Positions 1-64,000 of a DNA stretch of 64,000 nucleotides are shown here, piece after piece (position 1 is the first letter of the stretch; every line of letters begins with the position of its first letter). Under the pieces are notes generated by a model. That model ran no database searches and was not told the DNA's origin. It saw nothing but the letters and a program-made list of their open reading frames with translations. Source of the stretch: Pseudomonas kribbensis (GTDB taxonomy: Bacteria > Pseudomonadota > Gammaproteobacteria > Pseudomonadales > Pseudomonadaceae); assembly GCF_003352185.1 (NCBI RefSeq), contig NZ_CP029608.1, positions 4,526,001-4,590,000 on the forward strand. Direction: 5' to 3'. The translations under genes and the position numbers were made by a program.

Positions 1-1517
1 TGGCCGCGCCGCAGCAGATTCTCGGCCTGGAGCCGACTCAGCTGTTTCTCGACCCATCGGACACCCTACGCCTGTGGTTCAGCGATTATCGTCAGGCAAC
101 CCGGGTGTTTCGCGGTTTCCGCATCCGTCGCGCACAAAGCGAAGAGGACTGGCAGTCGATCAATCAGCTGTATCAGGCACGCGGCATGCTGCCGATCGAT
201 GCCACCTTGCTCACTCCGCACCATCAGGGCGGCCCGGTGTATTGGCTGGCCGAGGACGAGGACAGCGGCGCGGTGATCGGCAGCGTCATGGGGCTCAATC
301 ATCAGAAGGCTTACAACGACCCGGAAAACGGCAGCAGCCTGTGGTGCCTGGCGGTCGATCCGCAGTGTTCGCGTCCCGGGGTCGGTGAAGTGCTGGTGCG
401 ACATCTGATCGAACACTTCATGAGCCGCGGTTTGAGCTACCTCGACCTGTCGGTGCTGCACGATAACCGTCAGGCAAAAAACCTCTACGCCAAACTCGGT
501 TTTCGCAATCTCTCGACCTTCGCCATCAAGCGTAAGAACGGCATCAATCAGCCGCTGTTTCTCGGTCCCGGACCAGAGGCAGATTTCAATCCCTACGCGC
601 GGATCATCGTCGAGGAAGCCCATCGACGTGGCATCGATGTGCAAGTGGACGATGCCGATGCCGGGCTATTCACCCTCAGCCACGGCGGGCGTCGGGTGCG
701 TTGCCGCGAATCCCTGAGCGACCTCACCAGCGCCATCAGCATGAATCTGTGTCAGGACAAGAGCCTGACCCACAAGGTGCTGAAAAACGCCGGGTTGAAT
801 GTGCCGTCACAGCAGTTGGCGGCGAACGCGGACGACAATCTGGCGTTTCTCGACGAGCATCAGCGGGTGGTGGTCAAGCCGCTGGATGGCGAGCAAGGTC
901 AGGGCGTGGCCGTTGACCTGCAAAGCATTGAAGAAGTGCAGCAAGCGATCGATTCGGCGAAACAGTTCGACAGCCGCGTGCTGCTAGAAAGTTTCCATGA
1001 AGGCCTCGACCTGAGGATTCTGGTGATCGGTTTCGACGTAGTCGCAGCCGCGATCCGCCGGCCGGCCGAGGTGGTCGGTGACGGTCATCACTCCATCGGC
1101 GCGCTGATCGAAGCCCAGAGCCGACGCCGGCAAGCGGCCACCAGCGGCGAAAGTAAAATCCCGCTGGACCACGAAACCCAGCGCACCCTGCACGCGGCAG
1201 GTTATGACTACAGCAGCATCCTGCCAGCTGGTGAGCATCTGTTCGTACGGCGCACGGCGAACCTGCACACCGGTGGCACCCTGGAAGATGTCACGGCGAT
1301 TCTGCATCCGACCCTGGTCGATGCCGCCGTGCGGGCGGCGCGAGCACTGGACATTCCGATGGTCGGGCTCGACCTGATGGTGCCCGCCGCCGATCAGCCG
1401 GAGTACGTGTTTATCGAAGCCAACGAACGGGCGGGCCTGGCCAACCATGAGCCGCAGCCGACGGCCGAGCGGTTTGTGGATCTGTTGTTTCCACACAGTC
1501 AGCCGGCAGTCTCTTGA
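1..1517 (+). CDS. ngg: N-acetylglutaminylglutamine synthetase, 5'-truncated by the window edge
   Basis: The reading frame is open from base 3 to the TGA at 1515-1517, so the gene begins upstream of the window; about 504 residues are visible. A GTG at 105 is an internal codon, because the open frame upstream continues as protein-like sequence. The first part of the visible protein is a GNAT acetyltransferase fold (QCSRPGVGEVLVRHLIEHF is the acetyl-CoA-binding region). It is followed by an ATP-grasp ligase domain (VVVKPLDGEQGQGVAV, then FIEANERAGL near the C-terminus). This fusion is typical of the enzyme that makes the osmolyte dipeptide NAGGN by acetylating and ligating glutamine. The M42 peptidase downstream supports this. 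The missing part is probably about 80 residues. Confidence 0.9.
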   Translation, partial: AAPQQILGLEPTQLFLDPSDTLRLWFSDYRQATRVFRGFRIRRAQSEEDWQSINQLYQARGMLPIDATLLTPHHQGGPVYWLAEDEDSGAVIGSVMGLNHQKAYNDPENGSSLWCLAVDPQCSRPGVGEVLVRHLIEHFMSRGLSYLDLSVLHDNRQAKNLYAKLGFRNLSTFAIKRKNGINQPLFLGPGPEADFNPYARIIVEEAHRRGIDVQVDDADAGLFTLSHGGRRVRCRESLSDLTSAISMNLCQDKSLTHKVLKNAGLNVPSQQLAANADDNLAFLDEHQRVVVKPLDGEQGQGVAVDLQSIEEVQQAIDSAKQFDSRVLLESFHEGLDLRILVIGFDVVAAAIRRPAEVVGDGHHSIGALIEAQSRRRQAATSGESKIPLDHETQRTLHAAGYDYSSILPAGEHLFVRRTANLHTGGTLEDVTAILHPTLVDAAVRAARALDIPMVGLDLMVPAADQPEYVFIEANERAGLANHEPQPTAERFVDLLFPHSQPAVS

Positions 1518-1540
1518 TTACCCGGTGTCTGTATTGACGC

Positions 1541-1605
1541 CTTCGCGAGCAAGCTCGCTCCCACAGGGTACCGCTGTTTATGTGGGAGCGAGCTTGATCG
1601 CGAAG
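1541..1605. repeat. Paired inverted REP elements (REP doublet)
   Basis: Two inverted copies of the Pseudomonas REP core (GCGAGC..GCTCGCTCCCACA) face each other: arm one at 1541-1565 and arm two at 1581-1605, with a 15-nt spacer. The unit sits between ngg and the M42 peptidase gene. The same family recurs at 21250-21340 and 29865-29930. Such palindromic pairs can fold into long hairpins that stabilise upstream mRNA or bind gyrase; here only the sequence is seen. Confidence 0.9.
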
Positions 1606-1674
1606 AGGCCTGACCAGACACCACAATTTTCCCTCATCGAAACCATCGATGCGCCCAACTCATCAGGAGTTTCC

Positions 1675-2865
1675 ATGACAACGAACATTCCCGAACCGGA
1701 TCTGAACTACCTGCAAAAAGTCCTGCTGGAGATGCTCGCCATTCCCAGCCCTACCGGGTTCACCGACACCATCGTGCGTTACGTTGCCGAGCGGCTGGAA
1801 GAGCTCGGCATTCCCTTTGAAATGACCCGACGCGGCACGATCCGAGCCACCCTCAAAGGCAAGAAAAACAGCCCCGACCGCGCCGTATCGGCGCACCTGG
1901 ATACCATCGGTGCCGCCGTGCGCGCGGTGAAGGACAACGGCCGTCTGACCCTGGCGCCGGTCGGTTGCTGGTCGAGCCGTTTCGCCGAAGGCAGCCGCGT
2001 CAGCCTGTTCACCGACAACGGCGTGATCCGTGGCAGCGTGTTGCCGCTGATGGCTTCCGGGCACGCCTTCAACACCGCAGTGGACGAGATGCCGATCAGC
2101 TGGGATCACGTCGAACTGCGTCTGGATGCCTACTGCGCGACCCGCGCCGATTGCGACTCGCTGGGTATCTGCGTGGGGGATGTGGTGGCGTTCGATCCGC
2201 TGCCGGAGTTCACCGAAAGCGGCCATATCAGCGCCCGTCACCTCGATGACAAGGCCGGGGTCGCGGCGCTGCTCGCAGCGTTGAAAGCGATCGTCGACAG
2301 CGGTCAGGAGTTGATGATCGATTGTCACCCGCTGTTCACCATCACCGAGGAAACCGGCAGCGGCGCGGCGGCGGCCTTGCCGTGGGATGTCAGCGAGTTC
2401 GTCGGGATCGACATCGCGCCGGTTGCGCCCGGCCAGCATTCCAGCGAGCACGCGGTGAGCGTGGCGATGCAGGACTCTGGCGGACCGTATGACTATCACC
2501 TGTCGCGGCACCTGCTGCGGCTGGCTGGCGAAAACGAGTTACCGGTGCGTCGCGACCTGTTCCGCTATTACTTCAGCGACGCCCATTCGGCCGTCACCGC
2601 CGGCCACGACATTCGCACCGCCCTGCTCGCCTTCGGCTGCGATGCGACCCACGGCTACGAACGCACGCACATCGACAGCCTGGCTGCGCTCAGTCGTCTG
2701 CTGGGCGCGTACATCCTGAGCCCGCCGGTGTTCGCCAGCGATGCGCAACCGGCTAACGCGTCACTGGATCGCTTCAGTCACCAGATCGAACACGAGACAC
2801 AAATGGAAAGCGACACCCGGGTGCCGTCCGTGGACAGTCTGGTGGGACAACGCTCGGACAGTTGA
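1675..2865 (+). CDS. Osmoprotectant NAGGN system M42-family peptidase
   Basis: A 396-residue cytosolic metallo-aminopeptidase-like protein. The ATG at 1675 is chosen because AGGAG lies at 1665-1669; the open frame further upstream runs through the REP pair and is not coding. The metal-site signatures of family M42 are present: SAHLDTIGA near residue 72, HLDDKAGVAALL near residue 190 and EETGSGAA near residue 225, followed by GIDIAP and a late DAHSAV. It follows the NAGGN synthetase gene after a REP-containing gap of 157 bp, and this pairing is the standard arrangement of NAGGN loci. Its exact substrate is not established from sequence; a role in processing or recycling the dipeptide osmolyte is an inference from context. 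Confidence 0.88.
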   Translation: MTTNIPEPDLNYLQKVLLEMLAIPSPTGFTDTIVRYVAERLEELGIPFEMTRRGTIRATLKGKKNSPDRAVSAHLDTIGAAVRAVKDNGRLTLAPVGCWSSRFAEGSRVSLFTDNGVIRGSVLPLMASGHAFNTAVDEMPISWDHVELRLDAYCATRADCDSLGICVGDVVAFDPLPEFTESGHISARHLDDKAGVAALLAALKAIVDSGQELMIDCHPLFTITEETGSGAAAALPWDVSEFVGIDIAPVAPGQHSSEHAVSVAMQDSGGPYDYHLSRHLLRLAGENELPVRRDLFRYYFSDAHSAVTAGHDIRTALLAFGCDATHGYERTHIDSLAALSRLLGAYILSPPVFASDAQPANASLDRFSHQIEHETQMESDTRVPSVDSLVGQRSDS

Positions 2866-2924
2866 GTCTGGCCCTCCGCGATCATTCGCCGTAGCATCCC
2901 GACATTGATTTAGCCGAGGTGCCC

Positions 2925-3152
2925 ATGCTGATTCCCCACGACGCGCTCGAAGTCGACACCCTGACCCGCCTGATCGAGGACTTCGTCACCCGCGACGGCA
3001 CCGACAACGGTGACGACACCCCGCTGGAAACCCGCGTATTGCGGGTTCGTCAGGCCCTGACCAAAGGCCAGGCGCTGATCGTCTTCGATCCGGACAGCGA
3101 GCAATGCCAGTTGATGCTCAAGCACGACGTGCCCAAGCACCTGTTCGACTGA
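2925..3152 (+). CDS. YheU family protein (UPF0270)
   Basis: A small 75-residue soluble acidic protein of the YheU/UPF0270 family, of unknown function. It begins MLIPHDALEVDTLTRLIEDF, which is the family hallmark, and continues with TRVLRVRQAL and the C-terminal LKHDVPKHLFD. The ATG at 2925 is preceded by GAGG at 2916-2919 with suitable spacing; an in-frame GTG six bases upstream overlaps that ribosome-binding site and is unlikely to be used. It lies 59 bp after the M42 peptidase gene and converges with the csrA-family gene, whose 3' end is only 5 bp away. The same neighbours occur in other pseudomonads, in my recollection. Confidence 0.85.
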   Translation: MLIPHDALEVDTLTRLIEDFVTRDGTDNGDDTPLETRVLRVRQALTKGQALIVFDPDSEQCQLMLKHDVPKHLFD

Positions 3153-3157
3153 AACGG

Positions 3158-3343
3158 TCAGCGGCCCTTGCCGTTGACCTGCTTGCGCTGGATCCGCTCG
3201 TAGACTTCGGCGCGGTGCACGTTGACCTGCTTTGGCGCCTCGACGCCGAATCGCACGCTGGAGCCGTTGACCGCCAGAACGCGCAAAGTGATGTTGTCGC
3301 CGATGGAAATCAGTTCACCGACAACACGGCTGAGTACAAGCAT
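3158..3343 (-). CDS. csrA: CsrA/Rsm-family RNA-binding regulator, RsmI-like paralogue
   Basis: A complete 61-residue CsrA-type protein. CsrA proteins dimerise and bind GGA motifs in mRNA leaders to control translation; in Pseudomonas they are titrated by Gac-dependent small RNAs. The N-terminal strand [10 protein letters not shown], the central [12 protein letters not shown] and the RNA-contact region [11 protein letters not shown] (with the key arginine) are all present. It differs from the usual RsmA and RsmE, for example MLVLSR instead of MLILTR and [16 protein letters not shown]. Its position beside a YheU gene and the NAGGN genes matches what I recall for rsmI of P. putida (PP_1746), so it is probably the third Rsm paralogue rather than RsmA. 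The ATG at 3343 is preceded by an AAGGACAA-type site. Confidence 0.88.
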
Positions 3344-3479
3344 GGGGGTTGTCCTTCAAGGTTTTCGAGCCTTGAAGATGCGCGGCTTTCGAGCGCCCTA
3401 CAATGCGCTGCGGGCAAATCAGTCAAACCCTACACGCCATGGCGCATCAGCCTTCAGACGTTTCCGTCAAACCGGTGTT

Positions 3480-3812
3480 TCAAGTCGCCGAAAACCGTGG
3501 CCCGAACAGAATCACGCTGGCCCCGATCACGCACAAGGCGACTCCGATCCAGTCCGAACCCAGCGGACGGATGCGCTCGACCACGGCCAGCCAGCCAATC
3601 GAGGCAATGATGTAGATCCCGCCGTAAGCGGCATAGGCGCGACCGGCGTAGGTCGCTTCAACACGCGTCAACAACAGTGCAAACAAGGTCAGGCTGAGCA
3701 GCGCCGGGATCACCCACAAGGCGCTCTTGCCCTGGCGCAACCACATCCAGAAAGCGAAACAGCCGGCGATTTCAAACAGCGCGGCGAGGAAAAACCACAA
3801 GTAGTTGAGCAT
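3480..3812 (-). CDS. YnfA family inner-membrane protein (UPF0060)
   Basis: A 110-residue integral membrane protein with four predicted helices: residues about 3-20, 30-48, 60-80 and 88-105. The family signature covers [17 protein letters not shown] near the start and [14 protein letters not shown] in the third helix. YnfA proteins have the size and topology of small multidrug-resistance (SMR) transporters, and some are reported to export toxic cations, but the substrate here is unknown. It stands alone on the minus strand between the SDR gene upstream and the csrA-family gene. A hairpin at 3827-3849 lies just upstream of its start. Family assignment is firm; function is not. Confidence 0.88.
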
Positions 3813-3826
3813 GCAAATGACTCGTC

Positions 3827-3849
3827 AGGGTGACTGTGGTGGTCACCCT
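3827..3849. other. 8-bp perfect inverted repeat upstream of the YnfA gene
   Basis: AGGGTGAC at 3827-3834 pairs with GTCACCCT at 3842-3849 across a 7-nt loop. It lies between the SDR stop codon and the YnfA start. No T-run follows on either strand, so it is not a typical intrinsic terminator; it may be an operator or an mRNA hairpin. Confidence 0.4.
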
Positions 3850-3875
3850 AACGACGGGGCTTTAGCTGCGCAAGT

Positions 3876-4691
3876 TCAGCCGTTGTTCTGTTTGGCCTTG
3901 GCGCGCATCTTTTCGGCCATCGCGGTCATTTCGCTGTACAGCAGCTGCGGGTTCTTCTGCTTGATCGCCCAGGCCATGCGGCCCTGTTCGTGGGGCAGGA
4001 TCATGAACTCGCCGGCAGCGACCTGCTTGTAGATGTAGTCGGCGATATCGGCGGCGGTAATCGGTGAACTTTCCAGCAACTTGCCGACCTGGGCTTTCAT
4101 GGCCGGTGTCGGACCGCGGAACGAGTCCAGCAGATTGGTCTGGAAAAACGACGGGCAAACCACATGGACACCGACTTCCTGCTGGGCCAGTTCGATCAGC
4201 AGACTTTCGGACAATGCCACAACACCTGCCTTGGCCACGTTGTAGTTGCTCATCGCCGGGCCTTGCATCAGCGCCGCCATCGAAGCGATGTTGATGATCT
4301 TGCCCTTGCTCTGTTCCAGCAGTGGCAGGAACGCCTTGCAGCCCTTGACCACACCCATCAGGTTGATCGCGATCTGCCAGTCCCAGTCTTCCAGCGACAG
4401 TTCGCTGAAGAACCCGCCCGACGCCACACCGGCGTTGTTGACGATGATATCGATACCACCGAACTTCACTTCGCAGGCCTGGGCGAATGCGGTGAGCTGG
4501 CTGTAATCGCGCACGTCGCAGCGCTGGATAAAGCCATCGCCACCGGCCTCGCGCACCAGTTTGAGGGTTTCCTGCAGGCCCGGCTCACTGACATCCGACA
4601 AGGCCAGTTGCCAGCCTTCACGCGCCCAGCGCAGCGCGATTTCGCGACCCAGGCCGGAGCCCGCGCCAGTGATCATCATGCGATTTTGCAT
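3876..4691 (-). CDS. SDR family NAD(P)-dependent oxidoreductase
   Basis: A classical short-chain dehydrogenase of 271 residues. The cofactor motif ITGAGSGLGREIA is at the N-terminus, NNAGVASGG is near residue 85, the catalytic serine lies in INIASMAALMQGP and the YxxxK pair in YNVAKAG. The ATG at 4691 is selected because it places the Rossmann motif at the usual position, whereas the open frame upstream is not protein-like. The substrate cannot be told from sequence; an alcohol or acyl-type substrate is typical of this branch. It appears monocistronic and is followed by a non-terminator hairpin before the YnfA gene. Confidence 0.85.
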   Translation of the reverse strand: MQNRMMITGAGSGLGREIALRWAREGWQLALSDVSEPGLQETLKLVREAGGDGFIQRCDVRDYSQLTAFAQACEVKFGGIDIIVNNAGVASGGFFSELSLEDWDWQIAINLMGVVKGCKAFLPLLEQSKGKIINIASMAALMQGPAMSNYNVAKAGVVALSESLLIELAQQEVGVHVVCPSFFQTNLLDSFRGPTPAMKAQVGKLLESSPITAADIADYIYKQVAAGEFMILPHEQGRMAWAIKQKNPQLLYSEMTAMAEKMRAKAKQNNG

Positions 4692-4953
4692 AACAGACAG
4701 CCTTGTTGTTCCGGGGAAGATGCGCGGAGTGTAGCGAAGGATCCAGAGCGACCCACGCTCCATCAGATTGCTGAATGGCAGGAGCAAACCGTGGCATCGA
4801 ACGAAATAAGACCGTGAACCAAATACGTTAAAAAAACATTGAATTTTCTTTCACGCGCGCCAGTCGGAATTTGTAAGCCGTCTGGATTTAGTTCAACTTC
4901 CAGCCGCCCTTGAACAACGAGACTCCTCAGACACTATCAACAAGGAAATCGAC

Positions 4954-5106
4954 ATGGGCACAATTCTTATCATTATCCTGATCCTGTTGCTGATCGGTGG
5001 TCTGCCGGTCTTCCCGCACTCCAGAAGTTGGGGTTACGGTCCTTCGGGCATTATCGGCGTAGTGCTGGTTGTACTGTTGGTGCTGCTGTTGCTCGGCCGC
5101 ATATGA
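4954..5106 (+). CDS. DUF3309 family small membrane protein
   Basis: A 50-residue hydrophobic protein: a first helix (TILIIILILLLIGGLPVF), a short loop HSRSWGYGPSG, and a second helix (IIGVVLVVLLVLLLLG). The WGYGPSG loop between two hydrophobic segments is the signature of the DUF3309 family, common in proteobacteria and of unknown function. The ATG at 4954 has an AAGGA site at 4942-4946. A strong bidirectional terminator follows 14 bp after the stop. The AT-rich upstream stretch 4812-4930 presumably carries its promoter. It is a single gene, convergent with the LTA-synthase-like gene. Confidence 0.85.
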   Translation: MGTILIIILILLLIGGLPVFPHSRSWGYGPSGIIGVVLVVLLVLLLLGRI

Positions 5107-5120
5107 CGTTTTGACCGACA

Positions 5121-5152
5121 AAAAAAGAGGCCCTGAAAAGGGCCTCTTTTTT
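5121..5152. terminator. Bidirectional intrinsic terminator
   Basis: AAAAAAGAGGCCC pairs with GGGCCTCTTTTTT around a TGAAAA loop. The flanking A and T tracts let it work for the DUF3309 gene on plus and the phosphoglycerol transferase gene on minus. Confidence 0.92.
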
Positions 5153-5166
5153 ATTGCGCGGAATGA

Positions 5167-7260
5167 TCAGTCCGGCTTGCCGTTAATCACACCGGCGGTG
5201 TTGTCGAGCAGGCTCTTGGTAGCCGTCTGCAGGAACGCTTCGAGCTTGAGTTTCAACTCGGCGGTACGCGGTGCGTCCGGAATGATTTCAGCCGAAGGAT
5301 TCGCGCCCAGTTGGTACTGGTAGATCTTCGGCGCCATTTCCTTCTCTTTCGGCAGCACCAGGATCTGGTCGGCCGTCACGATGGCAGTGGTCTGCTCGCT
5401 GCCCGACGGCTTGATCACGCCGAAACCGGTGTCACCTGCCGGCAGGTTGAGCAGGTCACGACCCCAGCACTGATGACGCACTTCGCCACCCAGACGACCC
5501 ATGATGGTCGGCACGATGTCGATCTGCGTACCTACGGTGTGGTCACGGGTACCGAATTTTTCCTGGATGCCCGGTGCGATCATCAGCATCGGTACGTTGA
5601 AGCGGCCCAGGTCCATTTCGGTGATCTGACGCTCGTTGCCGAAGCCGTGGTCGCCGACGATGACGAACAGGGTTTCCTTGAAGTAAGGCTCCTTGCGGGC
5701 CTTCTCGAAGAACTGGCCCAGTGCCCAGTCTGCGTAACGCATGGCGGTCAGGTGCTCGTTGAGCGTGCCACGGTCGGTCACGCGCTCGACCGGCAATGGC
5801 GTCGGCAAGGCGTACGGCGTGTGGTTGGACAGGGTTTGCAGCAGCGCGTAGAACGGCTTGCCGTTTTCCCGTGCCTTCAGTTCCACCAGACCGCGGTCGA
5901 ACATGTCCTGGTCAGACACACCCCAGGTCGGATCGGAGAATACCGGGTTGACGAAGTCATTGCGGCCAACGAAGTTGGTCATGCCCTGGTTGCTGAAGAA
6001 ACCGGACTGGTTGTCCCAGGCAAAGTCACCGTTGTAGACGTAGACGTCGTCATACTTGCGCGCGCTGAGCAGCTGCGGCAGGCCGGACAGTTTGTGGCTG
6101 CCTTCCGGGGTCTGCATCAGATATTCGAAGCCCGGCAGGTTCGGGAAGCACGCCATGGTGGCGAACATGCCCTGGTGGGTGTGGGTGCCGTTGGAGAAGA
6201 AGCGGTCGAACAGCAGACCTTCCTTCGACAGCTTGTCGAGGTACGGCGTGATGTTGCCCGGCGCGCCCAGGGCGCCCACCGAGTGACCGGCCATGCTTTC
6301 CATGAGGATCACGACGACGTTCTTGATCGGCAGCGTCTTGTCGGCTGGCGGCGTGTAGTCACGACGCACGGCGGCGATGTCGGCATCGACCAGTTTGTCG
6401 TCCGGCATCACCAGCATGTCGCGTACGACTTTCTGCGCCTGATCCTGCGGCAGCGTGGCCTTCCAGATGTTGTTGCGGTCTTCGCCCATGCGGTCCTTGG
6501 CTGCCGCGATCAGCGACAGGGTGCCATTGAGGCCGAGCTGGTTGGCGAAGTTCGATTCGGTGGTGTACACGTCACCCCAGCGCAGCGGCGGGCCCTGACG
6601 CAGGGTGCCACGCACGGCGACCACACAGATCAGCAGGCATACCACGAACACCGCCAGACGCGCATACCATGGCGCCACCTGACGGGTGCCGACGTTGCCG
6701 CCGCTGAACGGACCACGCGGACGGGTCAGGCGGTCGGCACCCTTGAACGCCAGCGTCAGGATCACCGTGCCCACGGCCCAGGCCAGCAGGTAGCGCACCA
6801 CCGGGAAACCGTACCAGAGCATGCTCATCACGGTTTTCGGGTCTTCCTTCACGTACTGGAACACCAGGCCGTTGAGGCGCTGGTGGAACTCACGGTAGAA
6901 GTCCATTTCCATCAGGCCGAGGAACAGCGCGATGCTGGAGGTCACGGTCAGCCACAGGCGGAAGAACCCACGCGCGGCCATGGCCCGGGCACTGAACAGC
7001 GCCAGCACCATCGGAACGCAGAGGTAGACCACCAGGCGCAGGTCGAAACGCAGGCCGTTGGCGAAGGCTTCGAGGAAGGTCGAAGCCGGGGTGTCGAGGA
7101 TCATCTCGCGGTTGTAGACCAGCAGCGCGAGGCGCAGCACGGAAAACATCACCATCATGACCAGCGCGCACAAGAGCGTGTAGGCCAGATGCGATTTGAC
7201 GGTCGGTTGCAGCAGGCGACTGGAAGATCGCTGCTGATTCAGGGCGTCCGGGTTTGCCAT
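5167..7260 (-). CDS. LTA synthase family / sulfatase-like phosphoglycerol transferase
   Basis: A 697-residue inner-membrane enzyme. Five predicted transmembrane helices occupy roughly residues 25-225, followed by a large periplasmic alkaline-phosphatase-fold domain. That domain starts at KNVVVILMESMAGHSVGALG (metal-binding Glu) and contains the GTHTHQGMFATMACFP segment with the candidate nucleophile threonine; VIVGDHGFGN supplies later metal ligands. In Gram-positives the family polymerises glycerol phosphate into lipoteichoic acid. Gram-negatives lack LTA, so a role as a phosphoglycerol or phosphoethanolamine transferase acting on periplasmic glucans or another envelope glycan is more likely. 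It appears monocistronic and ends at the bidirectional terminator. Confidence 0.82.
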   Translation of the reverse strand: MANPDALNQQRSSSRLLQPTVKSHLAYTLLCALVMMVMFSVLRLALLVYNREMILDTPASTFLEAFANGLRFDLRLVVYLCVPMVLALFSARAMAARGFFRLWLTVTSSIALFLGLMEMDFYREFHQRLNGLVFQYVKEDPKTVMSMLWYGFPVVRYLLAWAVGTVILTLAFKGADRLTRPRGPFSGGNVGTRQVAPWYARLAVFVVCLLICVVAVRGTLRQGPPLRWGDVYTTESNFANQLGLNGTLSLIAAAKDRMGEDRNNIWKATLPQDQAQKVVRDMLVMPDDKLVDADIAAVRRDYTPPADKTLPIKNVVVILMESMAGHSVGALGAPGNITPYLDKLSKEGLLFDRFFSNGTHTHQGMFATMACFPNLPGFEYLMQTPEGSHKLSGLPQLLSARKYDDVYVYNGDFAWDNQSGFFSNQGMTNFVGRNDFVNPVFSDPTWGVSDQDMFDRGLVELKARENGKPFYALLQTLSNHTPYALPTPLPVERVTDRGTLNEHLTAMRYADWALGQFFEKARKEPYFKETLFVIVGDHGFGNERQITEMDLGRFNVPMLMIAPGIQEKFGTRDHTVGTQIDIVPTIMGRLGGEVRHQCWGRDLLNLPAGDTGFGVIKPSGSEQTTAIVTADQILVLPKEKEMAPKIYQYQLGANPSAEIIPDAPRTAELKLKLEAFLQTATKSLLDNTAGVINGKPD

Positions 7261-7530
7261 GTCGTTTTAGGACCCATTGGAAGTTGAAGTTGCAAAAATA
7301 CAGCTGCGCCCTGCCCTCTGTTGGCCATTCCAGGCCCCGGGGCTTGCGCGGTGCGCAAATGTTGCACGATCACCGGCGGCATTGCCATTGATTACTGCCC
7401 CGCTGCCGGACTCTTTCATTAAAGGCACGGCATACCCGGACAGATTCAAATTGCGCGGGCGAATTGTCTTGAAGCGTTTGTGAAAATTTCGTGCAACGCA
7501 TATCCGGAAACACAATATCGCTACAAAACA
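7261..7530. other. Intergenic region upstream of the phosphoglycerol transferase gene
   Basis: About 270 bp between the minus-strand transferase start and the terminator of the START-domain gene. I see no convincing gene or repeat in it. It must hold the promoter for the transferase, but no clear -35/-10 pair stands out on the minus strand. Confidence 0.4.
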
Positions 7531-7557
7531 AAACGCCCCGAGTTCATCGGGGCGTTT
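7531..7557 (-). terminator. Intrinsic terminator of the START-domain gene
   Basis: AAACGCCCCG and CGGGGCGTTT form a 10-bp stem around a 7-nt loop. On the minus strand it is followed by a T-rich run (TTTTGTTTTG), placed just after the START-domain stop codon. Confidence 0.85.
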
Positions 7558-7573
7558 GCAGAGCACGCGATAC

Positions 7574-8179
7574 TTACTTCTCGGCGCGTTCTTTCAGGGC
7601 TTTCAGGGTATTGAACGGTGCGTCGACCACGAACTTGTTGGCAATCATCGACGGCACGCTGCCACCCGGCTCGGTGTGAACCTGATAGGTCACTTCGACC
7701 TGATCGCCCTTCGGCACGAATTTCCAGAAGCCTTTGACCTGCGCTACACGCACAAAGCCTTTTTCTTCCGGCAGGTACTTCGGCACGCCTTCCAGATTGC
7801 GGGTCAGGCTGCCATCGGCGCCTTCAACGGTGGTGACGTGCAGGATCGAGTCGCGCGGGGTTACCGGCCATGGCGTATTGAACTGGGTGTAGGTCCAGCT
7901 CTGGTCGCCTTCGTGCTTGAGCAGTTTCTGGGTCTTGCACTCGTGAATCCAGGCACAGGCACCGGAAACGTCTTCCTGCAGTGCGCGCAGTTTGGCGACG
8001 GTGGTCTTCATCAAGGTCACGCCCTGATACGACTTGTAGTCCGAACCCGGCACTTCGCTCAGGGAGACCTTGATGCCGTCTTCGTTCTTGGCCACTTTCC
8101 AGTCTTCAGCCTGGGCAGCCGAAGTGGCCAGCACGGCAGTCAAACCACACAACACAGCGATACGATGCAGCGAACCCAT
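7574..8179 (-). CDS. START domain-containing exported protein
   Basis: A 201-residue protein whose first 24 residues (MGSLHRIAVLCGLTAVLATS followed by AAQA) form a Sec signal peptide ending at AQA-ED. The mature part starts EDWKVAKNEDGIKV and has the START/lipid-binding fold pattern, with SRNxxDWxE-type elements replaced by CAWIHECKTQKLLK and WPVTPRDSILHVT. START domains bind lipids or other hydrophobic ligands; the ligand here is unknown. The ATG at 8179 is chosen because it directly precedes the signal peptide; the frame upstream overlaps the YkgJ gene. It sits 41 bp downstream of the YkgJ-type gene on the same strand and may be cotranscribed. A good terminator follows. Confidence 0.85.
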   Translation of the reverse strand: MGSLHRIAVLCGLTAVLATSAAQAEDWKVAKNEDGIKVSLSEVPGSDYKSYQGVTLMKTTVAKLRALQEDVSGACAWIHECKTQKLLKHEGDQSWTYTQFNTPWPVTPRDSILHVTTVEGADGSLTRNLEGVPKYLPEEKGFVRVAQVKGFWKFVPKGDQVEVTYQVHTEPGGSVPSMIANKFVVDAPFNTLKALKERAEK

Positions 8180-8220
8180 AGTCTTATTCCTTATTGTTGA
8201 AGTTCCGTACGTTTGACACA

Positions 8221-8475
8221 TCACGCCGCCGTCATCTGCTCCCACCAGCCGAGCAGTCTGATCGCCTCTTCCTGACTGTTTCCGCAGACTTCGACATCGG
8301 CGCTGAACCCTGAACAGACGGCCGGGCGTTCCGGCCGGCCGAAAATGCTGCACAGGTTTTCGACCGAGAGCTGAACGCAACGTTCGCCGGCAGGTTTGCC
8401 ATCGGGCATGCCCGGAATCGGCGAGCTGATGGAGGGGGCAATGCAACAGGCGCCACAGCCTTCACGGCATTTCAT
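8221..8475 (-). CDS. YkgJ family cysteine cluster protein
   Basis: An 84-residue cytosolic protein that begins MKCREGCGACCIAPSIS, the CxxxCxxCC cluster of the YkgJ/UPF0153 family, with further cysteines in GERCVQL, ENLCSIF, PAVCSGF and EVCGNS. Such clusters are thought to chelate zinc or an iron-sulfur centre. The C-terminus RLLGWWEQMTAA is usual for Pseudomonas members. Function is unknown. It is 41 bp upstream of the START-domain gene on the same strand, so the two may form an operon. Confidence 0.88.
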   Translation of the reverse strand: MKCREGCGACCIAPSISSPIPGMPDGKPAGERCVQLSVENLCSIFGRPERPAVCSGFSADVEVCGNSQEEAIRLLGWWEQMTAA

Positions 8476-8641
8476 GACGACGAGTTCCTCGCGACGGGCA
8501 ATGTGTTAAAGGGACGCGGAACAGGGTAACCGCTAAAACGGCTGTTTTAAATTCCCTGGACCGGGGTTTTTACGCAGAAACGAAAGTGACTGACCAGTCT
8601 CCGACAAAGCGTCTGGTCTGCGGGTCACGGATCGATTGAAT

Positions 8642-9121
8642 TTACTGCTTGAATTCGAAATCCAGCGCCGCGCCTTCGACTTCACGGCGTTCTTCGTTGC
8701 GTAGCTGCAACTGCATTTCGTTACTCAAAAGACGACCGTTGAGCTGGAAGCCACTGTCCTTCTCTCCGAACATCTGCGGCAGGATCGCTTCGCGCTTGGG
8801 CAGCGGCACGGCACCGACGGGTTTCAACTGCTGAACCATATCCCTGGGCAGGCTCAAGTCCAGTTTGGCCGGGGGGAGCGGCGTCTTCGCCACTTCACGG
8901 GCGGATTTCGACTTTGAAGCGATCGGCGCACGTTTCTTTGCCGGGGCGGCTTTCTTCTGCTGCTTGTCCTTTGCAGGAACGGCTTTCTTGCTGGCCACCG
9001 GTTTTTTCACGGTGGAGGCTGCTGTCGGTTTTTCCGAAACGGCAGCGGCCATGACAGCTGGCGCGTGACCGATCATCAACAGACAAAGCAAAACCCAGGC
9101 AGCAGGAAAAATCGCTTTCAT
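8642..9121 (-). CDS. Exported Lys/Ala-rich hypothetical protein
   Basis: A 159-residue protein with an N-terminal signal sequence (KAIFPAAWVLLCLLMIGHAP, cleavage probably after VMAA). Residues about 30-85 are a low-complexity Lys/Ala/Pro stretch (KKPVASKKAVPAKDKQQKK), followed by a more conserved C-terminal part: DLSLPRDMVQQLKP, then ILPQMFGEKDSGFQLNGRLL and LQLRNEERREVEGAALDF. The basic repeat region is why proteins of this type are sometimes mislabelled translation initiation factor IF-2; there is no GTPase domain. The ATG at 9121 is chosen because it starts the signal peptide. No neighbour reveals its role. Confidence 0.7.
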   Translation of the reverse strand: MKAIFPAAWVLLCLLMIGHAPAVMAAAVSEKPTAASTVKKPVASKKAVPAKDKQQKKAAPAKKRAPIASKSKSAREVAKTPLPPAKLDLSLPRDMVQQLKPVGAVPLPKREAILPQMFGEKDSGFQLNGRLLSNEMQLQLRNEERREVEGAALDFEFKQ

Positions 9122-9199
9122 GGAACCTACAACGCTAACGGCAGAGGGCCATATGCTCGCCTGTTGAACGCCGCATGACAAGCGCGCGACACAGTCTGT

Positions 9200-10639
9200 T
9201 CAGAAACCGCCGGCCGTTTCCTGACACAGTTGAGTCGCCAGCAAACCCAAGGTCATCAATGCCCGTTCCGCCTCGCGATTCCACGGCGTGCCGCAATTCA
9301 GGCGGATACAGTGGTTGAACTGCTCGGTATTACTGAAGATCAACCCGGGCGCGATGCTGATGCCCTGCTGTAACGCGCGGACATGCAATTCCTGGGTGTT
9401 GACCCGCCCCGGCAGGCTCACCCACAGGATGAAACCGCCCGTAGGCCGGGTCATCTGCGTGCCTTCAGGGAAGTACTGCTGCACCGCCAGCTGGAACGCG
9501 CTGAGGTTTTTTCGGTATTCCTGGCGGATGTACCGTAAATGCCGGTCATAACCGCCATTTTCCAGATAAGCGGCAATCGCCATTTGCGTGACGCTGCAAG
9601 CCGAATGCGTGGTGAAGGTCTGCAGACGCTGGATTTCCTGCTGATACTTGCCGGCAATCATCCAGCCCACACGCACGCCCGGCGACAGGGTCTTGGAGAA
9701 ACTCGAACAGTAAATCACCCGATCCAGCCGGTCGTAGGCCTTGAGGGCCTTGGTGCGACCTTGCTCGAACATCAGTTCGCCATAGATGTCGTCTTCGACG
9801 ATCTGGATATCGAAGTCCGAGGCCAGACGCAGCAATTGTTTTTGCCGCTCTTCGGGCATGGTGCCGCCCAGCGGATTGCTCAGCCGGGTCGTCAGCACCA
9901 GGGCTTTGATCGACCACTGGTTGGCCGCCAGTTGCAGGGCTTCGAGGCTCATACCGGTGGCCGGGTCGCTGGGGATTTCAATGACTTTCAGGCCGAGCAG
10001 GTCGGCCAGTTGCAGCAGTCCGTAATAGGTCGGTGATTCGGCGGCGATCAGATCGCCCGGACGGGTCAGCACGCGCAGCGACATCTGCAAGGCATCGACA
10101 CAACCATGGGTGATAACCACTTCCGAAGGATCGACCACCACACCGGCGTCGCGCATGCGGATCGCCACTTGTCGGCGCAATGGCTCGAAGCCCGGACTGA
10201 ACATGTAGCTGAAAGCTCGCGGACTATGGAATCGGGTGACCTTGGCCAATTGCTGATGCAGCGCGCGCACCGGCAAGTAATCGACGCTCGGCACCGCCGC
10301 GCCCAGCGGGAACACGCCTTCGCGGCGCGACTCGACCAATACTTGCTGAATGATGCTGGCGCGGGTGACCAGGCCAGGTCGTTCGACCCGGGCAATGTCC
10401 GGGGTCGGTGCCGTCAGCGCCGGTGTCTGGTGCACGTAGTAACCGGATTGCGGCCGTGCACGGATCAGCCCCTGATCCTCGAGATTGGCGTAAGCCTGCA
10501 ACACCGTGGCATGGCTGACATTAAGCTGCGAACTCATCTTGCGCACCGAAGGCACGCGCTCGCCCGGTTGATAGACGCCACGGCGGATGTCTTCGGCCAG
10601 CTGTTGAGCAATACGTTGGTAGAGCAAGAGATTGGTCAT
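9200..10639 (-). CDS. MocR-type GntR regulator with aminotransferase domain
   Basis: A 479-residue transcription factor. A GntR winged helix lies in residues about 5-75 (YQPGERVPSVRKMSSQLNVS, then GLIRARPQSGYYV). A fold-type-I PLP-dependent aminotransferase-like domain follows, with the PLP-lysine motif SSFSKTLSPGVRVGWM and the Asp in VEDDIYGEL. MocR regulators sense PLP or amino-compound ligands and usually control an adjacent gene; here no obvious divergent target is present, since the next gene upstream is also on minus beyond a terminator. The start at 10639 gives the standard N-terminus TNLLLYQRIAQQLA. The ligand is unknown. Confidence 0.88.
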   Translation of the reverse strand: MTNLLLYQRIAQQLAEDIRRGVYQPGERVPSVRKMSSQLNVSHATVLQAYANLEDQGLIRARPQSGYYVHQTPALTAPTPDIARVERPGLVTRASIIQQVLVESRREGVFPLGAAVPSVDYLPVRALHQQLAKVTRFHSPRAFSYMFSPGFEPLRRQVAIRMRDAGVVVDPSEVVITHGCVDALQMSLRVLTRPGDLIAAESPTYYGLLQLADLLGLKVIEIPSDPATGMSLEALQLAANQWSIKALVLTTRLSNPLGGTMPEERQKQLLRLASDFDIQIVEDDIYGELMFEQGRTKALKAYDRLDRVIYCSSFSKTLSPGVRVGWMIAGKYQQEIQRLQTFTTHSACSVTQMAIAAYLENGGYDRHLRYIRQEYRKNLSAFQLAVQQYFPEGTQMTRPTGGFILWVSLPGRVNTQELHVRALQQGISIAPGLIFSNTEQFNHCIRLNCGTPWNREAERALMTLGLLATQLCQETAGGF

Positions 10640-10790
10640 GACGCAGCACTCGATATCACGGGCGTTTTATTTTTGTGTGAACAATACCGGAACAGTTCTG
10701 AAGTGTACTGGGACAGTTGCCATATTAGTCAACCATACAGTCCAGTGTCGGATAAATCTGTACTGCTTTGTGAGGCAATCGACAGACGTA

Positions 10791-10824
10791 AAAAAGCCCG
10801 GCGCTGCATGACAGGCCGGGCTTT
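10791..10824 (-). terminator. Intrinsic terminator of the OmpA-like operon
   Basis: AAAGCCCGG and CCGGGCTTT form the stem around a 14-nt loop. On the minus strand a T-tract follows. It lies 16 bp past the stop codon of the OmpA-like gene. Confidence 0.88.
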
Positions 10825-10839
10825 CCAGTAACGCCACCC

Positions 10840-11652
10840 TCAGCGGGCGGCGCCGAGCTGGCCCTTTTCGTCGGAGAACACGATTTCCACCCGACGGTTC
10901 TGTGCACGCCCGCGCTCGGAAGCGTTGGCGTCCACAGGATATTCGTCGCCGTAACCTTCGACCTGAATGCGTTTTTCGTCGATGCCCAGGTCGGTCAACA
11001 CATCAGCTACCGACTGCGCACGATCACGAGACAACTTGAGGTTTTCCTGTTTGCCGCCGGTGCTGTCGGTGTATCCCTCGATACGCACCACACGTTTCGG
11101 ATTGAGTTGCAGGAACTGCACGATCTTCAGGACTACGCGATTGGCCGAATTCTTCAGCTCCGCCTCGCCGGTGTCGAACAGTACGTCACCGAGGGTCATC
11201 ACCAGGCCACGGTCAGTCTGGGTGGTGGCCAGTGCGACAATCTGTTCCTCCAGCCATTTGCCCTGCTGCTGCACGCTCAACAGTTTGGATTCGCGCAGCG
11301 CCAGCTGCAGGCGTTGACGCTCAAGCTCCAGCTTCGCCGCGCGCTCTTCGTTGAGCACCAGATTGGTGTGCTCGCGGGCGATCTGGCTGTAGCGCTGGCT
11401 CAAGTAGGAGTAATGCGCCACGTCCGAGCCACTGCCCCAATAAGTGGACAGGCGATCGGCACGGGCCAGGGATTCACCGGCACGAATCACGTCTTTCGGC
11501 GCGATACGCAGCACATTGGAATCTTCCTTGACCTTCTGAAAATCAGCGCTGGCTTCCTGCAAGGCGGTTTCGCTGTGTTGACCGGCGCAACCGTAAAGGC
11601 TGGCGCAACCCACGAGGATCAGAGTGCCGAAGGCTTTTGAAGTCAGCTTCAT
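10840..11652 (-). CDS. OmpA family lipoprotein with N-terminal DUF4398-like region
   Basis: A 270-residue outer-membrane lipoprotein. The signal peptide ends in the lipobox LYGC (cysteine about residue 22). Residues about 25-145 are helical and resemble DUF4398 (ALQEASADFQKVKEDSNVLR, later a long ELERQRLQLALRES coiled coil). The C-terminal OmpA domain (about 150-260) carries the peptidoglycan-binding pattern VRIEGYTDSTG with SRDRAQSVADVL and the final NRRVEI. It probably tethers the outer membrane to peptidoglycan. Its start overlaps the end of the DUF4398 lipoprotein gene by 4 bp (ATGA), so the two are translationally coupled; the solute-binding gene lies upstream in the same operon. Confidence 0.88.
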   Translation of the reverse strand: MKLTSKAFGTLILVGCASLYGCAGQHSETALQEASADFQKVKEDSNVLRIAPKDVIRAGESLARADRLSTYWGSGSDVAHYSYLSQRYSQIAREHTNLVLNEERAAKLELERQRLQLALRESKLLSVQQQGKWLEEQIVALATTQTDRGLVMTLGDVLFDTGEAELKNSANRVVLKIVQFLQLNPKRVVRIEGYTDSTGGKQENLKLSRDRAQSVADVLTDLGIDEKRIQVEGYGDEYPVDANASERGRAQNRRVEIVFSDEKGQLGAAR

Positions 11653-12005
11653 TGGGCATCCCCCAGTTGCTTGCGCAGGCGGACGATGCGGGTGTTGAGC
11701 ACGTTCAGCTGCTCTTCGCTCTTCTGGGTCAACACCTTGGCTTCGGCCAGGCGTGCATCCAGTTCGGCCTGTTCGGCGCGCATCCGCGCGTTCTTGAAGG
11801 ATTCACCGGCCATGCTGCCCTTGGCCCGGTTGAACTTGTCTTTTGCCAGTTTCATTTCCGGCACTTCGTCGGCGGTGGCGCCGACGGCCTTGGCCTGCTC
11901 GAGCGCCTGCTCGGTCAAACGCATTTGTTCATTGGGTGCCGGATCGCTGGCGCAACCGGCCAGGGCCAGAACGGCCAGGGCCGTGAAAAGAACTCGATTA
12001 CTCAC
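11649..12005 (-). CDS. DUF4398 domain lipoprotein
   Basis: A 118-residue lipoprotein: signal peptide with lipobox LAGC (cysteine near residue 18), then a helical DUF4398 domain (LTEQALEQAKAVGATADEVP, AKDKFNRAKGSMAGESF) ending in a coiled coil up to RIVRLRKQLGDAQ. It shares this fold with the N-terminal half of the next gene's product, suggesting that the two interact or arose by duplication. It overlaps that gene by 4 bp and follows the solute-binding protein gene by 9 bp, so a three-gene operon is likely. Function is unknown; an envelope structural role is inferred from the OmpA partner. Confidence 0.85.
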   Translation of the reverse strand: MSNRVLFTALAVLALAGCASDPAPNEQMRLTEQALEQAKAVGATADEVPEMKLAKDKFNRAKGSMAGESFKNARMRAEQAELDARLAEAKVLTQKSEEQLNVLNTRIVRLRKQLGDAQ

Positions 12006-12014
12006 TAAGAATCC

Positions 12015-12851
12015 CTACTGTTTTGGGGCGCTGACAGGTTGTTGCGGCGGCTGTTGCTGCTGCGCCTTCCAGCGCTCGATGTTGCGTTGCAGCGCGGCTT
12101 CCGTCAGGCCGGACGCGGGCAATTCTGTCATCTTTTTGGCCAGCTGTCCGCGCAACCACGGATCGTTGCAGGCCGAGTTGTGGGAAAGCGCGAGGAACAG
12201 ACCGGGCCGGTCAATCGGTTGCTCGAAGGCGAGCAGATCATTGGCCATGCCCAGTGCCTGCGCGGCCGCCATCCCCGAGTAACGGCCGGCAAGTACATAT
12301 TCCACCTCGCCCAGCAGAAGTTTCTGCAGGGCCTGAGTGAGGTTTGCCGTACGGGTCAGGGTCAATTGCTTCTCGGCGAAAGTACTGAATGCCTGGGTCA
12401 TTCGAGACTTTTCCGACAATCCTCCTTGATGGCCCTGAAGGTCCTTGGCTTCGCTGTAGACCAGGGTCGAGCCCTTGCGGGTCCATACCAGATAGTCGTT
12501 TTCCAGCAGCGGCGGATGAATGTAGTCGAGGTTTTCCAGCTCGTTGAAGGCCAGCGGCGCGTCGGCCAGCATGTCCATGCGTCCGCTGCGCACTTCGTCG
12601 AGGGCCTGCGCGCGCTTGCCGGCATACAGCAGTTCGACCTTGATGCCCAGGTCCTTCGCCACCTGCTGCAACAGGTCGGCACTCGCACCAATCAGTTGTT
12701 TTGGATTCTGTGGATCCTGCCAAAGATACGGCGGTGCATCGGGGCTGCCGGTGACGACCAGTCGTTCGCATTTGCCCGCTGCCACGGACAACCCCGGCAA
12801 CAGGCTGAACCACAGCATTAACGAGAAGCCCAACCGGCGATGCAGATCCAT
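12015..12851 (-). CDS. Family 3 periplasmic solute-binding-like protein
   Basis: A 278-residue exported protein with a signal peptide (about residues 1-25, LMLWFSLLPGLSVAAG) and a SBP_bac_3 domain: ERLVVTGSPDAPPYLWQDPQ at the N-terminus, LIGASADLLQQVAKDLGIKV and the hinge region ALDEVRSGRMDMLADAPL. These proteins normally feed amino acids to an ABC importer, but no permease or ATPase genes are next to it. It is the first gene of an operon with two envelope lipoproteins, so a sensory or envelope-linked role is possible. The C-terminus is Gln/Pro-rich (QQQQPPQQPVSAPKQ). The start at 12851 fits the signal peptide. Confidence 0.8.
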   Translation of the reverse strand: MDLHRRLGFSLMLWFSLLPGLSVAAGKCERLVVTGSPDAPPYLWQDPQNPKQLIGASADLLQQVAKDLGIKVELLYAGKRAQALDEVRSGRMDMLADAPLAFNELENLDYIHPPLLENDYLVWTRKGSTLVYSEAKDLQGHQGGLSEKSRMTQAFSTFAEKQLTLTRTANLTQALQKLLLGEVEYVLAGRYSGMAAAQALGMANDLLAFEQPIDRPGLFLALSHNSACNDPWLRGQLAKKMTELPASGLTEAALQRNIERWKAQQQQPPQQPVSAPKQ

Positions 12852-12880
12852 GGCGAAACGCTCCCACTCAAATCCGAGAC

Positions 12881-12913
12881 AAAAAAAAGCCCGACCAACA
12901 GGCCGGGCTCTTT
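12881..12913 (-). terminator. Intrinsic terminator of etfBA
   Basis: AGCCCG and CGGGCT form the stem; read on minus, it is followed by eight T residues. It lies about 20 bp past the etfA stop codon. Confidence 0.88.
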
Positions 12914-12931
12914 ATAAGTGAAGCTGCCGGA

Positions 12932-13861
12932 TTAGACCAGCTTCTCCAGCTCAGGTACGGCTTCGAACAGATCCGCCACCAGGCCGTAATCGGCCACCTG
13001 GAAGATCGGCGCTTCTTCGTCCTTGTTGATCGCAACGATCACTTTGGAGTCTTTCATGCCGGCCAGGTGCTGGATCGCGCCGGAGATACCGACGGCGATG
13101 TACAGCTGTGGCGCAACGATCTTGCCGGTCTGACCGACCTGCATGTCGTTCGGTACGAAACCTGCGTCGACCGCGGCGCGGGAAGCACCCACGGCAGCGC
13201 CCAGCTTGTCGGCCAGAGCATACAGGTGTTTGAAGTTGTCACCGTTCTGCATGCCGCGGCCGCCGGAAACGACGATCTTGGCAGCGGTCAGCTCAGGACG
13301 ATCGGATTTCGCAAGCTCTTCGCTGACGAAGCTGGAAGTGCCGGCGTTGTGAGCAGCGGCAACCGCTTCAACGGCAGCCGAACCACCTTCAGCAGCAACC
13401 GGGTCGAAACCGGTGGCACGCACGGTGATCACTTTGATTGCAGCGGTCGATTGCACGGTAGCGATGGCGTTACCGGCGTAGATCGGGCGCTTGAAAGTGT
13501 CAGCGCTTTCGACCGAGATGATCTCGGAGATCTGGTCAACGTCCAGCTGGGCGGCAACGCGCGGCAGGATGTTTTTGCCGTTGGAAGTGGCGGCAGCCAA
13601 GATGTGGCTGTAGCCCTTGCCCAGTTCGGCCACCAGCGGAGCAACGTTTTCCGGCAGCTGATGCGCGTAGGCAGCATTGTCGGCGTTCAGGACTTTGCTC
13701 ACGCCAGCGATTTTCGCAGCGGCTTCAGCCACAGCGCCAGCGCCCTGGCCTGCAACCAGAACGTGGATGTCGCCACCGATTTTGGCAGCGGCAGCAACGG
13801 TGTTCAGGGTGGCCGGGGCCAGCACCTTGTTGTCGTGTTCGGCGATTACCAAGATAGTCAT
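12932..13861 (-). CDS. etfA: Electron transfer flavoprotein alpha subunit
   Basis: The 309-residue alpha subunit of ETF, the FAD-containing carrier that takes electrons from acyl-CoA and other dehydrogenases of fatty-acid and branched-chain amino-acid breakdown. The N-terminal domain begins [20 protein letters not shown]; the C-terminal FAD domain has [15 protein letters not shown], the family signature [20 protein letters not shown] and [16 protein letters not shown]. Length is normal. It follows etfB by 2 bp in the same operon and ends at a strong terminator. Its partner quinone oxidoreductase gene is divergent on the other side of etfB. Regulation probably involves the PsrA- and LiuR-like sites in that intergenic region. 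Confidence 0.96.
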
Positions 13862-13863
13862 GA

Positions 13864-14613
13864 TTAGATTACCTTCGCTTCGTTTTTCAGTTTCTCGACC
13901 AGTTCAGCCACCGACTTGACCTTGATGCCTGCGCTGCGTGCGGCCGGCGCTTCGACTTTCAGGGTTTTGTTGGTGGAGGCGGTGGAAACGCCCAAAGCGT
14001 CCGGAGTCAGCGTCTCGAGAGGCTTCTTCTTGGCTTTCATGATGTTTGGCAGGGACGCGTAGCGCGGCTCGTTCAAACGCAGGTCGGTGGTGACGATGGC
14101 TGGCAGTTTCAGGGAAACGGTCTGCGCGCCGCCGTCGATTTCGCGGGTCACGGCAACGCTGTCGCCGGAGACTTCGACTTTCGAGGCGAAAGTGCCCTGA
14201 CCGTAGCCGCTCAGTGCTGCGAGCATCTGGCCGGTCTGGTTGTTGTCGCTGTCGATGGCCTGTTTGCCCAGGATCACCAGCTGAGGCTGTTCCTTGTCGA
14301 CCACGGCCTTGAGCAGCTTGGCCACGGCCAGGGAAGTCAGGTCTTCAGCGGATTCGACGAGGATGGCGCGGTCGGCACCCAGAGCCAGTGCTGTACGCAG
14401 CTGTTCCTGAGCGGTGGACGGGCCGATGGAGACGACGACGATTTCAGTCGCAACGCCTTTCTCTTTCAGGCGTACGGCTTCTTCCACTGCGATTTCGCAG
14501 AACGGGTTCATCGACATCTTGACGTTGGCGAGGTCTACGCCGGAATTGTCCGCCTTGACGCGAACCTTGACGTTGTAATCCACAACGCGTTTGACAGCTA
14601 CAAGAACCTTCAT
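13864..14613 (-). CDS. etfB: Electron transfer flavoprotein beta subunit
   Basis: The 249-residue beta subunit of ETF, which binds AMP and docks the client dehydrogenases. It begins [20 protein letters not shown] and contains the family signature [29 protein letters not shown] and the recognition-loop region [10 protein letters not shown]. The start codon at 14613 has a GAGG-type site (ACGAGGAATCC) just upstream. It is the first gene of etfBA, with a 525-bp divergent control region before the ETF-quinone oxidoreductase gene. Confidence 0.96.
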
Positions 14614-14965
14614 GGATTCCTCGTTACTCTCCGGTGAAAAGAAAGTCGCCTAGGCGAACCTGGCGGTTGATGCTCATCGGGCACAAGGGCACCTCCAAAA
14701 ACGCCGGCTGAGTCGGATGACCGTTCGTCAGTCGTGACCGACGAGTCATGCCGCTTCGCGGTGTGTAAACTGCGCGCCGAACCTGCGCTGCGCATCACCG
14801 GGTACCGCCTTCGCCCTGTCTTTAGAGGTGCTCTTGAAACCACCATTCAGCCTACGGCGAGCGCAAAACCGCCCGTATCTTGACCGGAACGCCCATTCTG
14901 GTCAATACGCCAAAATGCCCTGTCATAAGCCGCGCTTCTTTGATTTCTCTGGGCTGGAGCCGATT
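14614..14965. other. etfB-proximal half of the divergent etf control region
   Basis: About 350 bp upstream of etfB with no supported gene. A short minus-strand open frame (about 14610-14846) has an Arg/Ser-rich, non-protein-like composition and is dismissed. I could not identify a confident -35/-10 pair for etfB; the control sites seen lie further right, at 14966-15066. Confidence 0.4.
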
Positions 14966-14979
14966 CAAACAAACGTTTG
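14966..14979. promoter_or_regulatory. PsrA-like operator between etfB and etfD
   Basis: CAAAC, four bases, GTTTG: an exact fit to the PsrA consensus (G/C)AAAC-N2-4-GTTT(G/C). It overlaps the 12-bp palindrome ACAAACGTTTGT at 14969-14980. It abuts the -35 element of the etfD promoter. PsrA is the fatty-acid-responsive TetR repressor of pseudomonads, and I recall the P. aeruginosa etf genes being reported as direct PsrA targets. Confidence 0.7.
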
Positions 14980-14981
14980 TA

Positions 14982-15010
14982 TTGGACGCTAAGAGTGGTG
15001 TAGATATAAT
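14982..15010 (+). promoter_or_regulatory. Predicted sigma70 promoter of etfD
   Basis: TTGGAC at 14982-14987 and a perfect TATAAT at 15005-15010 with a 17-bp spacer. The start site would be near 15017, giving a leader of about 120 nt to the GTG at 15139. Confidence 0.7.
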
Positions 15011-15050
15011 GCGCCGCCTAGAGAGAAAGGTGGTTTGCCCATTATTAGCC

Positions 15051-15066
15051 TTGACGTTAACGTAAA
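15051..15066. promoter_or_regulatory. LiuR-like MerR-type operator in the etfD leader
   Basis: TTGACGTTAACGTAAA has a perfect ACGTTAACGT core and imperfect outer arms. It resembles the LiuR (MerR-family) motif known for branched-chain amino-acid catabolic genes in proteobacteria. It lies about 35-50 nt downstream of the predicted start site, as expected for a repressor roadblock, or it may serve a second promoter. Confidence 0.5.
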
Positions 15067-15138
15067 GGCAATAACGGATACGACACCGAACCTCCAAATT
15101 AGAAAAAAAACTGTTGAGCCTTGAGTAGGAGATAGCCT

Positions 15139-16803
15139 GTGGAACGCGAATACATGGAATTCGACGTGGTCATCGTCGGTGCCGGCCCCGCTGGCCTGTC
15201 CGCCGCCTGCCGCCTGAAGCAGAAGGCCGCCGAAGCCGGTAAGGAAATCAGCGTCTGCGTGGTCGAAAAAGGCTCCGAAGTCGGCGCACACATCCTGTCC
15301 GGTGCCGTATTCGAACCACGGGCCCTGAACGAACTGTTTCCGGACTGGAAGGAACTCGGCGCCCCGCTGAACACCCCCGTCACCCGCGATGACATTTTCG
15401 TGCTGAAAAACGCCGAAAGCGCGCAGAAAATTCCTGACTTCTTTGTGCCCAAGACCATGCACAACGAAGGCAACTACATCATCTCCCTCGGTAACCTGTG
15501 CCGCTGGCTCGCTCAGCAGGCTGAAAACCTGGGCGTGGAAATCTACCCGGGCTTCGCCGCTCAGGAAGCGCTGATCGATGAAAACGGCGTGGTGCGCGGG
15601 ATCATCACCGGCGACCTCGGTGTTGACCGCGAAGGCCATCCGAAAGAAGGCCTGTACACCCCGGGCATGGAACTGCGTGGCAAATACACGCTGTTCGCCG
15701 AAGGTTGCCGTGGCCACATCGGCAAGCAACTGATCAAGCGCTACAACCTCGACAGCGATGCCGACGCCCAGCACTACGGCATCGGCCTGAAGGAAATCTG
15801 GGAAATCGACCCGGCCAAACACCAGCCAGGCCTGGTGGTACACACCGCCGGTTGGCCGATGGACATCATGGGCACCGAGAACACCGGCGGCTCGTTCCTC
15901 TATCACCTGGAAAACAACCAGGTTGTAGTCGGCCTGATCGTCGATCTGTCCTACAGCAACACCTACCTGTCGCCATTCGACGAATTCCAGCGCCTCAAGC
16001 ATCACCCGGTGCTCAAGCAGTACCTGGAAGGCGGCAAGCGCATCAGCTACGGCGCTCGCGCGATCTGCAAAGGCGGCCTGAACTCGCTGCCGAAAATGGT
16101 CTTCAAGGGCGGCGCGCTGATCGGTTGCGACCTCGGCACCCTGAACTTCGCCAAGATCAAGGGTAGCCACACCGCGATGAAGTCCGGCATGCTCGCCGCT
16201 GAATCCGTGGCCGACGCGCTGTTCGCCGAAAAGGATGGCACCGAAGAACTGACCACCTACGTTGACGCCTTCAAGAAGAGCTGGCTCTACGAAGAACTGT
16301 TCGCCAGCCGCAACTTCGGCCCGGCGATCCACAAGTTCGGCGCCATCGTCGGCGGCGGTTTCAACTGGCTGGACCAGAACATCTTCGGCGGCAAACTGCC
16401 GTTCACCCTGCACGACACCAAGCCGGACTACGCCTGCCTCAAGCTCGCGGCCGACTGCAAGAAAATCGACTACCCGAAACCCGACGGCAAGATCAGCTTC
16501 GACAAGCTGAGCTCGGTGTTCATCTCCGGTACCAACCATGAAGAAGAACAGCCGTGCCACCTGAAACTGACCGACCCGACCATCCCGTTGAGTCGCAACC
16601 TGCCGATGTACGACGAACCGGCGCAGCGCTACTGCCCGGCCGGCGTGTATGAAGTGATCACCAAGGAAGACGGCGAGAAGCGCTTCCAGATCAACGCCCA
16701 GAACTGCGTGCACTGCAAGACCTGTGACATCAAGGACCCTTCGCAGAACATCACCTGGGTGACGCCGGAAGGCGCCGGCGGCCCGACCTACCCGAACATG
16801 TAA
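15139..16803 (+). CDS. etfD: Electron transfer flavoprotein-ubiquinone oxidoreductase
   Basis: A 554-residue membrane-associated flavoprotein that takes electrons from ETF and passes them to ubiquinone. The FAD motif VVIVGAGPAGLSAACRLKQK lies at the N-terminus, and the C-terminal 4Fe-4S region has its cysteines in RYCPAGVYEV and NCVHCKTCDIKDP. Length and ending (WVTPEGAGGPTYPNM) are normal. The start is a GTG at 15139 preceded by TAGGAGA; an in-frame ATG five codons later is possible. It is divergent from etfBA, linking all ETF components. A predicted promoter with PsrA- and LiuR-like sites precedes it, and a terminator follows at 16822. Confidence 0.95.
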   Translation: MEREYMEFDVVIVGAGPAGLSAACRLKQKAAEAGKEISVCVVEKGSEVGAHILSGAVFEPRALNELFPDWKELGAPLNTPVTRDDIFVLKNAESAQKIPDFFVPKTMHNEGNYIISLGNLCRWLAQQAENLGVEIYPGFAAQEALIDENGVVRGIITGDLGVDREGHPKEGLYTPGMELRGKYTLFAEGCRGHIGKQLIKRYNLDSDADAQHYGIGLKEIWEIDPAKHQPGLVVHTAGWPMDIMGTENTGGSFLYHLENNQVVVGLIVDLSYSNTYLSPFDEFQRLKHHPVLKQYLEGGKRISYGARAICKGGLNSLPKMVFKGGALIGCDLGTLNFAKIKGSHTAMKSGMLAAESVADALFAEKDGTEELTTYVDAFKKSWLYEELFASRNFGPAIHKFGAIVGGGFNWLDQNIFGGKLPFTLHDTKPDYACLKLAADCKKIDYPKPDGKISFDKLSSVFISGTNHEEEQPCHLKLTDPTIPLSRNLPMYDEPAQRYCPAGVYEVITKEDGEKRFQINAQNCVHCKTCDIKDPSQNITWVTPEGAGGPTYPNM

Positions 16804-16821
16804 GTCGAACCGCTGAACATC

Positions 16822-16848
16822 AAGGCTCCCTGTATGGGGGCCTTTTTG
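16822..16848 (+). terminator. Intrinsic terminator of etfD
   Basis: AAGGCTCCC pairs with GGGGGCCTT (one mismatch region) around TGTAT, followed by TTT on the plus strand, 19 bp after the etfD stop. Confidence 0.75.
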
Positions 16849-16867
16849 TTGCCCGCGATTTAAAAGA

Positions 16868-17758
16868 TCAAGCCGCCCGCTCATCCCCCGGGCTGCGTTC
16901 GAAATAGCGTTTGTACTCGCGACTGAACTGCGACGTGCTCTGATACCCCACCCGATGCGCCACCTGCGCAACCCCCAATCCCTCAGCGATCAACAACGTC
17001 TGCGCCTTCAACAAACGCAAACGCTTCAGATACTGCACCGGCGACAGCAACGTGCTGCGTTTGAAGTGTTCGTGAAAAGTCGAAACGCTCATGTTCGCGC
17101 AACTGGCCAATGTTTCGACGTTCAACGGTTCGGTGTAGTGCGAATGCAAATGACTGATCGACGCCGCCACCCGGGCAAACTGTCCCTGCTGCTCCACCAG
17201 CGCCCGCAGCACATCAGCCTGAGGCCCGCGCAACGCCACGAACAACAATTCACGCACCCGTGCCGGTCCAAGAATCTGGCACTCCAGCGGATCGTGCAGG
17301 CAGCGCAGCAAGCGTTCGACGCAACCGCGCATGCCATCGTCGAGCACCACCGAGGTCATCGACTCCGGGGTCTGCGCGGGAATATGCCGCCCCGGCGCCA
17401 GCCCCATGGCCAGCACCAGTTCACCGAGCAGCACCCGGTCGATCGCCACCGACACACCGAGCAACGGCGCGTCCGGCAACGCGTAGGTTTCGCACTCGAA
17501 CGGCACCGGCAACGCCTGAATCAGGTAATGCCCGGCACCGTACTCCATGGTGCGCGGCCCCAGATACGCGAGCTTGCTGCCCTGAGCAATGATCATCAGG
17601 CTCGGCTCATAAATGTGCGGGCCACGGGCGACGTCGCAACTGGCACGCAACACCTGTACGCCCGGCAGCCCGGTCTGGCTGTAACCATCGCGCAGCGCCA
17701 GCGGTTCGATCAGCGAAACCAGGGTGGCGTTGGCATCAAGGTGACGGGTCAATTGCAT
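16868..17758 (-). CDS. AraC family transcriptional regulator (AraC_N type)
   Basis: A 296-residue regulator with the N-terminal AraC_N cupin-like domain (IYEPSLMIIAQGSKLAYLG, then YLIQALPVPFECET) and two C-terminal helix-turn-helix motifs: LASCANMSVSTFHEHFKRST, and GVAQVAHRVGYQSTSQFSRE with the final YKRYFERSPGDERAA. This subgroup commonly activates a neighbouring alcohol or aldehyde dehydrogenase gene. Here a zinc alcohol dehydrogenase lies divergently 191 bp away, which makes it the likely target. The inducer is unknown. The start at 17758 gives MQLTRHLDANATLVSLIEPL, normal for the subgroup. Confidence 0.88.
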   Translation of the reverse strand: MQLTRHLDANATLVSLIEPLALRDGYSQTGLPGVQVLRASCDVARGPHIYEPSLMIIAQGSKLAYLGPRTMEYGAGHYLIQALPVPFECETYALPDAPLLGVSVAIDRVLLGELVLAMGLAPGRHIPAQTPESMTSVVLDDGMRGCVERLLRCLHDPLECQILGPARVRELLFVALRGPQADVLRALVEQQGQFARVAASISHLHSHYTEPLNVETLASCANMSVSTFHEHFKRSTLLSPVQYLKRLRLLKAQTLLIAEGLGVAQVAHRVGYQSTSQFSREYKRYFERSPGDERAA

Positions 17759-17949
17759 CGGGTGGCTCTTCAGAAAAAATCACGGAAAAAGGGATAAAAG
17801 CATCATCGCAGATCCTTTTGCCAATGCGACCGCTCAACCCCGCATGCCGGAGGATTAGGCATGACACCCGGAGGAATCGCCATGGCCGGGCGACCAGACG
17901 GCGCCCAGAATGCGCCGCCTCACTTGTCACTGCTTTTGCGAGGTTTCAC

Positions 17950-19002
17950 ATGTACACCGCCATCGGCTATGCCGCTCAAACGGCCACCACTCCCCTCGCC
18001 CCGATGAAATTCGAACGCCGCAGCCCTCGGGCAGACGACGTTGCCATCGACATCCTGTACTGCGGCGTCTGCCACTCCGACATCCACCAGGCGCGCAACG
18101 AATGGGGCATCGCCGTTTACCCGCTGATGCCCGGTCACGAGATCGTCGGAAAAGTCACCGCCGTCGGTGCGAACGTCACCAAACACAAGGTAGGCGATCT
18201 GGTCGGTGTCGGCTGCATGGTCGACTCCTGCCGCACCTGCGAAGCCTGCCAGTCGAACCTCGAGCAATACTGCCTCGAAGGCCCGACCATGACCTATGCC
18301 ACCCCGGACCGGGTCGACGGCAGCAACACCATGGGCGGTTATTCGGACAGCATCGTGGTCAGCGAACACTTCGTCGTGCGCATCCCCGAGAAGCTGGATC
18401 TGGCGGCGGCTGCGCCGATTCTCTGCGCCGGCATCACCACCTACTCCCCACTCAAGCATTACGGCGTGAAAGCCGGCGACAAGGTCGGGATTCTCGGCAT
18501 GGGCGGCCTCGGCCACATGGGCATCAAGTTCGCCAAGGCCATGGGCGCCGAAGTGACGCTGTTCACCCGCTCCGCGAGCAAGGCCGAGGAAGGTCGTCGT
18601 CAGGGTGCCGATCACGTGATCGTCTCCACCGACGAAGAGCAGATGAAAGCAGCGGCCGGTCGCTTCGACTTCCTGCTGGACACCATTCCGGTGCAGCACG
18701 ATCTCAACCCGTACCTCGACACCCTGCGCTTCGACGGCGTGCACATTCTGGTGGGCCTGATCGAACCGATCGATCCGCCGGTCCACGCCGCCAAACTGGT
18801 GCTGGGTCGTCGCGTATTGGCGGGCTCGTTGATCGGTGGCGTCGCCGAAACCCAGGAAGTGCTGGATTTCTGCGCCGAGCACAACATCAGCTGCGACATC
18901 GAAATGCTCGACATCCGCCAGATCAACGAGGCCTACGCCCGCATGATCGCCGGTGATGTGAAGTATCGCTTCGTCATCGACATGGCGACTCTGAAGCTCT
19001 GA
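17950..19002 (+). CDS. Zinc-dependent NAD(P)H alcohol dehydrogenase (AdhC/YahK type)
   Basis: A 350-residue medium-chain dehydrogenase of the cinnamyl-alcohol/YahK branch, which reduces aldehydes with a preference for NADPH. Catalytic zinc ligands lie in GVCHSDIHQARNEWG and PGHEIVG. The structural-zinc cysteines are in DSCRTCEACQSNLEQYC. The cofactor site is GILGMGGLGHMGIKFAKAMG. The ATG at 17950 is chosen because GAGG lies 6 nt upstream and the protein begins MYTAIGYAAQTATTPLAPMK, as in relatives; the longer open frame upstream is not protein-like. It is divergent from the AraC gene and probably under its control. The IclR gene converges with it 4 bp away. Confidence 0.9.
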   Translation: MYTAIGYAAQTATTPLAPMKFERRSPRADDVAIDILYCGVCHSDIHQARNEWGIAVYPLMPGHEIVGKVTAVGANVTKHKVGDLVGVGCMVDSCRTCEACQSNLEQYCLEGPTMTYATPDRVDGSNTMGGYSDSIVVSEHFVVRIPEKLDLAAAAPILCAGITTYSPLKHYGVKAGDKVGILGMGGLGHMGIKFAKAMGAEVTLFTRSASKAEEGRRQGADHVIVSTDEEQMKAAAGRFDFLLDTIPVQHDLNPYLDTLRFDGVHILVGLIEPIDPPVHAAKLVLGRRVLAGSLIGGVAETQEVLDFCAEHNISCDIEMLDIRQINEAYARMIAGDVKYRFVIDMATLKL

Positions 19003-19006
19003 TTCC

Positions 19007-19810
19007 TCAGACCTTTAAGCCAAGCTCCGCCGAAAGCCGGGCCGTGACCCCTTTGATCAGGGGAATCAGCTCGGCCATTTTCTCCAGCGGCATGTACGGC
19101 ACGGTGCTGGCGATGCTGATCGCCGCGACGATGTGCTTGCTCGCGTCGCGGATCGGCGCCGCCACGCAACGGATCGACGGCTCGTTGTCTTCCAGATCGA
19201 ACGCGTAGCCGCCGGCCACGTATTCGGTCATCCGCTGCTCCAACTGCTCCCACGACTGCTGGGGATGTTGCGGCCAGAACTGACTTTTCCCACCCGCCGG
19301 CAGGCTGATGTCGTACAGACGCTGCCAGTCCTGCGGCGCGTCATCCAGCATCAAGGCCTTGCCGATCCCGGTGCGCGCCAGCGGCATGCGATGGCCGACC
19401 CGCGAGCGCATTTCCGGGCCGTTGCGCCCCGGATTCTTCAACAGGTACAGCACCTCGTCGCCTTCACGAATTCCCAGGTGAACGGTGTCGCCGGTCAATG
19501 CCGACAACTCGTCCAGATAAGGCCCGGCCAGGGTCACCAGCGGCAATTCTTCGCGCGCCTGGAAACCCAGTTCGATCAGCTTCGGCCCCAGCAGATAACC
19601 GACTTGCGGCACGACGCGCAGGTAACGCTCGTCCACCAGACAACTGGCCAGACGATGGGTGGTGCTGCGCGTGGTGCCGATCAGGCGGGCAATCTCTTTG
19701 AGATCGCGGGCGCCACTGGCGACGGCCTGCACCACACCCAACCCGCGAAGCAGAGTCTGAGTGCCGGTCGGCGCGGCGTCCTTGGCGTTTTTCGGGGCGT
19801 CTTCCTGCAT
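19007..19810 (-). CDS. IclR family regulator, last gene of the galactonate operon
   Basis: A 267-residue regulator with an N-terminal winged helix (LLRGLGVVQAVASGARDLKE, then LIGTTRSTTHRLASCLVDE) and a C-terminal effector domain (VRCVAAPIRDASKHIVAAIS near residue 220). IclR proteins bind palindromic operators and respond to small acids. It lies 60 bp downstream of the MFS gene in the dgoK-A-D-MFS order, so it most likely controls galactonate use. Candidate operators are the TCCCA...TGGGA palindromes upstream of dgoK and of the sugar dehydrogenase gene, but the GntR regulator at 37500 is an alternative. Start at 19810 (MQEDAPKNAKDAAPTGTQTL). Confidence 0.87.
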   Translation of the reverse strand: MQEDAPKNAKDAAPTGTQTLLRGLGVVQAVASGARDLKEIARLIGTTRSTTHRLASCLVDERYLRVVPQVGYLLGPKLIELGFQAREELPLVTLAGPYLDELSALTGDTVHLGIREGDEVLYLLKNPGRNGPEMRSRVGHRMPLARTGIGKALMLDDAPQDWQRLYDISLPAGGKSQFWPQHPQQSWEQLEQRMTEYVAGGYAFDLEDNEPSIRCVAAPIRDASKHIVAAISIASTVPYMPLEKMAELIPLIKGVTARLSAELGLKV

Positions 19811-19870
19811 ATCCAGCCTTTAGCGTTGAGCGAGGGAACGGGCGGCATTATGGTCGCCCGACAGGGACGA

Positions 19871-21181
19871 CTACAACTCGATGCGCTCGACCTTGCCCAC
19901 CAGCAGCACGTAGGACAAAGCACCGATCAAGGCCAGAACCGCGATGTAGGTGATCGCCGGAGCGAACGAATCGCCGCTGGCCAGGAAGCCGATGACAATC
20001 GGCGTGGCAATCGCCGACAGGTTGCCGATGAAGTTGAACACCCCGCCCGTCAGTCCAAGCAACCGCGCCGGTGCCAGTGTCGAAACCAGCGACCAGGTGA
20101 TCGACGCCAGCCCGTTGCCGAAAAACGCCAGGGCCAGGAAGGCAATCACCAGCGGCGTCGATTCAACGAAATTGGCGCCGATGATCGCGGTGGAAATCAG
20201 CAACCCGCCAATGATTGGTAACTTGCGCGCAAACCCGACGGTGCAGCCACGGCGAATCAGGAAGTCGGAAAAGAACCCGGAACACAGCACGCCGATGAAC
20301 GCGGCGAGAAACGGCAGCGACGCCAGCAGGCCGGACTTGATGAAGTCCATGCCGCGATACTTCACCAGATAGGTCGGGAACCACGTCAGGAAAAACCACA
20401 GCGTCGAGTTCAGGCAGAACTGGCCGAGGTAGATCCCCCACAACTTGCGTTTGCTGAGGACGATGCCGAGATCGGTCCAGCTGAATTTCGCCTTCACCTT
20501 GGCGGTTTCAGCGGCGATGTCCACCAACCCGCCGCCCTCGCGGATCAAGTCGATTTCGCCTTCATTGGCGCCTTTGAAATCCCGTGGCTCGCGATACACC
20601 GCGTACCAGATCGCCGCCCAGACAATGCCCACCGTACCGGTCACGACAAACACCATGTGCCAGCCAAATTCATGTTGCAGCCACGCCAGCACCGGGGTCA
20701 GGAACGCCAGCCCGACAAACTGCCCGGAGGTGTAGAAACCGATGGCCGTGGCCCGTTCACGCTCGGGGAACCAGGTTGTCACCACGCGGCTGTTGATCGG
20801 ATACGCCGGCGCTTCCAGCGCACCGACCGCCATGCGCAGCACGAACAGGGCGATGAAACTGGCGGCGAATCCGAGCATCACCGTGGCCAGCGACCACAAC
20901 AGCAATGCGACGCTATAAAGGATGCGCGGTGGCACTCGGTCCACCAGCCAGCCGCCGGGGATCTGCATGGCGGCGTAGGTCCAGCCGAACGCGGAAAAGA
21001 TCAACCCGACATGCACCGGATCGATGCCCAGTTCGGTGGTGAGTGCCGGGGCGGCAATCGACAGGTTGCTGCGGTCGAGGTAGTTGATGACCACGGTGAT
21101 GAACAGCAGCACCATGATGAAAAATCGCTTGCGGCTGGGCGTGACTAACGTCGCTTGCCCGGTGAGGGTTTGCGGTTGCAT
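19871..21181 (-). CDS. MFS transporter, probable D-galactonate symporter
   Basis: A 436-residue twelve-helix permease of the anion:cation symporter (ACS/phthalate) family of the MFS. The N-terminal segment RFFIMVLLFITVVINYLDRS is typical of hexuronate/galactonate carriers such as DgoT and ExuT, and the second-helix region HVGLIFSAFGWTYAAMQIPG carries the family signature. It follows dgoD, separated by a 184-bp gap that contains a REP pair, and precedes the IclR gene. Substrate is inferred from the operon: D-galactonate or a related sugar acid. Confidence 0.87.
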   Translation of the reverse strand: MQPQTLTGQATLVTPSRKRFFIMVLLFITVVINYLDRSNLSIAAPALTTELGIDPVHVGLIFSAFGWTYAAMQIPGGWLVDRVPPRILYSVALLLWSLATVMLGFAASFIALFVLRMAVGALEAPAYPINSRVVTTWFPERERATAIGFYTSGQFVGLAFLTPVLAWLQHEFGWHMVFVVTGTVGIVWAAIWYAVYREPRDFKGANEGEIDLIREGGGLVDIAAETAKVKAKFSWTDLGIVLSKRKLWGIYLGQFCLNSTLWFFLTWFPTYLVKYRGMDFIKSGLLASLPFLAAFIGVLCSGFFSDFLIRRGCTVGFARKLPIIGGLLISTAIIGANFVESTPLVIAFLALAFFGNGLASITWSLVSTLAPARLLGLTGGVFNFIGNLSAIATPIVIGFLASGDSFAPAITYIAVLALIGALSYVLLVGKVERIEL

Positions 21182-21249
21182 GGGGAGAACCTCTTCTTAT
21201 GTTTATTGAGGTCGAAAGGTATGCAGATCTCCGCTCCCTGGAGATCAAC

Positions 21250-21340
21250 CTGTGGGAGCGAGCCTGCTCGCGAAGCGATCTATCAGACGGCATCGGTTTC
21301 GAATGTGCCGACCTCATCGCGAGCAAGCTCGCTCCCACAG
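21250..21340. repeat. Paired inverted REP elements within the galactonate operon
   Basis: Arm one at about 21250-21275 (TGTGGGAGCGAGCCTGCTCG) and the inverted arm at about 21315-21340 (GCGAGCAAGCTCGCTCCCAC) flank a spacer of about 40 nt. The pair lies between dgoD and the MFS gene and could act as a stabiliser of the upstream mRNA. Confidence 0.88.
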
Positions 21341-21365
21341 TGTTTGGTGTTGGGTCAGAAAAGAC

Positions 21366-22514
21366 TCACCACTCGGCAAAACTGCCATCGGCATGGCGCC
21401 AGATCGGGTTGCGCCAGCGATGGCCGACCGCCGCGCGTTCGATGACGTATTCCTCGTTGATCTCGATCCCCAGGCCCGGGCCGTTCGGGATCTTCACGAA
21501 GCCTTTGTCGTAATCGAACACCCGTGGATCCTTCACGTAATCGAGCAGGTCATTGCTCTCGTTGTAATGGATACCCAGGCTCTGCTCCTGGATAAACGCG
21601 TTGTAACAAGCGGCGTCCAGTTGCAGACAGGCTGCCAACGCGATCGGCCCCAGCGGGCAGTGCAGCGCCAGCGCCACGTCGTAGGCTTCCGCCATGTTGG
21701 CGATCTTGCGGGTTTCGGTGATGCCACCGGCGTGGGAGGCATCCGGCTGGATGATGTCGACGTAACCTTCGCTCAACACCCGTTTAAAGTCCCACCGCGA
21801 AAACAGTCGCTCGCCGAGGGCAATCGGGGTGCTGGTCAGCGGTGCCAGCTCTTTCAGCGCTTCGTAGTTTTCGCTGAGCACCGGCTCTTCGATGAACATC
21901 AGTTTGTAGGGGTCGAGTTCCTTCATCAGCACCTTGGCCATCGGCTTGTGCACCCGGCCATGGAAGTCAACACCAATGCCGACGTTAGGTCCGACTGCGT
22001 CACGCACGGCGGCGACGTTGGCCAGCGCCAGGTCGACTTTCTCGAAGGTATCGAGGAATTGCAGTTCCTCGGTGCCATTCATTTTCACGGCAGTGAAACC
22101 ACGGCCAACCGCCTCTTTCGCGGCCCGCGCGGTATCGGCCGGCCGGTCGCCGCCGATCCACGAATACACACGGATCTTGTCCCGCACCTGACCACCGAGC
22201 AGATCACTGACCGACACACCCAGCGCCTTGCCCTTGATGTCCCACAGCGCCTGGTCGATGCCGGCCAGTGCGCTCATGTGGATCGCGCCGCCCCGGTAGA
22301 AGCCGCCGCGATACAACACGGTCCAGATGTCTTCGATATTGCGTGGGTCTTTGCCAATCAGGTAGTCGGACAATTCCTCGACCGCAGCGGCGACGGTGTG
22401 GGCACGGCCCTCGACCACGGGCTCGCCCCAACCGGTCACGCCCTCGTCGGTTTCGATCTTGAGGAGGCACCAGCGCGGCGGAACGATGAAGGTGGTCAGT
22501 TTGGTGATTTTCAT
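21366..22514 (-). CDS. dgoD: D-galactonate dehydratase
   Basis: A 382-residue enolase-superfamily enzyme that converts D-galactonate to 2-dehydro-3-deoxy-D-galactonate. It starts [20 protein letters not shown] and has the N-terminal capping motif [14 protein letters not shown]. The barrel domain holds the Mg ligands ([35 protein letters not shown]) and the late catalytic His region ([16 protein letters not shown]). Length matches E. coli DgoD. It lies in dgoK-dgoA-dgoD order, 48 bp after dgoA. Confidence 0.94.
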
Positions 22515-22562
22515 CTGCTTGTCTCTCTTGTTAGATGCAGCGCACGCAGCGCCGGAAAAGTC

Positions 22563-23183
22563 TTAGCGAAGGGCTTTCCAGGCCGCCACGTAGGCCTTGG
22601 CATTGGCCGCCACTTGTTCAGTCGTCATGCCCGGTTTGAACAGCCCCGAACCGAGGCCGAAACCTTTGACGCCGGCGTCGATGAACGCCTGCATGTTGTC
22701 CGGGGTAATGCCGCCGACCGGCGCCAGAATCGTCCCGACGGGCAGCACCGCCAGCCAGGCTTTCACCACTGCCGGCCCCATTTGTTCGGCCGGGAACAGC
22801 TTGAGAATGTCCGCCCCCTCCTCCAGCGCAGCGAAGGCTTCAGTCGGCGTGGCAACGCCCGGCGACAGATACAGCCCCGCCGCTTTCGCCGCCCGCAACA
22901 CCTTGGCATCGCTGTGGGGCATGACGATCACCTGGCCGCCGGCCTCCTTCACCAACTCCACCTGTTCCGGCGTCAGCACCGTGCCGGCACCGATCAGGCA
23001 ATCGGCGGGCAGGGTCTTACGCAGGATGCGAATGCTTTCGTACGGTGCAGGGGAATTGAGCGGTACTTCGATGACGCGAAATCCGGCCGCATACAGGACT
23101 TCTCCGACAGCCGCGGCTTCCTGCGGATGCAGGCCGCGCAGGATCGCGATCAGACCGTTTTGCGCCAGTGCTTGCTTGAGCAT
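22563..23183 (-). CDS. dgoA: 2-dehydro-3-deoxy-6-phosphogalactonate aldolase
   Basis: A 206-residue class I aldolase of the KDPG/KDPGal family that splits 2-dehydro-3-deoxy-6-phosphogalactonate into pyruvate and glyceraldehyde 3-phosphate. The motifs are LRGLHPQEAAAVGEVLYAAG, EVPLNSPAPYESI, CLIGAGTVLTPEQVE, and QVIVMPHSD (KDPGal aldolases have this in place of FxxSP). The Schiff-base region ADILKLFPAEQMGPAVVKAW follows. It starts 19 bp after the dgoK stop in the same operon. The operon neighbours distinguish it from the KDPG aldolase Eda. Confidence 0.93.
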   Translation of the reverse strand: MLKQALAQNGLIAILRGLHPQEAAAVGEVLYAAGFRVIEVPLNSPAPYESIRILRKTLPADCLIGAGTVLTPEQVELVKEAGGQVIVMPHSDAKVLRAAKAAGLYLSPGVATPTEAFAALEEGADILKLFPAEQMGPAVVKAWLAVLPVGTILAPVGGITPDNMQAFIDAGVKGFGLGSGLFKPGMTTEQVAANAKAYVAAWKALR

Positions 23184-23202
23184 GTCAGGCCTCCAGTCAG
23201 GG

Positions 23203-24192
23203 TTAACGGGATGAGGAATCGATCAGTCCGGCGGCAAGCGCCAATTGCCATAGCCCGCGCTCGGTGGCCTGCTCGGCCAGGGTCACCCGGGCAAAACCGC
23301 AGGCGTCGAGGGCACGGCTGTAACGGGCGCACAACTGCGCGTTGCCGATGAGGATGATCGAAGGAAGATGTGCGCCGATGCGACGGCGCCGTTGCACGGT
23401 GGCCAGCGCTGTCAGTTCGTGACCGATCAGCAGCCCGGACAGATAGTCCGGTTGTGCGGCGGCGCTGAGTTCACCGGTCAGGCCCAGGCTGCGGGCGCTG
23501 AACAGCGTCGACAGCACGCCAATCTCGCCTTCCGCCGACAACGCCACCTGCACGCCGCGATCAAATGCCTCGGCGTCGAACGTCGTGCTGTGCTGTTGGG
23601 TACGGCCGAGAATGCTGTGTTCGCTGAGCACGGCGAACACTTCGCCGGTCATGAATGTGTCGAAACGGGTGATGCAGCCGCCGGCCACTTCCACCCATTT
23701 CGAATGACTGCCCGGCAGGCCGATCAACAGATCATTGCCCGCCTCGTCCGGCAGATTCTGCAGGACGCCGAGGACCTGGGTTTCCTCGCCGCGCATCACG
23801 TTCGGCAGCTTTGAGCGCTGAATCACACCCGGCACGATATGCACATCGACACCGCGAAGACTGCGAACGGTTTGCAGGGATTTTCCGAGATCGGCGACGT
23901 TGGCCGGCGTATCGCGGTAGGACGCTTCGCACCAGCCCTGGGCGCTACCGACCATGCCGCAGGCAATGACCGGCAAGTCGGGCTGCGCATCGAGCCAGTC
24001 ACCGCAGGCCTCGTCGAACGCCAGTTCAAAACCGTCGGAGCATTCACGACCGTTGATGACCCGCGGCGTCTTCGGCAACTGCATGATCCCGAACGACAGC
24101 GACCGCTGCGCCAGCACCTGCCCGCCCGCCCCGAGTTTGTAAGCACGTAGGGAGGTCGTCCCCCAATCGAGCGCGATCAATTGCGCCAGCAT
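23203..24192 (-). CDS. dgoK: 2-dehydro-3-deoxygalactonokinase
   Basis: A 329-residue sugar-acid kinase that phosphorylates 2-dehydro-3-deoxygalactonate at O6. The phosphate loop is IALDWGTTSLRAYKLGAGG at the N-terminus; GLPGSHSKWVEVAGG lies in the middle and GHELTALATVQRRRR later. The ATG at 24192 is preceded by AACAGGTGAAGCG. It is the first gene of the galactonate operon. Its promoter at 24224-24289 is nearly identical to the one upstream of the sugar dehydrogenase gene at 35510-36328. Confidence 0.93.
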   Translation of the reverse strand: MLAQLIALDWGTTSLRAYKLGAGGQVLAQRSLSFGIMQLPKTPRVINGRECSDGFELAFDEACGDWLDAQPDLPVIACGMVGSAQGWCEASYRDTPANVADLGKSLQTVRSLRGVDVHIVPGVIQRSKLPNVMRGEETQVLGVLQNLPDEAGNDLLIGLPGSHSKWVEVAGGCITRFDTFMTGEVFAVLSEHSILGRTQQHSTTFDAEAFDRGVQVALSAEGEIGVLSTLFSARSLGLTGELSAAAQPDYLSGLLIGHELTALATVQRRRRIGAHLPSIILIGNAQLCARYSRALDACGFARVTLAEQATERGLWQLALAAGLIDSSSR

Positions 24193-24230
24193 CGCTTCAC
24201 CTGTTTTGTTATTGGCAGTGAGTGAGCTGG

Positions 24231-24289
24231 ACTATAAACCCGGGCACAACAAAATCTCAATATATAAATAACAATCCCATAATTTGGGA
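24231..24289 (-). promoter_or_regulatory. dgoK promoter with upstream palindromic operator (copy A)
   Basis: Read on minus: operator TCCCAAATTATGGGA (24274-24289 with flank), 13 bp, -35 TTGAGA (24255-24260), 18-bp spacer, -10 TATAGT (24231-24236). The start site should be near 24224, giving a leader of about 32 nt to the dgoK ATG. The operator is centred near -58, a position typical of activators. All elements recur at equal spacing in copy B at 36539-36598. Confidence 0.75.
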
Positions 24290-24385
24290 CAAAGGCAAAA
24301 AAATACCGCAGGCCGTAACAGCGCCTTCAGAGAAATTCACCTTCCCTGCAGGAACCGTCTCGGGCTGCGGTATTCCTGGCGCGGC

Positions 24386-24868
24386 TCAGTTGCCCTCGGC
24401 AAACTCCCGCAATACCTTGCCATCCATGCGATACCTCACCCACTCCTCCTGCGGCTGAGCACCAAGGGATTTGTAGAACTCGATGGCCGGGGTGTTCCAG
24501 TCCAGCACGCTCCATTCGAAGCGGCCACAGTCGTTGGCGCAGGCGATTTTCGCGAGGTGGCGCAGCAGGGTTTTGCCGGCGCCGCCGCCCCGCTGTTCGG
24601 GGGTGATGTAGAGGTCTTCAAGGTACAGGCAGTTGCTGCCCAGCCAGGTCGAATAGCTGAAGAAGAACACCGCGAAACCGATCGGCAAGCCGTCGCGCAG
24701 ACAGATCAGGCCGTGGGCGGTGGCGCCTTCGCTGAACAGGCTGCGCTCGATGTCGGCGACGCTGGCGATGACTTCGTGACGGGCCTTTTCGAAGTCTGCA
24801 AGTTCAGTGATGAACGCGAGGATTTGCGGTGCATCGCTGGGGGTCGCCGGGCGGATTTCGATCGTCAT
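24386..24868 (-). CDS. GNAT family N-acetyltransferase
   Basis: A 160-residue acetyltransferase. It begins MTIEIRPATPSDAPQILAFI, has LYLEDLYITPEQRGGGAGKTL (the acetyl-CoA-binding loop, R/QxxGxG/A) and ends with EWSVLDWNTPAIEFYKSLGA. This pattern is close to diamine (spermidine) acetyltransferase-like GNATs, so a polyamine or small amine substrate is possible but unproven. The ATG at 24868 is chosen because the family starts there; the open frame upstream is not conserved-looking. It appears monocistronic, between the galactonate operon and the HD gene on the other strand. Confidence 0.85.
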   Translation of the reverse strand: MTIEIRPATPSDAPQILAFITELADFEKARHEVIASVADIERSLFSEGATAHGLICLRDGLPIGFAVFFFSYSTWLGSNCLYLEDLYITPEQRGGGAGKTLLRHLAKIACANDCGRFEWSVLDWNTPAIEFYKSLGAQPQEEWVRYRMDGKVLREFAEGN

Positions 24869-24979
24869 GGACGGGCCTTGTCGGAAAAAGGAAAACGCCA
24901 TACTAAGGCGGCGCGCGGCGCTCGTCACATGGCAATCCACGGATTAGGCTAGTGCGGCCGGTCACTCTGAAGGATATTC

Positions 24980-25627
24980 ATGAACGCATTCGAACCACTG
25001 GCCTCACTCGCCGCCGAAATTCTGCCCCACGCACTGGAACCGTCAGAGGATGGCGCTCACGACCTGTCTCACTTGCAGCGGGTCTGGCACAACGCGCGAA
25101 CCTTGCAGGCCGAGGAAGGTGGCGACCTTGAGGTGCTGCTGGCGGCTGTGCTGTTGCATGATTGCGTGGCCGTGGAAAAGAACTCGCCACTGCGTTCACA
25201 GGCATCGCGCCTGGCAGCGGAAAAAGCATCAACGGTGCTGGCAAACCTGAACTGGCCCGAAGCCAGAATCAGCGCCGTCACCCACGCCATCGAAGCCCAC
25301 AGTTTTTCCGCCAACATCACACCGACAACCCTCGAAGCGCGGCTGATGCAGGACGCCGACCGTCTCGACTCCCTCGGCATGCTCGGTGTCGCCCGCACCT
25401 TCTACACGGCCGGACGCATGGGCAGCGCGCTGTACGACCCGCACGATCCCGAGGCCCGGGAAAGGGACTACGACGACAAGCGATTCTGCCTCGATCATTT
25501 CCAGACCAAACTGCTGCACCTTGCCGACGGTTTCCAGACCGCTGCCGGACAACGTCTGGCGCGCATCCGTCATCAACGCCTGAAAGGTTTCATGGAGCAA
25601 TTCAAGGAAGAGATCGGCGTCGCCTGA
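24980..25627 (+). CDS. HD domain-containing phosphohydrolase (YedJ-like)
   Basis: A 215-residue metal-dependent phosphohydrolase. HD motifs are HDLSHLQRVWHNAR near residue 27, LLHDCV near residue 58 and a final Asp in LMQDADRLDSLGMLGVARTF near residue 125. The Asp-rich DYDDKRFCLDHFQTKLL segment is typical of the YedJ/YpgQ branch, some members of which hydrolyse nucleotides. The ATG at 24980 has AAGGAT upstream. It is divergent from the GNAT gene and followed by a separate MFS gene. The physiological substrate is not known. Confidence 0.87.
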   Translation: MNAFEPLASLAAEILPHALEPSEDGAHDLSHLQRVWHNARTLQAEEGGDLEVLLAAVLLHDCVAVEKNSPLRSQASRLAAEKASTVLANLNWPEARISAVTHAIEAHSFSANITPTTLEARLMQDADRLDSLGMLGVARTFYTAGRMGSALYDPHDPEARERDYDDKRFCLDHFQTKLLHLADGFQTAAGQRLARIRHQRLKGFMEQFKEEIGVA

Positions 25628-25738
25628 AAGCATTACTCCGGTCAATCACGATCCTGAGATCGCCAAGCTCAGACCTAAACCACGGGCCCGACGTGTTAGA
25701 TAGATGACGCTCAATTTTTCCGGTCAAGGAACCGCGTC

Positions 25739-26935
25739 ATGCCTCAAGCAACACCCCAGGTCCCGGGCAAACTGTTCGGCCTGTTCTGCCTCGCCAGTTA
25801 TCTGTTGTCGCTGTCCTATGGCGCGACGTTTCTGCTCTCGCTGCTGATCGGCTCTCGCGGCGGCAACGAGCACGATGCCGGCAGCGTAATCAGTGCGGCG
25901 ATGCTCAGCACCTTCGTTGCGGTGCTGGTGTCCGGGCACCTGTCCGACTGGCTGGGCGCGGCGCGTTCGATTGCGCTGTTCGGGCTGTTGCTGGTGGCGG
26001 CGAGCCTGGGGTTTGCGATGACGCCGGGCTTCGGCCATCTGCTGCTGTTTTTCGGGTTGCTGCTTGGCTTGGGCTGGGGCGTGTTCTACACGCTAGGGCC
26101 GATCATCGTCGCCAGTCTGGTGAGCCCGGCGCAGCGAGCTAAATACTTTGCGCTGCTGTCCGGCAGCATGATGACCGGGATCGGCAGCGGCCCGCTGCTC
26201 GGGCGCGCCGCCAGTGCGCTGGGTTTGCCGGTGACGTCGGCGTTCTATCTGGCGGCGTTGGCGAGTCTGGTCGGCGTGCTGCTGTTCTGGCGTCTCGGTG
26301 CCCGCCTGAAAAGTACACAAGCCGCGTCAGCGGCAAAAATCAGCTGGCAGGCGACGGCTCAGGTGCTCAGTTCCCGAGCCGTGTTTCCGATCATCATGGT
26401 CGGCCTCGGCGGCTGCGTGTTCGGTGGTCTGTCGAGTTTCCAGACCAGCTATGCCGCCGCCCGTTCGCTGGATTATTCGCTGTTCTTCCTGGGCTTCATG
26501 AGCGCCGCCATCAGCAGCCGGATGTTGATCGCAGGCTATGTGGTCAAGCGTGATCCGCTGCGGGCGTCGTGTCTGCTTTCGGGGTTGATGCTGGGCTCAA
26601 TCGTAATGTTCGCGTTTGGCGTGCAAAGCGGTTTCAGCTATCTGCTGGCAGCAGTGATGCTCGGTGTCGGTTACGGTCTCACCTACTCGGTAATCAATGG
26701 ACTCGCCGCCAACGAGGCTCCGGCCGGCAGCACGTCGCAGGCATTGTTGCTGTTCAGTCTTTCTTATTTCATCGGTGTCTTCGGCTTCCCGTTGCTGGCC
26801 GGGAAAATCATCGTCGATCACGGCATGGCGACGCTGTTGCTGACCGTTCTGGCGGTGGCGGCGTTGAACTGGTCGATCACCCTCGGCCGCCTGCTGTGGC
26901 GGAGGATGAAGGTAGAAAGTGCACTGACGAACTGA
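25739..26935 (+). CDS. MFS transporter of unknown substrate
   Basis: A 398-residue twelve-helix MFS permease. The first helix region LFGLFCLASYLLSLSYGATF, the loop motif SGHLSDWLGAARSIALFGLL (the MFS motif A equivalent between helices 2 and 3) and the C-terminal half FLGFMSAAISSRMLIAGYVV show the usual two-bundle layout. There is no adjacent enzyme or regulator that points to a substrate; general drug or metabolite efflux is typical for this size. ATG at 25739 after CAAGGAACCGCGTC. Confidence 0.83.
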   Translation: MPQATPQVPGKLFGLFCLASYLLSLSYGATFLLSLLIGSRGGNEHDAGSVISAAMLSTFVAVLVSGHLSDWLGAARSIALFGLLLVAASLGFAMTPGFGHLLLFFGLLLGLGWGVFYTLGPIIVASLVSPAQRAKYFALLSGSMMTGIGSGPLLGRAASALGLPVTSAFYLAALASLVGVLLFWRLGARLKSTQAASAAKISWQATAQVLSSRAVFPIIMVGLGGCVFGGLSSFQTSYAAARSLDYSLFFLGFMSAAISSRMLIAGYVVKRDPLRASCLLSGLMLGSIVMFAFGVQSGFSYLLAAVMLGVGYGLTYSVINGLAANEAPAGSTSQALLLFSLSYFIGVFGFPLLAGKIIVDHGMATLLLTVLAVAALNWSITLGRLLWRRMKVESALTN

Positions 26936-27017
26936 ACCGTTCGTCATTCAATCGGCACCTATGCCGCACGAGGGCAGACCAAGATCAGGTAAGGATTCCA
27001 ATCACTGGAGACACACC

Positions 27018-27356
27018 ATGATCTCGTCAAGGTTGACTGCTCTCGTTTTCACCACCCTGCTCTGCCCCATGGCTTTCGCGGCGACCGCTGCCGGCACCGG
27101 CCCAACTGACCCGGTCACACCGCCGCGCGCGCCTGCGATCAACAGCGCTCCCGGGATGAATACCGACGGTTCCGGCGCTCCGCTGATCAATCAGCCGCCA
27201 GCCACCGGAACCGATCCGCGCACCCAGGGCAATGACCCCGGCCGTCAGGGTGGAATGAACACACCGGATTCCCCCACTACCCCCGACAACTCCGGCTCCG
27301 GCATCGGTTCGAAAACCACCACCGGAGGCTCGGGTTCCGAAGGAACCGGTCAGTAG
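27018..27356 (+). CDS. Small secreted Pro/Gly/Thr-rich hypothetical protein
   Basis: A 112-residue protein with a clear signal peptide (MISSRLTALVFTTLLCPMAF, cleavage near AFA-AT). The mature part is low-complexity and probably disordered: GTGPTDPVTPPRAPAINS, PATGTDPRTQGNDPGRQGG and a Gly/Ser/Thr tail SGIGSKTTTGGSGSEGTGQ. It has no cysteines. The ATG at 27018 is preceded by ACTGGAGACACACC. Its last 7 bp overlap the convergent kinase gene. I do not recognise a family; similar short exported proteins occur in other pseudomonads, but no function is known to me. Confidence 0.65.
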   Translation: MISSRLTALVFTTLLCPMAFAATAAGTGPTDPVTPPRAPAINSAPGMNTDGSGAPLINQPPATGTDPRTQGNDPGRQGGMNTPDSPTTPDNSGSGIGSKTTTGGSGSEGTGQ

Positions 27357-28285
27357 GCGGAAGATTCGCGGATCAGCGCATCGACCTCGTCAGAGCCCGG
27401 TGCGGTTGCCGGCCCCCAGCGAGTGACGGCCAACGCAGCGGCGGCGTTGGCGCGCCTCGCGGCTTCAGCAGCCGCCAGACCTTGCGCCAGCCCGGCGACA
27501 AACACACCGGCATGGGCATCGCCGGCGCCGTTGCTGTCCACGGCCTGCACCTTGAAACCCGGCACATGCTGGCGCTCGCCGTGCTGATGAATCCAGCAGC
27601 CTTGCGGGCCGTCGCGCACTACCATCAGCACCTCCTGCGGCAGGTGCACGGCCAAGCGGTCCAGCGCCGTTTCGATGTCCGCTGCGCCGGTGAAACGCAG
27701 CGCCTCGACACTGTTGCTGGTCCACACGTCGATGCGCGGCAGCAGCGCCTGCATCATCGGTGAGTCCGGTGATTCCACCAGCGGGCCCGGATCGAACACC
27801 ACGTTGATCGTCTTTGGCAACGCCAGCGTCCAATCCAGCAACGCTTGGGCCTTGCCGCTGTGCAACAGGCTGTAGCCGCTGACGTAGACATAGTCCCCGG
27901 CCTCCGCGGCAACGCTGTCCAGTTCCGCAGCCGTGACTTCGCCTTCGGCGCCAATGTAGGAAATGAAGCTGCGCTCGGCCGACGCATCGGTCAGCGCCAC
28001 GCAGATACCGGAGTCGCGTTCCGCAGGCTGTTCGATGCCAATGCGGATGCCTTCGGCATTCATCGCCTGCCGTGCCAGATCACCGAAACGACCGTTGCCG
28101 TGGCGACCCAGATAGACCACCGGCAAACCGTTACGCGCGGCGGCAGCCATCACATTGAAACCGCCGCCGGCTTCGAAACTGGCGGACTGCGCCAGCACGT
28201 CACCGCCGATCTGCGGCAGTGCATCCACGGCCATGACCAGGTCGATGATGACCTGGCCGGTGTGCAACATCTTAGGCATGAGCAT
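27350..28285 (-). CDS. PfkB family carbohydrate/nucleoside kinase
   Basis: A 311-residue ribokinase-superfamily kinase. FEAGGGFNVMAAAARNG near residue 38 is PfkB signature 1, and DSNGAGDAHAGVFVAGLAQG near residue 250 is signature 2 with the catalytic Asp. The start may be at 28285, 28279 or 28270 (MLMPKM); the first overlaps the permease gene by 14 bp. It is the last gene in an operon GntR - ADP-ribosylglycohydrolase - NCS1 permease - kinase. This set resembles E. coli yegV with yegU/yegT/yegW, so a nucleoside, modified nucleoside or released ribose-type sugar is the probable substrate. Confidence 0.83.
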   Translation of the reverse strand: MLMPKMLHTGQVIIDLVMAVDALPQIGGDVLAQSASFEAGGGFNVMAAAARNGLPVVYLGRHGNGRFGDLARQAMNAEGIRIGIEQPAERDSGICVALTDASAERSFISYIGAEGEVTAAELDSVAAEAGDYVYVSGYSLLHSGKAQALLDWTLALPKTINVVFDPGPLVESPDSPMMQALLPRIDVWTSNSVEALRFTGAADIETALDRLAVHLPQEVLMVVRDGPQGCWIHQHGERQHVPGFKVQAVDSNGAGDAHAGVFVAGLAQGLAAAEAARRANAAAALAVTRWGPATAPGSDEVDALIRESSAY

Positions 28286-29738
28286 TCTCGGTTTGTGCGG
28301 CGCGGCGGTCTTTCGCCCCGCCGAGTACGAAGTAAATGCCGCCGGCCACCACGAAGGTCACGATCCAGCCAAGGCCGTTGTGGCCCAGCCAGGAATCGGA
28401 CAGAAAGCCCTTGAACCAGACGTTCTCGGCGGTGGTGCCGATGGTGGTGAAGCTGAAGCCCAGCACGATGGCAATCGCCCACGCGCCGAATGCGCGCCAC
28501 TCGATGCCGCCGCTGTACCAGTAGGCGCTGCTCGGGCTGACATCGAGCAGGTCTTTCGGGCTGTAGTAGTGACGGTGAATCAGGTCGACCACGAAGATCC
28601 CGACCCACGCAGTGATCGGTACTGCCAGCAGGGAGATGAAGGTGATGAATGGGCCATAGAAACTGTCGGCGATCAGCATGAAGTAGATCGAACCGGCGAA
28701 GATCGCGACGATGTCGACCACCACCGCGTACACGCGCTTGACCTTCAGGCCGAGGGTCAGCGTAGTCAGACCGGCGGAGTACACCGACAGGTTGTTCGAC
28801 AGCAACAGACCGCCGAACGCGGTGATCAGGTACGGCACGGCCATCCAGGTCGGCAGCATGTCGCGGATCGCCACGATCGGATCAGTCGCCGACGCCAGAT
28901 CGTTGTTGCCCACCGACAGCAGGCCGCCGAGGGTGATCAGCAACACCAGCGGAATCCCTGCGCCGAACGCAGCAGAAGCGACCAGGCGCACGGCTTTTAC
29001 GCTGCGATGCTGATAGCGCGACATGTCGGCGCCGGCATTGGCCCAGCCGATCCCGGTGCCGGCCGCCATGGTGCCGATACCGATGATCATCGCGCTCATC
29101 GGCGCCGGCGTGGCGTTGAACACCGCGCTCCAGTCGATGGTTGCGCAAAGGAAGCCACCCACCAGAATGTTCAGCGCGCCGAACACGTAGGTCGCCCACT
29201 TCTGGATCACCAGCAACGTGGCGTGGCCGAGGCCGGACACCGACAAGGTCAGCAGCACGAAAATCGCGATGAAAATCAGGGTCAGCACCGGCGCGCTTTT
29301 GGCTTCCACCGGCGAGCCGAACAGGATCGAGCACAGCGACAGCAGCACGAACGCTGCAGTGGTGGTGTTGACGGTTTCCCAGCCCAGGCGTGACATCAGC
29401 GACACCAGCGTCGGGCCGATATTGCCGCGCACACCGAAGATCGCCCGCGACAAGGTCAGGCTCGGTGCGCGACCGCGACGGCCGGCAATCGAGATGATCC
29501 CCACCACCGCGAACGAGCCGGCAGCACCGAGGATCGCGACGATGATCGCCTGCCAGATTGCCAGGCCGCGAAACGCAACCAGCGTAGCGCCCAGCGGCAG
29601 GCCGAGAATGGAAATGTTGGCCGCAAACCAGACCCAGAACAGTTGCAGCGGATGGCCGTTGCACTCGCCTTCCGGCACCGGTTCGATGCCCCGGGTTTCC
29701 AGTTGCCCGGCGCTTTGCCCGGCGTTCGATGAACTCAT
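28272..29738 (-). CDS. NCS1-family purine-cytosine permease-like transporter
   Basis: A 488-residue twelve-helix permease of the nucleobase:cation symporter-1 family. The N-terminal part has FWVWFAANISILGLPLGATL and LSRAIFGVRGNIGPTLVSLM; the middle has IGWANAGADMSRYQHRSV, which resembles the substrate-site region of CodB. The C-terminus ends in a short hydrophilic tail. Family members import cytosine, purines, hydantoins or nucleosides. In the E. coli yegTUV operon the transporter is an MFS protein (YegT), so this operon uses a non-homologous carrier in the same slot. It overlaps the kinase gene by up to 14 bp. Confidence 0.87.
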   Translation of the reverse strand: MSSSNAGQSAGQLETRGIEPVPEGECNGHPLQLFWVWFAANISILGLPLGATLVAFRGLAIWQAIIVAILGAAGSFAVVGIISIAGRRGRAPSLTLSRAIFGVRGNIGPTLVSLMSRLGWETVNTTTAAFVLLSLCSILFGSPVEAKSAPVLTLIFIAIFVLLTLSVSGLGHATLLVIQKWATYVFGALNILVGGFLCATIDWSAVFNATPAPMSAMIIGIGTMAAGTGIGWANAGADMSRYQHRSVKAVRLVASAAFGAGIPLVLLITLGGLLSVGNNDLASATDPIVAIRDMLPTWMAVPYLITAFGGLLLSNNLSVYSAGLTTLTLGLKVKRVYAVVVDIVAIFAGSIYFMLIADSFYGPFITFISLLAVPITAWVGIFVVDLIHRHYYSPKDLLDVSPSSAYWYSGGIEWRAFGAWAIAIVLGFSFTTIGTTAENVWFKGFLSDSWLGHNGLGWIVTFVVAGGIYFVLGGAKDRRAAQTENAHA

Positions 29739-29864
29739 GAGAAATGCTCCTGTTTGCCTTTATTGTGGTTGTGGCAATGACGCAGAACGACAAGACATCC
29801 CGCCCTTCCTGGGCCTGTCTGCGCGATCCATTGCGGGTGATTATTCGAAGTTTGTGGTGCGCCT

Positions 29865-29930
29865 TTCGCGAGCAAGCTCGCTCCCACAAGTACGGCGTTG
29901 TTTCTGTGGGAGCGAGCTTGCTCCGGGCGG
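29865..29930. repeat. Paired inverted REP elements
   Basis: Arms at 29865-29888 (TTCGCGAGCAAGCTCGCTCC) and 29905-29930 (TGTGGGAGCGAGCTTGCTCC) with a 16-nt spacer, between the permease start and the stop of the ADP-ribosylglycohydrolase gene. It interrupts the operon and may modulate expression of the permease and kinase. Confidence 0.9.
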
Positions 29931-29955
29931 CGATCCGACGAAGGCGTCAGCCCGT

Positions 29956-30954
29956 TCAGCGCAGGGCCAACAGCCCTTGCACCAATGGCTCCAGCTCCAG
30001 ATCATTGACGGTTTTGACGGTTTCAATCATCGCCGCCGGCCAGCTCTGCAGACCCAGGCAGGCCCCGAGCATGGCACCGAGAATCGCCGCGATGGTGTCG
30101 GTGTCACCACCCAGACTGGCGGCCATGCACAGCGCATCGAACGGCGTCATTTCACCGACCGCGACTTGCTGCGCGAGGGCGAACGACACCACCACCGATT
30201 CCTGTGATGCCACCGAGGTGCCGATGACGTCGTACAGCAGATCCGCGAGCAACACCGGGTCGCTCTCGACACTGATGCTGCGCGCCCAACTGATCCGCGA
30301 GGCGATACGCCCACCGGCCACCCAGTGCCCGTGCGCTTCCGCTTGCTGGGCGATCTGCTGGCCGAGGTTCAGCGCCTCGCCCAGATCCAGGCCGTTGATG
30401 CCGGCCGAAACCACCGCCGCCACCGCCGCCGCGCTGGAAATCCCCAGCGTGGTGTTGTGAGTGACCTGACAGGCCTGCACCACCGCCGCGATGAAGCGCT
30501 CGGGATCGGCGACATCCGCCGCAATTCCGACCGGAGTAATGCGCATCGCCGCGCCATTGGTGGTGCCGTAGCGCCCGGCTTCTTCCGGCGAATGGCCGGC
30601 AAGAATCATTTCGATCGCACGTTTGGTGGATGGGCCGAGCAAGTCCTGCGAGCCCTTGGCCTGCATCTCGGCTTCCCATTCGATCAGCCGTTGCGCGAGT
30701 ACCGCCGGCTCGATCCGGCCCTTGCCTTCGACCAGCAACTCGCCGACCAGAATCGCCTGTTCGGTGTCATCGGTGATCGAGCCTTTGGGCATGTTCGCGG
30801 CAATCGGTTGCAAGGGGCCGGCGTCTTGCAGATCGGTGATCTGGCCGAAGCGCTGCTTGATGGTTTCGCGGTTCAGGGATTGCGTCGGCATGCCCAGCGC
30901 ATCGCCGAGGGCCAGGCCATAAAACGCGCCCAGGGCACGGTCGAGGGCGGTCAT
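29956..30954 (-). CDS. ADP-ribosylglycohydrolase family protein (YegU-like)
   Basis: A 332-residue all-helical hydrolase of the DraG/ARH family. The dinuclear metal ligands are visible: SITDDTEQA near residue 59 and LGGDTDTIAAILG near residue 290. GLALGDALGMPTQSLN at the N-terminus is typical. DraG removes ADP-ribose from proteins, but operon-borne members such as YegU sit with kinases and transporters and more probably cleave a small N-glycoside. Its start overlaps the GntR gene by 4 bp (ATGA), so it is translationally coupled to it. The role in nucleoside or modified-nucleoside use is inferred from the neighbours. Confidence 0.87.
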   Translation of the reverse strand: MTALDRALGAFYGLALGDALGMPTQSLNRETIKQRFGQITDLQDAGPLQPIAANMPKGSITDDTEQAILVGELLVEGKGRIEPAVLAQRLIEWEAEMQAKGSQDLLGPSTKRAIEMILAGHSPEEAGRYGTTNGAAMRITPVGIAADVADPERFIAAVVQACQVTHNTTLGISSAAAVAAVVSAGINGLDLGEALNLGQQIAQQAEAHGHWVAGGRIASRISWARSISVESDPVLLADLLYDVIGTSVASQESVVVSFALAQQVAVGEMTPFDALCMAASLGGDTDTIAAILGAMLGACLGLQSWPAAMIETVKTVNDLELEPLVQGLLALR

Positions 30955-31664
30955 TTCGATTCTCCAAATTGCAGGTGCAGACGGAAATGCACCGGGTCGA
31001 GCAGGCTTTCGACCAGCTCCATGAAGCGGTTTTGCCGGTCGTAAGTGGTGCGCAGCGCTTTCAGGAACACCGTGCCTTCAGGTCGGCCGAGGAGTTCGGC
31101 GTCCACCGCGTTGAGCGGTTCGGCGCCGATCCATTGATCGCCACGCTCGCCGATGTAGCCGTAGGCCGCCAGAGTGACGGTCAGCGAATTGTCGATCAGA
31201 CCCACGCGCGGCAGGCTTTCCAGGCCTCCGGTGGCGGGCATCAATGAGCGTTCGAGGGACACCAGCGTGCCGTCGTTGGAGCGGCGGCGACGATCGAGGG
31301 TGATGAATTGGTCGGTGCCGAAGCGCGGCAGCAGATCGGGCCGGGTCACGGCTTCCAGGCGCAACACTTCGGTATTGATCAGCGCCCCGCTGTCGGCCAG
31401 GGCCTGGGCCCAGCCGCTACGCTGATCGAGCACCACACCGTCGAAAGTGACGATGGAACCGACCCCGCTTTGCGTGGCGATGTAATTGCGCCGTTTCAGT
31501 TCGGCCAGCGCTTCGCGCAACGTGCCACGGCTGACGTTGAATTCCTGAGCCAACTGATGCTCGCCGGGCAACAGAAAGCCGTCCTCCATGAGGCCGCTTT
31601 CGATGCGTCGGACGAGCTCGTCGACCACCCGTTGTTTCTTGTCAAATCGTACCTGTCTAATCAT
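30951..31664 (-). CDS. GntR family regulator with UTRA domain (YegW-like)
   Basis: A 237-residue HutC-type GntR regulator. The winged helix is at residues about 8-72 (LPGEHQLAQEFNVSRGTLRE), and the C-terminal UTRA ligand domain includes FITLDRRRRSNDGTLVSLE and ends DPVHFRLHLQFGESK. The ATG at 31664 is preferred to a TTG two codons upstream, but the ribosome-binding site is poor for both. It is the first gene of the putative nucleoside operon and overlaps the glycohydrolase gene by 4 bp. It probably represses its own operon until the substrate is present. Confidence 0.83.
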   Translation of the reverse strand: MIRQVRFDKKQRVVDELVRRIESGLMEDGFLLPGEHQLAQEFNVSRGTLREALAELKRRNYIATQSGVGSIVTFDGVVLDQRSGWAQALADSGALINTEVLRLEAVTRPDLLPRFGTDQFITLDRRRRSNDGTLVSLERSLMPATGGLESLPRVGLIDNSLTVTLAAYGYIGERGDQWIGAEPLNAVDAELLGRPEGTVFLKALRTTYDRQNRFMELVESLLDPVHFRLHLQFGESK

Positions 31665-31744
31665 GTACAAAGTGATACCCGAAACGGGTTGGGACGAGCA
31701 AGGTAATTTTTGGGAAAGGTGACAAAAGGCGCGGTATTGGAGGC

Positions 31745-31766
31745 ACCCTCTCCCAAAGGAGAGGGT
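31745..31766. other. 9-bp perfect hairpin downstream of araH
   Basis: ACCCTCTCC and GGAGAGGGT pair around CAAA. It lies between the araH stop and the start of the GntR gene. No T-run follows on minus. It may protect the 3' end of the ara transcript, or it may be a common dispersed Pseudomonas hairpin repeat. Confidence 0.5.
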
Positions 31767-31782
31767 CAGCAGAATATTGATC

Positions 31783-32754
31783 TCAGCGCTGTTTCAGACG
31801 GTCGATCACCACTGCCAGCAGCAGAATCGAACCCCGAATCACATACTGATAAAACGTGTCGATATTCTTCAGATTCATCGCATTCTCGATAATCGCCAGA
31901 ATCAGAACCCCGGCAATCACATGCCGAATCATCCCGATGCCGCCGCTCAACGAAACCCCGCCCAACACGCAGGCCGAAATCACCGTCAGCTCAAACCCCT
32001 GCCCGATCATCGGCTGCCCGGAAGTCATCCGCGATGCCAGAATCACCCCGGCCAGCGCACCGATCACCCCATGCACGGCGAAGATAATGATCTTCGTGCG
32101 GTCGACATTCACCCCCGCGAGCAACGCCGCCTCCTGGTTGCCGCCGATGGCCATGGTGTTGCGCCCGTAGGTCGTGTAATTCAGCAACCAACCGAAAAAC
32201 AGGAAGCAGACAATGGTGATCAGGATCGGCACCGGCACGCCGAACAACTGGCCGTTGCCGAAGACGAAGAACGATTCCTGGGATACGCCCACCGCTTTGC
32301 CATTGGCAAAAATGTAGGCCAGGCCACGGACGATCTGCATGGTCGCCAGCGTCGTGATCAGCGCATTGACCCGCAATTTAGCGATCACGATGCCGTTGAT
32401 CAGCCCGACGATCAGCCCCATCACCAGCGCCGCGCTGACACCGAGAAACACGCTGTTGGTGTCGCGCATCACCACCGCCGCGACCACCCCGGCGCAGGCA
32501 ATCACCGAACCCACCGACAAGTCGAAATGCCCCGACGCCAGGCAATACAACATGGTGCACGCCGCGATCCCGGTGGTGGAAATCGCCAGGCCCAGGCCGC
32601 GCATGTTCAGCGGCGAGAGGAAGTTGTCGATCAGCAGGGTACAGGCGAGAAAGATCCCGACCGCCGCCAGCAACATGACCCAGTCATCGAGGAAGCGCCG
32701 CATATCCAGCGGTTTGCGCGCGGTCGGCAGGGTTTCGTTTTGGGTTGTCATCAT
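31783..32754 (-). CDS. araH: Sugar ABC transporter permease (L-arabinose/D-galactose type)
   Basis: A 323-residue inner-membrane permease of the RbsC/XylH/AraH family with about nine helices. It starts MMTTQNETLPTARKPLDMRR; GLGLAISTTGIAACTMLYCL and the family's cytoplasmic EAA-like region GRNTMAIGGNQEAALLAGVN (contact to the ATPase) are visible. It forms the channel with AraG and receives sugar from AraF. The ATG at 32754 is chosen because GAGAGG lies 5 nt upstream; an in-frame GTG two codons earlier overlaps that site. It is the last gene of araFGH, 9 bp after araG. Confidence 0.9.
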   Translation of the reverse strand: MMTTQNETLPTARKPLDMRRFLDDWVMLLAAVGIFLACTLLIDNFLSPLNMRGLGLAISTTGIAACTMLYCLASGHFDLSVGSVIACAGVVAAVVMRDTNSVFLGVSAALVMGLIVGLINGIVIAKLRVNALITTLATMQIVRGLAYIFANGKAVGVSQESFFVFGNGQLFGVPVPILITIVCFLFFGWLLNYTTYGRNTMAIGGNQEAALLAGVNVDRTKIIIFAVHGVIGALAGVILASRMTSGQPMIGQGFELTVISACVLGGVSLSGGIGMIRHVIAGVLILAIIENAMNLKNIDTFYQYVIRGSILLLAVVIDRLKQR

Positions 32755-32763
32755 AGTCACCTC

Positions 32764-34305
32764 TCAGTTCGCCGCGCCGCTGGCGCGATGGCGCGGCAAA
32801 GCCAGTTGCAGCAGGTTGGATTCGTTGGCCTGGTCGCGGCTGACTTCGCCACGCAGGGCGCCCTCGCACAGCACCAGAATGCGGTCGGAAATGCCCATCA
32901 CTTCCATCAGATCGCTGGACACCACGATCACCGAAATGCCGTCGGCGGCGAGGTTATGGATGATCTGGTAGATCTCGGCCTTGGCGCCGATGTCGATGCC
33001 TCGGGTCGGCTCGTCGAGCAGCAGCACCTTCATCGGCATCGACAGCCAGCGGCCGAGAATCGCCTTCTGCTGGTTGCCGCCGGACAGGAACTTGATCTGT
33101 TGTCCGGCGTGTGGGGTTTTCACCTTCAGGGCCTTGATCTGTTTGTCGGCGTTGCCCTTTTCCCACATCCCGCGCAGCAGGCAACCGAGCCCGGAATTGG
33201 CGCCGCGTGCACTGATGTTGATGTTCTCGGCGACGCTGGCAAGCGGGATGATGCCTTCCTTCTTGCGGTCCTCCGGGCACAGCAGAATCCCGGCGGCAAT
33301 CGCATCCCGGGGCGAACGCAGCTTCAGTTCATGGCCGCGCAATTCCAGGCGTCCGGCGGTGTTGCGCTCCAGGCCGCTGAGCAACCGGAACAGCTCGGTT
33401 CGCCCGGCCCCGACCAGCCCGAACAACCCCAGAATCTCGCCTTTGTGCGCGTCAAAACTGATCGGCTCACGCAGCCCCGGTCCGAGCAATCCATCGACTC
33501 TCAACGCCACGGCACCGCGCGGGCGACCGCGATAGTCGTAGATGTCCTGAATGTCGCGCCCGACCATGCAGGTCACCAGTTGATCGTGGGTCAACTGGCT
33601 CATGTCATCGAAGGTGCGCACGTAGCGACCGTCCTTGAACACCGTCACCGCGTCGCAGATGCGGAACACCTCTTCCATACGGTGGGAAACGTAGAGCACC
33701 ACTTTGCCCTCGTCGCGCAGCCGGCCGATGATCGCCATCAAGCGATCGATTTCCCGCGCCGAGAGGCTGCTGGTCGGTTCGTCGAACGCGATCACATGGG
33801 CGCCACGGGACAACGCCTTGGCGATTTCCACCAGTTGCCGCTGGCCGAGGGACAGGCGCCCGACTTTGGTCTGCGGGTCGATTTCATCGGCCAGACCCTT
33901 GAGGCAGGCCAGCGCTTGCTGGCGCAGCGCGCCGCGATTGATCAGGCCGAAACTCGCCGGCAGATGTCCGAGAAACAGGTTCTCGGCCACGGTCATTTCC
34001 GGCACCAGATGCAGCTCCTGGTGAATCACCGCCACCCCGCTGCCGATGCTGTCGGCGGTGGACTTGAACGCCATCGTCCGCTCGCCGATCTGCAACTCGC
34101 CACTGCTCGGAATGTAGGCGCCGCCGAGGATTTTCAGCAGCGTTGACTTGCCGGCGCCGTTCTCGCCCATCAGAGCGTGCACCTGCCCGGGGTGGGCGAC
34201 GAAACTGATGCCGTCCAGCGCCTTCACGCCGGGAAAGGTCTTGCCGATCCCTTTGAAACGCAGGCTGCCGGCACCGTGTTGTTGTGTCTGTACTTGCGCG
34301 TGCAT
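32764..34305 (-). CDS. araG: Sugar ABC transporter ATP-binding protein
   Basis: A 513-residue ATPase with two fused ABC domains, as in AraG/XylG/MglA. The first domain has Walker A GENGAGKSTLLKIL near residue 48, signature LSLGQRQLVEIAKAL and Walker B VIAFDEPTSSLS. The second has a degenerate Walker A GLVGAGRTELFRLL, signature LSGGNQQKAILGRWL and LLDEPTRGID. The degenerate second site is normal for the family. It drives uptake of a pentose or hexose through AraH. A GC-rich hairpin separates it from araF, which may lower its expression relative to the binding protein. Confidence 0.92.
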   Translation of the reverse strand: MHAQVQTQQHGAGSLRFKGIGKTFPGVKALDGISFVAHPGQVHALMGENGAGKSTLLKILGGAYIPSSGELQIGERTMAFKSTADSIGSGVAVIHQELHLVPEMTVAENLFLGHLPASFGLINRGALRQQALACLKGLADEIDPQTKVGRLSLGQRQLVEIAKALSRGAHVIAFDEPTSSLSAREIDRLMAIIGRLRDEGKVVLYVSHRMEEVFRICDAVTVFKDGRYVRTFDDMSQLTHDQLVTCMVGRDIQDIYDYRGRPRGAVALRVDGLLGPGLREPISFDAHKGEILGLFGLVGAGRTELFRLLSGLERNTAGRLELRGHELKLRSPRDAIAAGILLCPEDRKKEGIIPLASVAENINISARGANSGLGCLLRGMWEKGNADKQIKALKVKTPHAGQQIKFLSGGNQQKAILGRWLSMPMKVLLLDEPTRGIDIGAKAEIYQIIHNLAADGISVIVVSSDLMEVMGISDRILVLCEGALRGEVSRDQANESNLLQLALPRHRASGAAN

Positions 34306-34332
34306 TTAAGCCACCTCATCACACCGTTCAAG

Positions 34333-34352
34333 CGGCCCGGCTGCCCGGGCCG
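34333..34352 (-). other. GC-rich intercistronic stem-loop between araF and araG
   Basis: CGGCCCGG and CCGGGCCG form a perfect 8-bp stem with a CTGC loop in the 56-bp gap. There is no T-tract. Such hairpins after a binding-protein gene often protect the upstream mRNA and give higher binding-protein levels. Confidence 0.65.
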
Positions 34353-34361
34353 ACGCTGCCG

Positions 34362-35366
34362 TCAGTTCCACAGGCCGATCTTTTCCAGCTCCTGCTTGAA
34401 GTTGTCGCGGGTGATCAGGGTAACGTCGTCCATCGCGGTGTACTTCGGCGGTTCTTTGCCGGTGGTGACCCACTCGTACATCATCTCGGCAGTCTTATAG
34501 CCCTCGATGTGCGGGCTCGGCAGCATCGAACCGTAGAACCCGCTGTTGGGTTTTTTCAGCTCGCCGATCGCATCGGTGCCGTTGATGCCGATGCCGATCA
34601 CGTTGGCCGCGGCAAACCCGGCGGCTTCAGTGGCGCGCACTCCACCCAGCACGGTGTTGTCGTTCATGCCGCCGATGATCAGGTTCTTCGCCGCGCCCGG
34701 CAGCTTGACCAGCGCCGAGTTGGTGGCGTCCATGCTGCCCGGTACGTCGAGGGTTTTCAGGGCGGCCGTCAGGATGTGCTCTTTCGGCAGGCCGGCGTCT
34801 TCGAGCGCTTTCATCGAACCGTCGGTGCGCTTCTTGCCGGTATCGAGTTCGTTGTAGGTGTTGACCACCGCGTAGGTGTCTTTCCAGTCCCAGTTACGCT
34901 TTTTTGCCTCGGCGGCCATGGCGGCGCCCTGCTTCTGGCCGACTTCGAACGCGGCCATGCCGAGGTACGGCACCTCTTCCATGAACTTGCCATTGGCATC
35001 GACGAAACGGTCATCAACGGCAATCACTTTCAGGTCATTGAGTTTGGCCTTGGCCATGATTGCCGGGCCGAGGGACACGTCAGGCGGGCAAATCACAAAA
35101 CCCTTGGCACCGTTGGCCGCCAGGCTGTCGATGGCCGAGAGGGTTTTCTCGCCATCCGGCACGGCGATCTTGATCAGCTCGAAGCCTTTGTCCTTGGCAG
35201 CTTTCTCGGCGAAGGCCCATTCGGTCTGGAACCACGGCTCTTCAGCCTGCTTGACCAGAAAGCCGATCTTCACCGGATCGGCGGCCAGCAGCGAACCGCT
35301 CAGGCTGAACGCAGTGACCGCCAGCGCGGTACTGCACAGGGTACGAATCCCGAAACGACGTTTCAT
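34362..35366 (-). CDS. araF: Periplasmic sugar-binding protein (arabinose/galactose type)
   Basis: A 334-residue exported binding protein of the pentose/hexose family. The signal peptide is residues 1-29 (RTLCSTALAVTAFSLSGSLL, cleavage at LLA-AD). The mature protein starts ADPVKIGFLVKQAEEPWFQT, close to E. coli AraF, with AIDSLAANGAKGFVICPPDV and IIGGMNDNTVLGGVRATEAA. E. coli AraF binds L-arabinose, D-galactose and D-fucose, so specificity cannot be fixed by sequence. It is the first gene of araFGH. A 14-bp element shared with the gntR promoter lies upstream at 35458-35471. Confidence 0.92.
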   Translation of the reverse strand: MKRRFGIRTLCSTALAVTAFSLSGSLLAADPVKIGFLVKQAEEPWFQTEWAFAEKAAKDKGFELIKIAVPDGEKTLSAIDSLAANGAKGFVICPPDVSLGPAIMAKAKLNDLKVIAVDDRFVDANGKFMEEVPYLGMAAFEVGQKQGAAMAAEAKKRNWDWKDTYAVVNTYNELDTGKKRTDGSMKALEDAGLPKEHILTAALKTLDVPGSMDATNSALVKLPGAAKNLIIGGMNDNTVLGGVRATEAAGFAAANVIGIGINGTDAIGELKKPNSGFYGSMLPSPHIEGYKTAEMMYEWVTTGKEPPKYTAMDDVTLITRDNFKQELEKIGLWN

Positions 35367-35453
35367 AAGCAGACTCCTTGTTATTTTTCTTGAGCGTTAT
35401 TTGAAAAGCGTTGAAGCGGTCGAAGCGTTTCCCGCAAATCATGACGACAATAG

Positions 35454-35471
35454 TCATATCGTATGATGATT
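35454..35471. promoter_or_regulatory. Putative GntR-family operator upstream of araF
   Basis: Contains the 14-mer ATCGTATGATGATT (35458-35471), identical in reverse complement to 38254-38267 upstream of gntR. It also forms the palindrome TCATATCGTATGA (35454-35466). It fits the FadR-type consensus TNGTNNNACNA except at one base. It is about 90 nt upstream of the araF start. Confidence 0.65.
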
Positions 35472-35509
35472 GGATTTCAGACGGACCTTGCCGCCTGCAA
35501 TCCGCTTTT

Positions 35510-36328
35510 TCAGTCGTGGTACATCACCGAGCGACCACCATCGATGGTGATGCACGAGGCATTGATGAACGGCGCTTCATCGCTGGCCAGGAACACGGCG
35601 GTCATCGCCACTTCAATCGGCTGACCGATGCGTTTCGGTGGATGCAGATCGAAGGCGCGCTGGCGTTCGGCGTGGGGGTCGGCGAAACCGTTCCAGTAAT
35701 CGACGTTGAGCTGGGTCTCGATGTAGCCCGGGGCGATGGCGTTGACGCGAATGCCTTTCGGCGCGTACTCGATGCCCAGCGCGCGGGTCAGCCCGAGCAA
35801 ACCGTGCTTGGCCACCGGGTAAGGGAAGCAGCCGGGAATGATGTTCGTGGAATGGGTCGAGGCAATGTTGATGATGCTGCCGATGCCCTGCTCGATCATC
35901 TGCGGCAACACGGCCTTGCAGCCATACCAGGCGCCGTCGAGGTCGATGGCGAAGCAGCGGTGCCAGTCTTCTTCAGTCATTTGCAGCGGATCGCGGAACA
36001 CGTTGACCCCGGCGCAGTTGACCAGAACGTCGATGCGTCCGTGCAGCTCGATGGCCAGTTTGGCCATGGCGTGCAGATCCTGCTGGCGCGACACGTCGGC
36101 CTTGATCGCTTGTACATCGGCGCCCTGCTCGCGCCAGTGGGTAGCGACTTTCTCGACTTTTTCAGCCTGGATATCGCTGATCACCAGTTTGGCCTGCTGC
36201 GAGGCGAAGGTCGCGACGATTGCTTCACCGATGCCTTGGGCGGCGCCGGTCAGCAACACAACCTTGTTTTTCAGACGCTCGCCTTTGGGTGGCGCGGGCA
36301 CTGGCGGCAAGGAAAGAGGTTCAGCCAT
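35510..36328 (-). CDS. SDR sugar 1-dehydrogenase (probable D-galactose/L-arabinose)
   Basis: A 272-residue classical SDR. LTGAAQGIGEAIVATFASQQ gives the cofactor site, with Asp at the end of strand 2 (ISDIQ) favouring NAD. VNCAGVN, the serine region INIASTHSTNI and the catalytic YPVAKHG follow, and it ends ITIDGGRSVMYHD. Context with a lactonase, AraFGH and a DgoR-like GntR points to oxidation of an aldose to its lactone. The promoter shared with dgoK favours D-galactose, but L-arabinose is a fair alternative. The ATG at 36328 has CAGGAGTCC upstream. A leader ORF and an intrinsic terminator precede it. Confidence 0.83.
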   Translation of the reverse strand: MAEPLSLPPVPAPPKGERLKNKVVLLTGAAQGIGEAIVATFASQQAKLVISDIQAEKVEKVATHWREQGADVQAIKADVSRQQDLHAMAKLAIELHGRIDVLVNCAGVNVFRDPLQMTEEDWHRCFAIDLDGAWYGCKAVLPQMIEQGIGSIINIASTHSTNIIPGCFPYPVAKHGLLGLTRALGIEYAPKGIRVNAIAPGYIETQLNVDYWNGFADPHAERQRAFDLHPPKRIGQPIEVAMTAVFLASDEAPFINASCITIDGGRSVMYHD

Positions 36329-36331
36329 GAA

Positions 36332-36484
36332 TCAGGACTCCTGTTCGAAAGCATAAAAAAACCGGGCATCTGACGATGTCCGGTCTGGAAGGCTTCTTGA
36401 ACGAAACAGGCAAGCGCCGCTGACGGCATCGGGCCGTTGCGGGACGCTGACTCCGCTGGGGAGTGCGATGGAAATTCGCTGCAT
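36332..36484 (-). CDS. Candidate 50-residue leader peptide upstream of the sugar dehydrogenase
   Basis: An open frame of 50 codons from ATG 36484 to TGA 36332-36334, ending 3 nt before the dehydrogenase ATG. Its ribosome-binding region AACAGGTGAAGTG is almost identical to that of dgoK, and the promoter lies about 50 nt upstream. The peptide (MQRISIALPSGVSVPQRP at the start, FFYAFEQES at the end) resembles nothing I know. The frame runs through an intrinsic terminator at 36354-36384, so translating ribosomes could disrupt the hairpin. It may be a regulatory leader, or the remnant of a duplicated dgoK 5' end. Coding status is uncertain. Confidence 0.4.
   Translation of the reverse strand: MQRISIALPSGVSVPQRPDAVSGACLFRSRSLPDRTSSDARFFYAFEQES
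36354..36384 (-). terminator. Intrinsic terminator inside the dehydrogenase leader
   Basis: ACCGGGCATC and GATGTCCGGT (one G-U pair) form a 10-bp stem with a TGAC loop; on minus a run of seven T follows. It sits between promoter copy B and the dehydrogenase start codon, so it would stop transcription unless antiterminated. Confidence 0.8.
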
Positions 36485-36538
36485 CACTTCACCTGTTTTG
36501 TTCTTTTTAAGTGTGAGTGCGTGTTACTGCTGGAGCTG

Positions 36539-36598
36539 ACTATAAACCCGACCGCTAAATAATCTCAATATATAATTTTGCATCCCATATTTTGGGAT
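36539..36598 (-). promoter_or_regulatory. Sugar dehydrogenase promoter with palindromic operator (copy B)
   Basis: On minus: operator ATCCCAAAATATGGGAT (36582-36598), 13 bp, -35 TTGAGA (36563-36568), 18-bp spacer, -10 TATAGT (36539-36544). The start site is expected near 36532. The block is spaced exactly as upstream of dgoK. The operator ends beside the lactonase stop codon, so this is an internal promoter of the gntR-lactonase-dehydrogenase row. Confidence 0.75.
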
Positions 36599-37474
36599 TT
36601 AATCAGCAAAACGTGTACAGAGCTTTCCGGCGACATCGACCCGCAACGACAGCACGGCGCCGTCCAGCGGGTGGTTCAGCGGACTTTTGGCGCTGGTGAT
36701 GTAGAGGGTTTTCAGGTCTGCGCCGCCGAATACGCAACTGGTGGGGCGGCTGATCGGCAAGTCGATCTTGCGGTCTACTTTGCCCTCCGGCGTCAGGCGC
36801 AGCAGGCAGCTGCCGTCCCAGCGGGCGTTCCAAACGTAATCTTCGGCATCCATCGCCGAACCGTCCGGGCCACCGTGCTGATCGGCGCTGTACCAGGGCT
36901 GGGCGGCGTCGAGGTTGCCGTCGGTATGGATGAAATAACGGTACAACGTGCTGTCGAGGCTGTCGCCGAACAGCAGCGTGGTGCCGTCGTCGCTCCAGAG
37001 CAACGTGTTGGGAATGCCCAGGCCCCGCAGCAATGGCGTGACTCTTTTATCCGGATCAACCCGGAACAGGCCGCCGGAACGACGGGTGATCGGCAGATCC
37101 TCGCCCTGCTCACCGATGTTGTTTTGCATGGTGCCGAGCCACAGACGGCCCTGGCCATCGCAACGCGCTTCGTTGGCGCGGTTGCCCGGTTGCGGATCGG
37201 CGACGCAGAACAGAGTCAACCGTGGTTCGAGTCCGGGGGAATCCAGATCGAGTCGGTAGACGCCGCTGCTCAGGGTCACCAGCGCGTCGCCGCTGGCGCA
37301 GGGAATGAACGCCGAGACGTGCTCCGGCATCTGCCAGATCTGCACGTTCTGCCCGATCAGCCGCAGCGCCTGCTTGCCGGCGATGTCGACCCAGTACAGC
37401 GCCTGGGCCGGCGCATCCCAGAACGGGCCTTCGCCCAGTTGCGCCCGATGCTCTGTCACCGCAGTCCACGTCAT
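36599..37474 (-). CDS. SMP-30/gluconolactonase/LRE family lactonase
   Basis: A 291-residue six-bladed beta-propeller lactonase. The first metal ligand Glu is in LGEGPFWDAPAQALYWVDI; the others are the Asn in GIPNTLLWSDDGTTLLFGDS and the Asp in GGPDGSAMDAEDYVWNARWD. It hydrolyses aldonolactones to aldonates, the second step after the sugar dehydrogenase. Start ATG 37474 has AGGAGG. It lies 25 bp after gntR on the same strand and upstream of the dehydrogenase gene. The substrate is inferred as D-galactono- or L-arabinono-lactone. Confidence 0.88.
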   Translation of the reverse strand: MTWTAVTEHRAQLGEGPFWDAPAQALYWVDIAGKQALRLIGQNVQIWQMPEHVSAFIPCASGDALVTLSSGVYRLDLDSPGLEPRLTLFCVADPQPGNRANEARCDGQGRLWLGTMQNNIGEQGEDLPITRRSGGLFRVDPDKRVTPLLRGLGIPNTLLWSDDGTTLLFGDSLDSTLYRYFIHTDGNLDAAQPWYSADQHGGPDGSAMDAEDYVWNARWDGSCLLRLTPEGKVDRKIDLPISRPTSCVFGGADLKTLYITSAKSPLNHPLDGAVLSLRVDVAGKLCTRFAD

Positions 37475-37499
37475 GCAACCTCCTGTCTTGTTGTTTTTC

Positions 37500-38216
37500 T
37501 CAGCTGGCTTTCTTGTCGGCCATCACCTGCGGGTAAAATCGCTTGATGGCCAGGTCGGCATTGTCGATCAGGGTCATGCAGGCCCAAACCCCGCGCGCGG
37601 CATCCCGGGCGGCGATGGCGTCGGCCATGTCTTTGTGGATGGGCAGCGTGCGACGCAATTCGTCGGGGTCGGCGGCGGACACTTCGAAGGACACGGCGAG
37701 CAGCGCGCCGAGGGCCGGCACCATTTGCTCGATGAATTGATTGTGGCTGGCCGCGAGAATGCACTCGTGGAAGAACTGATCGGCGCGGTTGTAATCGATG
37801 CCGCTGTGCGCGGCCCGCTCCAGGGCGTTGTAGGCCTGCTGAATGGCTTGCACCTGCTCGACAGTGGCCCGCTCGCAGGCCCAGCGCACCGCCATCGGTT
37901 CGATGGTGCGGCGCAGGTCGAGCAGGTCATCGACGAAGTTTTCCGGCAAGCCGCTACGTGACAGCCAGCCGACGACTTGCGGATCGAACAGGTTCCAGCG
38001 CTTGATCGGCAACACCCGGGTGCCGACTTTCGGCCCGACTTCGAGCAGGCCTTTGGCGACGAGGGTCTTGATGGCTTCGCGGATCACGGTGCGACTGACA
38101 CCCAGCTGTTCGCCCAGCTCGGCCTCGACCTTGATCGCCTGCCCCGGCTTCACCTGGCCGGCGGCAATCCAGGCGCCCAGCCAGTCAACCGTTGAAGCGT
38201 GAAAACTGCTCGACAT
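37500..38216 (-). CDS. GntR/FCD (FadR-type) regulator, DgoR-like
   Basis: A 238-residue regulator. The N-terminal winged helix contains ELGEQLGVSRTVIREAIKTL; the FCD domain contains WNLFDPQVVGWLSRSG, metal-ligand-type residues in DQFFHECILAASHN and the late HKDMADAIAARDA. The WN-LD/FD-V--W segment resembles E. coli DgoR, the galactonate repressor. The ATG at 38216 is preceded by GGGGTG; an in-frame GTG is two codons upstream. It heads the sugar operon. A 14-bp element in the spacer of its own predicted promoter recurs upstream of araF, consistent with autorepression and control of transport. Confidence 0.87.
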   Translation of the reverse strand: MSSSFHASTVDWLGAWIAAGQVKPGQAIKVEAELGEQLGVSRTVIREAIKTLVAKGLLEVGPKVGTRVLPIKRWNLFDPQVVGWLSRSGLPENFVDDLLDLRRTIEPMAVRWACERATVEQVQAIQQAYNALERAAHSGIDYNRADQFFHECILAASHNQFIEQMVPALGALLAVSFEVSAADPDELRRTLPIHKDMADAIAARDAARGVWACMTLIDNADLAIKRFYPQVMADKKAS

Positions 38217-38248
38217 GAACACCCCGACGCCGTTCGCTGTGGTTGCCC

Positions 38249-38277
38249 ACGCTAATCATCATACGATTGAGAGTCAA
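38249..38277 (-). promoter_or_regulatory. gntR promoter with internal operator
   Basis: On minus: -35 TTGACT (38272-38277), 17-bp spacer, weak -10 TAGCGT (38249-38254). The 14-mer ATCGTATGATGATT (plus coordinates 38254-38267) fills most of the spacer, an arrangement typical of autorepression. Confidence 0.55.
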
Positions 38278-38281
38278 CGAC

Positions 38282-38319
38282 AAAAAACCGCAGCCTGCTT
38301 TCGCAGACTGCGGTTTTTT
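38282..38319 (-). terminator. Intrinsic terminator of the DUF1285 gene
   Basis: AAAAAACCGCAG and CTGCGGTTTTTT bound a 14-nt loop; T-tracts occur on both strands. It overlaps the DUF1285 stop codon and separates that operon from gntR. Confidence 0.88.
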
Positions 38320-38878
38320 AAGGTTCGAGGCCGATGCGGAAGAATTCGCCGCCGCTCCAGACGACGAGCCAGCGCTGGCCATTGATTTCTCGGCTGACCG
38401 CCAGTTCGACCAATTGGTAGAACACGTTGCGGTGGATCAGCGCTTCGAGGTTGGTGCGTACATGCACGTAGGGGGCAGGTTCTTGAGTGACCGGATCGAT
38501 CTCGACCCGGATCGGATGTTCCGCGCCGGCCTCGGTGGTTTCATCGACGTTGGTGGTAAAGCGCAGCACTTGCGCCTCACCCTCGCCTTCCACCTCGACG
38601 GCAATCGCCACGAAGGGCGCGTCATCGACCTTGATCCCTACCTTTTCGACCGGGGTGATCAGGAAATAATCATCGCCGTCGCGGCGGATGATGGTGGAGA
38701 ACAGCTTGACCATCGGCTTGCGCCCGATCGGCGTACCCAGGTAGTACCAGGTGCCGTCACGGGCGATGCGCATGTCGATGTCGCCGCAGAAATCCGGGTT
38801 CCACAAGTGCACCGGCGGCAAGCCTTTGGTTTTGGGGATTTGCCCCAGCAGGTCATTGGCTTTTTGCGGGCCACTCAT
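38318..38878 (-). CDS. DUF1285 domain-containing protein
   Basis: A 186-residue soluble protein of the DUF1285 family. Signature stretches are [40 protein letters not shown] (with [20 protein letters not shown] following) and the C-terminal [16 protein letters not shown]. The family has a two-domain beta fold of unknown function and is widespread in alpha- and gammaproteobacteria. It begins 15 bp after the DUF4823 gene on the same strand, so the two are probably cotranscribed. The gene ends within its terminator. Confidence 0.9.
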
Positions 38879-38893
38879 GGCGTACTCCTTGAA

Positions 38894-39499
38894 TTACTGG
38901 TCCCCGACGCCCAGCAGGCTGCGTGCATATTGCGCCAGCGGTGGGCCGATCAGGTCTTCGGGCTTGTTGTCGTGGAACGTCAGTAAACCGCCACGACTCT
39001 TGATCCGTGCAGTATCAATCAAATACTGGGTGCTGGTCTCGATCAACATGATCTGAATCACGCCGCCGTCGATACCGAGGCGATCCACAGCTTCCTGATC
39101 CAGCCACTCATCAGAGTTGCCGATGCGGTCGTCAGCCTTGGCGAAGCGGGTGTACAGCAGGTAATGAGCACCGGCATCGCGGGCTTCGCCCATCGCCTGG
39201 TCGAGGCCTTCCGGCGCACGGGCGCGGCGGACCATCGGGAAGTATTCGACGAAGCCTTTGAAGGCCTCTTCGGCCACCACGTTGGGACGCGGGTAAGAAC
39301 CACCCGGTGGCGCGAACGAGCCTTGTGCGATGTAGATGAACGAATCCGGCTGAATGCGGAAATTGTTTACGCGGCGGCTGTCGCTGTGGTCCAGCAGACC
39401 CGCGTCGCTCATCTGGTAGCGAGTCCCTTCGGCCATGTCACTGACAGTCATACAGCCGCCCAGCGCCAAAACGGCCAGCAGCAAAACCAGGCTACGCAT
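38894..39499 (-). CDS. DUF4823 domain lipoprotein
   Basis: A 201-residue lipoprotein: MRSLVLLLAVLALGGCMTVS gives a signal peptide with the lipobox LGGC, cysteine at residue 16. The mature protein has GLLDHSDSRRVNNFRIQPDS and FVEYFPMVRRA, followed by an ALYLLYTRFAKADDR-like strand (seen as GAHYLLYTRFAKADDRIG), typical of DUF4823. Function is unknown. It is upstream of DUF1285 in a two-gene operon. The start at 39499 has AGGAT upstream. Confidence 0.88.
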   Translation of the reverse strand: MRSLVLLLAVLALGGCMTVSDMAEGTRYQMSDAGLLDHSDSRRVNNFRIQPDSFIYIAQGSFAPPGGSYPRPNVVAEEAFKGFVEYFPMVRRARAPEGLDQAMGEARDAGAHYLLYTRFAKADDRIGNSDEWLDQEAVDRLGIDGGVIQIMLIETSTQYLIDTARIKSRGGLLTFHDNKPEDLIGPPLAQYARSLLGVGDQ

Positions 39500-39619
39500 C
39501 CTAATCCTCCAGAAGCCGGTGACGGAAAACCGGCGAATGGCCGTAGGATGCAGCTTTTGCGCCAGTCCTTGGAAATGTGCAGGTATCCGCTTTGAAATAG
39601 AGTTTTTGTGGCGAGAGAC

Positions 39620-40588
39620 TTAGCCGCCGATGATCTTCATGACGGTTGCGCCACCGGAGAATGCGACTTCCTGCTTGTCGCCCAACGCCTTGACCAGCAG
39701 CCGTTGCAACGCTGGCAGTGCCTCGTGGCGCGGCTTGTCGAGCAGGTCACCGACATAGTGGCGGTTGCTCGACGACAGGCAGCCGTGCAGCCATCCGGTG
39801 GACGACAGGCGCAGGCGCGAACAGGTTCGGCAGAACGGCACGCTTTCGTTGGCGATCACGCCGAAGGTGCCCAAACCGGGAATCGCATAGCGAACAGCCG
39901 TGGCGTCCACCGGCGCGTCGGTTTGTGCGTACTCGTAACGCTCGCCGATCAGTTCCAGCAGTTGTTGCAGGCTGACGAACTGCTGCAGGAAAGCGTTGGA
40001 GTCCTTGGCCAGGTGGCCCATGCGCATCAGCTCGATGAAACGCAGTTCGTAGCCACGCTCAAGGCAGTAATCGAGCAACGGCATCACCTGGTCGAGGTTC
40101 TGCCCGCGCAACGGCACCATGTTGACCTTGATCTTCATGCCCGCCGCTTTGGCTCGATCCATGCCGTCGAGCACCGTTGCCAGATCGCCGCCACGGGCAA
40201 TGCTGCGGAATGCGCCGGCGTCCAGGGTATCGAGGGAAACGTTGATCCGGCGTATACCGGCATCCACCAGCAACGGCAGTTTTTTTGCGAGCAACTGGCC
40301 GTTGGTGGTCAGGCTGATGTCTTCCAGCCCCATCTTGCCGACGGCGCTCATGAAGGATTCGAGCTTGGGGCTGACCAGCGGCTCGCCGCCGGTGATGCGC
40401 AGGCGTTCGATGCCGGCGGCTTCGATCAGGTAGGCAACGCCGCGTGCCATGGCCTCGGCCGACAGTTCATCCTGCGCAGCCACCAGCCGCTTGCCGTTGG
40501 GCACGCAGTAGGTACAGGCGTAATTGCAGGCTGAAGTCAGACTGATCCGCAAATTGCGAAAACGCCTGCCTTGACGGTCAACGATCAT
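39620..40588 (-). CDS. moaA: GTP 3',8-cyclase MoaA (radical SAM)
   Basis: A 322-residue enzyme of the first step of molybdenum cofactor synthesis, GTP to 3',8-cyclo-GTP. The N-terminal SAM-type 4Fe-4S cluster is CNYACTYC near residue 22; the SAM site is RLRITGGEPLVSP; the C-terminal cluster cysteines are in CRTCSRLRLSSTGWLHGC near residue 255. The protein ends in the GG motif (MKIIGG) needed for activity. Other moa genes are not adjacent, so it may be a second MoaA copy. A molybdenum-dependent dehydrogenase operon lies at the far end of the window. A 12-bp inverted repeat sits 30 nt upstream of its start. Confidence 0.9.
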   Translation of the reverse strand: MIVDRQGRRFRNLRISLTSACNYACTYCVPNGKRLVAAQDELSAEAMARGVAYLIEAAGIERLRITGGEPLVSPKLESFMSAVGKMGLEDISLTTNGQLLAKKLPLLVDAGIRRINVSLDTLDAGAFRSIARGGDLATVLDGMDRAKAAGMKIKVNMVPLRGQNLDQVMPLLDYCLERGYELRFIELMRMGHLAKDSNAFLQQFVSLQQLLELIGERYEYAQTDAPVDATAVRYAIPGLGTFGVIANESVPFCRTCSRLRLSSTGWLHGCLSSSNRHYVGDLLDKPRHEALPALQRLLVKALGDKQEVAFSGGATVMKIIGG

Positions 40589-40617
40589 GAAGCACTCCGG
40601 CGATGGAAAATCGAGCG

Positions 40618-40649
40618 GCTAAAACTTGACTCACAATTCAAGTTTTAGC
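40618..40649. promoter_or_regulatory. 12-bp perfect inverted repeat upstream of moaA
   Basis: GCTAAAACTTGA (40618-40629) and TCAAGTTTTAGC (40638-40649) with an 8-nt spacer. It lies 30-61 nt upstream of the moaA start codon, in the expected promoter zone. It is AT-rich and lacks a T-tract, so an operator is more likely than a terminator. Confidence 0.5.
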
Positions 40650-40726
40650 AAGCCCTATGCCTGAGTATATTCCTGCGGTACTGCGCCATGTAGCGAAAAA
40701 CACGGCGCATAAGGCGACTGAATGAT

Positions 40727-41365
40727 TCAGCTGCTTGGCGTTTCAGGGTCGCGCTTGCGCTTGTTGCCCATGCGCACGCCGATATCCATCAGGAACTGGA
40801 AGAAACCTTCCTGATCTTCCAGCACATTGCTCCAGAACGGCGAGTGATACAGCGCCACCGCGCCGTGCACCAGCGCCCAGGACGCGCAGTAGTGGAAGTA
40901 CGGCGGCACGTCTTCGAGCTTGCCTTCGCTGATGCGGCCCTTGATGAGCAGGGTCAGGCGTTCGAAGTTCGAGGCACGGATCTTGTGCAGCTCCTCGACC
41001 ATCTCCGGGACCTGATTGCCCTTGACCACCTTCTCTTCCAGGCGATCGAACAGGCGATAGCGCTGCGGGTCGCGCATGCGGAATTCAAAGTAGGCACGGG
41101 ACAGGGCTTCCTTGTCCTTGTCGACATCGGCCGAATGCAACAGCTCGTTCAAGTCGCGCTCGTAATCGAGCATCAGGCGCAGATAGATTTCCGCCTTGGA
41201 CTTGAAGTGCTTGTAGATCGTGCCTTTGCCGATACCCACGGCATCAGCAATCATCTCGACGGTGACACTGTCTTCACCTTGTTCGAGGAACAGCTTGAGC
41301 GCGGTATCGAGAATTTCTTGCTCGCGGCGACGAAACTCACGGACCTTACGAGGTTCTTTGTGCAT
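40727..41365 (-). CDS. TetR/AcrR family regulator
   Basis: A 212-residue regulator. The N-terminal helix-turn-helix region is ILDTALKLFLEQGEDSVTVE followed by MIADAVGIGKGTIYKHFKSK; the C-terminal all-helical domain carries ligand and dimer functions (YFEFRMRDPQRYRLFDRLEE). It ends with a basic tail GNKRKRDPETPSS. It is next to the RgsA sRNA and TatD genes, the same position as PA2957 in P. aeruginosa. Targets and ligand are not evident; the inverted repeat upstream of moaA is a possible site. The next gene is moaA, 138 bp downstream on the same strand. Confidence 0.88.
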   Translation of the reverse strand: MHKEPRKVREFRRREQEILDTALKLFLEQGEDSVTVEMIADAVGIGKGTIYKHFKSKAEIYLRLMLDYERDLNELLHSADVDKDKEALSRAYFEFRMRDPQRYRLFDRLEEKVVKGNQVPEMVEELHKIRASNFERLTLLIKGRISEGKLEDVPPYFHYCASWALVHGAVALYHSPFWSNVLEDQEGFFQFLMDIGVRMGNKRKRDPETPSS

Positions 41366-41567
41366 AAGAAAAGGTCTGTAGGGGTCAAAATTCGAAGCCG
41401 CGTATTATGCCTAACTTGCGCAAAAATGCACGGATCATCCGACCATATCTGTGTTTCTTGTTCATTTCACGAACGTTTCGGGGGGAATGAGAACATAACC
41501 GAAGCGAACGTATTCCAAATTTGTTTAAAAACCCCGACCGGCCAACTGGACTGAACGCCAGACTGAT

Positions 41568-41574
41568 CAATACT
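41568..41574 (+). promoter_or_regulatory. Predicted -10 element of the RgsA sRNA
   Basis: CAATACT at 41568-41574 resembles the RpoS-type -10 (CTATACT). It gives a start near 41581 on the plus strand. This agrees with reported RpoS dependence of rgsA. Confidence 0.45.
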
Positions 41575-41580
41575 TGAACT

Positions 41581-41698
41581 GTCGGGCGACATCTCCCCCA
41601 AGTGTCGCGCCGGTAAAGGTACCAAGGGACCGCGTGCCTTTGTTTTACTCCTAATGGTCTTAACCCGGATTCACCCCCCAGAACCCGGGTTTTTTTTG
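41581..41698 (+). ncRNA. rgsA: RgsA (P16) small regulatory RNA
   Basis: The 341-bp gap between the TetR and TatD genes holds a plus-strand unit with no ORF: a predicted RpoS-type -10 at 41568-41574, about 118 nt, and an intrinsic terminator (AACCCGG at 41662-41668, CCGGGTT at 41685-41691, then T6). The terminator faces away from both flanking minus-strand genes, so it must serve an RNA in this gap. I recall rgsA (P16) of P. aeruginosa and P. fluorescens, a Gac- and RpoS-linked sRNA of about 120 nt, in the same position near a tatD-type gene. Ends are estimated; identity rests on synteny, size and terminator. Confidence 0.75.
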
Positions 41699-41706
41699 CC
41701 TGCGAT

Positions 41707-42492
41707 TCAGGCTTTTACGTGCGCCAGCGGAAACAGTCGCTTGAAGTTCTCGGTGGTCTGCTCGGCAAAGCGCTCGTAATTCTCGCCCCGCAGCATCGCC
41801 AGAAACTCTGCCACTTCCCGCACGTATTGCGGCAGGTTCGGCTTGCCGCGATAAGGGATCGGCGCCAGGTACGGAGAATCGGTTTCCACCAGCAGACGAT
41901 CCGCCGGCACCTTGCTTGCCACGTCGCGCAGCGCATCGGCATTGCGGAAGGTGACGATGCCCGACAGGGATATGTAATACCCCATGTCCAGCGCTGCCTT
42001 GGCCATGTCCCAGTCTTCGGTGAAGCAATGGAGCACACCGGCCTGGGGCAACGCGGCTTCGCGCAACAGCTCAAGGGTGTCGGCACGGGCGCCACGGGTG
42101 TGGATGATCACCGGTTTGCCGGTCTGCTGTGCGGCTTGCAGGTGCAGACGGAACGATTCCTGCTGCAACTCGGCGGCTTCCGGCTCGTAGTGGTAGTCCA
42201 GACCGGTTTCGCCGATCGCCACCACTTTAGGGTGATTGAGCTCGTGCAGCAGCCAGTCCAGCGCCGGCGCAGCGCCCGGTTGTACATCCAGCGGATGCAC
42301 GCCGACCGAACAATCGACATCGTCGTAACGCTCGGCCAGCGCTTTGACATCGGCCGCGTTGTCGGCACTGACGCCGATGCACAGGAAATGCCCGACACCG
42401 CGTTGGCGGGCTGCATCCAGCGCAGCATCCAGAGAACCGTCGTGAGCGGCGAGGTCGAGGCGATCAAGGTGACAATGGGAATCTACGAGCAT
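41707..42492 (-). CDS. TatD family metal-dependent hydrolase
   Basis: A 261-residue TIM-barrel hydrolase. All TatD metal motifs are present: MLVDSHCHLDRLD at the N-terminus, GVHPLDV near residue 62, IGETGLDYHYE near residue 93, VIIHTRGA, LHCFTEDW and LVETDSPYLAP near residue 200. The family includes deoxyribonucleases and D-aminoacyl deacylase-like enzymes (YcfH type), and this position next to pilZ-holB-tmk is the YcfH-type slot. It begins 15 bp after pilZ and is probably cotranscribed with holB and tmk upstream. Confidence 0.92.
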   Translation of the reverse strand: MLVDSHCHLDRLDLAAHDGSLDAALDAARQRGVGHFLCIGVSADNAADVKALAERYDDVDCSVGVHPLDVQPGAAPALDWLLHELNHPKVVAIGETGLDYHYEPEAAELQQESFRLHLQAAQQTGKPVIIHTRGARADTLELLREAALPQAGVLHCFTEDWDMAKAALDMGYYISLSGIVTFRNADALRDVASKVPADRLLVETDSPYLAPIPYRGKPNLPQYVREVAEFLAMLRGENYERFAEQTTENFKRLFPLAHVKA

Positions 42493-42507
42493 AAAAAGGA
42501 CTGCAAC

Positions 42508-42864
42508 TTACATCGTATGAGTGGGACGGTCGGACTTCAGGGCTCCGGCCAGATGGGTTTCGATGCGACTGCGCGCGGTGTTGTCGCCATCGTTGAATTG
42601 CACACCGACGCCGGCAGCGCGATTGCCCTGGGCGCCTTTGGGGGTGATCCAGGCGACCTTGCCGGCCACTGGAATCTTTTCCGCCTCGTCCATCAGGTGC
42701 AGCAGCATGAACACCTCGTCGCCCAACTTGTAGCTCTTGTTGGTCGGGATGAACAGGCCACCGTTCCTGATGAACGGCATGTACGCGGCGTACAGGACGG
42801 ACTTGTCCTTGATGGTCAGGGACAAGATGCCGTTGCGCGGCCCCGGGCTGACGGGTTCATTCAT
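42508..42864 (-). CDS. pilZ: PilZ domain protein (type IV pilus assembly PilZ)
   Basis: A 118-residue single-domain PilZ protein. It starts MNEPVSPGPRNGILSLTIKD; NGGLFIPTNKSYKLGDEVFM and GKVAWITPKGAQGNRAAGVG carry the core fold. The RxxxR and D/NxSxxG motifs of c-di-GMP-binding PilZ domains are absent, as in the founding PilZ of P. aeruginosa, which acts in pilus biogenesis without binding c-di-GMP. The ATG at 42864 is chosen for its GGAGG site; a start four codons upstream would destroy the spacing. Conserved order holB-pilZ-tatD supports the name. Confidence 0.9.
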   Translation of the reverse strand: MNEPVSPGPRNGILSLTIKDKSVLYAAYMPFIRNGGLFIPTNKSYKLGDEVFMLLHLMDEAEKIPVAGKVAWITPKGAQGNRAAGVGVQFNDGDNTARSRIETHLAGALKSDRPTHTM

Positions 42865-42906
42865 GTTGACCTCCACTGCTGATGTTCAGAGTCTAGGTAC
42901 ACATTC

Positions 42907-44524
<1,618 letters not shown>

Positions 44525-44534
44525 TTAATCAAAG

Positions 44535-45716
44535 TCATTGCGCGTTTTGCGGTGCGGCCGCTTCGGTTTCCGGTGTCGGCGCGGGCTCCTGGACAGGAAC
44601 CTGCGGCAACGACTCGGGCGCAGTGTCGGGTGATGCGGCAGGAACGGCTTCGCCGCTTGCCGGAGTGGCTTCCGGCGTCGATGCCGGCGCCGGGCTCGAG
44701 CGGTAATCCGCGCGCCGCTTGAGCTGGAACTCACGCACCGCACTGTTGTGCGCATCAAGGTCATCGGAGAACACGTGGCTGCCATCGCCCCGGGCAACAA
44801 AGTAGAGGCTGGTGCCTTCCACCGGGTTCAACGCAGCGTGAATCGCCTCGCGCCCGACCATCGCAATCGGCGTCGGCGGCAGCCCCGGAATCACATAAGT
44901 GTTGTACGGCGTGGCTTCCTTGAGATGCGCACGGGTCAACTTGCCGTTGTAGCGATCACCTAGGCCATAGATTACCGTCGGGTCGGTCTGCAGTTGCATA
45001 CCCAGTGCCATGCGACGCACAAACACGCCGGCAATCTGGCCACGTTCCTGGGGAACCCCGGTTTCCTTTTCTACCAGCGACGCCATGATCAGCGCCTGGT
45101 AAGGCTCGGTGTACGGCGCATCGGTGGAACGGTTTTCCCACTCTTTGGCCAGTACTTCGTCGAGGCGATCGAACGCCTTTTTCAGCAGCTCGGTATCGGA
45201 GGCCCCGCGCACGAAACGGTAGGTATCGGGGAAGAATCGACCTTCGGGAAACACGCCCTTGTGGCCGATTTTGCTCATCACATCGCTGTCGCTCAGGCCG
45301 GTCAGGGTCTGCTCGATCTTTTCATCTTTCGCCAGTGCGGCGCGGACCTGATGGAAGTTCCAGCCCTCGACGAGAGTCAGGCTGTACTGGACCACCTCGC
45401 CACGCTTCCACAGATCGATCAGGCCCTTGACGGTCATGCCCGGCTGCATGCGGTACTCGCCCGTGTGGATCGGGGTGCCGGACAGATTGAAGCGCCAGTA
45501 AATGCGTAGCCAGAACGCGTCCTTGATCACGCCATCGGTTTCAAGTCCGAGAATAGTGCGGGTCGGTGTGGAACCCTTGGGCACATCCAGCAGTTCTTCC
45601 TGTGTGATGTTCAGGGGCTGTTCCAGTGCCGAATGAATCTTCCAGGCGCTGGCGCCCAGCAGCAGCCCCGCCAGAACCAGTCCGGTTTCCAGCAGCAGCA
45701 AAAGTTTACGTCTCAC
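44535..45716 (-). CDS. mltG: Endolytic peptidoglycan transglycosylase MltG
   Basis: A 393-residue inner-membrane enzyme (YceG family) that cuts nascent glycan strands and sets their length. One N-terminal helix (LLLLLETGLVLAGLLLGASA), a LysM-like part (IHTGEYRMQPGMTVKGLIDL) and the catalytic domain with the active-site Glu in MASLVEKETGVPQERGQIAG are present, followed by PTVIYGLGDRYNG and PYNTYVIPGLPPTPI. The last 60 residues are a Pro/Ala/Glu-rich extension not present in short homologues. The start is GTG at 45716. It is 3 bp after pabC. Confidence 0.93.
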   Translation of the reverse strand: MRRKLLLLLETGLVLAGLLLGASAWKIHSALEQPLNITQEELLDVPKGSTPTRTILGLETDGVIKDAFWLRIYWRFNLSGTPIHTGEYRMQPGMTVKGLIDLWKRGEVVQYSLTLVEGWNFHQVRAALAKDEKIEQTLTGLSDSDVMSKIGHKGVFPEGRFFPDTYRFVRGASDTELLKKAFDRLDEVLAKEWENRSTDAPYTEPYQALIMASLVEKETGVPQERGQIAGVFVRRMALGMQLQTDPTVIYGLGDRYNGKLTRAHLKEATPYNTYVIPGLPPTPIAMVGREAIHAALNPVEGTSLYFVARGDGSHVFSDDLDAHNSAVREFQLKRRADYRSSPAPASTPEATPASGEAVPAASPDTAPESLPQVPVQEPAPTPETEAAAPQNAQ

Positions 45717-45719
45717 GAA

Positions 45720-46535
45720 TCAGGCATCCAGTAGCGTGCGGGCAATGGTTTGCAGTTTACGGGTGAGCGGCCCAACCGGCCAGCTCAGTGCAGCGTACGC
45801 GCGTACCGGCCAGACGCCATACACGCTGTTGCAGACAAAGACTTCGTCAGCCCATTGCAGCTGATCAAGGCTGATATCGGTGATTTGCACGGGGATACCC
45901 GAGGATGCGGCCTGAAACAATAGTTCGGCACGCATCACACCGGCCACGCCGCAGCGCTTCAGATCTGCCGTGACCAGCACGCCATCGCGCACCAGAAAAA
46001 GGTTGCTGAACACGCCTTCGATCACTCGGCCCGCCTGGTCGAGCATCAAGCCTTCGGCGTGCTCGCTGTCCTGCCATTCGGCGCGGGCGAAAACCTGTTC
46101 CAGACGATTGAGATGCTTGAGGCCTGCCAGCAAAGGCTGGACGGACAAACGCGTCGTACACGGAAACAGGCGGACGCCTTGCTCACCGTGGACGGCAGGA
46201 TAAGCCGCAGGAGGATTGCCTTGCAGAATGCGTCGGCCCTGCGCGGAAGGATCCGGCGCATAACCGCGCAAGCCGTCGCCACGGGTGAGGATGAGCTTGA
46301 GCACCCCCTCCCCCATGGCCGCTGCATAGGCTTGCAGCTCGCTACGGATCAGCTCGATATCGGCCGCGATGGCCAGGCGTGAACAGCCCTCGGCAAGCCG
46401 CGTCAGGTGACGTTCCAGCAGCAAAGGCTGGCCGCCACGTACGGCGATGGTCTCGAACAGACCGTCGCCGTAAGCCAGGCCGCGATCTTTCAGCGACAGA
46501 GCGTCAGCCGGTTGACCGTCGACCCAGCAGTCCAT
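45720..46535 (-). CDS. pabC: Aminodeoxychorismate lyase
   Basis: A 271-residue fold-type-IV PLP enzyme that makes 4-aminobenzoate for folate. AYGDGLFETIAVRGGQPLLL is the N-terminal motif; the PLP lysine is in AGLKHLNRLEQVFARAEW; EGVFSNLFLVRDGVLVT and EVFVCNSVYGVWPV complete the pattern. The start ATG overlaps the stop of fabF by 1 bp (TGATG), giving tight coupling. The fabF-pabC-mltG-tmk-holB order is conserved in gammaproteobacteria. Confidence 0.93.
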   Translation of the reverse strand: MDCWVDGQPADALSLKDRGLAYGDGLFETIAVRGGQPLLLERHLTRLAEGCSRLAIAADIELIRSELQAYAAAMGEGVLKLILTRGDGLRGYAPDPSAQGRRILQGNPPAAYPAVHGEQGVRLFPCTTRLSVQPLLAGLKHLNRLEQVFARAEWQDSEHAEGLMLDQAGRVIEGVFSNLFLVRDGVLVTADLKRCGVAGVMRAELLFQAASSGIPVQITDISLDQLQWADEVFVCNSVYGVWPVRAYAALSWPVGPLTRKLQTIARTLLDA

Positions 46536-47779
46536 CAGCCAGCGAACCGACGGAACGCCAACGTGCCGTTGGTGCCGCCAAACCCGAACGAGTTGGACAG
46601 CACGACGTCGATGTCCATGTTGCGCGCGGTGTGCGGCACAAAGTCGAGGTCGCAGCCTTCGTCCGGCTCATCGAGGTTGATGGTCGGCGGCGCCACCTGG
46701 CTGTTGATCGCCAGCACGCTGAAGATCGCCTCGACCGCGCCCGCTGCACCCAGCAGGTGACCGGTCATGGACTTGGTGGAGCTGACCGCCAGCTTGTAGG
46801 CGTGATCACCGAACACCGACTTGATCGCGTTGGCTTCAGCGAGGTCACCGGCCGGCGTCGAAGTACCGTGAGCGTTGATGTATTGCACTTGATCAACGTT
46901 GATCTTCGCGTCGCGCAGCGCATTGGTGATGCAACGTGCAGCACCGGCGCCGTCAGCAGGCGGCGAAGTCATGTGGAACGCGTCACCACTGGTGCCGAAA
47001 CCGATCAGTTCGGCGTAGATGGTCGCGCCACGTGCCTTGGCGTGCTCGAGCTCTTCGAGCACCAGAGCGCCGGCGCCGTCGGACAGTACGAAACCGTCAC
47101 GGCCCTTGTCCCATGGACGGCTGGCACGGGTCGGTTCGTCGTTGCGGGTCGACAGTGCGCGGGAGGCGCCGAAGCCGCCCATGCCCAGACCGCACGCAGC
47201 CATCTCGGCACCGCCGGCAATCATCACGTCGGCTTCGTCGTACATGATGTTGCGGGCCGCCATACCGATGCAGTGCGTACCGGTGGTACACGCTGTGGCG
47301 ATGGCGTAGTTAGGCCCCTGTGCACCCAGGTGGATGGACAGGAAACCGGAAATCATATTGATGATCGAGCCAGGCACAAAGAACGGAGAAATCCGGCGTG
47401 GACCGGTCTCGTGCAGGGTGCGGCTGGTTTCTTCGATGTTGGTCAGACCGCCGATACCCGAACCCATGGCCACGCCAATGCGTTCACGGTTGGCATCGGT
47501 GACTTCCAGGCCGGCATTGCGTACGGCTTGAAAGCCGGCCGCCAGACCGTACTGAATGAACAGGTCGAGCTTGCGCGCTTCCTTGACCGACAGGTATTCC
47601 TCGACATTGAAGCCCTTTACCGAGCCGCCAAAGCGGGTGGAATAGGCAGAAAGGTCGGTGTGTTCGATCAGACCAATGCCACTGCGGCCAGCCAGAATGC
47701 CCTGCCAACTGCTCGGCACATCCGTGCCCAGTGGCGACAACATACCCATACCGGTGACTACGACGCGTCTACGCGACAC
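46535..47779 (-). CDS. fabF: 3-oxoacyl-ACP synthase II
   Basis: A 414-residue condensing enzyme of fatty-acid elongation. The catalytic Cys is in [14 protein letters not shown], the two histidines in [13 protein letters not shown] and [15 protein letters not shown], with the lysine just before in SSTKSM. The start is GTG at 47779, giving [24 protein letters not shown] lies 8 nt upstream. The longer frame above it is not conserved. A terminator hairpin lies between acpP and fabF and would reduce read-through into fabF. Confidence 0.95.
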
Positions 47780-47823
47780 AGCACTCTCCTTTTTCAAATG
47801 ACGATTTTGCATCAGGCCTAAAG

Positions 47824-47858
47824 AAAAAACCGCACGCCATGATGGCAGTGCGGTTTTT
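47824..47858 (-). terminator. Intercistronic terminator between acpP and fabF
   Basis: AAAAACCGCAC and GTGCGGTTTTT bound an inner GCCAT/ATGGC stem. A T-tract follows on minus. It probably ends most acpP transcripts and allows only partial read-through to fabF. Confidence 0.85.
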
Positions 47859-47887
47859 CCATGACAGCAAGCAACGATTACAAACTA

Positions 47888-48124
47888 TTACGCCTGGTGG
47901 CTAGTAACGTAGTCGATTGCAGCTTGTACAGTAGTGATCTTCTCAGCTTCTTCGTCAGGGATTTCGGTCTCGAATTCCTCTTCCAGAGCCATCACCAGCT
48001 CAACGGTGTCAAGGGAGTCGGCACCCAGGTCTTCTACGAAGGAAGCGGTGTTTACCACTTCTTCTTCTTTAACACCCAGTTGCTCGGCAACGATTTTCTT
48101 GACGCGCTCTTCGATGGTGCTCAT
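47888..48124 (-). CDS. acpP: Acyl carrier protein
   Basis: A 78-residue acidic four-helix protein. The phosphopantetheine serine is in [20 protein letters not shown] near residue 38. It begins [20 protein letters not shown] and ends [12 protein letters not shown]. It carries growing acyl chains for FabD, FabG and FabF encoded around it, and for PlsX. A separate promoter (TTGAAA, 16 bp, TATACA) in the 196-bp gap after fabG and a terminator after it allow high independent expression. Confidence 0.97.
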
Positions 48125-48176
48125 ACCTTGTTTTCACTCCTAATGGACAAATTCAGGCAGCTGGCCAGTGGGTAAG

Positions 48177-48204
48177 TGTATAGAAAGACTTTTCAGCTTT
48201 TCAA
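48177..48204 (-). promoter_or_regulatory. Predicted acpP promoter
   Basis: On minus: -35 TTGAAA (48199-48204), 16-bp spacer, -10 TATACA (48177-48182). The start site would be near 48170, giving a leader of about 46 nt with an AGGAGTG site before the acpP ATG. Confidence 0.65.
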
Positions 48205-48320
48205 CTGAAAGCTTCACTCCTCAAACCCTGCGACCCTCTGCCTATAAATAGATTGCAGCTTTATAACGGATTTTAGACAGCTCGTATGACATTTTTTTGA
48301 AGCAATCCGTCACATTTGAA

Positions 48321-49064
48321 TTACATGTACATCCCGCCGTTAACCGGGATTGTAGCCCCGGTCACGTATGCCGCACCGTCGGATGCAAGAAAAGCGACCA
48401 CGGACGCGATCTCTTGAGCTTGTCCCAGACGGCCCAGCGGAATCTGCGTCTGCAAGGCTTCACGCTGTGCTTCAGGCAGTTCGCGCGTCATATCGGTGTC
48501 GATGAACCCTGGGGTTACCGAGTTGACCGTAATCGAACGCGAACCGACTTCACGCGCCATGGCACGGCTGAAACCTTCCAGACCGGCCTTGGCGGCTGCA
48601 TAGTTTACTTGGCCAGCGTTGCCCATGGCACCCACCACCGAGCCAATACTGATAATTCGACCCCAACGCGCCTTGGTCATGCCACGCAGAACGCCCTTGG
48701 ACAGGCGATACAGACTGTTCAGGTTGGTATCGATCACGTCGTACCACTCGTCGTCTTTCATGCGCATCATCAGGTTATCGCGGGTGATACCGGCATTGTT
48801 GACCAGGATCGCGACCGGAGCACCGAATTGCTCCTGAATGCTTGCCAGCACTGCGGTGACCGATTCGTCACTGGTGACGTTCAGCTCGAAACCTGCGCCC
48901 TGAATGCCATTCTCTTTCAGGGTCGCAGCAATGCGCTCGGCGCCCGAAGCGGAAGTCGCGGTGCCGACAACGATGGCGCCCTGACGACCCAGTTCCAGTG
49001 CGATAGCCTGGCCGATACCACGGCTTGCGCCGGTGACCAGTGCAACTTTACCTTGCAGACTCAT
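48321..49064 (-). CDS. fabG: 3-oxoacyl-ACP reductase
   Basis: A 247-residue SDR that reduces 3-ketoacyl-ACP with NADPH. Motifs are VTGASRGIGQAIALELGRQG, LVNNAGITRDNLMMRM, the serine in IISIGSVVGAMGNAGQ and catalytic YAAAKAGLEGFSRAMA. It ends ATIPVNGGMYM as in other FabG proteins. It starts 16 bp after fabD with a CAGGAGAAG site. It is the last gene of the yceD-rpmF-plsX-fabD-fabG row before the acpP promoter. Confidence 0.96.
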   Translation of the reverse strand: MSLQGKVALVTGASRGIGQAIALELGRQGAIVVGTATSASGAERIAATLKENGIQGAGFELNVTSDESVTAVLASIQEQFGAPVAILVNNAGITRDNLMMRMKDDEWYDVIDTNLNSLYRLSKGVLRGMTKARWGRIISIGSVVGAMGNAGQVNYAAAKAGLEGFSRAMAREVGSRSITVNSVTPGFIDTDMTRELPEAQREALQTQIPLGRLGQAQEIASVVAFLASDGAAYVTGATIPVNGGMYM

Positions 49065-49080
49065 GCAAGCTTCTCCTGAT

Positions 49081-50019
49081 TCAGACAGCCGCCGCGCGAG
49101 CGGCAGCGAAAGCGTCTGGGGTATTGAGGTTGGAAGTCGATACGCCTTCGGCGCAGCGTTTGTTCAGACCGGCCAGCACTTTGCCAGGGCCGCACTCGAC
49201 CAGATTGGTCGCGCCTTTCGCTGCCAGAGTCTGTACGGACTCGACCCAGCGAACCGGCTTGTAGAGTTGCTCCAGCAGATCGCGCTTGAGGGTTTCCAGA
49301 TCCGCCGGCACCTGAGCGCTGACGTTCTGTACCACAGGGATCTGCGGCGCCTGCCAGTCGATGGCAGCGATGGATTCGGCGAAACGCTCGGCAGCCGGAC
49401 GCATCAGCTCACAGTGCGACGGCACGCTGACCGGCAGCGGCATGGCACGCTTGGCGCCACGAGCCTTGCAGCCTTCGATGGCGCGTTCAACGGCAGCCTT
49501 GGCACCGGCGATCACCACCTGGCCCGGGGAGTTGAAGTTCACCGCGCTGACCACGTCGCCTTGCGCCGCTTCGGCACAGGCTGCCAGCACGTCGGCATCT
49601 TCCAGACCGAGGATGGCAGCCATGCCGCCCTGCCCGGCCGGAACGGCTTCCTGCATCAGCTGGCCACGGCGCTCGACGAGTTTTACCGCGTCCGCCAGGC
49701 TCAGGCTGCCGGCAGCAACCAGTGCGCTGTATTCACCCAGGCTGTGACCGGCAACGAATGCCGGGCGCGCGCCACCTTCAGCCAGCCACAGACGCCACAG
49801 GGCGATCGAAGCGGTCAGAATGGCCGGTTGGGTTTTGTCGGTTTGATTGAGCAGCTCTTCCGGACCCTGCTGGGTCAGCGCCCACAGGTCGTAGCCCAGA
49901 GCATCGGATGCTTCTTTGAAAGTTTCGAGGATCAGCGGATGTTGCGCGCCCAGCTCGGCCAGCATGCCGAGGGACTGCGAACCCTGTCCTGGAAAGACGA
50001 ATGCGAGGGAAGCAGACAT
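49081..50019 (-). CDS. fabD: Malonyl-CoA:ACP transacylase
   Basis: A 312-residue acyltransferase that loads malonyl groups on ACP. FVFPGQGSQSLGMLAELGA is the oxyanion region, the catalytic Ser is in VAGHSLGEYSALVAAG near residue 92, and the His is in LPVSVPSHCELMRPA near residue 200. QVPVQNVSA-type sequence (QIPVVQNVSAQVPADLETL) follows. It lies 125 bp after plsX on the same strand. Confidence 0.96.
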   Translation of the reverse strand: MSASLAFVFPGQGSQSLGMLAELGAQHPLILETFKEASDALGYDLWALTQQGPEELLNQTDKTQPAILTASIALWRLWLAEGGARPAFVAGHSLGEYSALVAAGSLSLADAVKLVERRGQLMQEAVPAGQGGMAAILGLEDADVLAACAEAAQGDVVSAVNFNSPGQVVIAGAKAAVERAIEGCKARGAKRAMPLPVSVPSHCELMRPAAERFAESIAAIDWQAPQIPVVQNVSAQVPADLETLKRDLLEQLYKPVRWVESVQTLAAKGATNLVECGPGKVLAGLNKRCAEGVSTSNLNTPDAFAAARAAAV

Positions 50020-50144
50020 GTAACAAGCCCCTAATGATCTTGTCGTCGGAAAAATGGCATCCCGCTAGAGGGACGCAAGAAACTGACAGTTGGATGGCCC
50101 TTTGAACCGGGCGGTCACATTTAAGCATTGTCCGACGAAAACGC

Positions 50145-51155
50145 CTAAGACAACAAATCCTCCAGACGGCCGTGCAGGCGCTCGGGAAGATTCTCCTGAA
50201 TCTCGATCAGTGCTCGCTGAATGGCGCTTTGAAACCCCTGAACCCCGGCCGAACCGTGACTCTTCACGACAATTCCCTGCAAGCCGAGAAAGCTTGCGCC
50301 GTTATGTCGCGCCGGCGCCAGATCAGCCTGCAGACGCTTCATCAATGGCAACGCCAGAGCGCCGACAGCACGGGAAGCCAGATTCTTCTTGAACAAGGCC
50401 TCGATGCGCGCGGCAATCATCGTCGCCAGGCCCTCGCTGGACTTGAGCAGGATATTGCCGACGAAACCGTCACACACCACCACATCCGCCTCGCCGCGAT
50501 ACAAGCCATCGCCCTCGATGAAACCGATGTAATTGATACCCCGGGCTGCTTGCAGCAATGTTGCAGCGAGCTTGACCTGCTGATTGCCCTTGATGTCCTC
50601 AGTACCGATGTTCAGCAACGCGACGCGCGGACGGGCAATGCCCAGAGTTTGCGCGGCCACGGACCCCATCACCGCGAACTGCAACAAGTGCTCGGCACTG
50701 CAATCGACGTTGGCGCCCAGATCGAGCAACTGGCAGTAGCCCTTCTGCGTAGGAATCGCGGCCACCATGGCCGGACGATCAATTCCCGGCAGGGTCTTGA
50801 GTACAAATCGCGACAGCGCCATCAGCGCACCGGTATTGCCGGCACTGACACAGGCCTGAACCTTGCCATCACGCAGCAATTCGAGAGCGACACGCATCGA
50901 CGAGTCCGGCTTGCCACGCAAGGCCTGGGCTGGTTTTTCGTCCATGGTGATGACTTCGGACGCCGGAACAATCGTCAGGCGCGCGCGATCGGCAGCCGAC
51001 TGGCCGGTGATCAGTTCTTCAAGAAGGGAGGGTTGACCGACAAGGGTCAGGTGCAGCGAGGGCGTAGCAGAAAGGCAAGCAAGGCTGGCCTGAACAATGC
51101 TGCGGGGACCGAAGTCCCCGCCCATTGCGTCAATCGCGATGACTTGAGCGGACAA
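50145..51155 (-). CDS. plsX: Phosphate acyltransferase PlsX
   Basis: A 336-residue enzyme that makes acyl-phosphate from acyl-ACP for phospholipid synthesis. The N-terminus [20 protein letters not shown] is diagnostic, and [36 protein letters not shown] and [19 protein letters not shown] are other signatures. It starts 4 bp after rpmF, a conserved coupling of ribosomal and lipid genes. Confidence 0.96.
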
Positions 51156-51159
51156 GTGA

Positions 51160-51342
51160 TTACTCGTCAGCGCCCTTGTCGATCACTTTACGGCCACGGT
51201 ATACGCCTTCTGGCGATACGTGGTGACGCAGGTGAACTTCACCGGTGGTTTTTTCTACAGACAGGGTGCTAGCCTCGAGAGCGTCGTGCGAACGGCGCAT
51301 GTCACGGGCAGAGCGGGATTTTTTGTTCTGCTGAACAGCCAT
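51160..51342 (-). CDS. rpmF: 50S ribosomal protein L32
   Basis: A 60-residue basic protein starting [20 protein letters not shown], the L32 signature, with [20 protein letters not shown] in the middle and GRKVIDKG at the end. The zinc-binding cysteines found in some L32 proteins are absent, as is usual in gammaproteobacteria. It is between yceD (13 bp upstream) and plsX (4 bp downstream). Confidence 0.97.
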
Positions 51343-51355
51343 AATTGATTAACTC

Positions 51356-51883
51356 CTAAACGTTTGGGTCACGCTTTAACTGCGCCAATACACTGAACGG
51401 GTTGGACCGCGTTACCTCGTCCTCGCTCGGTTCGGGCTCATCTGCTCCCGCCGGCTGCTGGCATTCTTCCGGATGATGAGCAGGCACAATGGGCAAGGCG
51501 AGCAGAAGCTCCTCCTCGATCAGTGACTGCAGATCCAAAGGATCTTCGCCCAGTTCCAGCACGTCATAACCTTTCGGTAACGACTGGGTATTCGCACCCT
51601 CCTTCACCACGGCGTAACTGCATTCGCTGTGGATCGGCAGGGTGACCAGCTCAAGACAACGCTGGCAAACCATTTTGACTTCGGTGTCGATAAAGCTGTG
51701 GATCACCACAGATTTACGTTCATCTCGTTCAAAAACTAATTTGGCCTGCACCGTACCGACATCGTCGGAAAGCGGGTCGCAGAGTCTCTTCAAATCGGCC
51801 AGCAGCAGTTCACCTTGAAGGGTGGTGCCACGGTCAGCCAATTTGCGCGGGTCAACGTGAGGTGGAATCGGGTCATTCAACAT
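51356..51883 (-). CDS. yceD: YceD family protein (DUF177), LSU rRNA accumulation protein
   Basis: A 175-residue protein of the YceD/DUF177 family, which is linked to 23S rRNA accumulation. KMVCQRCLELVTLPIHSEC with its CxxC pair is typical, as are DDVGTVQAKLVFERDE and the LDLQSLIEEELLLALPIVP stretch. ATG 51883 is chosen because a near-consensus promoter (TTGACA, 16 bp, TATAAT) lies immediately upstream, with -10 at 51893-51898; a start at 51907 would lie within the promoter. The mRNA would then be almost leaderless. It heads the yceD-rpmF-plsX-fab row. Confidence 0.9.
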   Translation of the reverse strand: MLNDPIPPHVDPRKLADRGTTLQGELLLADLKRLCDPLSDDVGTVQAKLVFERDERKSVVIHSFIDTEVKMVCQRCLELVTLPIHSECSYAVVKEGANTQSLPKGYDVLELGEDPLDLQSLIEEELLLALPIVPAHHPEECQQPAGADEPEPSEDEVTRSNPFSVLAQLKRDPNV

Positions 51884-51892
51884 AGGCGCAGC

Positions 51893-51920
51893 ATTATAGG
51901 GATGCACCCACCCATGTCAA
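51893..51920 (-). promoter_or_regulatory. Consensus sigma70 promoter of yceD-rpmF-plsX
   Basis: On minus: TTGACA (51915-51920), 16-bp spacer, TATAAT (51893-51898), both perfect hexamers. The start site is expected about 51886, only 3 nt before the yceD ATG. Confidence 0.8.
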
Positions 51921-51989
51921 AGGAAATTGTGCCCTGTCCGTCACTTGCAAGCCTCCGCTAGAATCTGCAGCCTGCCTCTGGAGACGCGA

Positions 51990-52568
51990 ATGCTGCCTTT
52001 ATTACTCGCTTCAAGCTCGACCTATCGTCGGGAATTGCTCAATCGCCTGCGCCTGCCGTTCGTCTGCAGCTCACCGGACATCGATGAAAGTCATCGCCCG
52101 GAAGAATCGGCAATCGACCTGGTCAAACGCCTCGCCGAACAGAAAGCCCGGGCACTGGCCGACAGCCACCCTGCCCATCTGATCATCGGTTCCGACCAGG
52201 TAGCCGTGCTCGGTGAGCGAATCATCGGCAAGCCTCACACCTTCGAAAACGCCCGCGAACAACTGATGGCCGCCAGCGGCGCCAGCGTGACCTTCCTCAC
52301 CGGCCTGGCCCTGCTCAACAGCCAGACCGGCCACTGCCAGGTTGACTGCGTGCCTTTCACCGTACACATGCGCGCACTGGATCAGGCCCGCGTCGAGCGC
52401 TACCTGCACGCCGAACAACCCTACGACTGCGCCGGCAGCTTCAAGGCGGAAGGACTGGGCGTAAGCCTGTTCCAATCCACCGAAGGCCCCGACGCCACCA
52501 GCCTGATCGGCTTGCCGCTGATTCGCCTGATCGACATGCTGCTGGCGGAAGGCGTACAAATCCCCTGA
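51990..52568 (+). CDS. Maf family nucleotide pyrophosphatase (YceF-like)
   Basis: A 192-residue pyrophosphatase. LLLASSSTYRRELLNRLRLP at the N-terminus, the Glu/Lys region VKRLAEQKARALADSHPAHL, LIIGSDQVAVLGERIIGKPH and YDCAGSFKAEGLGVSLFQST are all Maf motifs. The YceF subgroup hydrolyses 7-methyl-GTP and may clean methylated nucleotides; subgroup is inferred from its place next to yceD-rpmF. The ATG at 51990 is chosen for GGAG 7 nt upstream and because the Maf fold starts there. It is divergent from yceD and ends at a strong terminator. Confidence 0.92.
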   Translation: MLPLLLASSSTYRRELLNRLRLPFVCSSPDIDESHRPEESAIDLVKRLAEQKARALADSHPAHLIIGSDQVAVLGERIIGKPHTFENAREQLMAASGASVTFLTGLALLNSQTGHCQVDCVPFTVHMRALDQARVERYLHAEQPYDCAGSFKAEGLGVSLFQSTEGPDATSLIGLPLIRLIDMLLAEGVQIP

Positions 52569-52573
52569 TCCAC

Positions 52574-52602
52574 AAAAAACCGGCCACGAAGGCCGGTTTT
52601 TT
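52574..52602. terminator. Bidirectional intrinsic terminator
   Basis: AAAAAACCGGCC and GGCCGGTTTTTT around ACGAA, a perfect 12-bp stem. It serves the maf gene on plus and sppA on minus, whose stops flank it. Confidence 0.93.
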
Positions 52603-52615
52603 ATGCATCAAGCGA

Positions 52616-53605
52616 TCAGCGCAGCGACGGACCGTGGAAACCCATCCACATTGCCAACTGCTCGGCCACACTGGCGCCCAGTTTTTTCGAGAAGCGATCG
52701 AACGGCGATTCCTGAACGGTGAAGTCCACCAGTTCCTTTTCGCCAATCACATCACGCGCCACCGAGCTGGCATTACCCAGACCATCGATCAGCCCCAATG
52801 GCAGCGCCTGCTCGCCAGACCAGACCAGCCCGGAGAACAGCTCCGGATGCTCCTTGTCCTTCAGGCGATCGCCACGCCCTTGCTTGACGCTATTGATGAA
52901 CTGCTTGTGCGTGGTATCCAGCACACTTTGCCAGAACGCGGTTTCTTCCGGCTTCTGCGGCTGGAACGGATCAAGGAACGACTTGTGCTCGCCTGAGGTG
53001 TAAGTGCGACGCTCGACGCCCAGCTTCTCCATGGTGCCGACAAAGCCGTAACCGGCCGCTGTCACACCAATGGAACCGACCAGGCTCGCCTTGTCGGCAT
53101 AGATCTGATCCGCCGCACTGGCGATGTAATAGGCCCCGGACGCACCGAGGTCGGAAATCACCGCATACACCTTGGTATCCGGATGCAGGCCGCGCAGGCG
53201 CTTGATCTCGTCATACACATAACCTGACTGCACCGGACTGCCACCCGGGCTGTTGATGCGCAGGATCACGCCCTTGACCTTCTTGTCTTCGAACGCCGCA
53301 CGCAGACTGCCCACGATATTGTCGGCGCTGGCTGGCTCTTTATCGGCAATCATGCCGGTGATATCGATCAGCGCCGTGTAATTCGAGCTGCGAGTGGCGC
53401 TCTTTTCCATGTCCATCAACGGCGTGAACAGGAGCAGCGCGACAAACAGGTAAACAAACGTCAGCAGCTTGAAGAAGATCCCCCAACGCCTGGAACGACG
53501 CTGCTCCTGCACACTGGCCAGCAAGGTCTTTTCCAGCAGCTTCCAGCTTTTCGCATCACCGTCGTCGGCAGTTGCCTTGGCCGGTGCTTTCCATTCGTCG
53601 GTCAT
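52616..53605 (-). CDS. sppA: Signal peptide peptidase SppA-type protease (S49)
   Basis: A 329-residue inner-membrane serine protease that digests cleaved signal peptides. One N-terminal helix (LLTFVYLFVALLLFTPLMDM near residue 50) precedes the S49 domain: VILRINSPGGSPVQSGYVYD, the catalytic Ser in SDLGASGAYYIASAADQIYA and the general-base Lys in ADKASLVGSIGV. It is the short form (half the length of E. coli SppA). The ATG at 53605 is chosen for GGGTGG 5 nt upstream; a GTG three codons earlier is possible. Confidence 0.9.
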   Translation of the reverse strand: MTDEWKAPAKATADDGDAKSWKLLEKTLLASVQEQRRSRRWGIFFKLLTFVYLFVALLLFTPLMDMEKSATRSSNYTALIDITGMIADKEPASADNIVGSLRAAFEDKKVKGVILRINSPGGSPVQSGYVYDEIKRLRGLHPDTKVYAVISDLGASGAYYIASAADQIYADKASLVGSIGVTAAGYGFVGTMEKLGVERRTYTSGEHKSFLDPFQPQKPEETAFWQSVLDTTHKQFINSVKQGRGDRLKDKEHPELFSGLVWSGEQALPLGLIDGLGNASSVARDVIGEKELVDFTVQESPFDRFSKKLGASVAEQLAMWMGFHGPSLR

Positions 53606-53629
53606 GCCATCCACCCCAGCAAAAACGTA

Positions 53630-54292
53630 TTAAGCCCGCTGCGCCAGCCAGGCATGCAATTCAGAAAACCGGTCAATCGACAGTCGCGGCTCAAACTGCT
53701 GCAGCGACTCGATCGATTGCGCACCGTAGCTGACCGCCACCGAATCCATCCCCGCGTTACGCGCCATCAACAGATCGAAGGACGAATCGCCGACCATCAG
53801 CGCCTGTTCGGCACGCACACCGCAATGCGCAAGGATCTGTTCCAGCATCAGAGGGTGCGGCTTGCTGGCAGTTTCATCGGCAGCACGGGTGATATCGAAA
53901 TAATCTTCCCAACCATTGGCCTTGAGCACCCGATCCAGCCCGCGACGATTCTTGCCGGTCGCAACAGCCAGGTGATAGCCCTGCTCGCGAAAGGACGCCA
54001 TCGACTCGACTACGCCCTCGAACAACGGCGAAGGCACGGCTTCTGCAGCGATGTAGTGATCCGCGTAATACTCGCGGAACAAGGTCATTTCGGCATCGCT
54101 GATTTCCGGATACAGCGTGCGGATCGCCTCGGGCAAGCCCAGACCGATGATGCCCTTGACGGCAAAATCATCATGCAACTCGAAACCTGAACGCCCGGAC
54201 GCCGAGTGCATTGCCTCGACAATCCGATGAATGGAATCGGCCAGCGTGCCGTCCCAATCGAAAATCAGCAGCTTGTAATCAGATGGGCGCAC
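53630..54292 (-). CDS. HAD-IA family hydrolase (phosphoglycolate phosphatase-like)
   Basis: A 220-residue haloacid dehalogenase phosphatase. Motif I is [17 protein letters not shown] (nucleophile Asp near residue 11), motif II the Thr of [16 protein letters not shown], motif III the Lys in [16 protein letters not shown], and motif IV in [20 protein letters not shown]. Its position directly after rluC is conserved in gammaproteobacteria. The substrate is unknown; a metabolite-damage phosphatase role is possible. The start is GTG at 54292, overlapping rluC by 14 bp. Confidence 0.9.
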
Positions 54293-55241
54293 TCAATCGC
54301 TCCACAGTCTTGGCCCACATTTCATCGACCGGTGCCTGCAACTTGAGTTCACCGCCATCGGGCAGCGGCACGGTCAGCATGTAAGCGTGCAGGAACAGGC
54401 GCTTGCCGCCCAGATCACGGATTTCCTTACTGAAATTGTCATCGCCGTATTTGGTGTCACCCGCAATGCAGTGCCCGGCGTGCAACGTGTGAACGCGGAT
54501 CTGGTGCGTGCGACCGGTGATCGGCTTGGCTTCGATCAGAGTGGCAAAATCGCCGAAGCGACGCAGGACCTTGAACACGGTCACCGACTCCTTGCCCTCC
54601 TCCTCGTCGACCTCGACCATGCGCTCACCGGAGCGCAGATTGCTCTTGCCGAGCGCCGCACGGACTTGCTTGATCGAGGTCGCCCAGTTGCCGCGAACCA
54701 GTGCCATGTAGCGCTTGTCGACACCGTCACCGCGCAACGCGGCATGCAAGTGACGCAACATGCTGCGTTTCTTGGCGATCATCAGCAGGCCGGAGGTGTC
54801 GCGATCGAGACGGTGAACCAGCTCGAGCTCCTTGGCATCGGGGCGCAACTGACGAAAGGCTTCGATCACGCCGTAATTCAGGCCGCTGCCACCGTGAACC
54901 GCAATGCCGGCGGGCTTGTTGATCACGATCAGGGCTTTGTCTTCGTAGACAATCGAGGCTTCCAGGCGCTGCAACAGGCCCTGGGCCAAAGGCACCGGCT
55001 CGTCACGCTCGGGCACACGAACCGGCGGCACGCGCACGATATCGCCGGCCTGCAGCTTGTATTCGGGCTTGATCCGACCTTTGTTAACTCGCACTTCGCC
55101 TTTGCGCAAAATGCGGTAAATCAAGGTCTTGGGCACGCCTTTGAGCCGGGCGAGAAGAAAATTGTCGATTCGTTGGCCGGCATATTCCGGCGAGACCTCA
55201 AGCAATTGAACGCCTGGAGTCGAAGGGGCAGTAGTCGTCAT
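54279..55241 (-). CDS. rluC: 23S rRNA pseudouridine(955/2504/2580) synthase
   Basis: A 320-residue enzyme. An S4 RNA-binding domain (residues about 20-85, [20 protein letters not shown] and [20 protein letters not shown]) precedes the catalytic domain with the active-site Asp in [40 protein letters not shown] is the usual C-terminal motif. The ATG at 55241 is chosen because the S4 domain begins soon after; the upstream frame covers the rne promoter. It is divergent from rne, as in other gammaproteobacteria. Confidence 0.94.
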
Positions 55242-55269
55242 GCCGCGGATGATAACAATTTTTATGGAA

Positions 55270-55298
55270 TTGAAGCACTTAATCATTGCTGCTATAGT
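55270..55298 (+). promoter_or_regulatory. Predicted rne promoter
   Basis: TTGAAG (55270-55275), 17-bp spacer, TATAGT (55293-55298). The start would be near 55305, leaving a leader of about 630 nt before the RNase E ATG at 55939. Confidence 0.7.
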
Positions 55299-55304
55299 CG
55301 CGAA

Positions 55305-55938
55305 CGCCGCCAAAAGCGGCCTGGACAGCGGAACCACGGTCAAAAACCGGCCCTGACCAACGCAATTCACCAGGACGCGAGGCCGTCCTACGGGGCTTTC
55401 GCTACGTAACGGTGGAGTTTGCAGCTGTAACAAGCGCAGGTGACATGAGGCCTGAATCACGCCGCAAAGCAGAGTTCTGACTCGCCACGCGAGCCATATT
55501 CACGGCCAGTTCACAAAGTGCAGTCAGCCGCGGATGACCCCGAGTGAAAGCGCCGGAAACACCGCCTGAATTAGCCATGATGCGTGACCTCCCCTTTCGG
55601 AGCTCACGGTAAATGCCAACCCGCTGCGGATTCTGCGCGCGGCAGCACCCGAATTATCAGGGATACGTGTAGGGTGGAGATGCACAACCGCTGGACTGTG
55701 TAGCAACAGGCTTTCTCAAGACGCTTCATCTCGTCCACAGCCACGGTTGATTCCTCCTCCTGACTGAGTGCTTAAGTAGCCACAGCAAGCAGGACGCGTA
55801 CGTCGCGATAACGGCCCAATTGGCCGGACATCGCTGGACACGGGAATGGCCAACCACTCCCGACGCACCTGACACCGACCGTGAGAAGTCGTGTGTGCCG
55901 AACGCCGTTTCCGGCAGCCCGGAAACCGACGGTACTAC
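55305..55938 (+). other. Long structured 5' leader of rne
   Basis: About 630 nt between the predicted promoter and the RNase E start, with no supported gene in either strand. Several GC hairpins are visible; the last is GTTTCCGG (55907-55914) pairing with CCGGAAAC (55919-55926) across a CAGC tetraloop, ending 12 nt before the ATG. In E. coli the rne leader lets RNase E cleave its own mRNA (autoregulation). A similar role is likely here, but the sequence is not recognisably the enterobacterial element. Confidence 0.65.
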
Positions 55939-58900
55939 ATGAAAAGAATGCTGATTAACGCAACTCAACCCGAAGAGTTGCGTGTTGCACTGGTAGATGG
56001 CCAGCGCCTCTACGACCTGGACATCGAATCCGGTGCACGCGAGCAGAAAAAGGCCAACATCTATAAAGGCCGTATCACTCGCATCGAACCAAGCCTTGAG
56101 GCTGCCTTTGTCGATTTCGGCTCCGAGCGCCACGGCTTCCTGCCCCTCAAAGAAATCTCCCGCGAATACTTCAAGAAAGCCCCTGAAGGCCGCGTCAACA
56201 TCAAGGACGTCCTGAGCGAAGGCCAGGAAGTCATCGTTCAGGTCGAAAAAGAAGAACGTGGCAACAAGGGCGCAGCCCTGACCACCTTCATCAGCCTGGC
56301 CGGTCGTTACCTCGTCCTGATGCCGAACAACCCGCGTGCCGGCGGCATCTCCCGTCGCATCGAAGGCGAAGAGCGCAACGAATTGCGTGAAGCCCTGAAC
56401 GGTCTGGTCGCTCCAGCCGACATGGGCCTGATCGTGCGCACTGCAGGCCTTGGCCGCAGCAGCGAAGAAATGCAGTGGGACCTCGATTACCTGCTGCAAC
56501 TCTGGACCGCGATCAAGGAAGCCTCGCTGGATCGTTCCGCGCCGTTCCTGATCTACCAGGAAAGCAACGTCATCATCCGCGCCATCCGCGACTACCTGCG
56601 CCAGGACATCGGCGAAGTGCTGATCGACAGCGTTGAAGCCCAGGACGAAGCCCTGACCTTCATCCGCCAGGTGATGCCGCAGTACGCCAGCAAGATCAAG
56701 CTGTACGAAGACAGCGTTCCGCTGTTCAACCGTTTCCAGATCGAAAGCCAGATCGAGACCGCTTTCCAGCGCGTCGTCGAACTACCTTCCGGCGGCTCCA
56801 TCGTCATCGATCCGACCGAAGCCCTGGTGTCCATCGACATCAACTCGGCGCGCGCCACCAAAGGCAGCGACATCGAAGAAACCGCCCTGCAGACCAACCT
56901 CGAAGCGGCCGAAGAAATCGCCCGTCAGTTGCGCCTGCGCGACATCGGCGGCCTGATCGTCATCGACTTCATCGACATGACCCCTGCCAAGAACCAGCGC
57001 GCCGTGGAAGAGAAAGTCCGCGAATGCCTGGAAGCCGACCGCGCCCGTGTACAGATCGGCCGCATCTCGCGCTTCGGCCTGCTGGAAATGTCCCGTCAGC
57101 GCCTGCGTCCTTCGCTCGGCGAAAGCAGCGGCATCGTCTGCCCGCGCTGCAGCGGCACCGGCATCATCCGTGACGTCGAATCGCTGTCCCTGGCGATCCT
57201 GCGCCTGATCGAAGAAGAAGCCCTGAAAGACCGCACCGCCGAAGTTCGCGCGCAAGTGCCGATCCCGGTGGCCGCGTTCCTGCTCAACGAAAAACGCAAC
57301 TCGATCACCAAGATCGAACTGCGCACCCGCGCCCGCATCGTCATCCTGCCGAACGATCACCTCGAAACCCCGCATTTCGAAGTTCAGCGTCTGCGTGACG
57401 ACAGCCCGGAAGCCGCGACCAACCAGTCCAGCTACGAAATCGCTGCCGCTGCCGCCGACGTCGAAGACGTTCAGCCAGCCGCCGCGACCCGCACCCTGGT
57501 TCGCCAGGAAGCCGCGGTCAAAACCGCTCCGGCCCGCGCCAACGCTCCGGTTCCGACCGAAGTCGCCGCTCCGGCCCCGGCACCAGCTCCGGTTGCCGCA
57601 CCTGAGCCAAGCCTGTTCAAAGGCCTGGTGAAGTCGCTGGTCAGCCTGTTCGCCACCAAGGAAGAGCCTGTTGCTCCGGTTGTGGTTGAAAAACCGGCCA
57701 CCGAGCGTCCGGCCCGCAACGAAGAGCGTCGCAACGGTCGTCAGCAGAGCCGCAACCGTAACGGTCGCCGCGATGAAGAACGCAAGCCGCGCGAAGAACG
57801 TGCTCCACGTGAAGAACGCGCACCGCGTGAGCCACGCGAAGAGCGTCAGCCTCGTGAAGCCCGCGAACTGCGCGAGCCACGCGAGTCCCGTGACGAAGCA
57901 CCGGTAGCCCGCGAAGAACGCGCACCACGCGCCCCTCGTGAAGAACGCGCACCACGTGCTCCACGTGAAGATCGCAAGCCGCGTGGCGAGCGTGAAGAAC
58001 GCGTACGTGAACTGCGTGAACCTCTGGATGCTGCTCCAGCCGCCGCTGCCGCTGTTGCTGCCACCGCTGAAGAGCGCCCGGCTCGTCAGCCGCGTGAAGA
58101 GCGTGCACCACGTCCACCACGTGAAGAGCGCCAACCGCGTGCCGAACAAGCCGCTGCTGCCGTAGCTGAAGAAGAAGTGAACACCAACGAAGAGCAACTG
58201 CCGGAAGACGGTTCGGAGAACGCCGAAGGCGATCGTCCACGCCGCCGCTCCCGTGGTCAGCGTCGTCGCAGCAACCGTCGCGAGCGTCAGCGTGATGCCA
58301 ACGGCAACGTGATCGAAGGTTCGGAAGAGTCCACCGAGAACGCTGAAACCGCCGAGCCGAGCACTGCCGATCTGGCTGCCGGCCTGGCCGTTACTGCCGC
58401 TGTTGCCAGCACCGTGATCAGCGCTCCGGCCGAAGCCCAGGCCCACGAACAAGCTGAACGCGCTACCGCTGCAACACTGGAAACCGCTCCAGTTGAAGCG
58501 CCGGTTGTTGAAGCCACCACTCCGGTAGAAGTAGTTGCTGCTCCGGAAGTCGAAGTGGCGCCGGTTCGCGAAGCTCAGCCTCAGGTTGAAGCCGCTGCCG
58601 AACCTGCTTTCGTCGCCCAGGCGCCTGTTGCAGTGGCAGAGCCGGTTGTCGAAACCGTCGCTGAAACCGTGACCGAAACCGTGCGTGAAGTTCGCGAAGA
58701 ACAGACCGCATTCAACTGGGTCGCCGAGCCGGCCGTCGCTGAAACGCCAGCGCCAGTGGTTGAAGCGCCTGTCGCGGAAGAAGCCAAGGCCGCCGAGCCA
58801 GTAGTGGTTGCCGAACCGGCACCGGTCGTTGAAGCCCCAGTGGTAGAAGCGCCAGTTGTCGCCGAAGCACCTGCTCCGGTAGTTGAAGCGGCTCCAGTTG

Positions 58901-59184
58901 TCGCTCCGGTCAGCGCCCTGACGCCAAGCGGCCGTGCGCCGAACGACCCGCGTGAAGTGCGTCGTCGCAAGCGTGAAGAAGAGCGTCTGCAGAAGGAAGC
59001 CGAACTGGCTGCCGCTGCCGCCGCTGCTCCAGCCGTTGCCGAAGCGGTCGAGGCAGCCCCTGCCCCGGTCGCTGAAGAAGCTGCCGTAGAAGTGATTGCC
59101 GAAGCACCGCGCTCCGTACAGGAAGCGGTCGAGCACCACGAACAGGCCCAGGAAAAAGAACACGAGCCTAAACCTCTCGTCTGA
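55939..59184 (+). CDS. rne: Ribonuclease E
   Basis: A 1081-residue endoribonuclease and degradosome scaffold. It begins [20 protein letters not shown]; the S1 domain is at about 35-125 ([20 protein letters not shown]), the metal Asp residues are in [20 protein letters not shown] and [17 protein letters not shown], and the Zn-link is CPRCSGTG near residue 404. After about residue 510 the protein is disordered: an Arg-rich RNA-binding region with repeated PREERAPR units, long Ala/Val/Pro/Glu stretches ([11 protein letters not shown]) and a final conserved [20 protein letters not shown] block. The ATG at 55939 has only a weak ribosome-binding site behind a hairpin. It is divergent from rluC and ends at a bidirectional terminator. 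Confidence 0.95.
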
Positions 59185-59198
59185 CTCCGAGCGCCAAT

Positions 59199-59235
59199 AA
59201 AAAGCCCCGCCTGGTGATCCAGGCGGGGCTTTTTT
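59199..59235. terminator. Bidirectional intrinsic terminator after rne
   Basis: AAAAAGCCCCGCCTGG and its complement CCAGGCGGGGCTTTTT around a TGAT loop: 16 bp perfect. It serves rne on plus and the MocA-like gene on minus. Confidence 0.95.
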
Positions 59236-59252
59236 ATGCCTCGCGGTTTGTA

Positions 59253-59849
59253 TCAGGCCGGCGGAAAAACCAGTGCCTGCGGCACATCGATATCCCACAG
59301 CACACCGGGATCATCAACCGCCACTTCCACTACCCGCCCCTGTTTGAACAAAGGTCTGGCCCCACGATCACCGGACAATGCCATCAACCCCGGCCCAAAC
59401 GAGCGACCAAATCCGACAGGATGCCCAAACTCGCCACCCTGCACCGGAACACTGACCGCATCGTCGGCAATCGCCGCCACTACCCGCTCAATGCTCGATG
59501 GCAAGATGAACGGCATATCGCCCAGCACAATCAGCCAGCCATCGGCATCCGGGCAAGCCGCCACACCCGCCGCGATGCTGTCGCCCATCCCCGTAGACTC
59601 GATCGATACGATGTCACAGCCATAAGCCTGCGCCATCCGCATCGCCTGTGGCCGTGCTTCGGTCGTCACCAGTACTCGTTTGTCGAGACTCGTCGGCAAG
59701 TTCACTAGCGTCTGCTCAATCACCGAACGCACGGCTCCGTCGCGCCCCGTGCAATCGGCCAGCAGCTTGTCTTTGTCGTCACCCGCCACTTCGCGAAAGC
59801 GGCTGCCCTCGCCTGCCGCCAGCACAATCACTCCGATGGTTCGACTCAT
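59253..59849 (-). CDS. MocA/MobA-like nucleotidyltransferase
   Basis: A 198-residue NTP-transferase. VIVLAAGEGSRFREVAGDDKDK is the nucleotide loop (AAGxGxRF..K in this branch); WLIVLGDMPFIL near residue 108 supplies the metal Asp; GHPVGFGRSFGPGLMALSGD and the final VLWDIDVPQAL are typical of molybdenum-cofactor cytidylyltransferases. It probably adds CMP to molybdopterin for the dehydrogenase encoded in the same operon. It overlaps xdhC by 4 bp and ends at the terminator shared with rne. Confidence 0.85.
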   Translation of the reverse strand: MSRTIGVIVLAAGEGSRFREVAGDDKDKLLADCTGRDGAVRSVIEQTLVNLPTSLDKRVLVTTEARPQAMRMAQAYGCDIVSIESTGMGDSIAAGVAACPDADGWLIVLGDMPFILPSSIERVVAAIADDAVSVPVQGGEFGHPVGFGRSFGPGLMALSGDRGARPLFKQGRVVEVAVDDPGVLWDIDVPQALVFPPA

Positions 59850-60823
59850 GCGCGCTCTGCCTTCTTCTGCTTCAACTCGACACCATTCTTGATCGCAACG
59901 ATTTCCGCCAGCAACGACAACGCGATTTCCGCCGGGGAATGACTGCCGATCGGCAGACCGATCGGCCCGTGCAATCGAGCGATGGCCGCTTGCGACAAGC
60001 CTAGCTCAGCCAGATATTCCCGACGCTTGAGACTGTTGACGCGCGAGCCCAGGGCACCGACGTAAAACGCCCTGGAATCCAGCGCCGTCAGCAACGCCAT
60101 GTCGTCCAGACGCGGATCGTGAGTCAGGGCAACGATGGCGGTGCGTTCGTCGGTCTGAATGCTCAGCACTGCCTCATCCGGCATGCCGGGGACAAAGCGG
60201 CCATGCTGCTCTTCCCAGTCATACACGAACTCGGTGCGGGGATCGCAGATCAGCACTTCGAAATCCAGCAGCCGCGCCATTTCGGCCACATAACGCGACA
60301 ACTGTCCGGCACCGATCAGCAGCAGACGCCAGCGCGGGCCGTAGATGGCACGCAAGGTCTTGCCATCAAAAACCAATGCATCCGTTTTGCTCGCCGCCGA
60401 AAGAATCACCTCACCGCTTTCGAGGTTCAGCTCGCGAGCAACGATTTCATGAGCTTCACAACGTGCCAGCAATTCAGCGACCCACGCAGGATCGCCGACT
60501 CGCTCTTCGGTGAGGCGCAAAGTGCCGCCGCACGGCAGGCCGAACCGCGCCGCCTCCTCCCGCGTCACGCCATAGGTGATCAACTGCACCGGCGGCCCGT
60601 CGGCGGGAATTCGCCCGTCGTGCAAGCGGGCGATCAGATCGTCCTCGACACAGCCACCGGACACCGAACCGATCACCACGCCATCCTCACGCAACGCCAG
60701 CATCGCGCCGGGGGCCCGGGGCGCAGTGCCCCAGGTCTGCACGACAGTGAACAACACCACCCGCTGCCCGGCGCGGCGCCACTCCAGGACGCTGCGCAGG
60801 ACATTGAGATCGGCGCTGTCCAT
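59846..60823 (-). CDS. XdhC family molybdenum-cofactor insertion protein
   Basis: A 325-residue XdhC/CoxI protein that binds, sulfurates and delivers Moco to hydroxylases. The N-terminal XdhC/CoxI part has VLFTVVQTWGTAPRAPGAML and VIGSVSGGCVEDDLIA (the conserved cysteine); the C-terminal Rossmann domain has RLLLIGAGQLSRYVAEMARL and IVALTHDPRLDDMALLTALD. The ATG at 60823 is chosen because the frame above overlaps the dehydrogenase. It overlaps the dehydrogenase stop by 1 bp and the MocA-like start by 4 bp, so the operon is tightly coupled. Confidence 0.92.
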   Translation of the reverse strand: MDSADLNVLRSVLEWRRAGQRVVLFTVVQTWGTAPRAPGAMLALREDGVVIGSVSGGCVEDDLIARLHDGRIPADGPPVQLITYGVTREEAARFGLPCGGTLRLTEERVGDPAWVAELLARCEAHEIVARELNLESGEVILSAASKTDALVFDGKTLRAIYGPRWRLLLIGAGQLSRYVAEMARLLDFEVLICDPRTEFVYDWEEQHGRFVPGMPDEAVLSIQTDERTAIVALTHDPRLDDMALLTALDSRAFYVGALGSRVNSLKRREYLAELGLSQAAIARLHGPIGLPIGSHSPAEIALSLLAEIVAIKNGVELKQKKAERA

Positions 60824-63144
60824 CACGCTTGCGCCTTTTGCCAGCCCTGCAACTGGTAACGCACCGGCAGGCTGCGGATGCGTTGACCGGTCGCGGCGAA
60901 GATCGCATTGCACAGCGCCGGCGCAATCGGCGGCACGCCCGGCTCACCGACACCGCCCAGCGGCACTTCGCCCGGCGGTGTCACCAGATACACCGCCACT
61001 TCCTTCGGTGCCAGCGACATGCGCGCCACTTCATACATATGGAAGTTGTCCTGCTGCACTTTGCCGTCCTTGAAGCTGATCTCGCCCCAGACGGCATTGC
61101 CCAGGCCCATCACACAGGCGCCTTCGAACTGCGAACGGATCCGCTCGGGGTTGATCTGCGGCCCGCAATCCACGGCGATGTCGGTCTTGTGCACGATCAG
61201 CGTACCGTCGTCCTTGACCTCGACTTCGATCACCGCCGCCACATAAGTCACGAAGCTGTAATGCACTGCCAGCCCGAGGCCACGGCCCTTGGGCAATTTC
61301 CGCCCCCAGCCGGCCGCCTTGGCTGCGGTTTCCAGTACGGTGCGCATACGCCCGGTGTCGATCGGATAACGCTCGGGGGATTCACCGTAGTTCCACTCTT
61401 CGCTGAGCGTGCGCGGGTCGATCTGCCGATCCGGGCCGAGCAGTTTGATCTGGTACTTGAGCGGATCTTCCTTGGCCTCGTGCGCCAGTTCGTCGACGAA
61501 GCTCTGGATCGCAAAACCATGGGGGATATTCGACACCGAGCGATACCAGCCGACCCGCGTATGGACGGTGGCCTCGGGGTTTTCCAGGCGTACGTTGGGA
61601 ATCGCGTAAGCCATGTTGGTGAAGCCCATGCCCAGCTCGAACGCGGCTTCATGATTCATGCCCGGCGCAAACAGCGCGGTGATGCTCGGCGCCACCGTGC
61701 GGTGCAACCAGGCGGACGGCAAACCCTCCTTGCCCACGCCGGCCTTGAGGTATTCGGCGGACACGGTGTGGAAATACGAGTTGTGGATGTCGTCTTCACG
61801 CGTCCACTGCACCCGCACAGCCTTGCCGGGGAACTCCTTGGCAAGGATCGCCGCTTCAACGACGAAGTCCGGCTTGGACTTGCGGCCGAAACCACCACCG
61901 AGCAGTGTCACGTTGAAGGTCACGTTGTCGAACGGCAGACCGAGGCGTTCGGCGATCCGCTCACGGGTGACCTGCGGCGCCTGGCTCGGCGCCCAGGCTT
62001 CGCACACGCCCTCTTTATAGCGAGCGATGGCCACCATCGGCTCCATCGGTGCCTGTGCCAGATGCGGCAAGTAGTAAGAAGCTTCCAGGGTACTGGCAGC
62101 GCTGCCGATGGCTTTTTCAATGTCACCGGTGTTGCGCACCACTTTGCCCGGTTTCAGCGAAGCAGCTTCCAGCTCCTTGCGGTAGGCGATCGAGTCGTAA
62201 CTGGCGTTCGGGCCATCGTCCCACTCGATCTTCAGCGCTTCACGGCCCTTGAGCGCCGCCCAGGTGTTGCTGGCCACCACGGCCACGCCACCCAGCGGCT
62301 GGAATTCCGAAGGCAAAGGGCGGGGTTCGATCTGAATGACTTTCAGCACGCCCGGCACTTTCAGCGCGGCGCTGTCATCCACCGACTTGACCTTGCCACC
62401 GTACACCGCAGGGCGGGCGATCACGGCGTACAGCATGCCGTCGAAATGCACGTCGGCCCCGTAGACGGCACGACCATTGACGATGTCATCGCCGTCGATG
62501 GCCTTCGTCCCTTCCTTGCCGATGTAGCGGAATTCCGATGGCTGCTTGAGCCGCAGGCTGTCACGGACCGGAACCGGCAACGCACTGGCCGCAGAGGCCA
62601 GCTCGCCATAACCCAGCACGCGCCCGGACGGCGTGTGAATGACTTTGTGCAGCTGCGCGCGGCATTCGCCGACCGGCACCTTCCACTGCGCGGCGGCAGC
62701 CTGCTCCAGCATGGTCCGGGCAGCGGCGCCGCAACGACGCATCGGCTCGTACCAGTGACGCATGCTGCGCGAGCCGTCAGTGTCCTGGTTACCGAAACGC
62801 ACTTCATCGCCCGGTGCCTGTTGAACCTTGACGTGGGCCCAATCGGCCTCCAGCTCATCGGCGACCACCATGGTCAGGCTGGTGCGCACGCCCTGGCCCA
62901 TTTCCGAGCGGTTGCAGACCACGGTCACCGTGCCGTCGGCGGCGATGCTGACGTAGACCTTCGGATCGTCGATCCAGCCATTGGGCATGCCATCGGCGCC
63001 GAACTTCTTCGGTTTGTCTTCAGCCAATGCATCCTGCCAGCCCCAACTGGCGGCCAGCACCAGCGCACCTGTGGCGCCGATACCCTTGAGAAAGCCCCGG
63101 CGACTCAGGTTGCTCAGGGCGAAATCGTTCGGCAAGCGGCTCAT
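60823..63144 (-). CDS. Molybdopterin-dependent aldehyde/isoquinoline-type oxidoreductase, large subunit
   Basis: A 773-residue periplasmic molybdo-hydroxylase subunit of the IorB/isoquinoline-1-oxidoreductase beta type. The Tat motif SRRGFLKGIGATGALVLAAS is near residue 15. RSEMGQGVRTSLTMVVADEL, the molybdopterin region LLGGGFGRKSKPDFVVEAAI and the catalytic Glu in LGGVGEPGVPPIAPALCNAI are visible. The family oxidises N-heterocycles or aldehydes. The ATG at 63144 begins the Tat signal. It overlaps the 2Fe-2S gene by 4 bp. The substrate is unknown; no cytochrome subunit gene is adjacent. Confidence 0.88.
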   Translation of the reverse strand: MSRLPNDFALSNLSRRGFLKGIGATGALVLAASWGWQDALAEDKPKKFGADGMPNGWIDDPKVYVSIAADGTVTVVCNRSEMGQGVRTSLTMVVADELEADWAHVKVQQAPGDEVRFGNQDTDGSRSMRHWYEPMRRCGAAARTMLEQAAAAQWKVPVGECRAQLHKVIHTPSGRVLGYGELASAASALPVPVRDSLRLKQPSEFRYIGKEGTKAIDGDDIVNGRAVYGADVHFDGMLYAVIARPAVYGGKVKSVDDSAALKVPGVLKVIQIEPRPLPSEFQPLGGVAVVASNTWAALKGREALKIEWDDGPNASYDSIAYRKELEAASLKPGKVVRNTGDIEKAIGSAASTLEASYYLPHLAQAPMEPMVAIARYKEGVCEAWAPSQAPQVTRERIAERLGLPFDNVTFNVTLLGGGFGRKSKPDFVVEAAILAKEFPGKAVRVQWTREDDIHNSYFHTVSAEYLKAGVGKEGLPSAWLHRTVAPSITALFAPGMNHEAAFELGMGFTNMAYAIPNVRLENPEATVHTRVGWYRSVSNIPHGFAIQSFVDELAHEAKEDPLKYQIKLLGPDRQIDPRTLSEEWNYGESPERYPIDTGRMRTVLETAAKAAGWGRKLPKGRGLGLAVHYSFVTYVAAVIEVEVKDDGTLIVHKTDIAVDCGPQINPERIRSQFEGACVMGLGNAVWGEISFKDGKVQQDNFHMYEVARMSLAPKEVAVYLVTPPGEVPLGGVGEPGVPPIAPALCNAIFAATGQRIRSLPVRYQLQGWQKAQA

Positions 63145-63611
63145 GCCTTGGCCTCCTTCAGGTGAGTGGAGGCCTGGCGGATGGCGGTCTTGATCCGGTT
63201 GTAGGTGCCGCAACGGCAGATGTTGCCGACCATCGCCTCTTCGATCTGCTCGTCGCTCGGGTTCGGGTTGGTCTTGAGCAACGCGGTGGCGGACATGATC
63301 TGCCCCCCCTGACAGAAACCGCACTGGGCCACCGCGGTGTCGAGCCAGGCTTGCTGGACGATCTGACCAATCGGATCGGCGTGCAGGTTGTCGATGGTCG
63401 TTACATTCTGCCCGGCCACCGAACCGATCGGCGTGATGCAGCTACGCACCGGCAATCCGTCGATATGAATGGTGCAGGCGCCACACAGGCCCATGCCGCA
63501 GCCGAACTTGGTGCCGTTGTAACCGGCAACGTCACGGATCGCCCACAACAGGGGCATGTCCTCGGTGACATCGAGTGGATGGTCTTGGCCATTGAGTTTC
63601 AGGGTAATCAT
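63141..63611 (-). CDS. (2Fe-2S)-binding small subunit of the molybdo-hydroxylase
   Basis: A 156-residue iron-sulfur subunit (IorA type) with two 2Fe-2S clusters. The plant-type cluster is CGMGLCGACTIHIDGLPVRSC near residues 39-59; the second is CGFCQGGQIMSATAL and GNICRCGTYNRI in the C-terminal half. It transfers electrons from the molybdenum site of the large subunit. The ATG at 63611 follows an in-frame GTG two codons earlier; neither has a strong ribosome-binding site. It has no Tat signal of its own and would be exported bound to the large subunit. It is the first gene of a four-gene operon. Confidence 0.92.
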   Translation of the reverse strand: MITLKLNGQDHPLDVTEDMPLLWAIRDVAGYNGTKFGCGMGLCGACTIHIDGLPVRSCITPIGSVAGQNVTTIDNLHADPIGQIVQQAWLDTAVAQCGFCQGGQIMSATALLKTNPNPSDEQIEEAMVGNICRCGTYNRIKTAIRQASTHLKEAKA

Positions 63612-63617
63612 GGGCAC

Positions 63618-63794
63618 GCCCGCATATTCATGGAGGTTATGGGGTCGAGCAATCTGCCGCCGGAAATCAGCGGTGGGTTCACGCAGATCGACTCAGGCTA
63701 ATGAGGCTCTCTTGTGCCGACGAAAACGTCTGCACCGGGCCTTTGGTAGAGCAAAGGGGTTTATCGTTAGCTGGCTAAGTTAACCCGGGATTAA
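63618..63794. other. Intergenic region upstream of the molybdo-hydroxylase operon
   Basis: A gap of 239 bp separates the two minus-strand genes; its left part must carry the operon promoter. I see no clear -35/-10 pair and no repeat. The right part is the murB terminator. Confidence 0.35.
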
Positions 63795-63795
63795 C

Positions 63796-63832
63796 AAAAA
63801 AGCCCTGCACTTTTTAAATAGTGCAGGGCTTT
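63796..63832 (-). terminator. Intrinsic terminator of murB
   Basis: AAAGCCCTGCAC (63799-63810) and GTGCAGGGCTTT (63821-63832) form a 12-bp stem; six T follow on minus. It lies about 25 bp past the murB stop. Confidence 0.92.
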
Positions 63833-63856
63833 GGATTGCGCCTTGAAAGCGTAGCC

Positions 63857-64000
63857 TCAATAACGGTTGGGCTCCATTTCCAGCTCGACATTGAAACGTT
63901 CTGCAATGTCTTTCTGGATACGTTGCGCCAGATCGAGCAGTTGCAGCCCGGTCGCCGCGCCGTAATTGACCAGCACCAGCGCCTGCAACTTATGCACGCC
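63857..64000 (-). CDS. murB: UDP-N-acetylenolpyruvoylglucosamine reductase, C-terminal fragment
   Basis: The last 47 codons of a gene entering from the right. The peptide [20 protein letters not shown], then [20 protein letters not shown] and the ending EPNRY, matches the C-terminal domain of type I MurB, which reduces enolpyruvyl-UDP-GlcNAc in peptidoglycan synthesis. The rne-to-murB order agrees with P. aeruginosa, with the molybdo-hydroxylase operon lying between them here. The stop TGA is at 63857-63859 (complement). Confidence 0.9.

Follow-up and report, generated by a model that had tools for sequence, protein, structure and literature searches.

In E. coli, the dgo operon is repressed by DgoR, a regulator of the GntR/FadR type whose effector is D-galactonate (PMC12288454). 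As described in the available portions of that source, the system concerns the same pathway genes as the Pseudomonas locus considered here, and two closely spaced inverted repeats cover its promoter; it differs in the protein family of the regulator and in the operator. Regulators have also been predicted for galactonate elsewhere (PMC5507952). In Salinivirga HL-109, an IclR-family regulator designated GalR is clustered with dgoK, as in Pseudomonas, and was proposed to sense D-galactonate. The DgoR regulon of Halomonas, for which the accessible text names no regulator family, also takes in a galactose transporter gene. In contrast to the locus described below, no sdr-araFGH target appears in the passages of PMC5507952 that deal with these two systems. 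More generally, IclR-family operators are often tandem, with 18–22 nt between centres, or are built of three boxes, and the sites of PcaU, PobR and HmgR combine an inverted pair with an extra direct half-site (excerpts of PMC8222616). Our search found no title or abstract on the operator of the Pseudomonas IclR regulator; the supplements of PMC8222616 and PMC5507952 could hold a prior prediction.

Here we analyse a window of 64,000 nt from the genome of Pseudomonas kribbensis (contig NZ_CP029608.1, positions 4,526,001 to 4,590,000), in which a galactonate operon and a sugar dehydrogenase gene lie behind similar promoters. This Pseudomonas appears to use an IclR regulator for dgo and a FadR-type GntR regulator for other genes.

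Two promoters of the window share the same architecture

Alignment of the two stretches showed the same blocks on the minus strand of both promoters: a TCCCA-N5-TGGGA palindrome, 14 bp, TTGAGA, 18 bp and TATAGT, followed by an A-rich stretch, a GGTGA Shine-Dalgarno block and an ATG (Table 1). The two promoters can be matched without gaps over 60 nt at 80% identity. The hexamers of the second promoter, to which those of dgoK are identical, fit the consensus at 10 of 12 positions. The original prediction had described these common blocks, with their order and strand and with an 18-bp spacer between TTGAGA and TATAGT, as they are found at both promoters; it had put the palindrome 13 bp beyond the −35, a gap that measures 14 bp for the 15-mer palindrome. 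It had also placed a common ribosome-binding stretch and start codon at the second promoter. Both are present, but the ATG there (36482–36484) opens an ORF of 50 codons and is not the start of the dehydrogenase, which lies at 36328.

Table 1. Features of the two operons, their promoters and leaders, and the neighbouring GntR genes (positions in the window).
Feature	Position	Strand	Remarks
IclR-family regulator, last gene of the dgo gene set	19007..19810	-	proposed operator reader; IclR HTH PF09339 44.0 bits, C-terminal domain PF01614 103.6 bits
dgoT, galactonate transporter	19871..21181	-	TIGR00893 418.2 bits (cut-off 395)
dgoD, galactonate dehydratase	21366..22514	-	NF010624 706.2 bits (cut-off 311)
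dgoA, aldolase	22563..23183	-	NF006600 296.5 bits (cut-off 207)
dgoK, 2-dehydro-3-deoxygalactonokinase, first operon gene	23203..24192	-	named from its position beside dgoA/dgoD
Shine-Dalgarno GGTGA of dgoK	24197..24201	-	
AATAACAA, Crc/Hfq catabolite-activity motif (AANAANAA) upstream of the dgoK Shine-Dalgarno	24206..24213	-	
TATAGT, −10 of the dgoK promoter	24231..24236	-	spacer 18 bp
TTGAGA, dgoK promoter	24255..24260	-	−35 and putative third operator box (TGAGA, 20 bp from box 2)
Putative operator palindrome TCCCA-N5-TGGGA (boxes 1 and 2), dgoK promoter	24275..24289	-	centre about −58
araF-araG-araH, sugar ABC transporter genes	31783..35366	-	
Second copy of TCGTATGATGA, before araF	35459..35469	+	
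sdr, SDR sugar dehydrogenase	35510..36328	-	probable galactose/arabinose 1-dehydrogenase by context
50-codon leader ORF from the shared Shine-Dalgarno/ATG	36332..36484	-	stop 3 nt before the dehydrogenase ATG
Terminator-like hairpin CCGG-A-CATC-gtca-GATG-C-CCGG plus seven T, inside the leader ORF	36355..36383	-	stem-loop 36362–36383
AAGAACAA, Crc/Hfq catabolite-activity motif, second promoter	36498..36505	-	
TATAGT, −10 of the second promoter	36539..36544	-	
TTGAGA, second promoter	36563..36568	-	−35 and putative third operator box
Putative operator palindrome, second promoter	36583..36597	-	1 bp downstream of the lactonase stop codon 36599–36601
SMP-30-type lactonase	36599..37474	-	PF08450 248.7 bits
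FadR-type GntR regulator	37500..38222	-	very probably not the palindrome reader
TCGTATGATGA, proposed GntR operator, before gntR	38256..38266	-	

The dgoK product gave no NCBIfam match. For the dehydrogenase, the best NCBIfam match is to an SDR whose substrate is not stated, and a variety of SDR enzymes make up the listed relatives of solved structure; galactose or arabinose is its probable substrate, as deduced from the neighbouring genes. Between the two operons, the minus strand at 27350–31670 carries a further gene set, judged by eye to comprise a GntR-like regulator, an ADP-ribosylglycohydrolase-like protein, a permease and a PfkB-like kinase, and it has no exact copy of the palindrome.

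A putative operator of three boxes

The sites of relatives were compared in 80 unique dgoK and 62 unique sdr sequences, all chosen by their likeness to the consensus (at most 5 differences). Within this set, a distance of exactly 20 bp separates TGAGA (inside TTGAGA) from the position of the palindrome's TGGGA in 79 of the 80 dgoK and in all 62 sdr sites, and the same counts (79/80 and 62/62) were obtained for the 18-bp spacer, for TGGGA as box 2 and for TGAGA as box 3. TCCCA as box 1 is kept in 75/80 and 57/62; in the sample of 40 genomes described below it is often TCCCT, TTCCA or TCTCA. Among the compared sites, the right arm of the palindrome and TTGAGA are therefore nearly invariant, whereas the left arm is looser. 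Two genomes from another family of the order (G333 and G471) have TTGGGA, a plain repeat of the half-site, at the position of the third box and at the same distance, where it is kept at the cost of −35 quality; the −10 there, TACACT, is weak. These comparisons indicate that TTGAGA, beside its role as −35, is also a third, predicted box of the operator.

An additional box 20 bp away falls within the spacing of 18–22 nt of the IclR family. When aligned by hand with the group-1 IclR consensus WTTYCRYW3RYGRAAW given in PMC8222616, the palindrome agrees at 13–14 of 17 positions, in the same register and over the same length. It departs from this consensus symmetrically, T being changed to C and A to G in the arms (C:G for T:A), with one or two further departures. 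From the material available in PMC8222616, the arrangement resembles the PcaU, PobR and HmgR systems in its inverted pair with an external direct half-site, in the distance of about two helical turns between these units and in having a regulator encoded beside its targets. It differs in the predicted half-site core, which is TGGGA/TGAGA in Pseudomonas and RYGRA in group 1, and in the targets, which are here galactonate and sugar-oxidation genes.

Occurrence in the genome and in the genus

The exact palindrome occurs twice in the window, and the exact palindrome with TTGAGA is found only at these two places in the 6.3-Mb genome. Allowing 2–3 mismatches gave 11 further matches in the genome as compared to 6 for the reversed pattern, and these matches provide no evidence for a regulon beyond the two operons in this genome. 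Across the genus, exact copies of palindrome plus TTGAGA were present in 111 of 298 Pseudomonas genomes, with the reversed control at 0 in every row. A chance likeness is excluded by this restriction to two places in the genome, by the recurrence in so many genomes and by the empty control. At least 80 named stretches carry the pattern, all of them from Pseudomonas among the matches listed. In loci L009–L158 we counted 144 sites, 91 located before dgoK, 49 before sdr, 1 before araF and 3 unclassified, counts that cover sites with up to 5 differences from the consensus, in loci mostly fetched by the site itself.

The palindrome was found in 95 of 103 dgoK upstream regions, a biased figure since many of these loci were site-fetched. 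Because of this bias we took a fairer sample of 40 dgoK promoters from the 83 genomes with dgoK but no exact copy, choosing among those with listed coordinates. The module was present in 39 of the 40, with 1–3 of 26 positions differing, as compared to at least 9 differences in shuffled versions of the same stretches. A general lack of the palindrome in orthologous dgoK promoters, the outcome that would have spoken against the original prediction, was not observed. The only exception, G172, has a dgoK promoter devoid of the site and comes from a genome without an IclR match.

Distribution of the IclR regulator

An IclR protein like that of the window (E up to 1e-40) was detected in 190 of the 298 genomes of the genus, GntR in 102 and dgoK in 194. 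The association of IclR with dgoK is nearly complete: 190 of 194 genomes with dgoK contain it, and none of the 104 genomes without dgoK. Among the 111 genomes with an exact site, 109 have IclR and 90 have GntR. The 60 genomes with two sites always possess both proteins and therefore do not discriminate between them. Besides G172, three dgoK genomes gave no IclR match. G223 has a site with 2 differences in a genome that is 73% complete, G206 has an exact site and is assembled in about 1150 contigs, and in G080 dgoT is followed by a broken IclR relative. In the latter genome (C1:1311068–1311806; locus L247 from about 8060), the relative is in two pieces with an internal stop and the operator is kept. 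Sampling 244 genomes of the order gave 5 IclR matches (E up to 1e-55), three of them in the same genus and two, G333 and G471, in one other genus. Taken with the gene order reported below, this distribution designates the IclR protein of the window as almost certainly the common regulator of both promoters, through a predicted binding to the three boxes.

Proposed control of the two operons

We propose, with high confidence, that the IclR protein encoded at the end of the dgo gene set acts on the same kind of regulatory cassette at both promoters, recognises three boxes there and controls the two transcripts jointly. A pair of IclR dimers would bind the three boxes on one face of the helix, that is the inverted pair near −58 and TGAGA, which is 20 bp from the right arm and coincides with the −35. 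IclR would then control in step dgoKADT-iclR, for galactonate breakdown with feedback on its own gene, and the dehydrogenase and transporter genes, for uptake and oxidation of galactose or arabinose. The Crc/Hfq motif observed beside the Shine-Dalgarno sequence could add a translational catabolite repression, if it is bound as predicted. Galactose uptake, its oxidation and the breakdown of the resulting acid would almost certainly be switched together by one IclR regulator. The predicted regulon, with its three-box operator and its repeated promoter cassette, is a well-supported and ordinary bacterial circuit. For an IclR regulator present in 190 of the 298 sampled genomes of the genus, it suggests what the protein does, where on the DNA it binds and which genes it targets. 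It also distinguishes this regulon from the neighbouring GntR circuit, should make it easier to predict which plant-associated pseudomonads use galactose, arabinose and galactonate, and provides a candidate for an inducible promoter.

Since the third box coincides with the −35, repression is the likeliest mode. IclR would cover the −35 without inducer, a scheme that we hold with moderate confidence, the remainder falling to activation or to a dual mode. D-galactonate, or an intermediate close to it, is the probable inducer and would relieve the repression.

It is possible, though less probable, that IclR binds the site as an activator or as a dual activator/repressor and is not a simple repressor. 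The operator is centred at −58, and a palindrome at −58 is an equally classical activator position; the retention of TTGGGA in G333 and G471, at the expense of the −35 and beside a weak −10, points in the same direction. However, promoters such as those of the window, with 10 of 12 consensus positions, should not need help. Moreover, the account available in PMC6927180 states that P. putida KT2440 grew on galactose, slowly and after a 52-h lag, when supplied with the dgoKAD genes of SBW25 under their native promoter. Judging by the distribution of IclR in the genus, KT2440 would be devoid of this regulator, and P. fluorescens SBW25 presumably carries the module, as deduced from P. rhodesiae (L128); we count the activity of the native promoter in that host toward repression.

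Gene order around iclR

Gene neighbourhoods bear on another possibility, namely that an unlinked regulator, for instance a LysR-type activator, binds the palindrome and that IclR merely travels along. In 35 loci the neighbours of iclR are fully visible (a count that omits L061–L063 and L071, at contig ends, and L247, the second stretch of G080). These loci are not a random sample, many having been fetched by the site, and iclR belongs to a site-headed gene set in 32 of them (12 + 13 + 7). In G168, G188 and G101, dgoKADT has its own site and no iclR, which is found elsewhere behind site-sdr-araFGH; the site before sdr-araFGH-iclR shows 5, 3 and 2 differences, respectively. In G037 and G044, a single site heads a fused gene set, dgoKADT-sdr-araFGH-iclR. 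Five distant genomes have iclR immediately behind the site within a dgo cluster, the site there differing at 4–6 of 26 positions. These are G001, G147 and G164, whose IclR proteins are 51–54% identical, and G333 and G471, in which identity is 50–51%. Downstream of iclR lie dgoK-dgoA(-dgoD) in G164, G333 and G471, and dgoA in G001 and G147. Ten stretches, including those of distant genomes, contained no other match with up to 6 differences except those before dgoK. In the three loci that remain (L067 of G032, L070 of G191 and L248 of G052), iclR is apart from both dgo and sdr.

These three loci speak for an unlinked reader, as do the location of the palindrome near −58, a common activator position, and the fact that the candidates compared were only the two linked regulators. 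Nevertheless, two of the three genomes, G191 and G052, keep the site before dgoK elsewhere in the genome. Linkage in 32 loci out of 35, the position of iclR as first gene behind the site in the five distant genomes, the 20-bp spacing of the third box, which fits IclR operators, and the origin of the sole siteless dgoK promoter among 40 from a genome without an IclR match all argue against such a reader, which we consider quite unlikely. The original prediction of a single regulator and a single regulon, with IclR as the best candidate, is therefore supported by linkage as well as by the distribution of the module and of the protein.

A probable separate circuit for the GntR regulator

The second promoter is adjacent to a gene for a FadR-type GntR regulator, which the original prediction had retained as second candidate. 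The sequence TCGTATGATGA is present as exact copies twice in the window, before gntR and before araF. With up to 2 mismatches the window gives 6 matches, fewer than the 9.8 expected, so that only the two exact copies carry weight there. In relatives, TCGTATGATGA precedes gntR in 33 of 37 unique upstream regions (at most 1 mismatch; 14 exact) and araF in 47 of 57; it is found in none of the 103 dgoK, 93 sdr and 65 iclR upstream regions of relatives. TCGTATGATGA is probably the GntR protein's own operator, and its conservation suggests that GntR runs a separate small circuit made of gntR-lactonase and araFGH.

Could GntR nevertheless bind the palindrome and co-regulate both promoters? Its gene adjoins the second promoter and none of the 60 two-site genomes lacks it, but 21 of the 111 genomes with a site and 92 of the 194 with dgoK do not have it, and the likely GntR operator is absent from the dgoK and sdr upstream regions. 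In addition, FadR-type sites carry GT...AC boxes within a NyGTM-N0-1-KACNy palindrome, according to the portions of PMC4494728 available, and the palindrome of the two promoters has no such GT/AC boxes. GntR was rejected as reader of the palindrome; we find this reading very unlikely and keep IclR as the predicted common regulator.

In locus L043, positions 11666–11860, between gntR and the upstream gene, contain a long inverted repeat (TGTAGGAGTGAGCCTGCTCGCGA ... its reverse complement), which we take to resemble a REP-type element.

Leader sequences

That the two promoters are alike merely through a recent duplication, with no shared regulation, is most improbable: the likeness does run through the leader into the first codons, but dozens of genomes retain the boxes, the 18-bp spacer and the −10 amid intervening sequence that drifts.

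The catabolite-activity motif of Crc/Hfq, AANAANAA as defined in PMC10617552, is a frequent component of both leaders. All 62 unique sdr leaders contain it, where shuffling the same 28 nt gives 12.4, as do 50 of the 80 unique dgoK leaders, for which shuffling gives 3.3; the 30 dgoK leaders without a full motif include near-fits and the L039 type, which has no A-rich block. As in the Crc/Hfq targets treated in the accessible part of PMC10617552, the motif lies beside the Shine-Dalgarno sequence of sugar genes. At the second promoter, however, it precedes a leader ORF with a terminator-like hairpin instead of an enzyme gene.

A leader insert of varying length was found in 54 of 59 unique sdr leaders of relatives; the five leaders without insert comprise two without and three with the lactonase upstream. 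With a scan allowing one stem mismatch, a terminator-like hairpin was detected in 52 of the 54 inserts and in 2 of 118 control stretches. A fixed-form search, in which the CCGG stem ends are set and hence invariant by construction, found it in 53 of 54; the loop varies, the fifth position is mismatched or paired, and the 8 nt that follow contain 5–7 T. The standard terminator scan did not report the hairpin, probably owing to the stem mismatch. Neither a repeated element nor a known RNA family was recognised in it: with up to 3 mismatches it matches a single place in the genome, and Rfam (E up to 1) gave nothing.

The end of the leader ORF falls 8 nt inside the dehydrogenase gene in 41 of the 54 leaders, 3 nt short of its start in 12 and earlier in one. 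Reading from the leader ATG meets no stop through the hairpin in 53 leaders of the 54, and the same holds for the +1 frame in 48. Selection on the leader peptide was considered and is not supported, since third codon positions are not consistently enriched in differences: the excess is mild in hairpin-offset classes 68, 101 and 103 and nil in classes 29 and 104.

We read the hairpin of the second promoter as a putative regulated leader terminator. A block of the leader ribosome site by Crc/Hfq might lead, through the hairpin, to a stop before the dehydrogenase, and translation of the leader to read-through; the ribosome would cover the hairpin, transcription would continue and translation would be handed over at the overlapping or adjoining start codon. 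We regard this scheme as rather unlikely. If true, it would turn catabolite repression from a translation block into transcription attenuation and make the sequence of the leader peptide irrelevant, and a conserved hairpin behind a Crc/Hfq motif would be a surprising and unusual link between catabolite repression and transcription.

Finally, in the araF leader, close ahead of the minus-strand start at 35366, AAAAATAACAA directly precedes AGGAG, and the transporter genes may carry in it a Crc/Hfq motif of their own.
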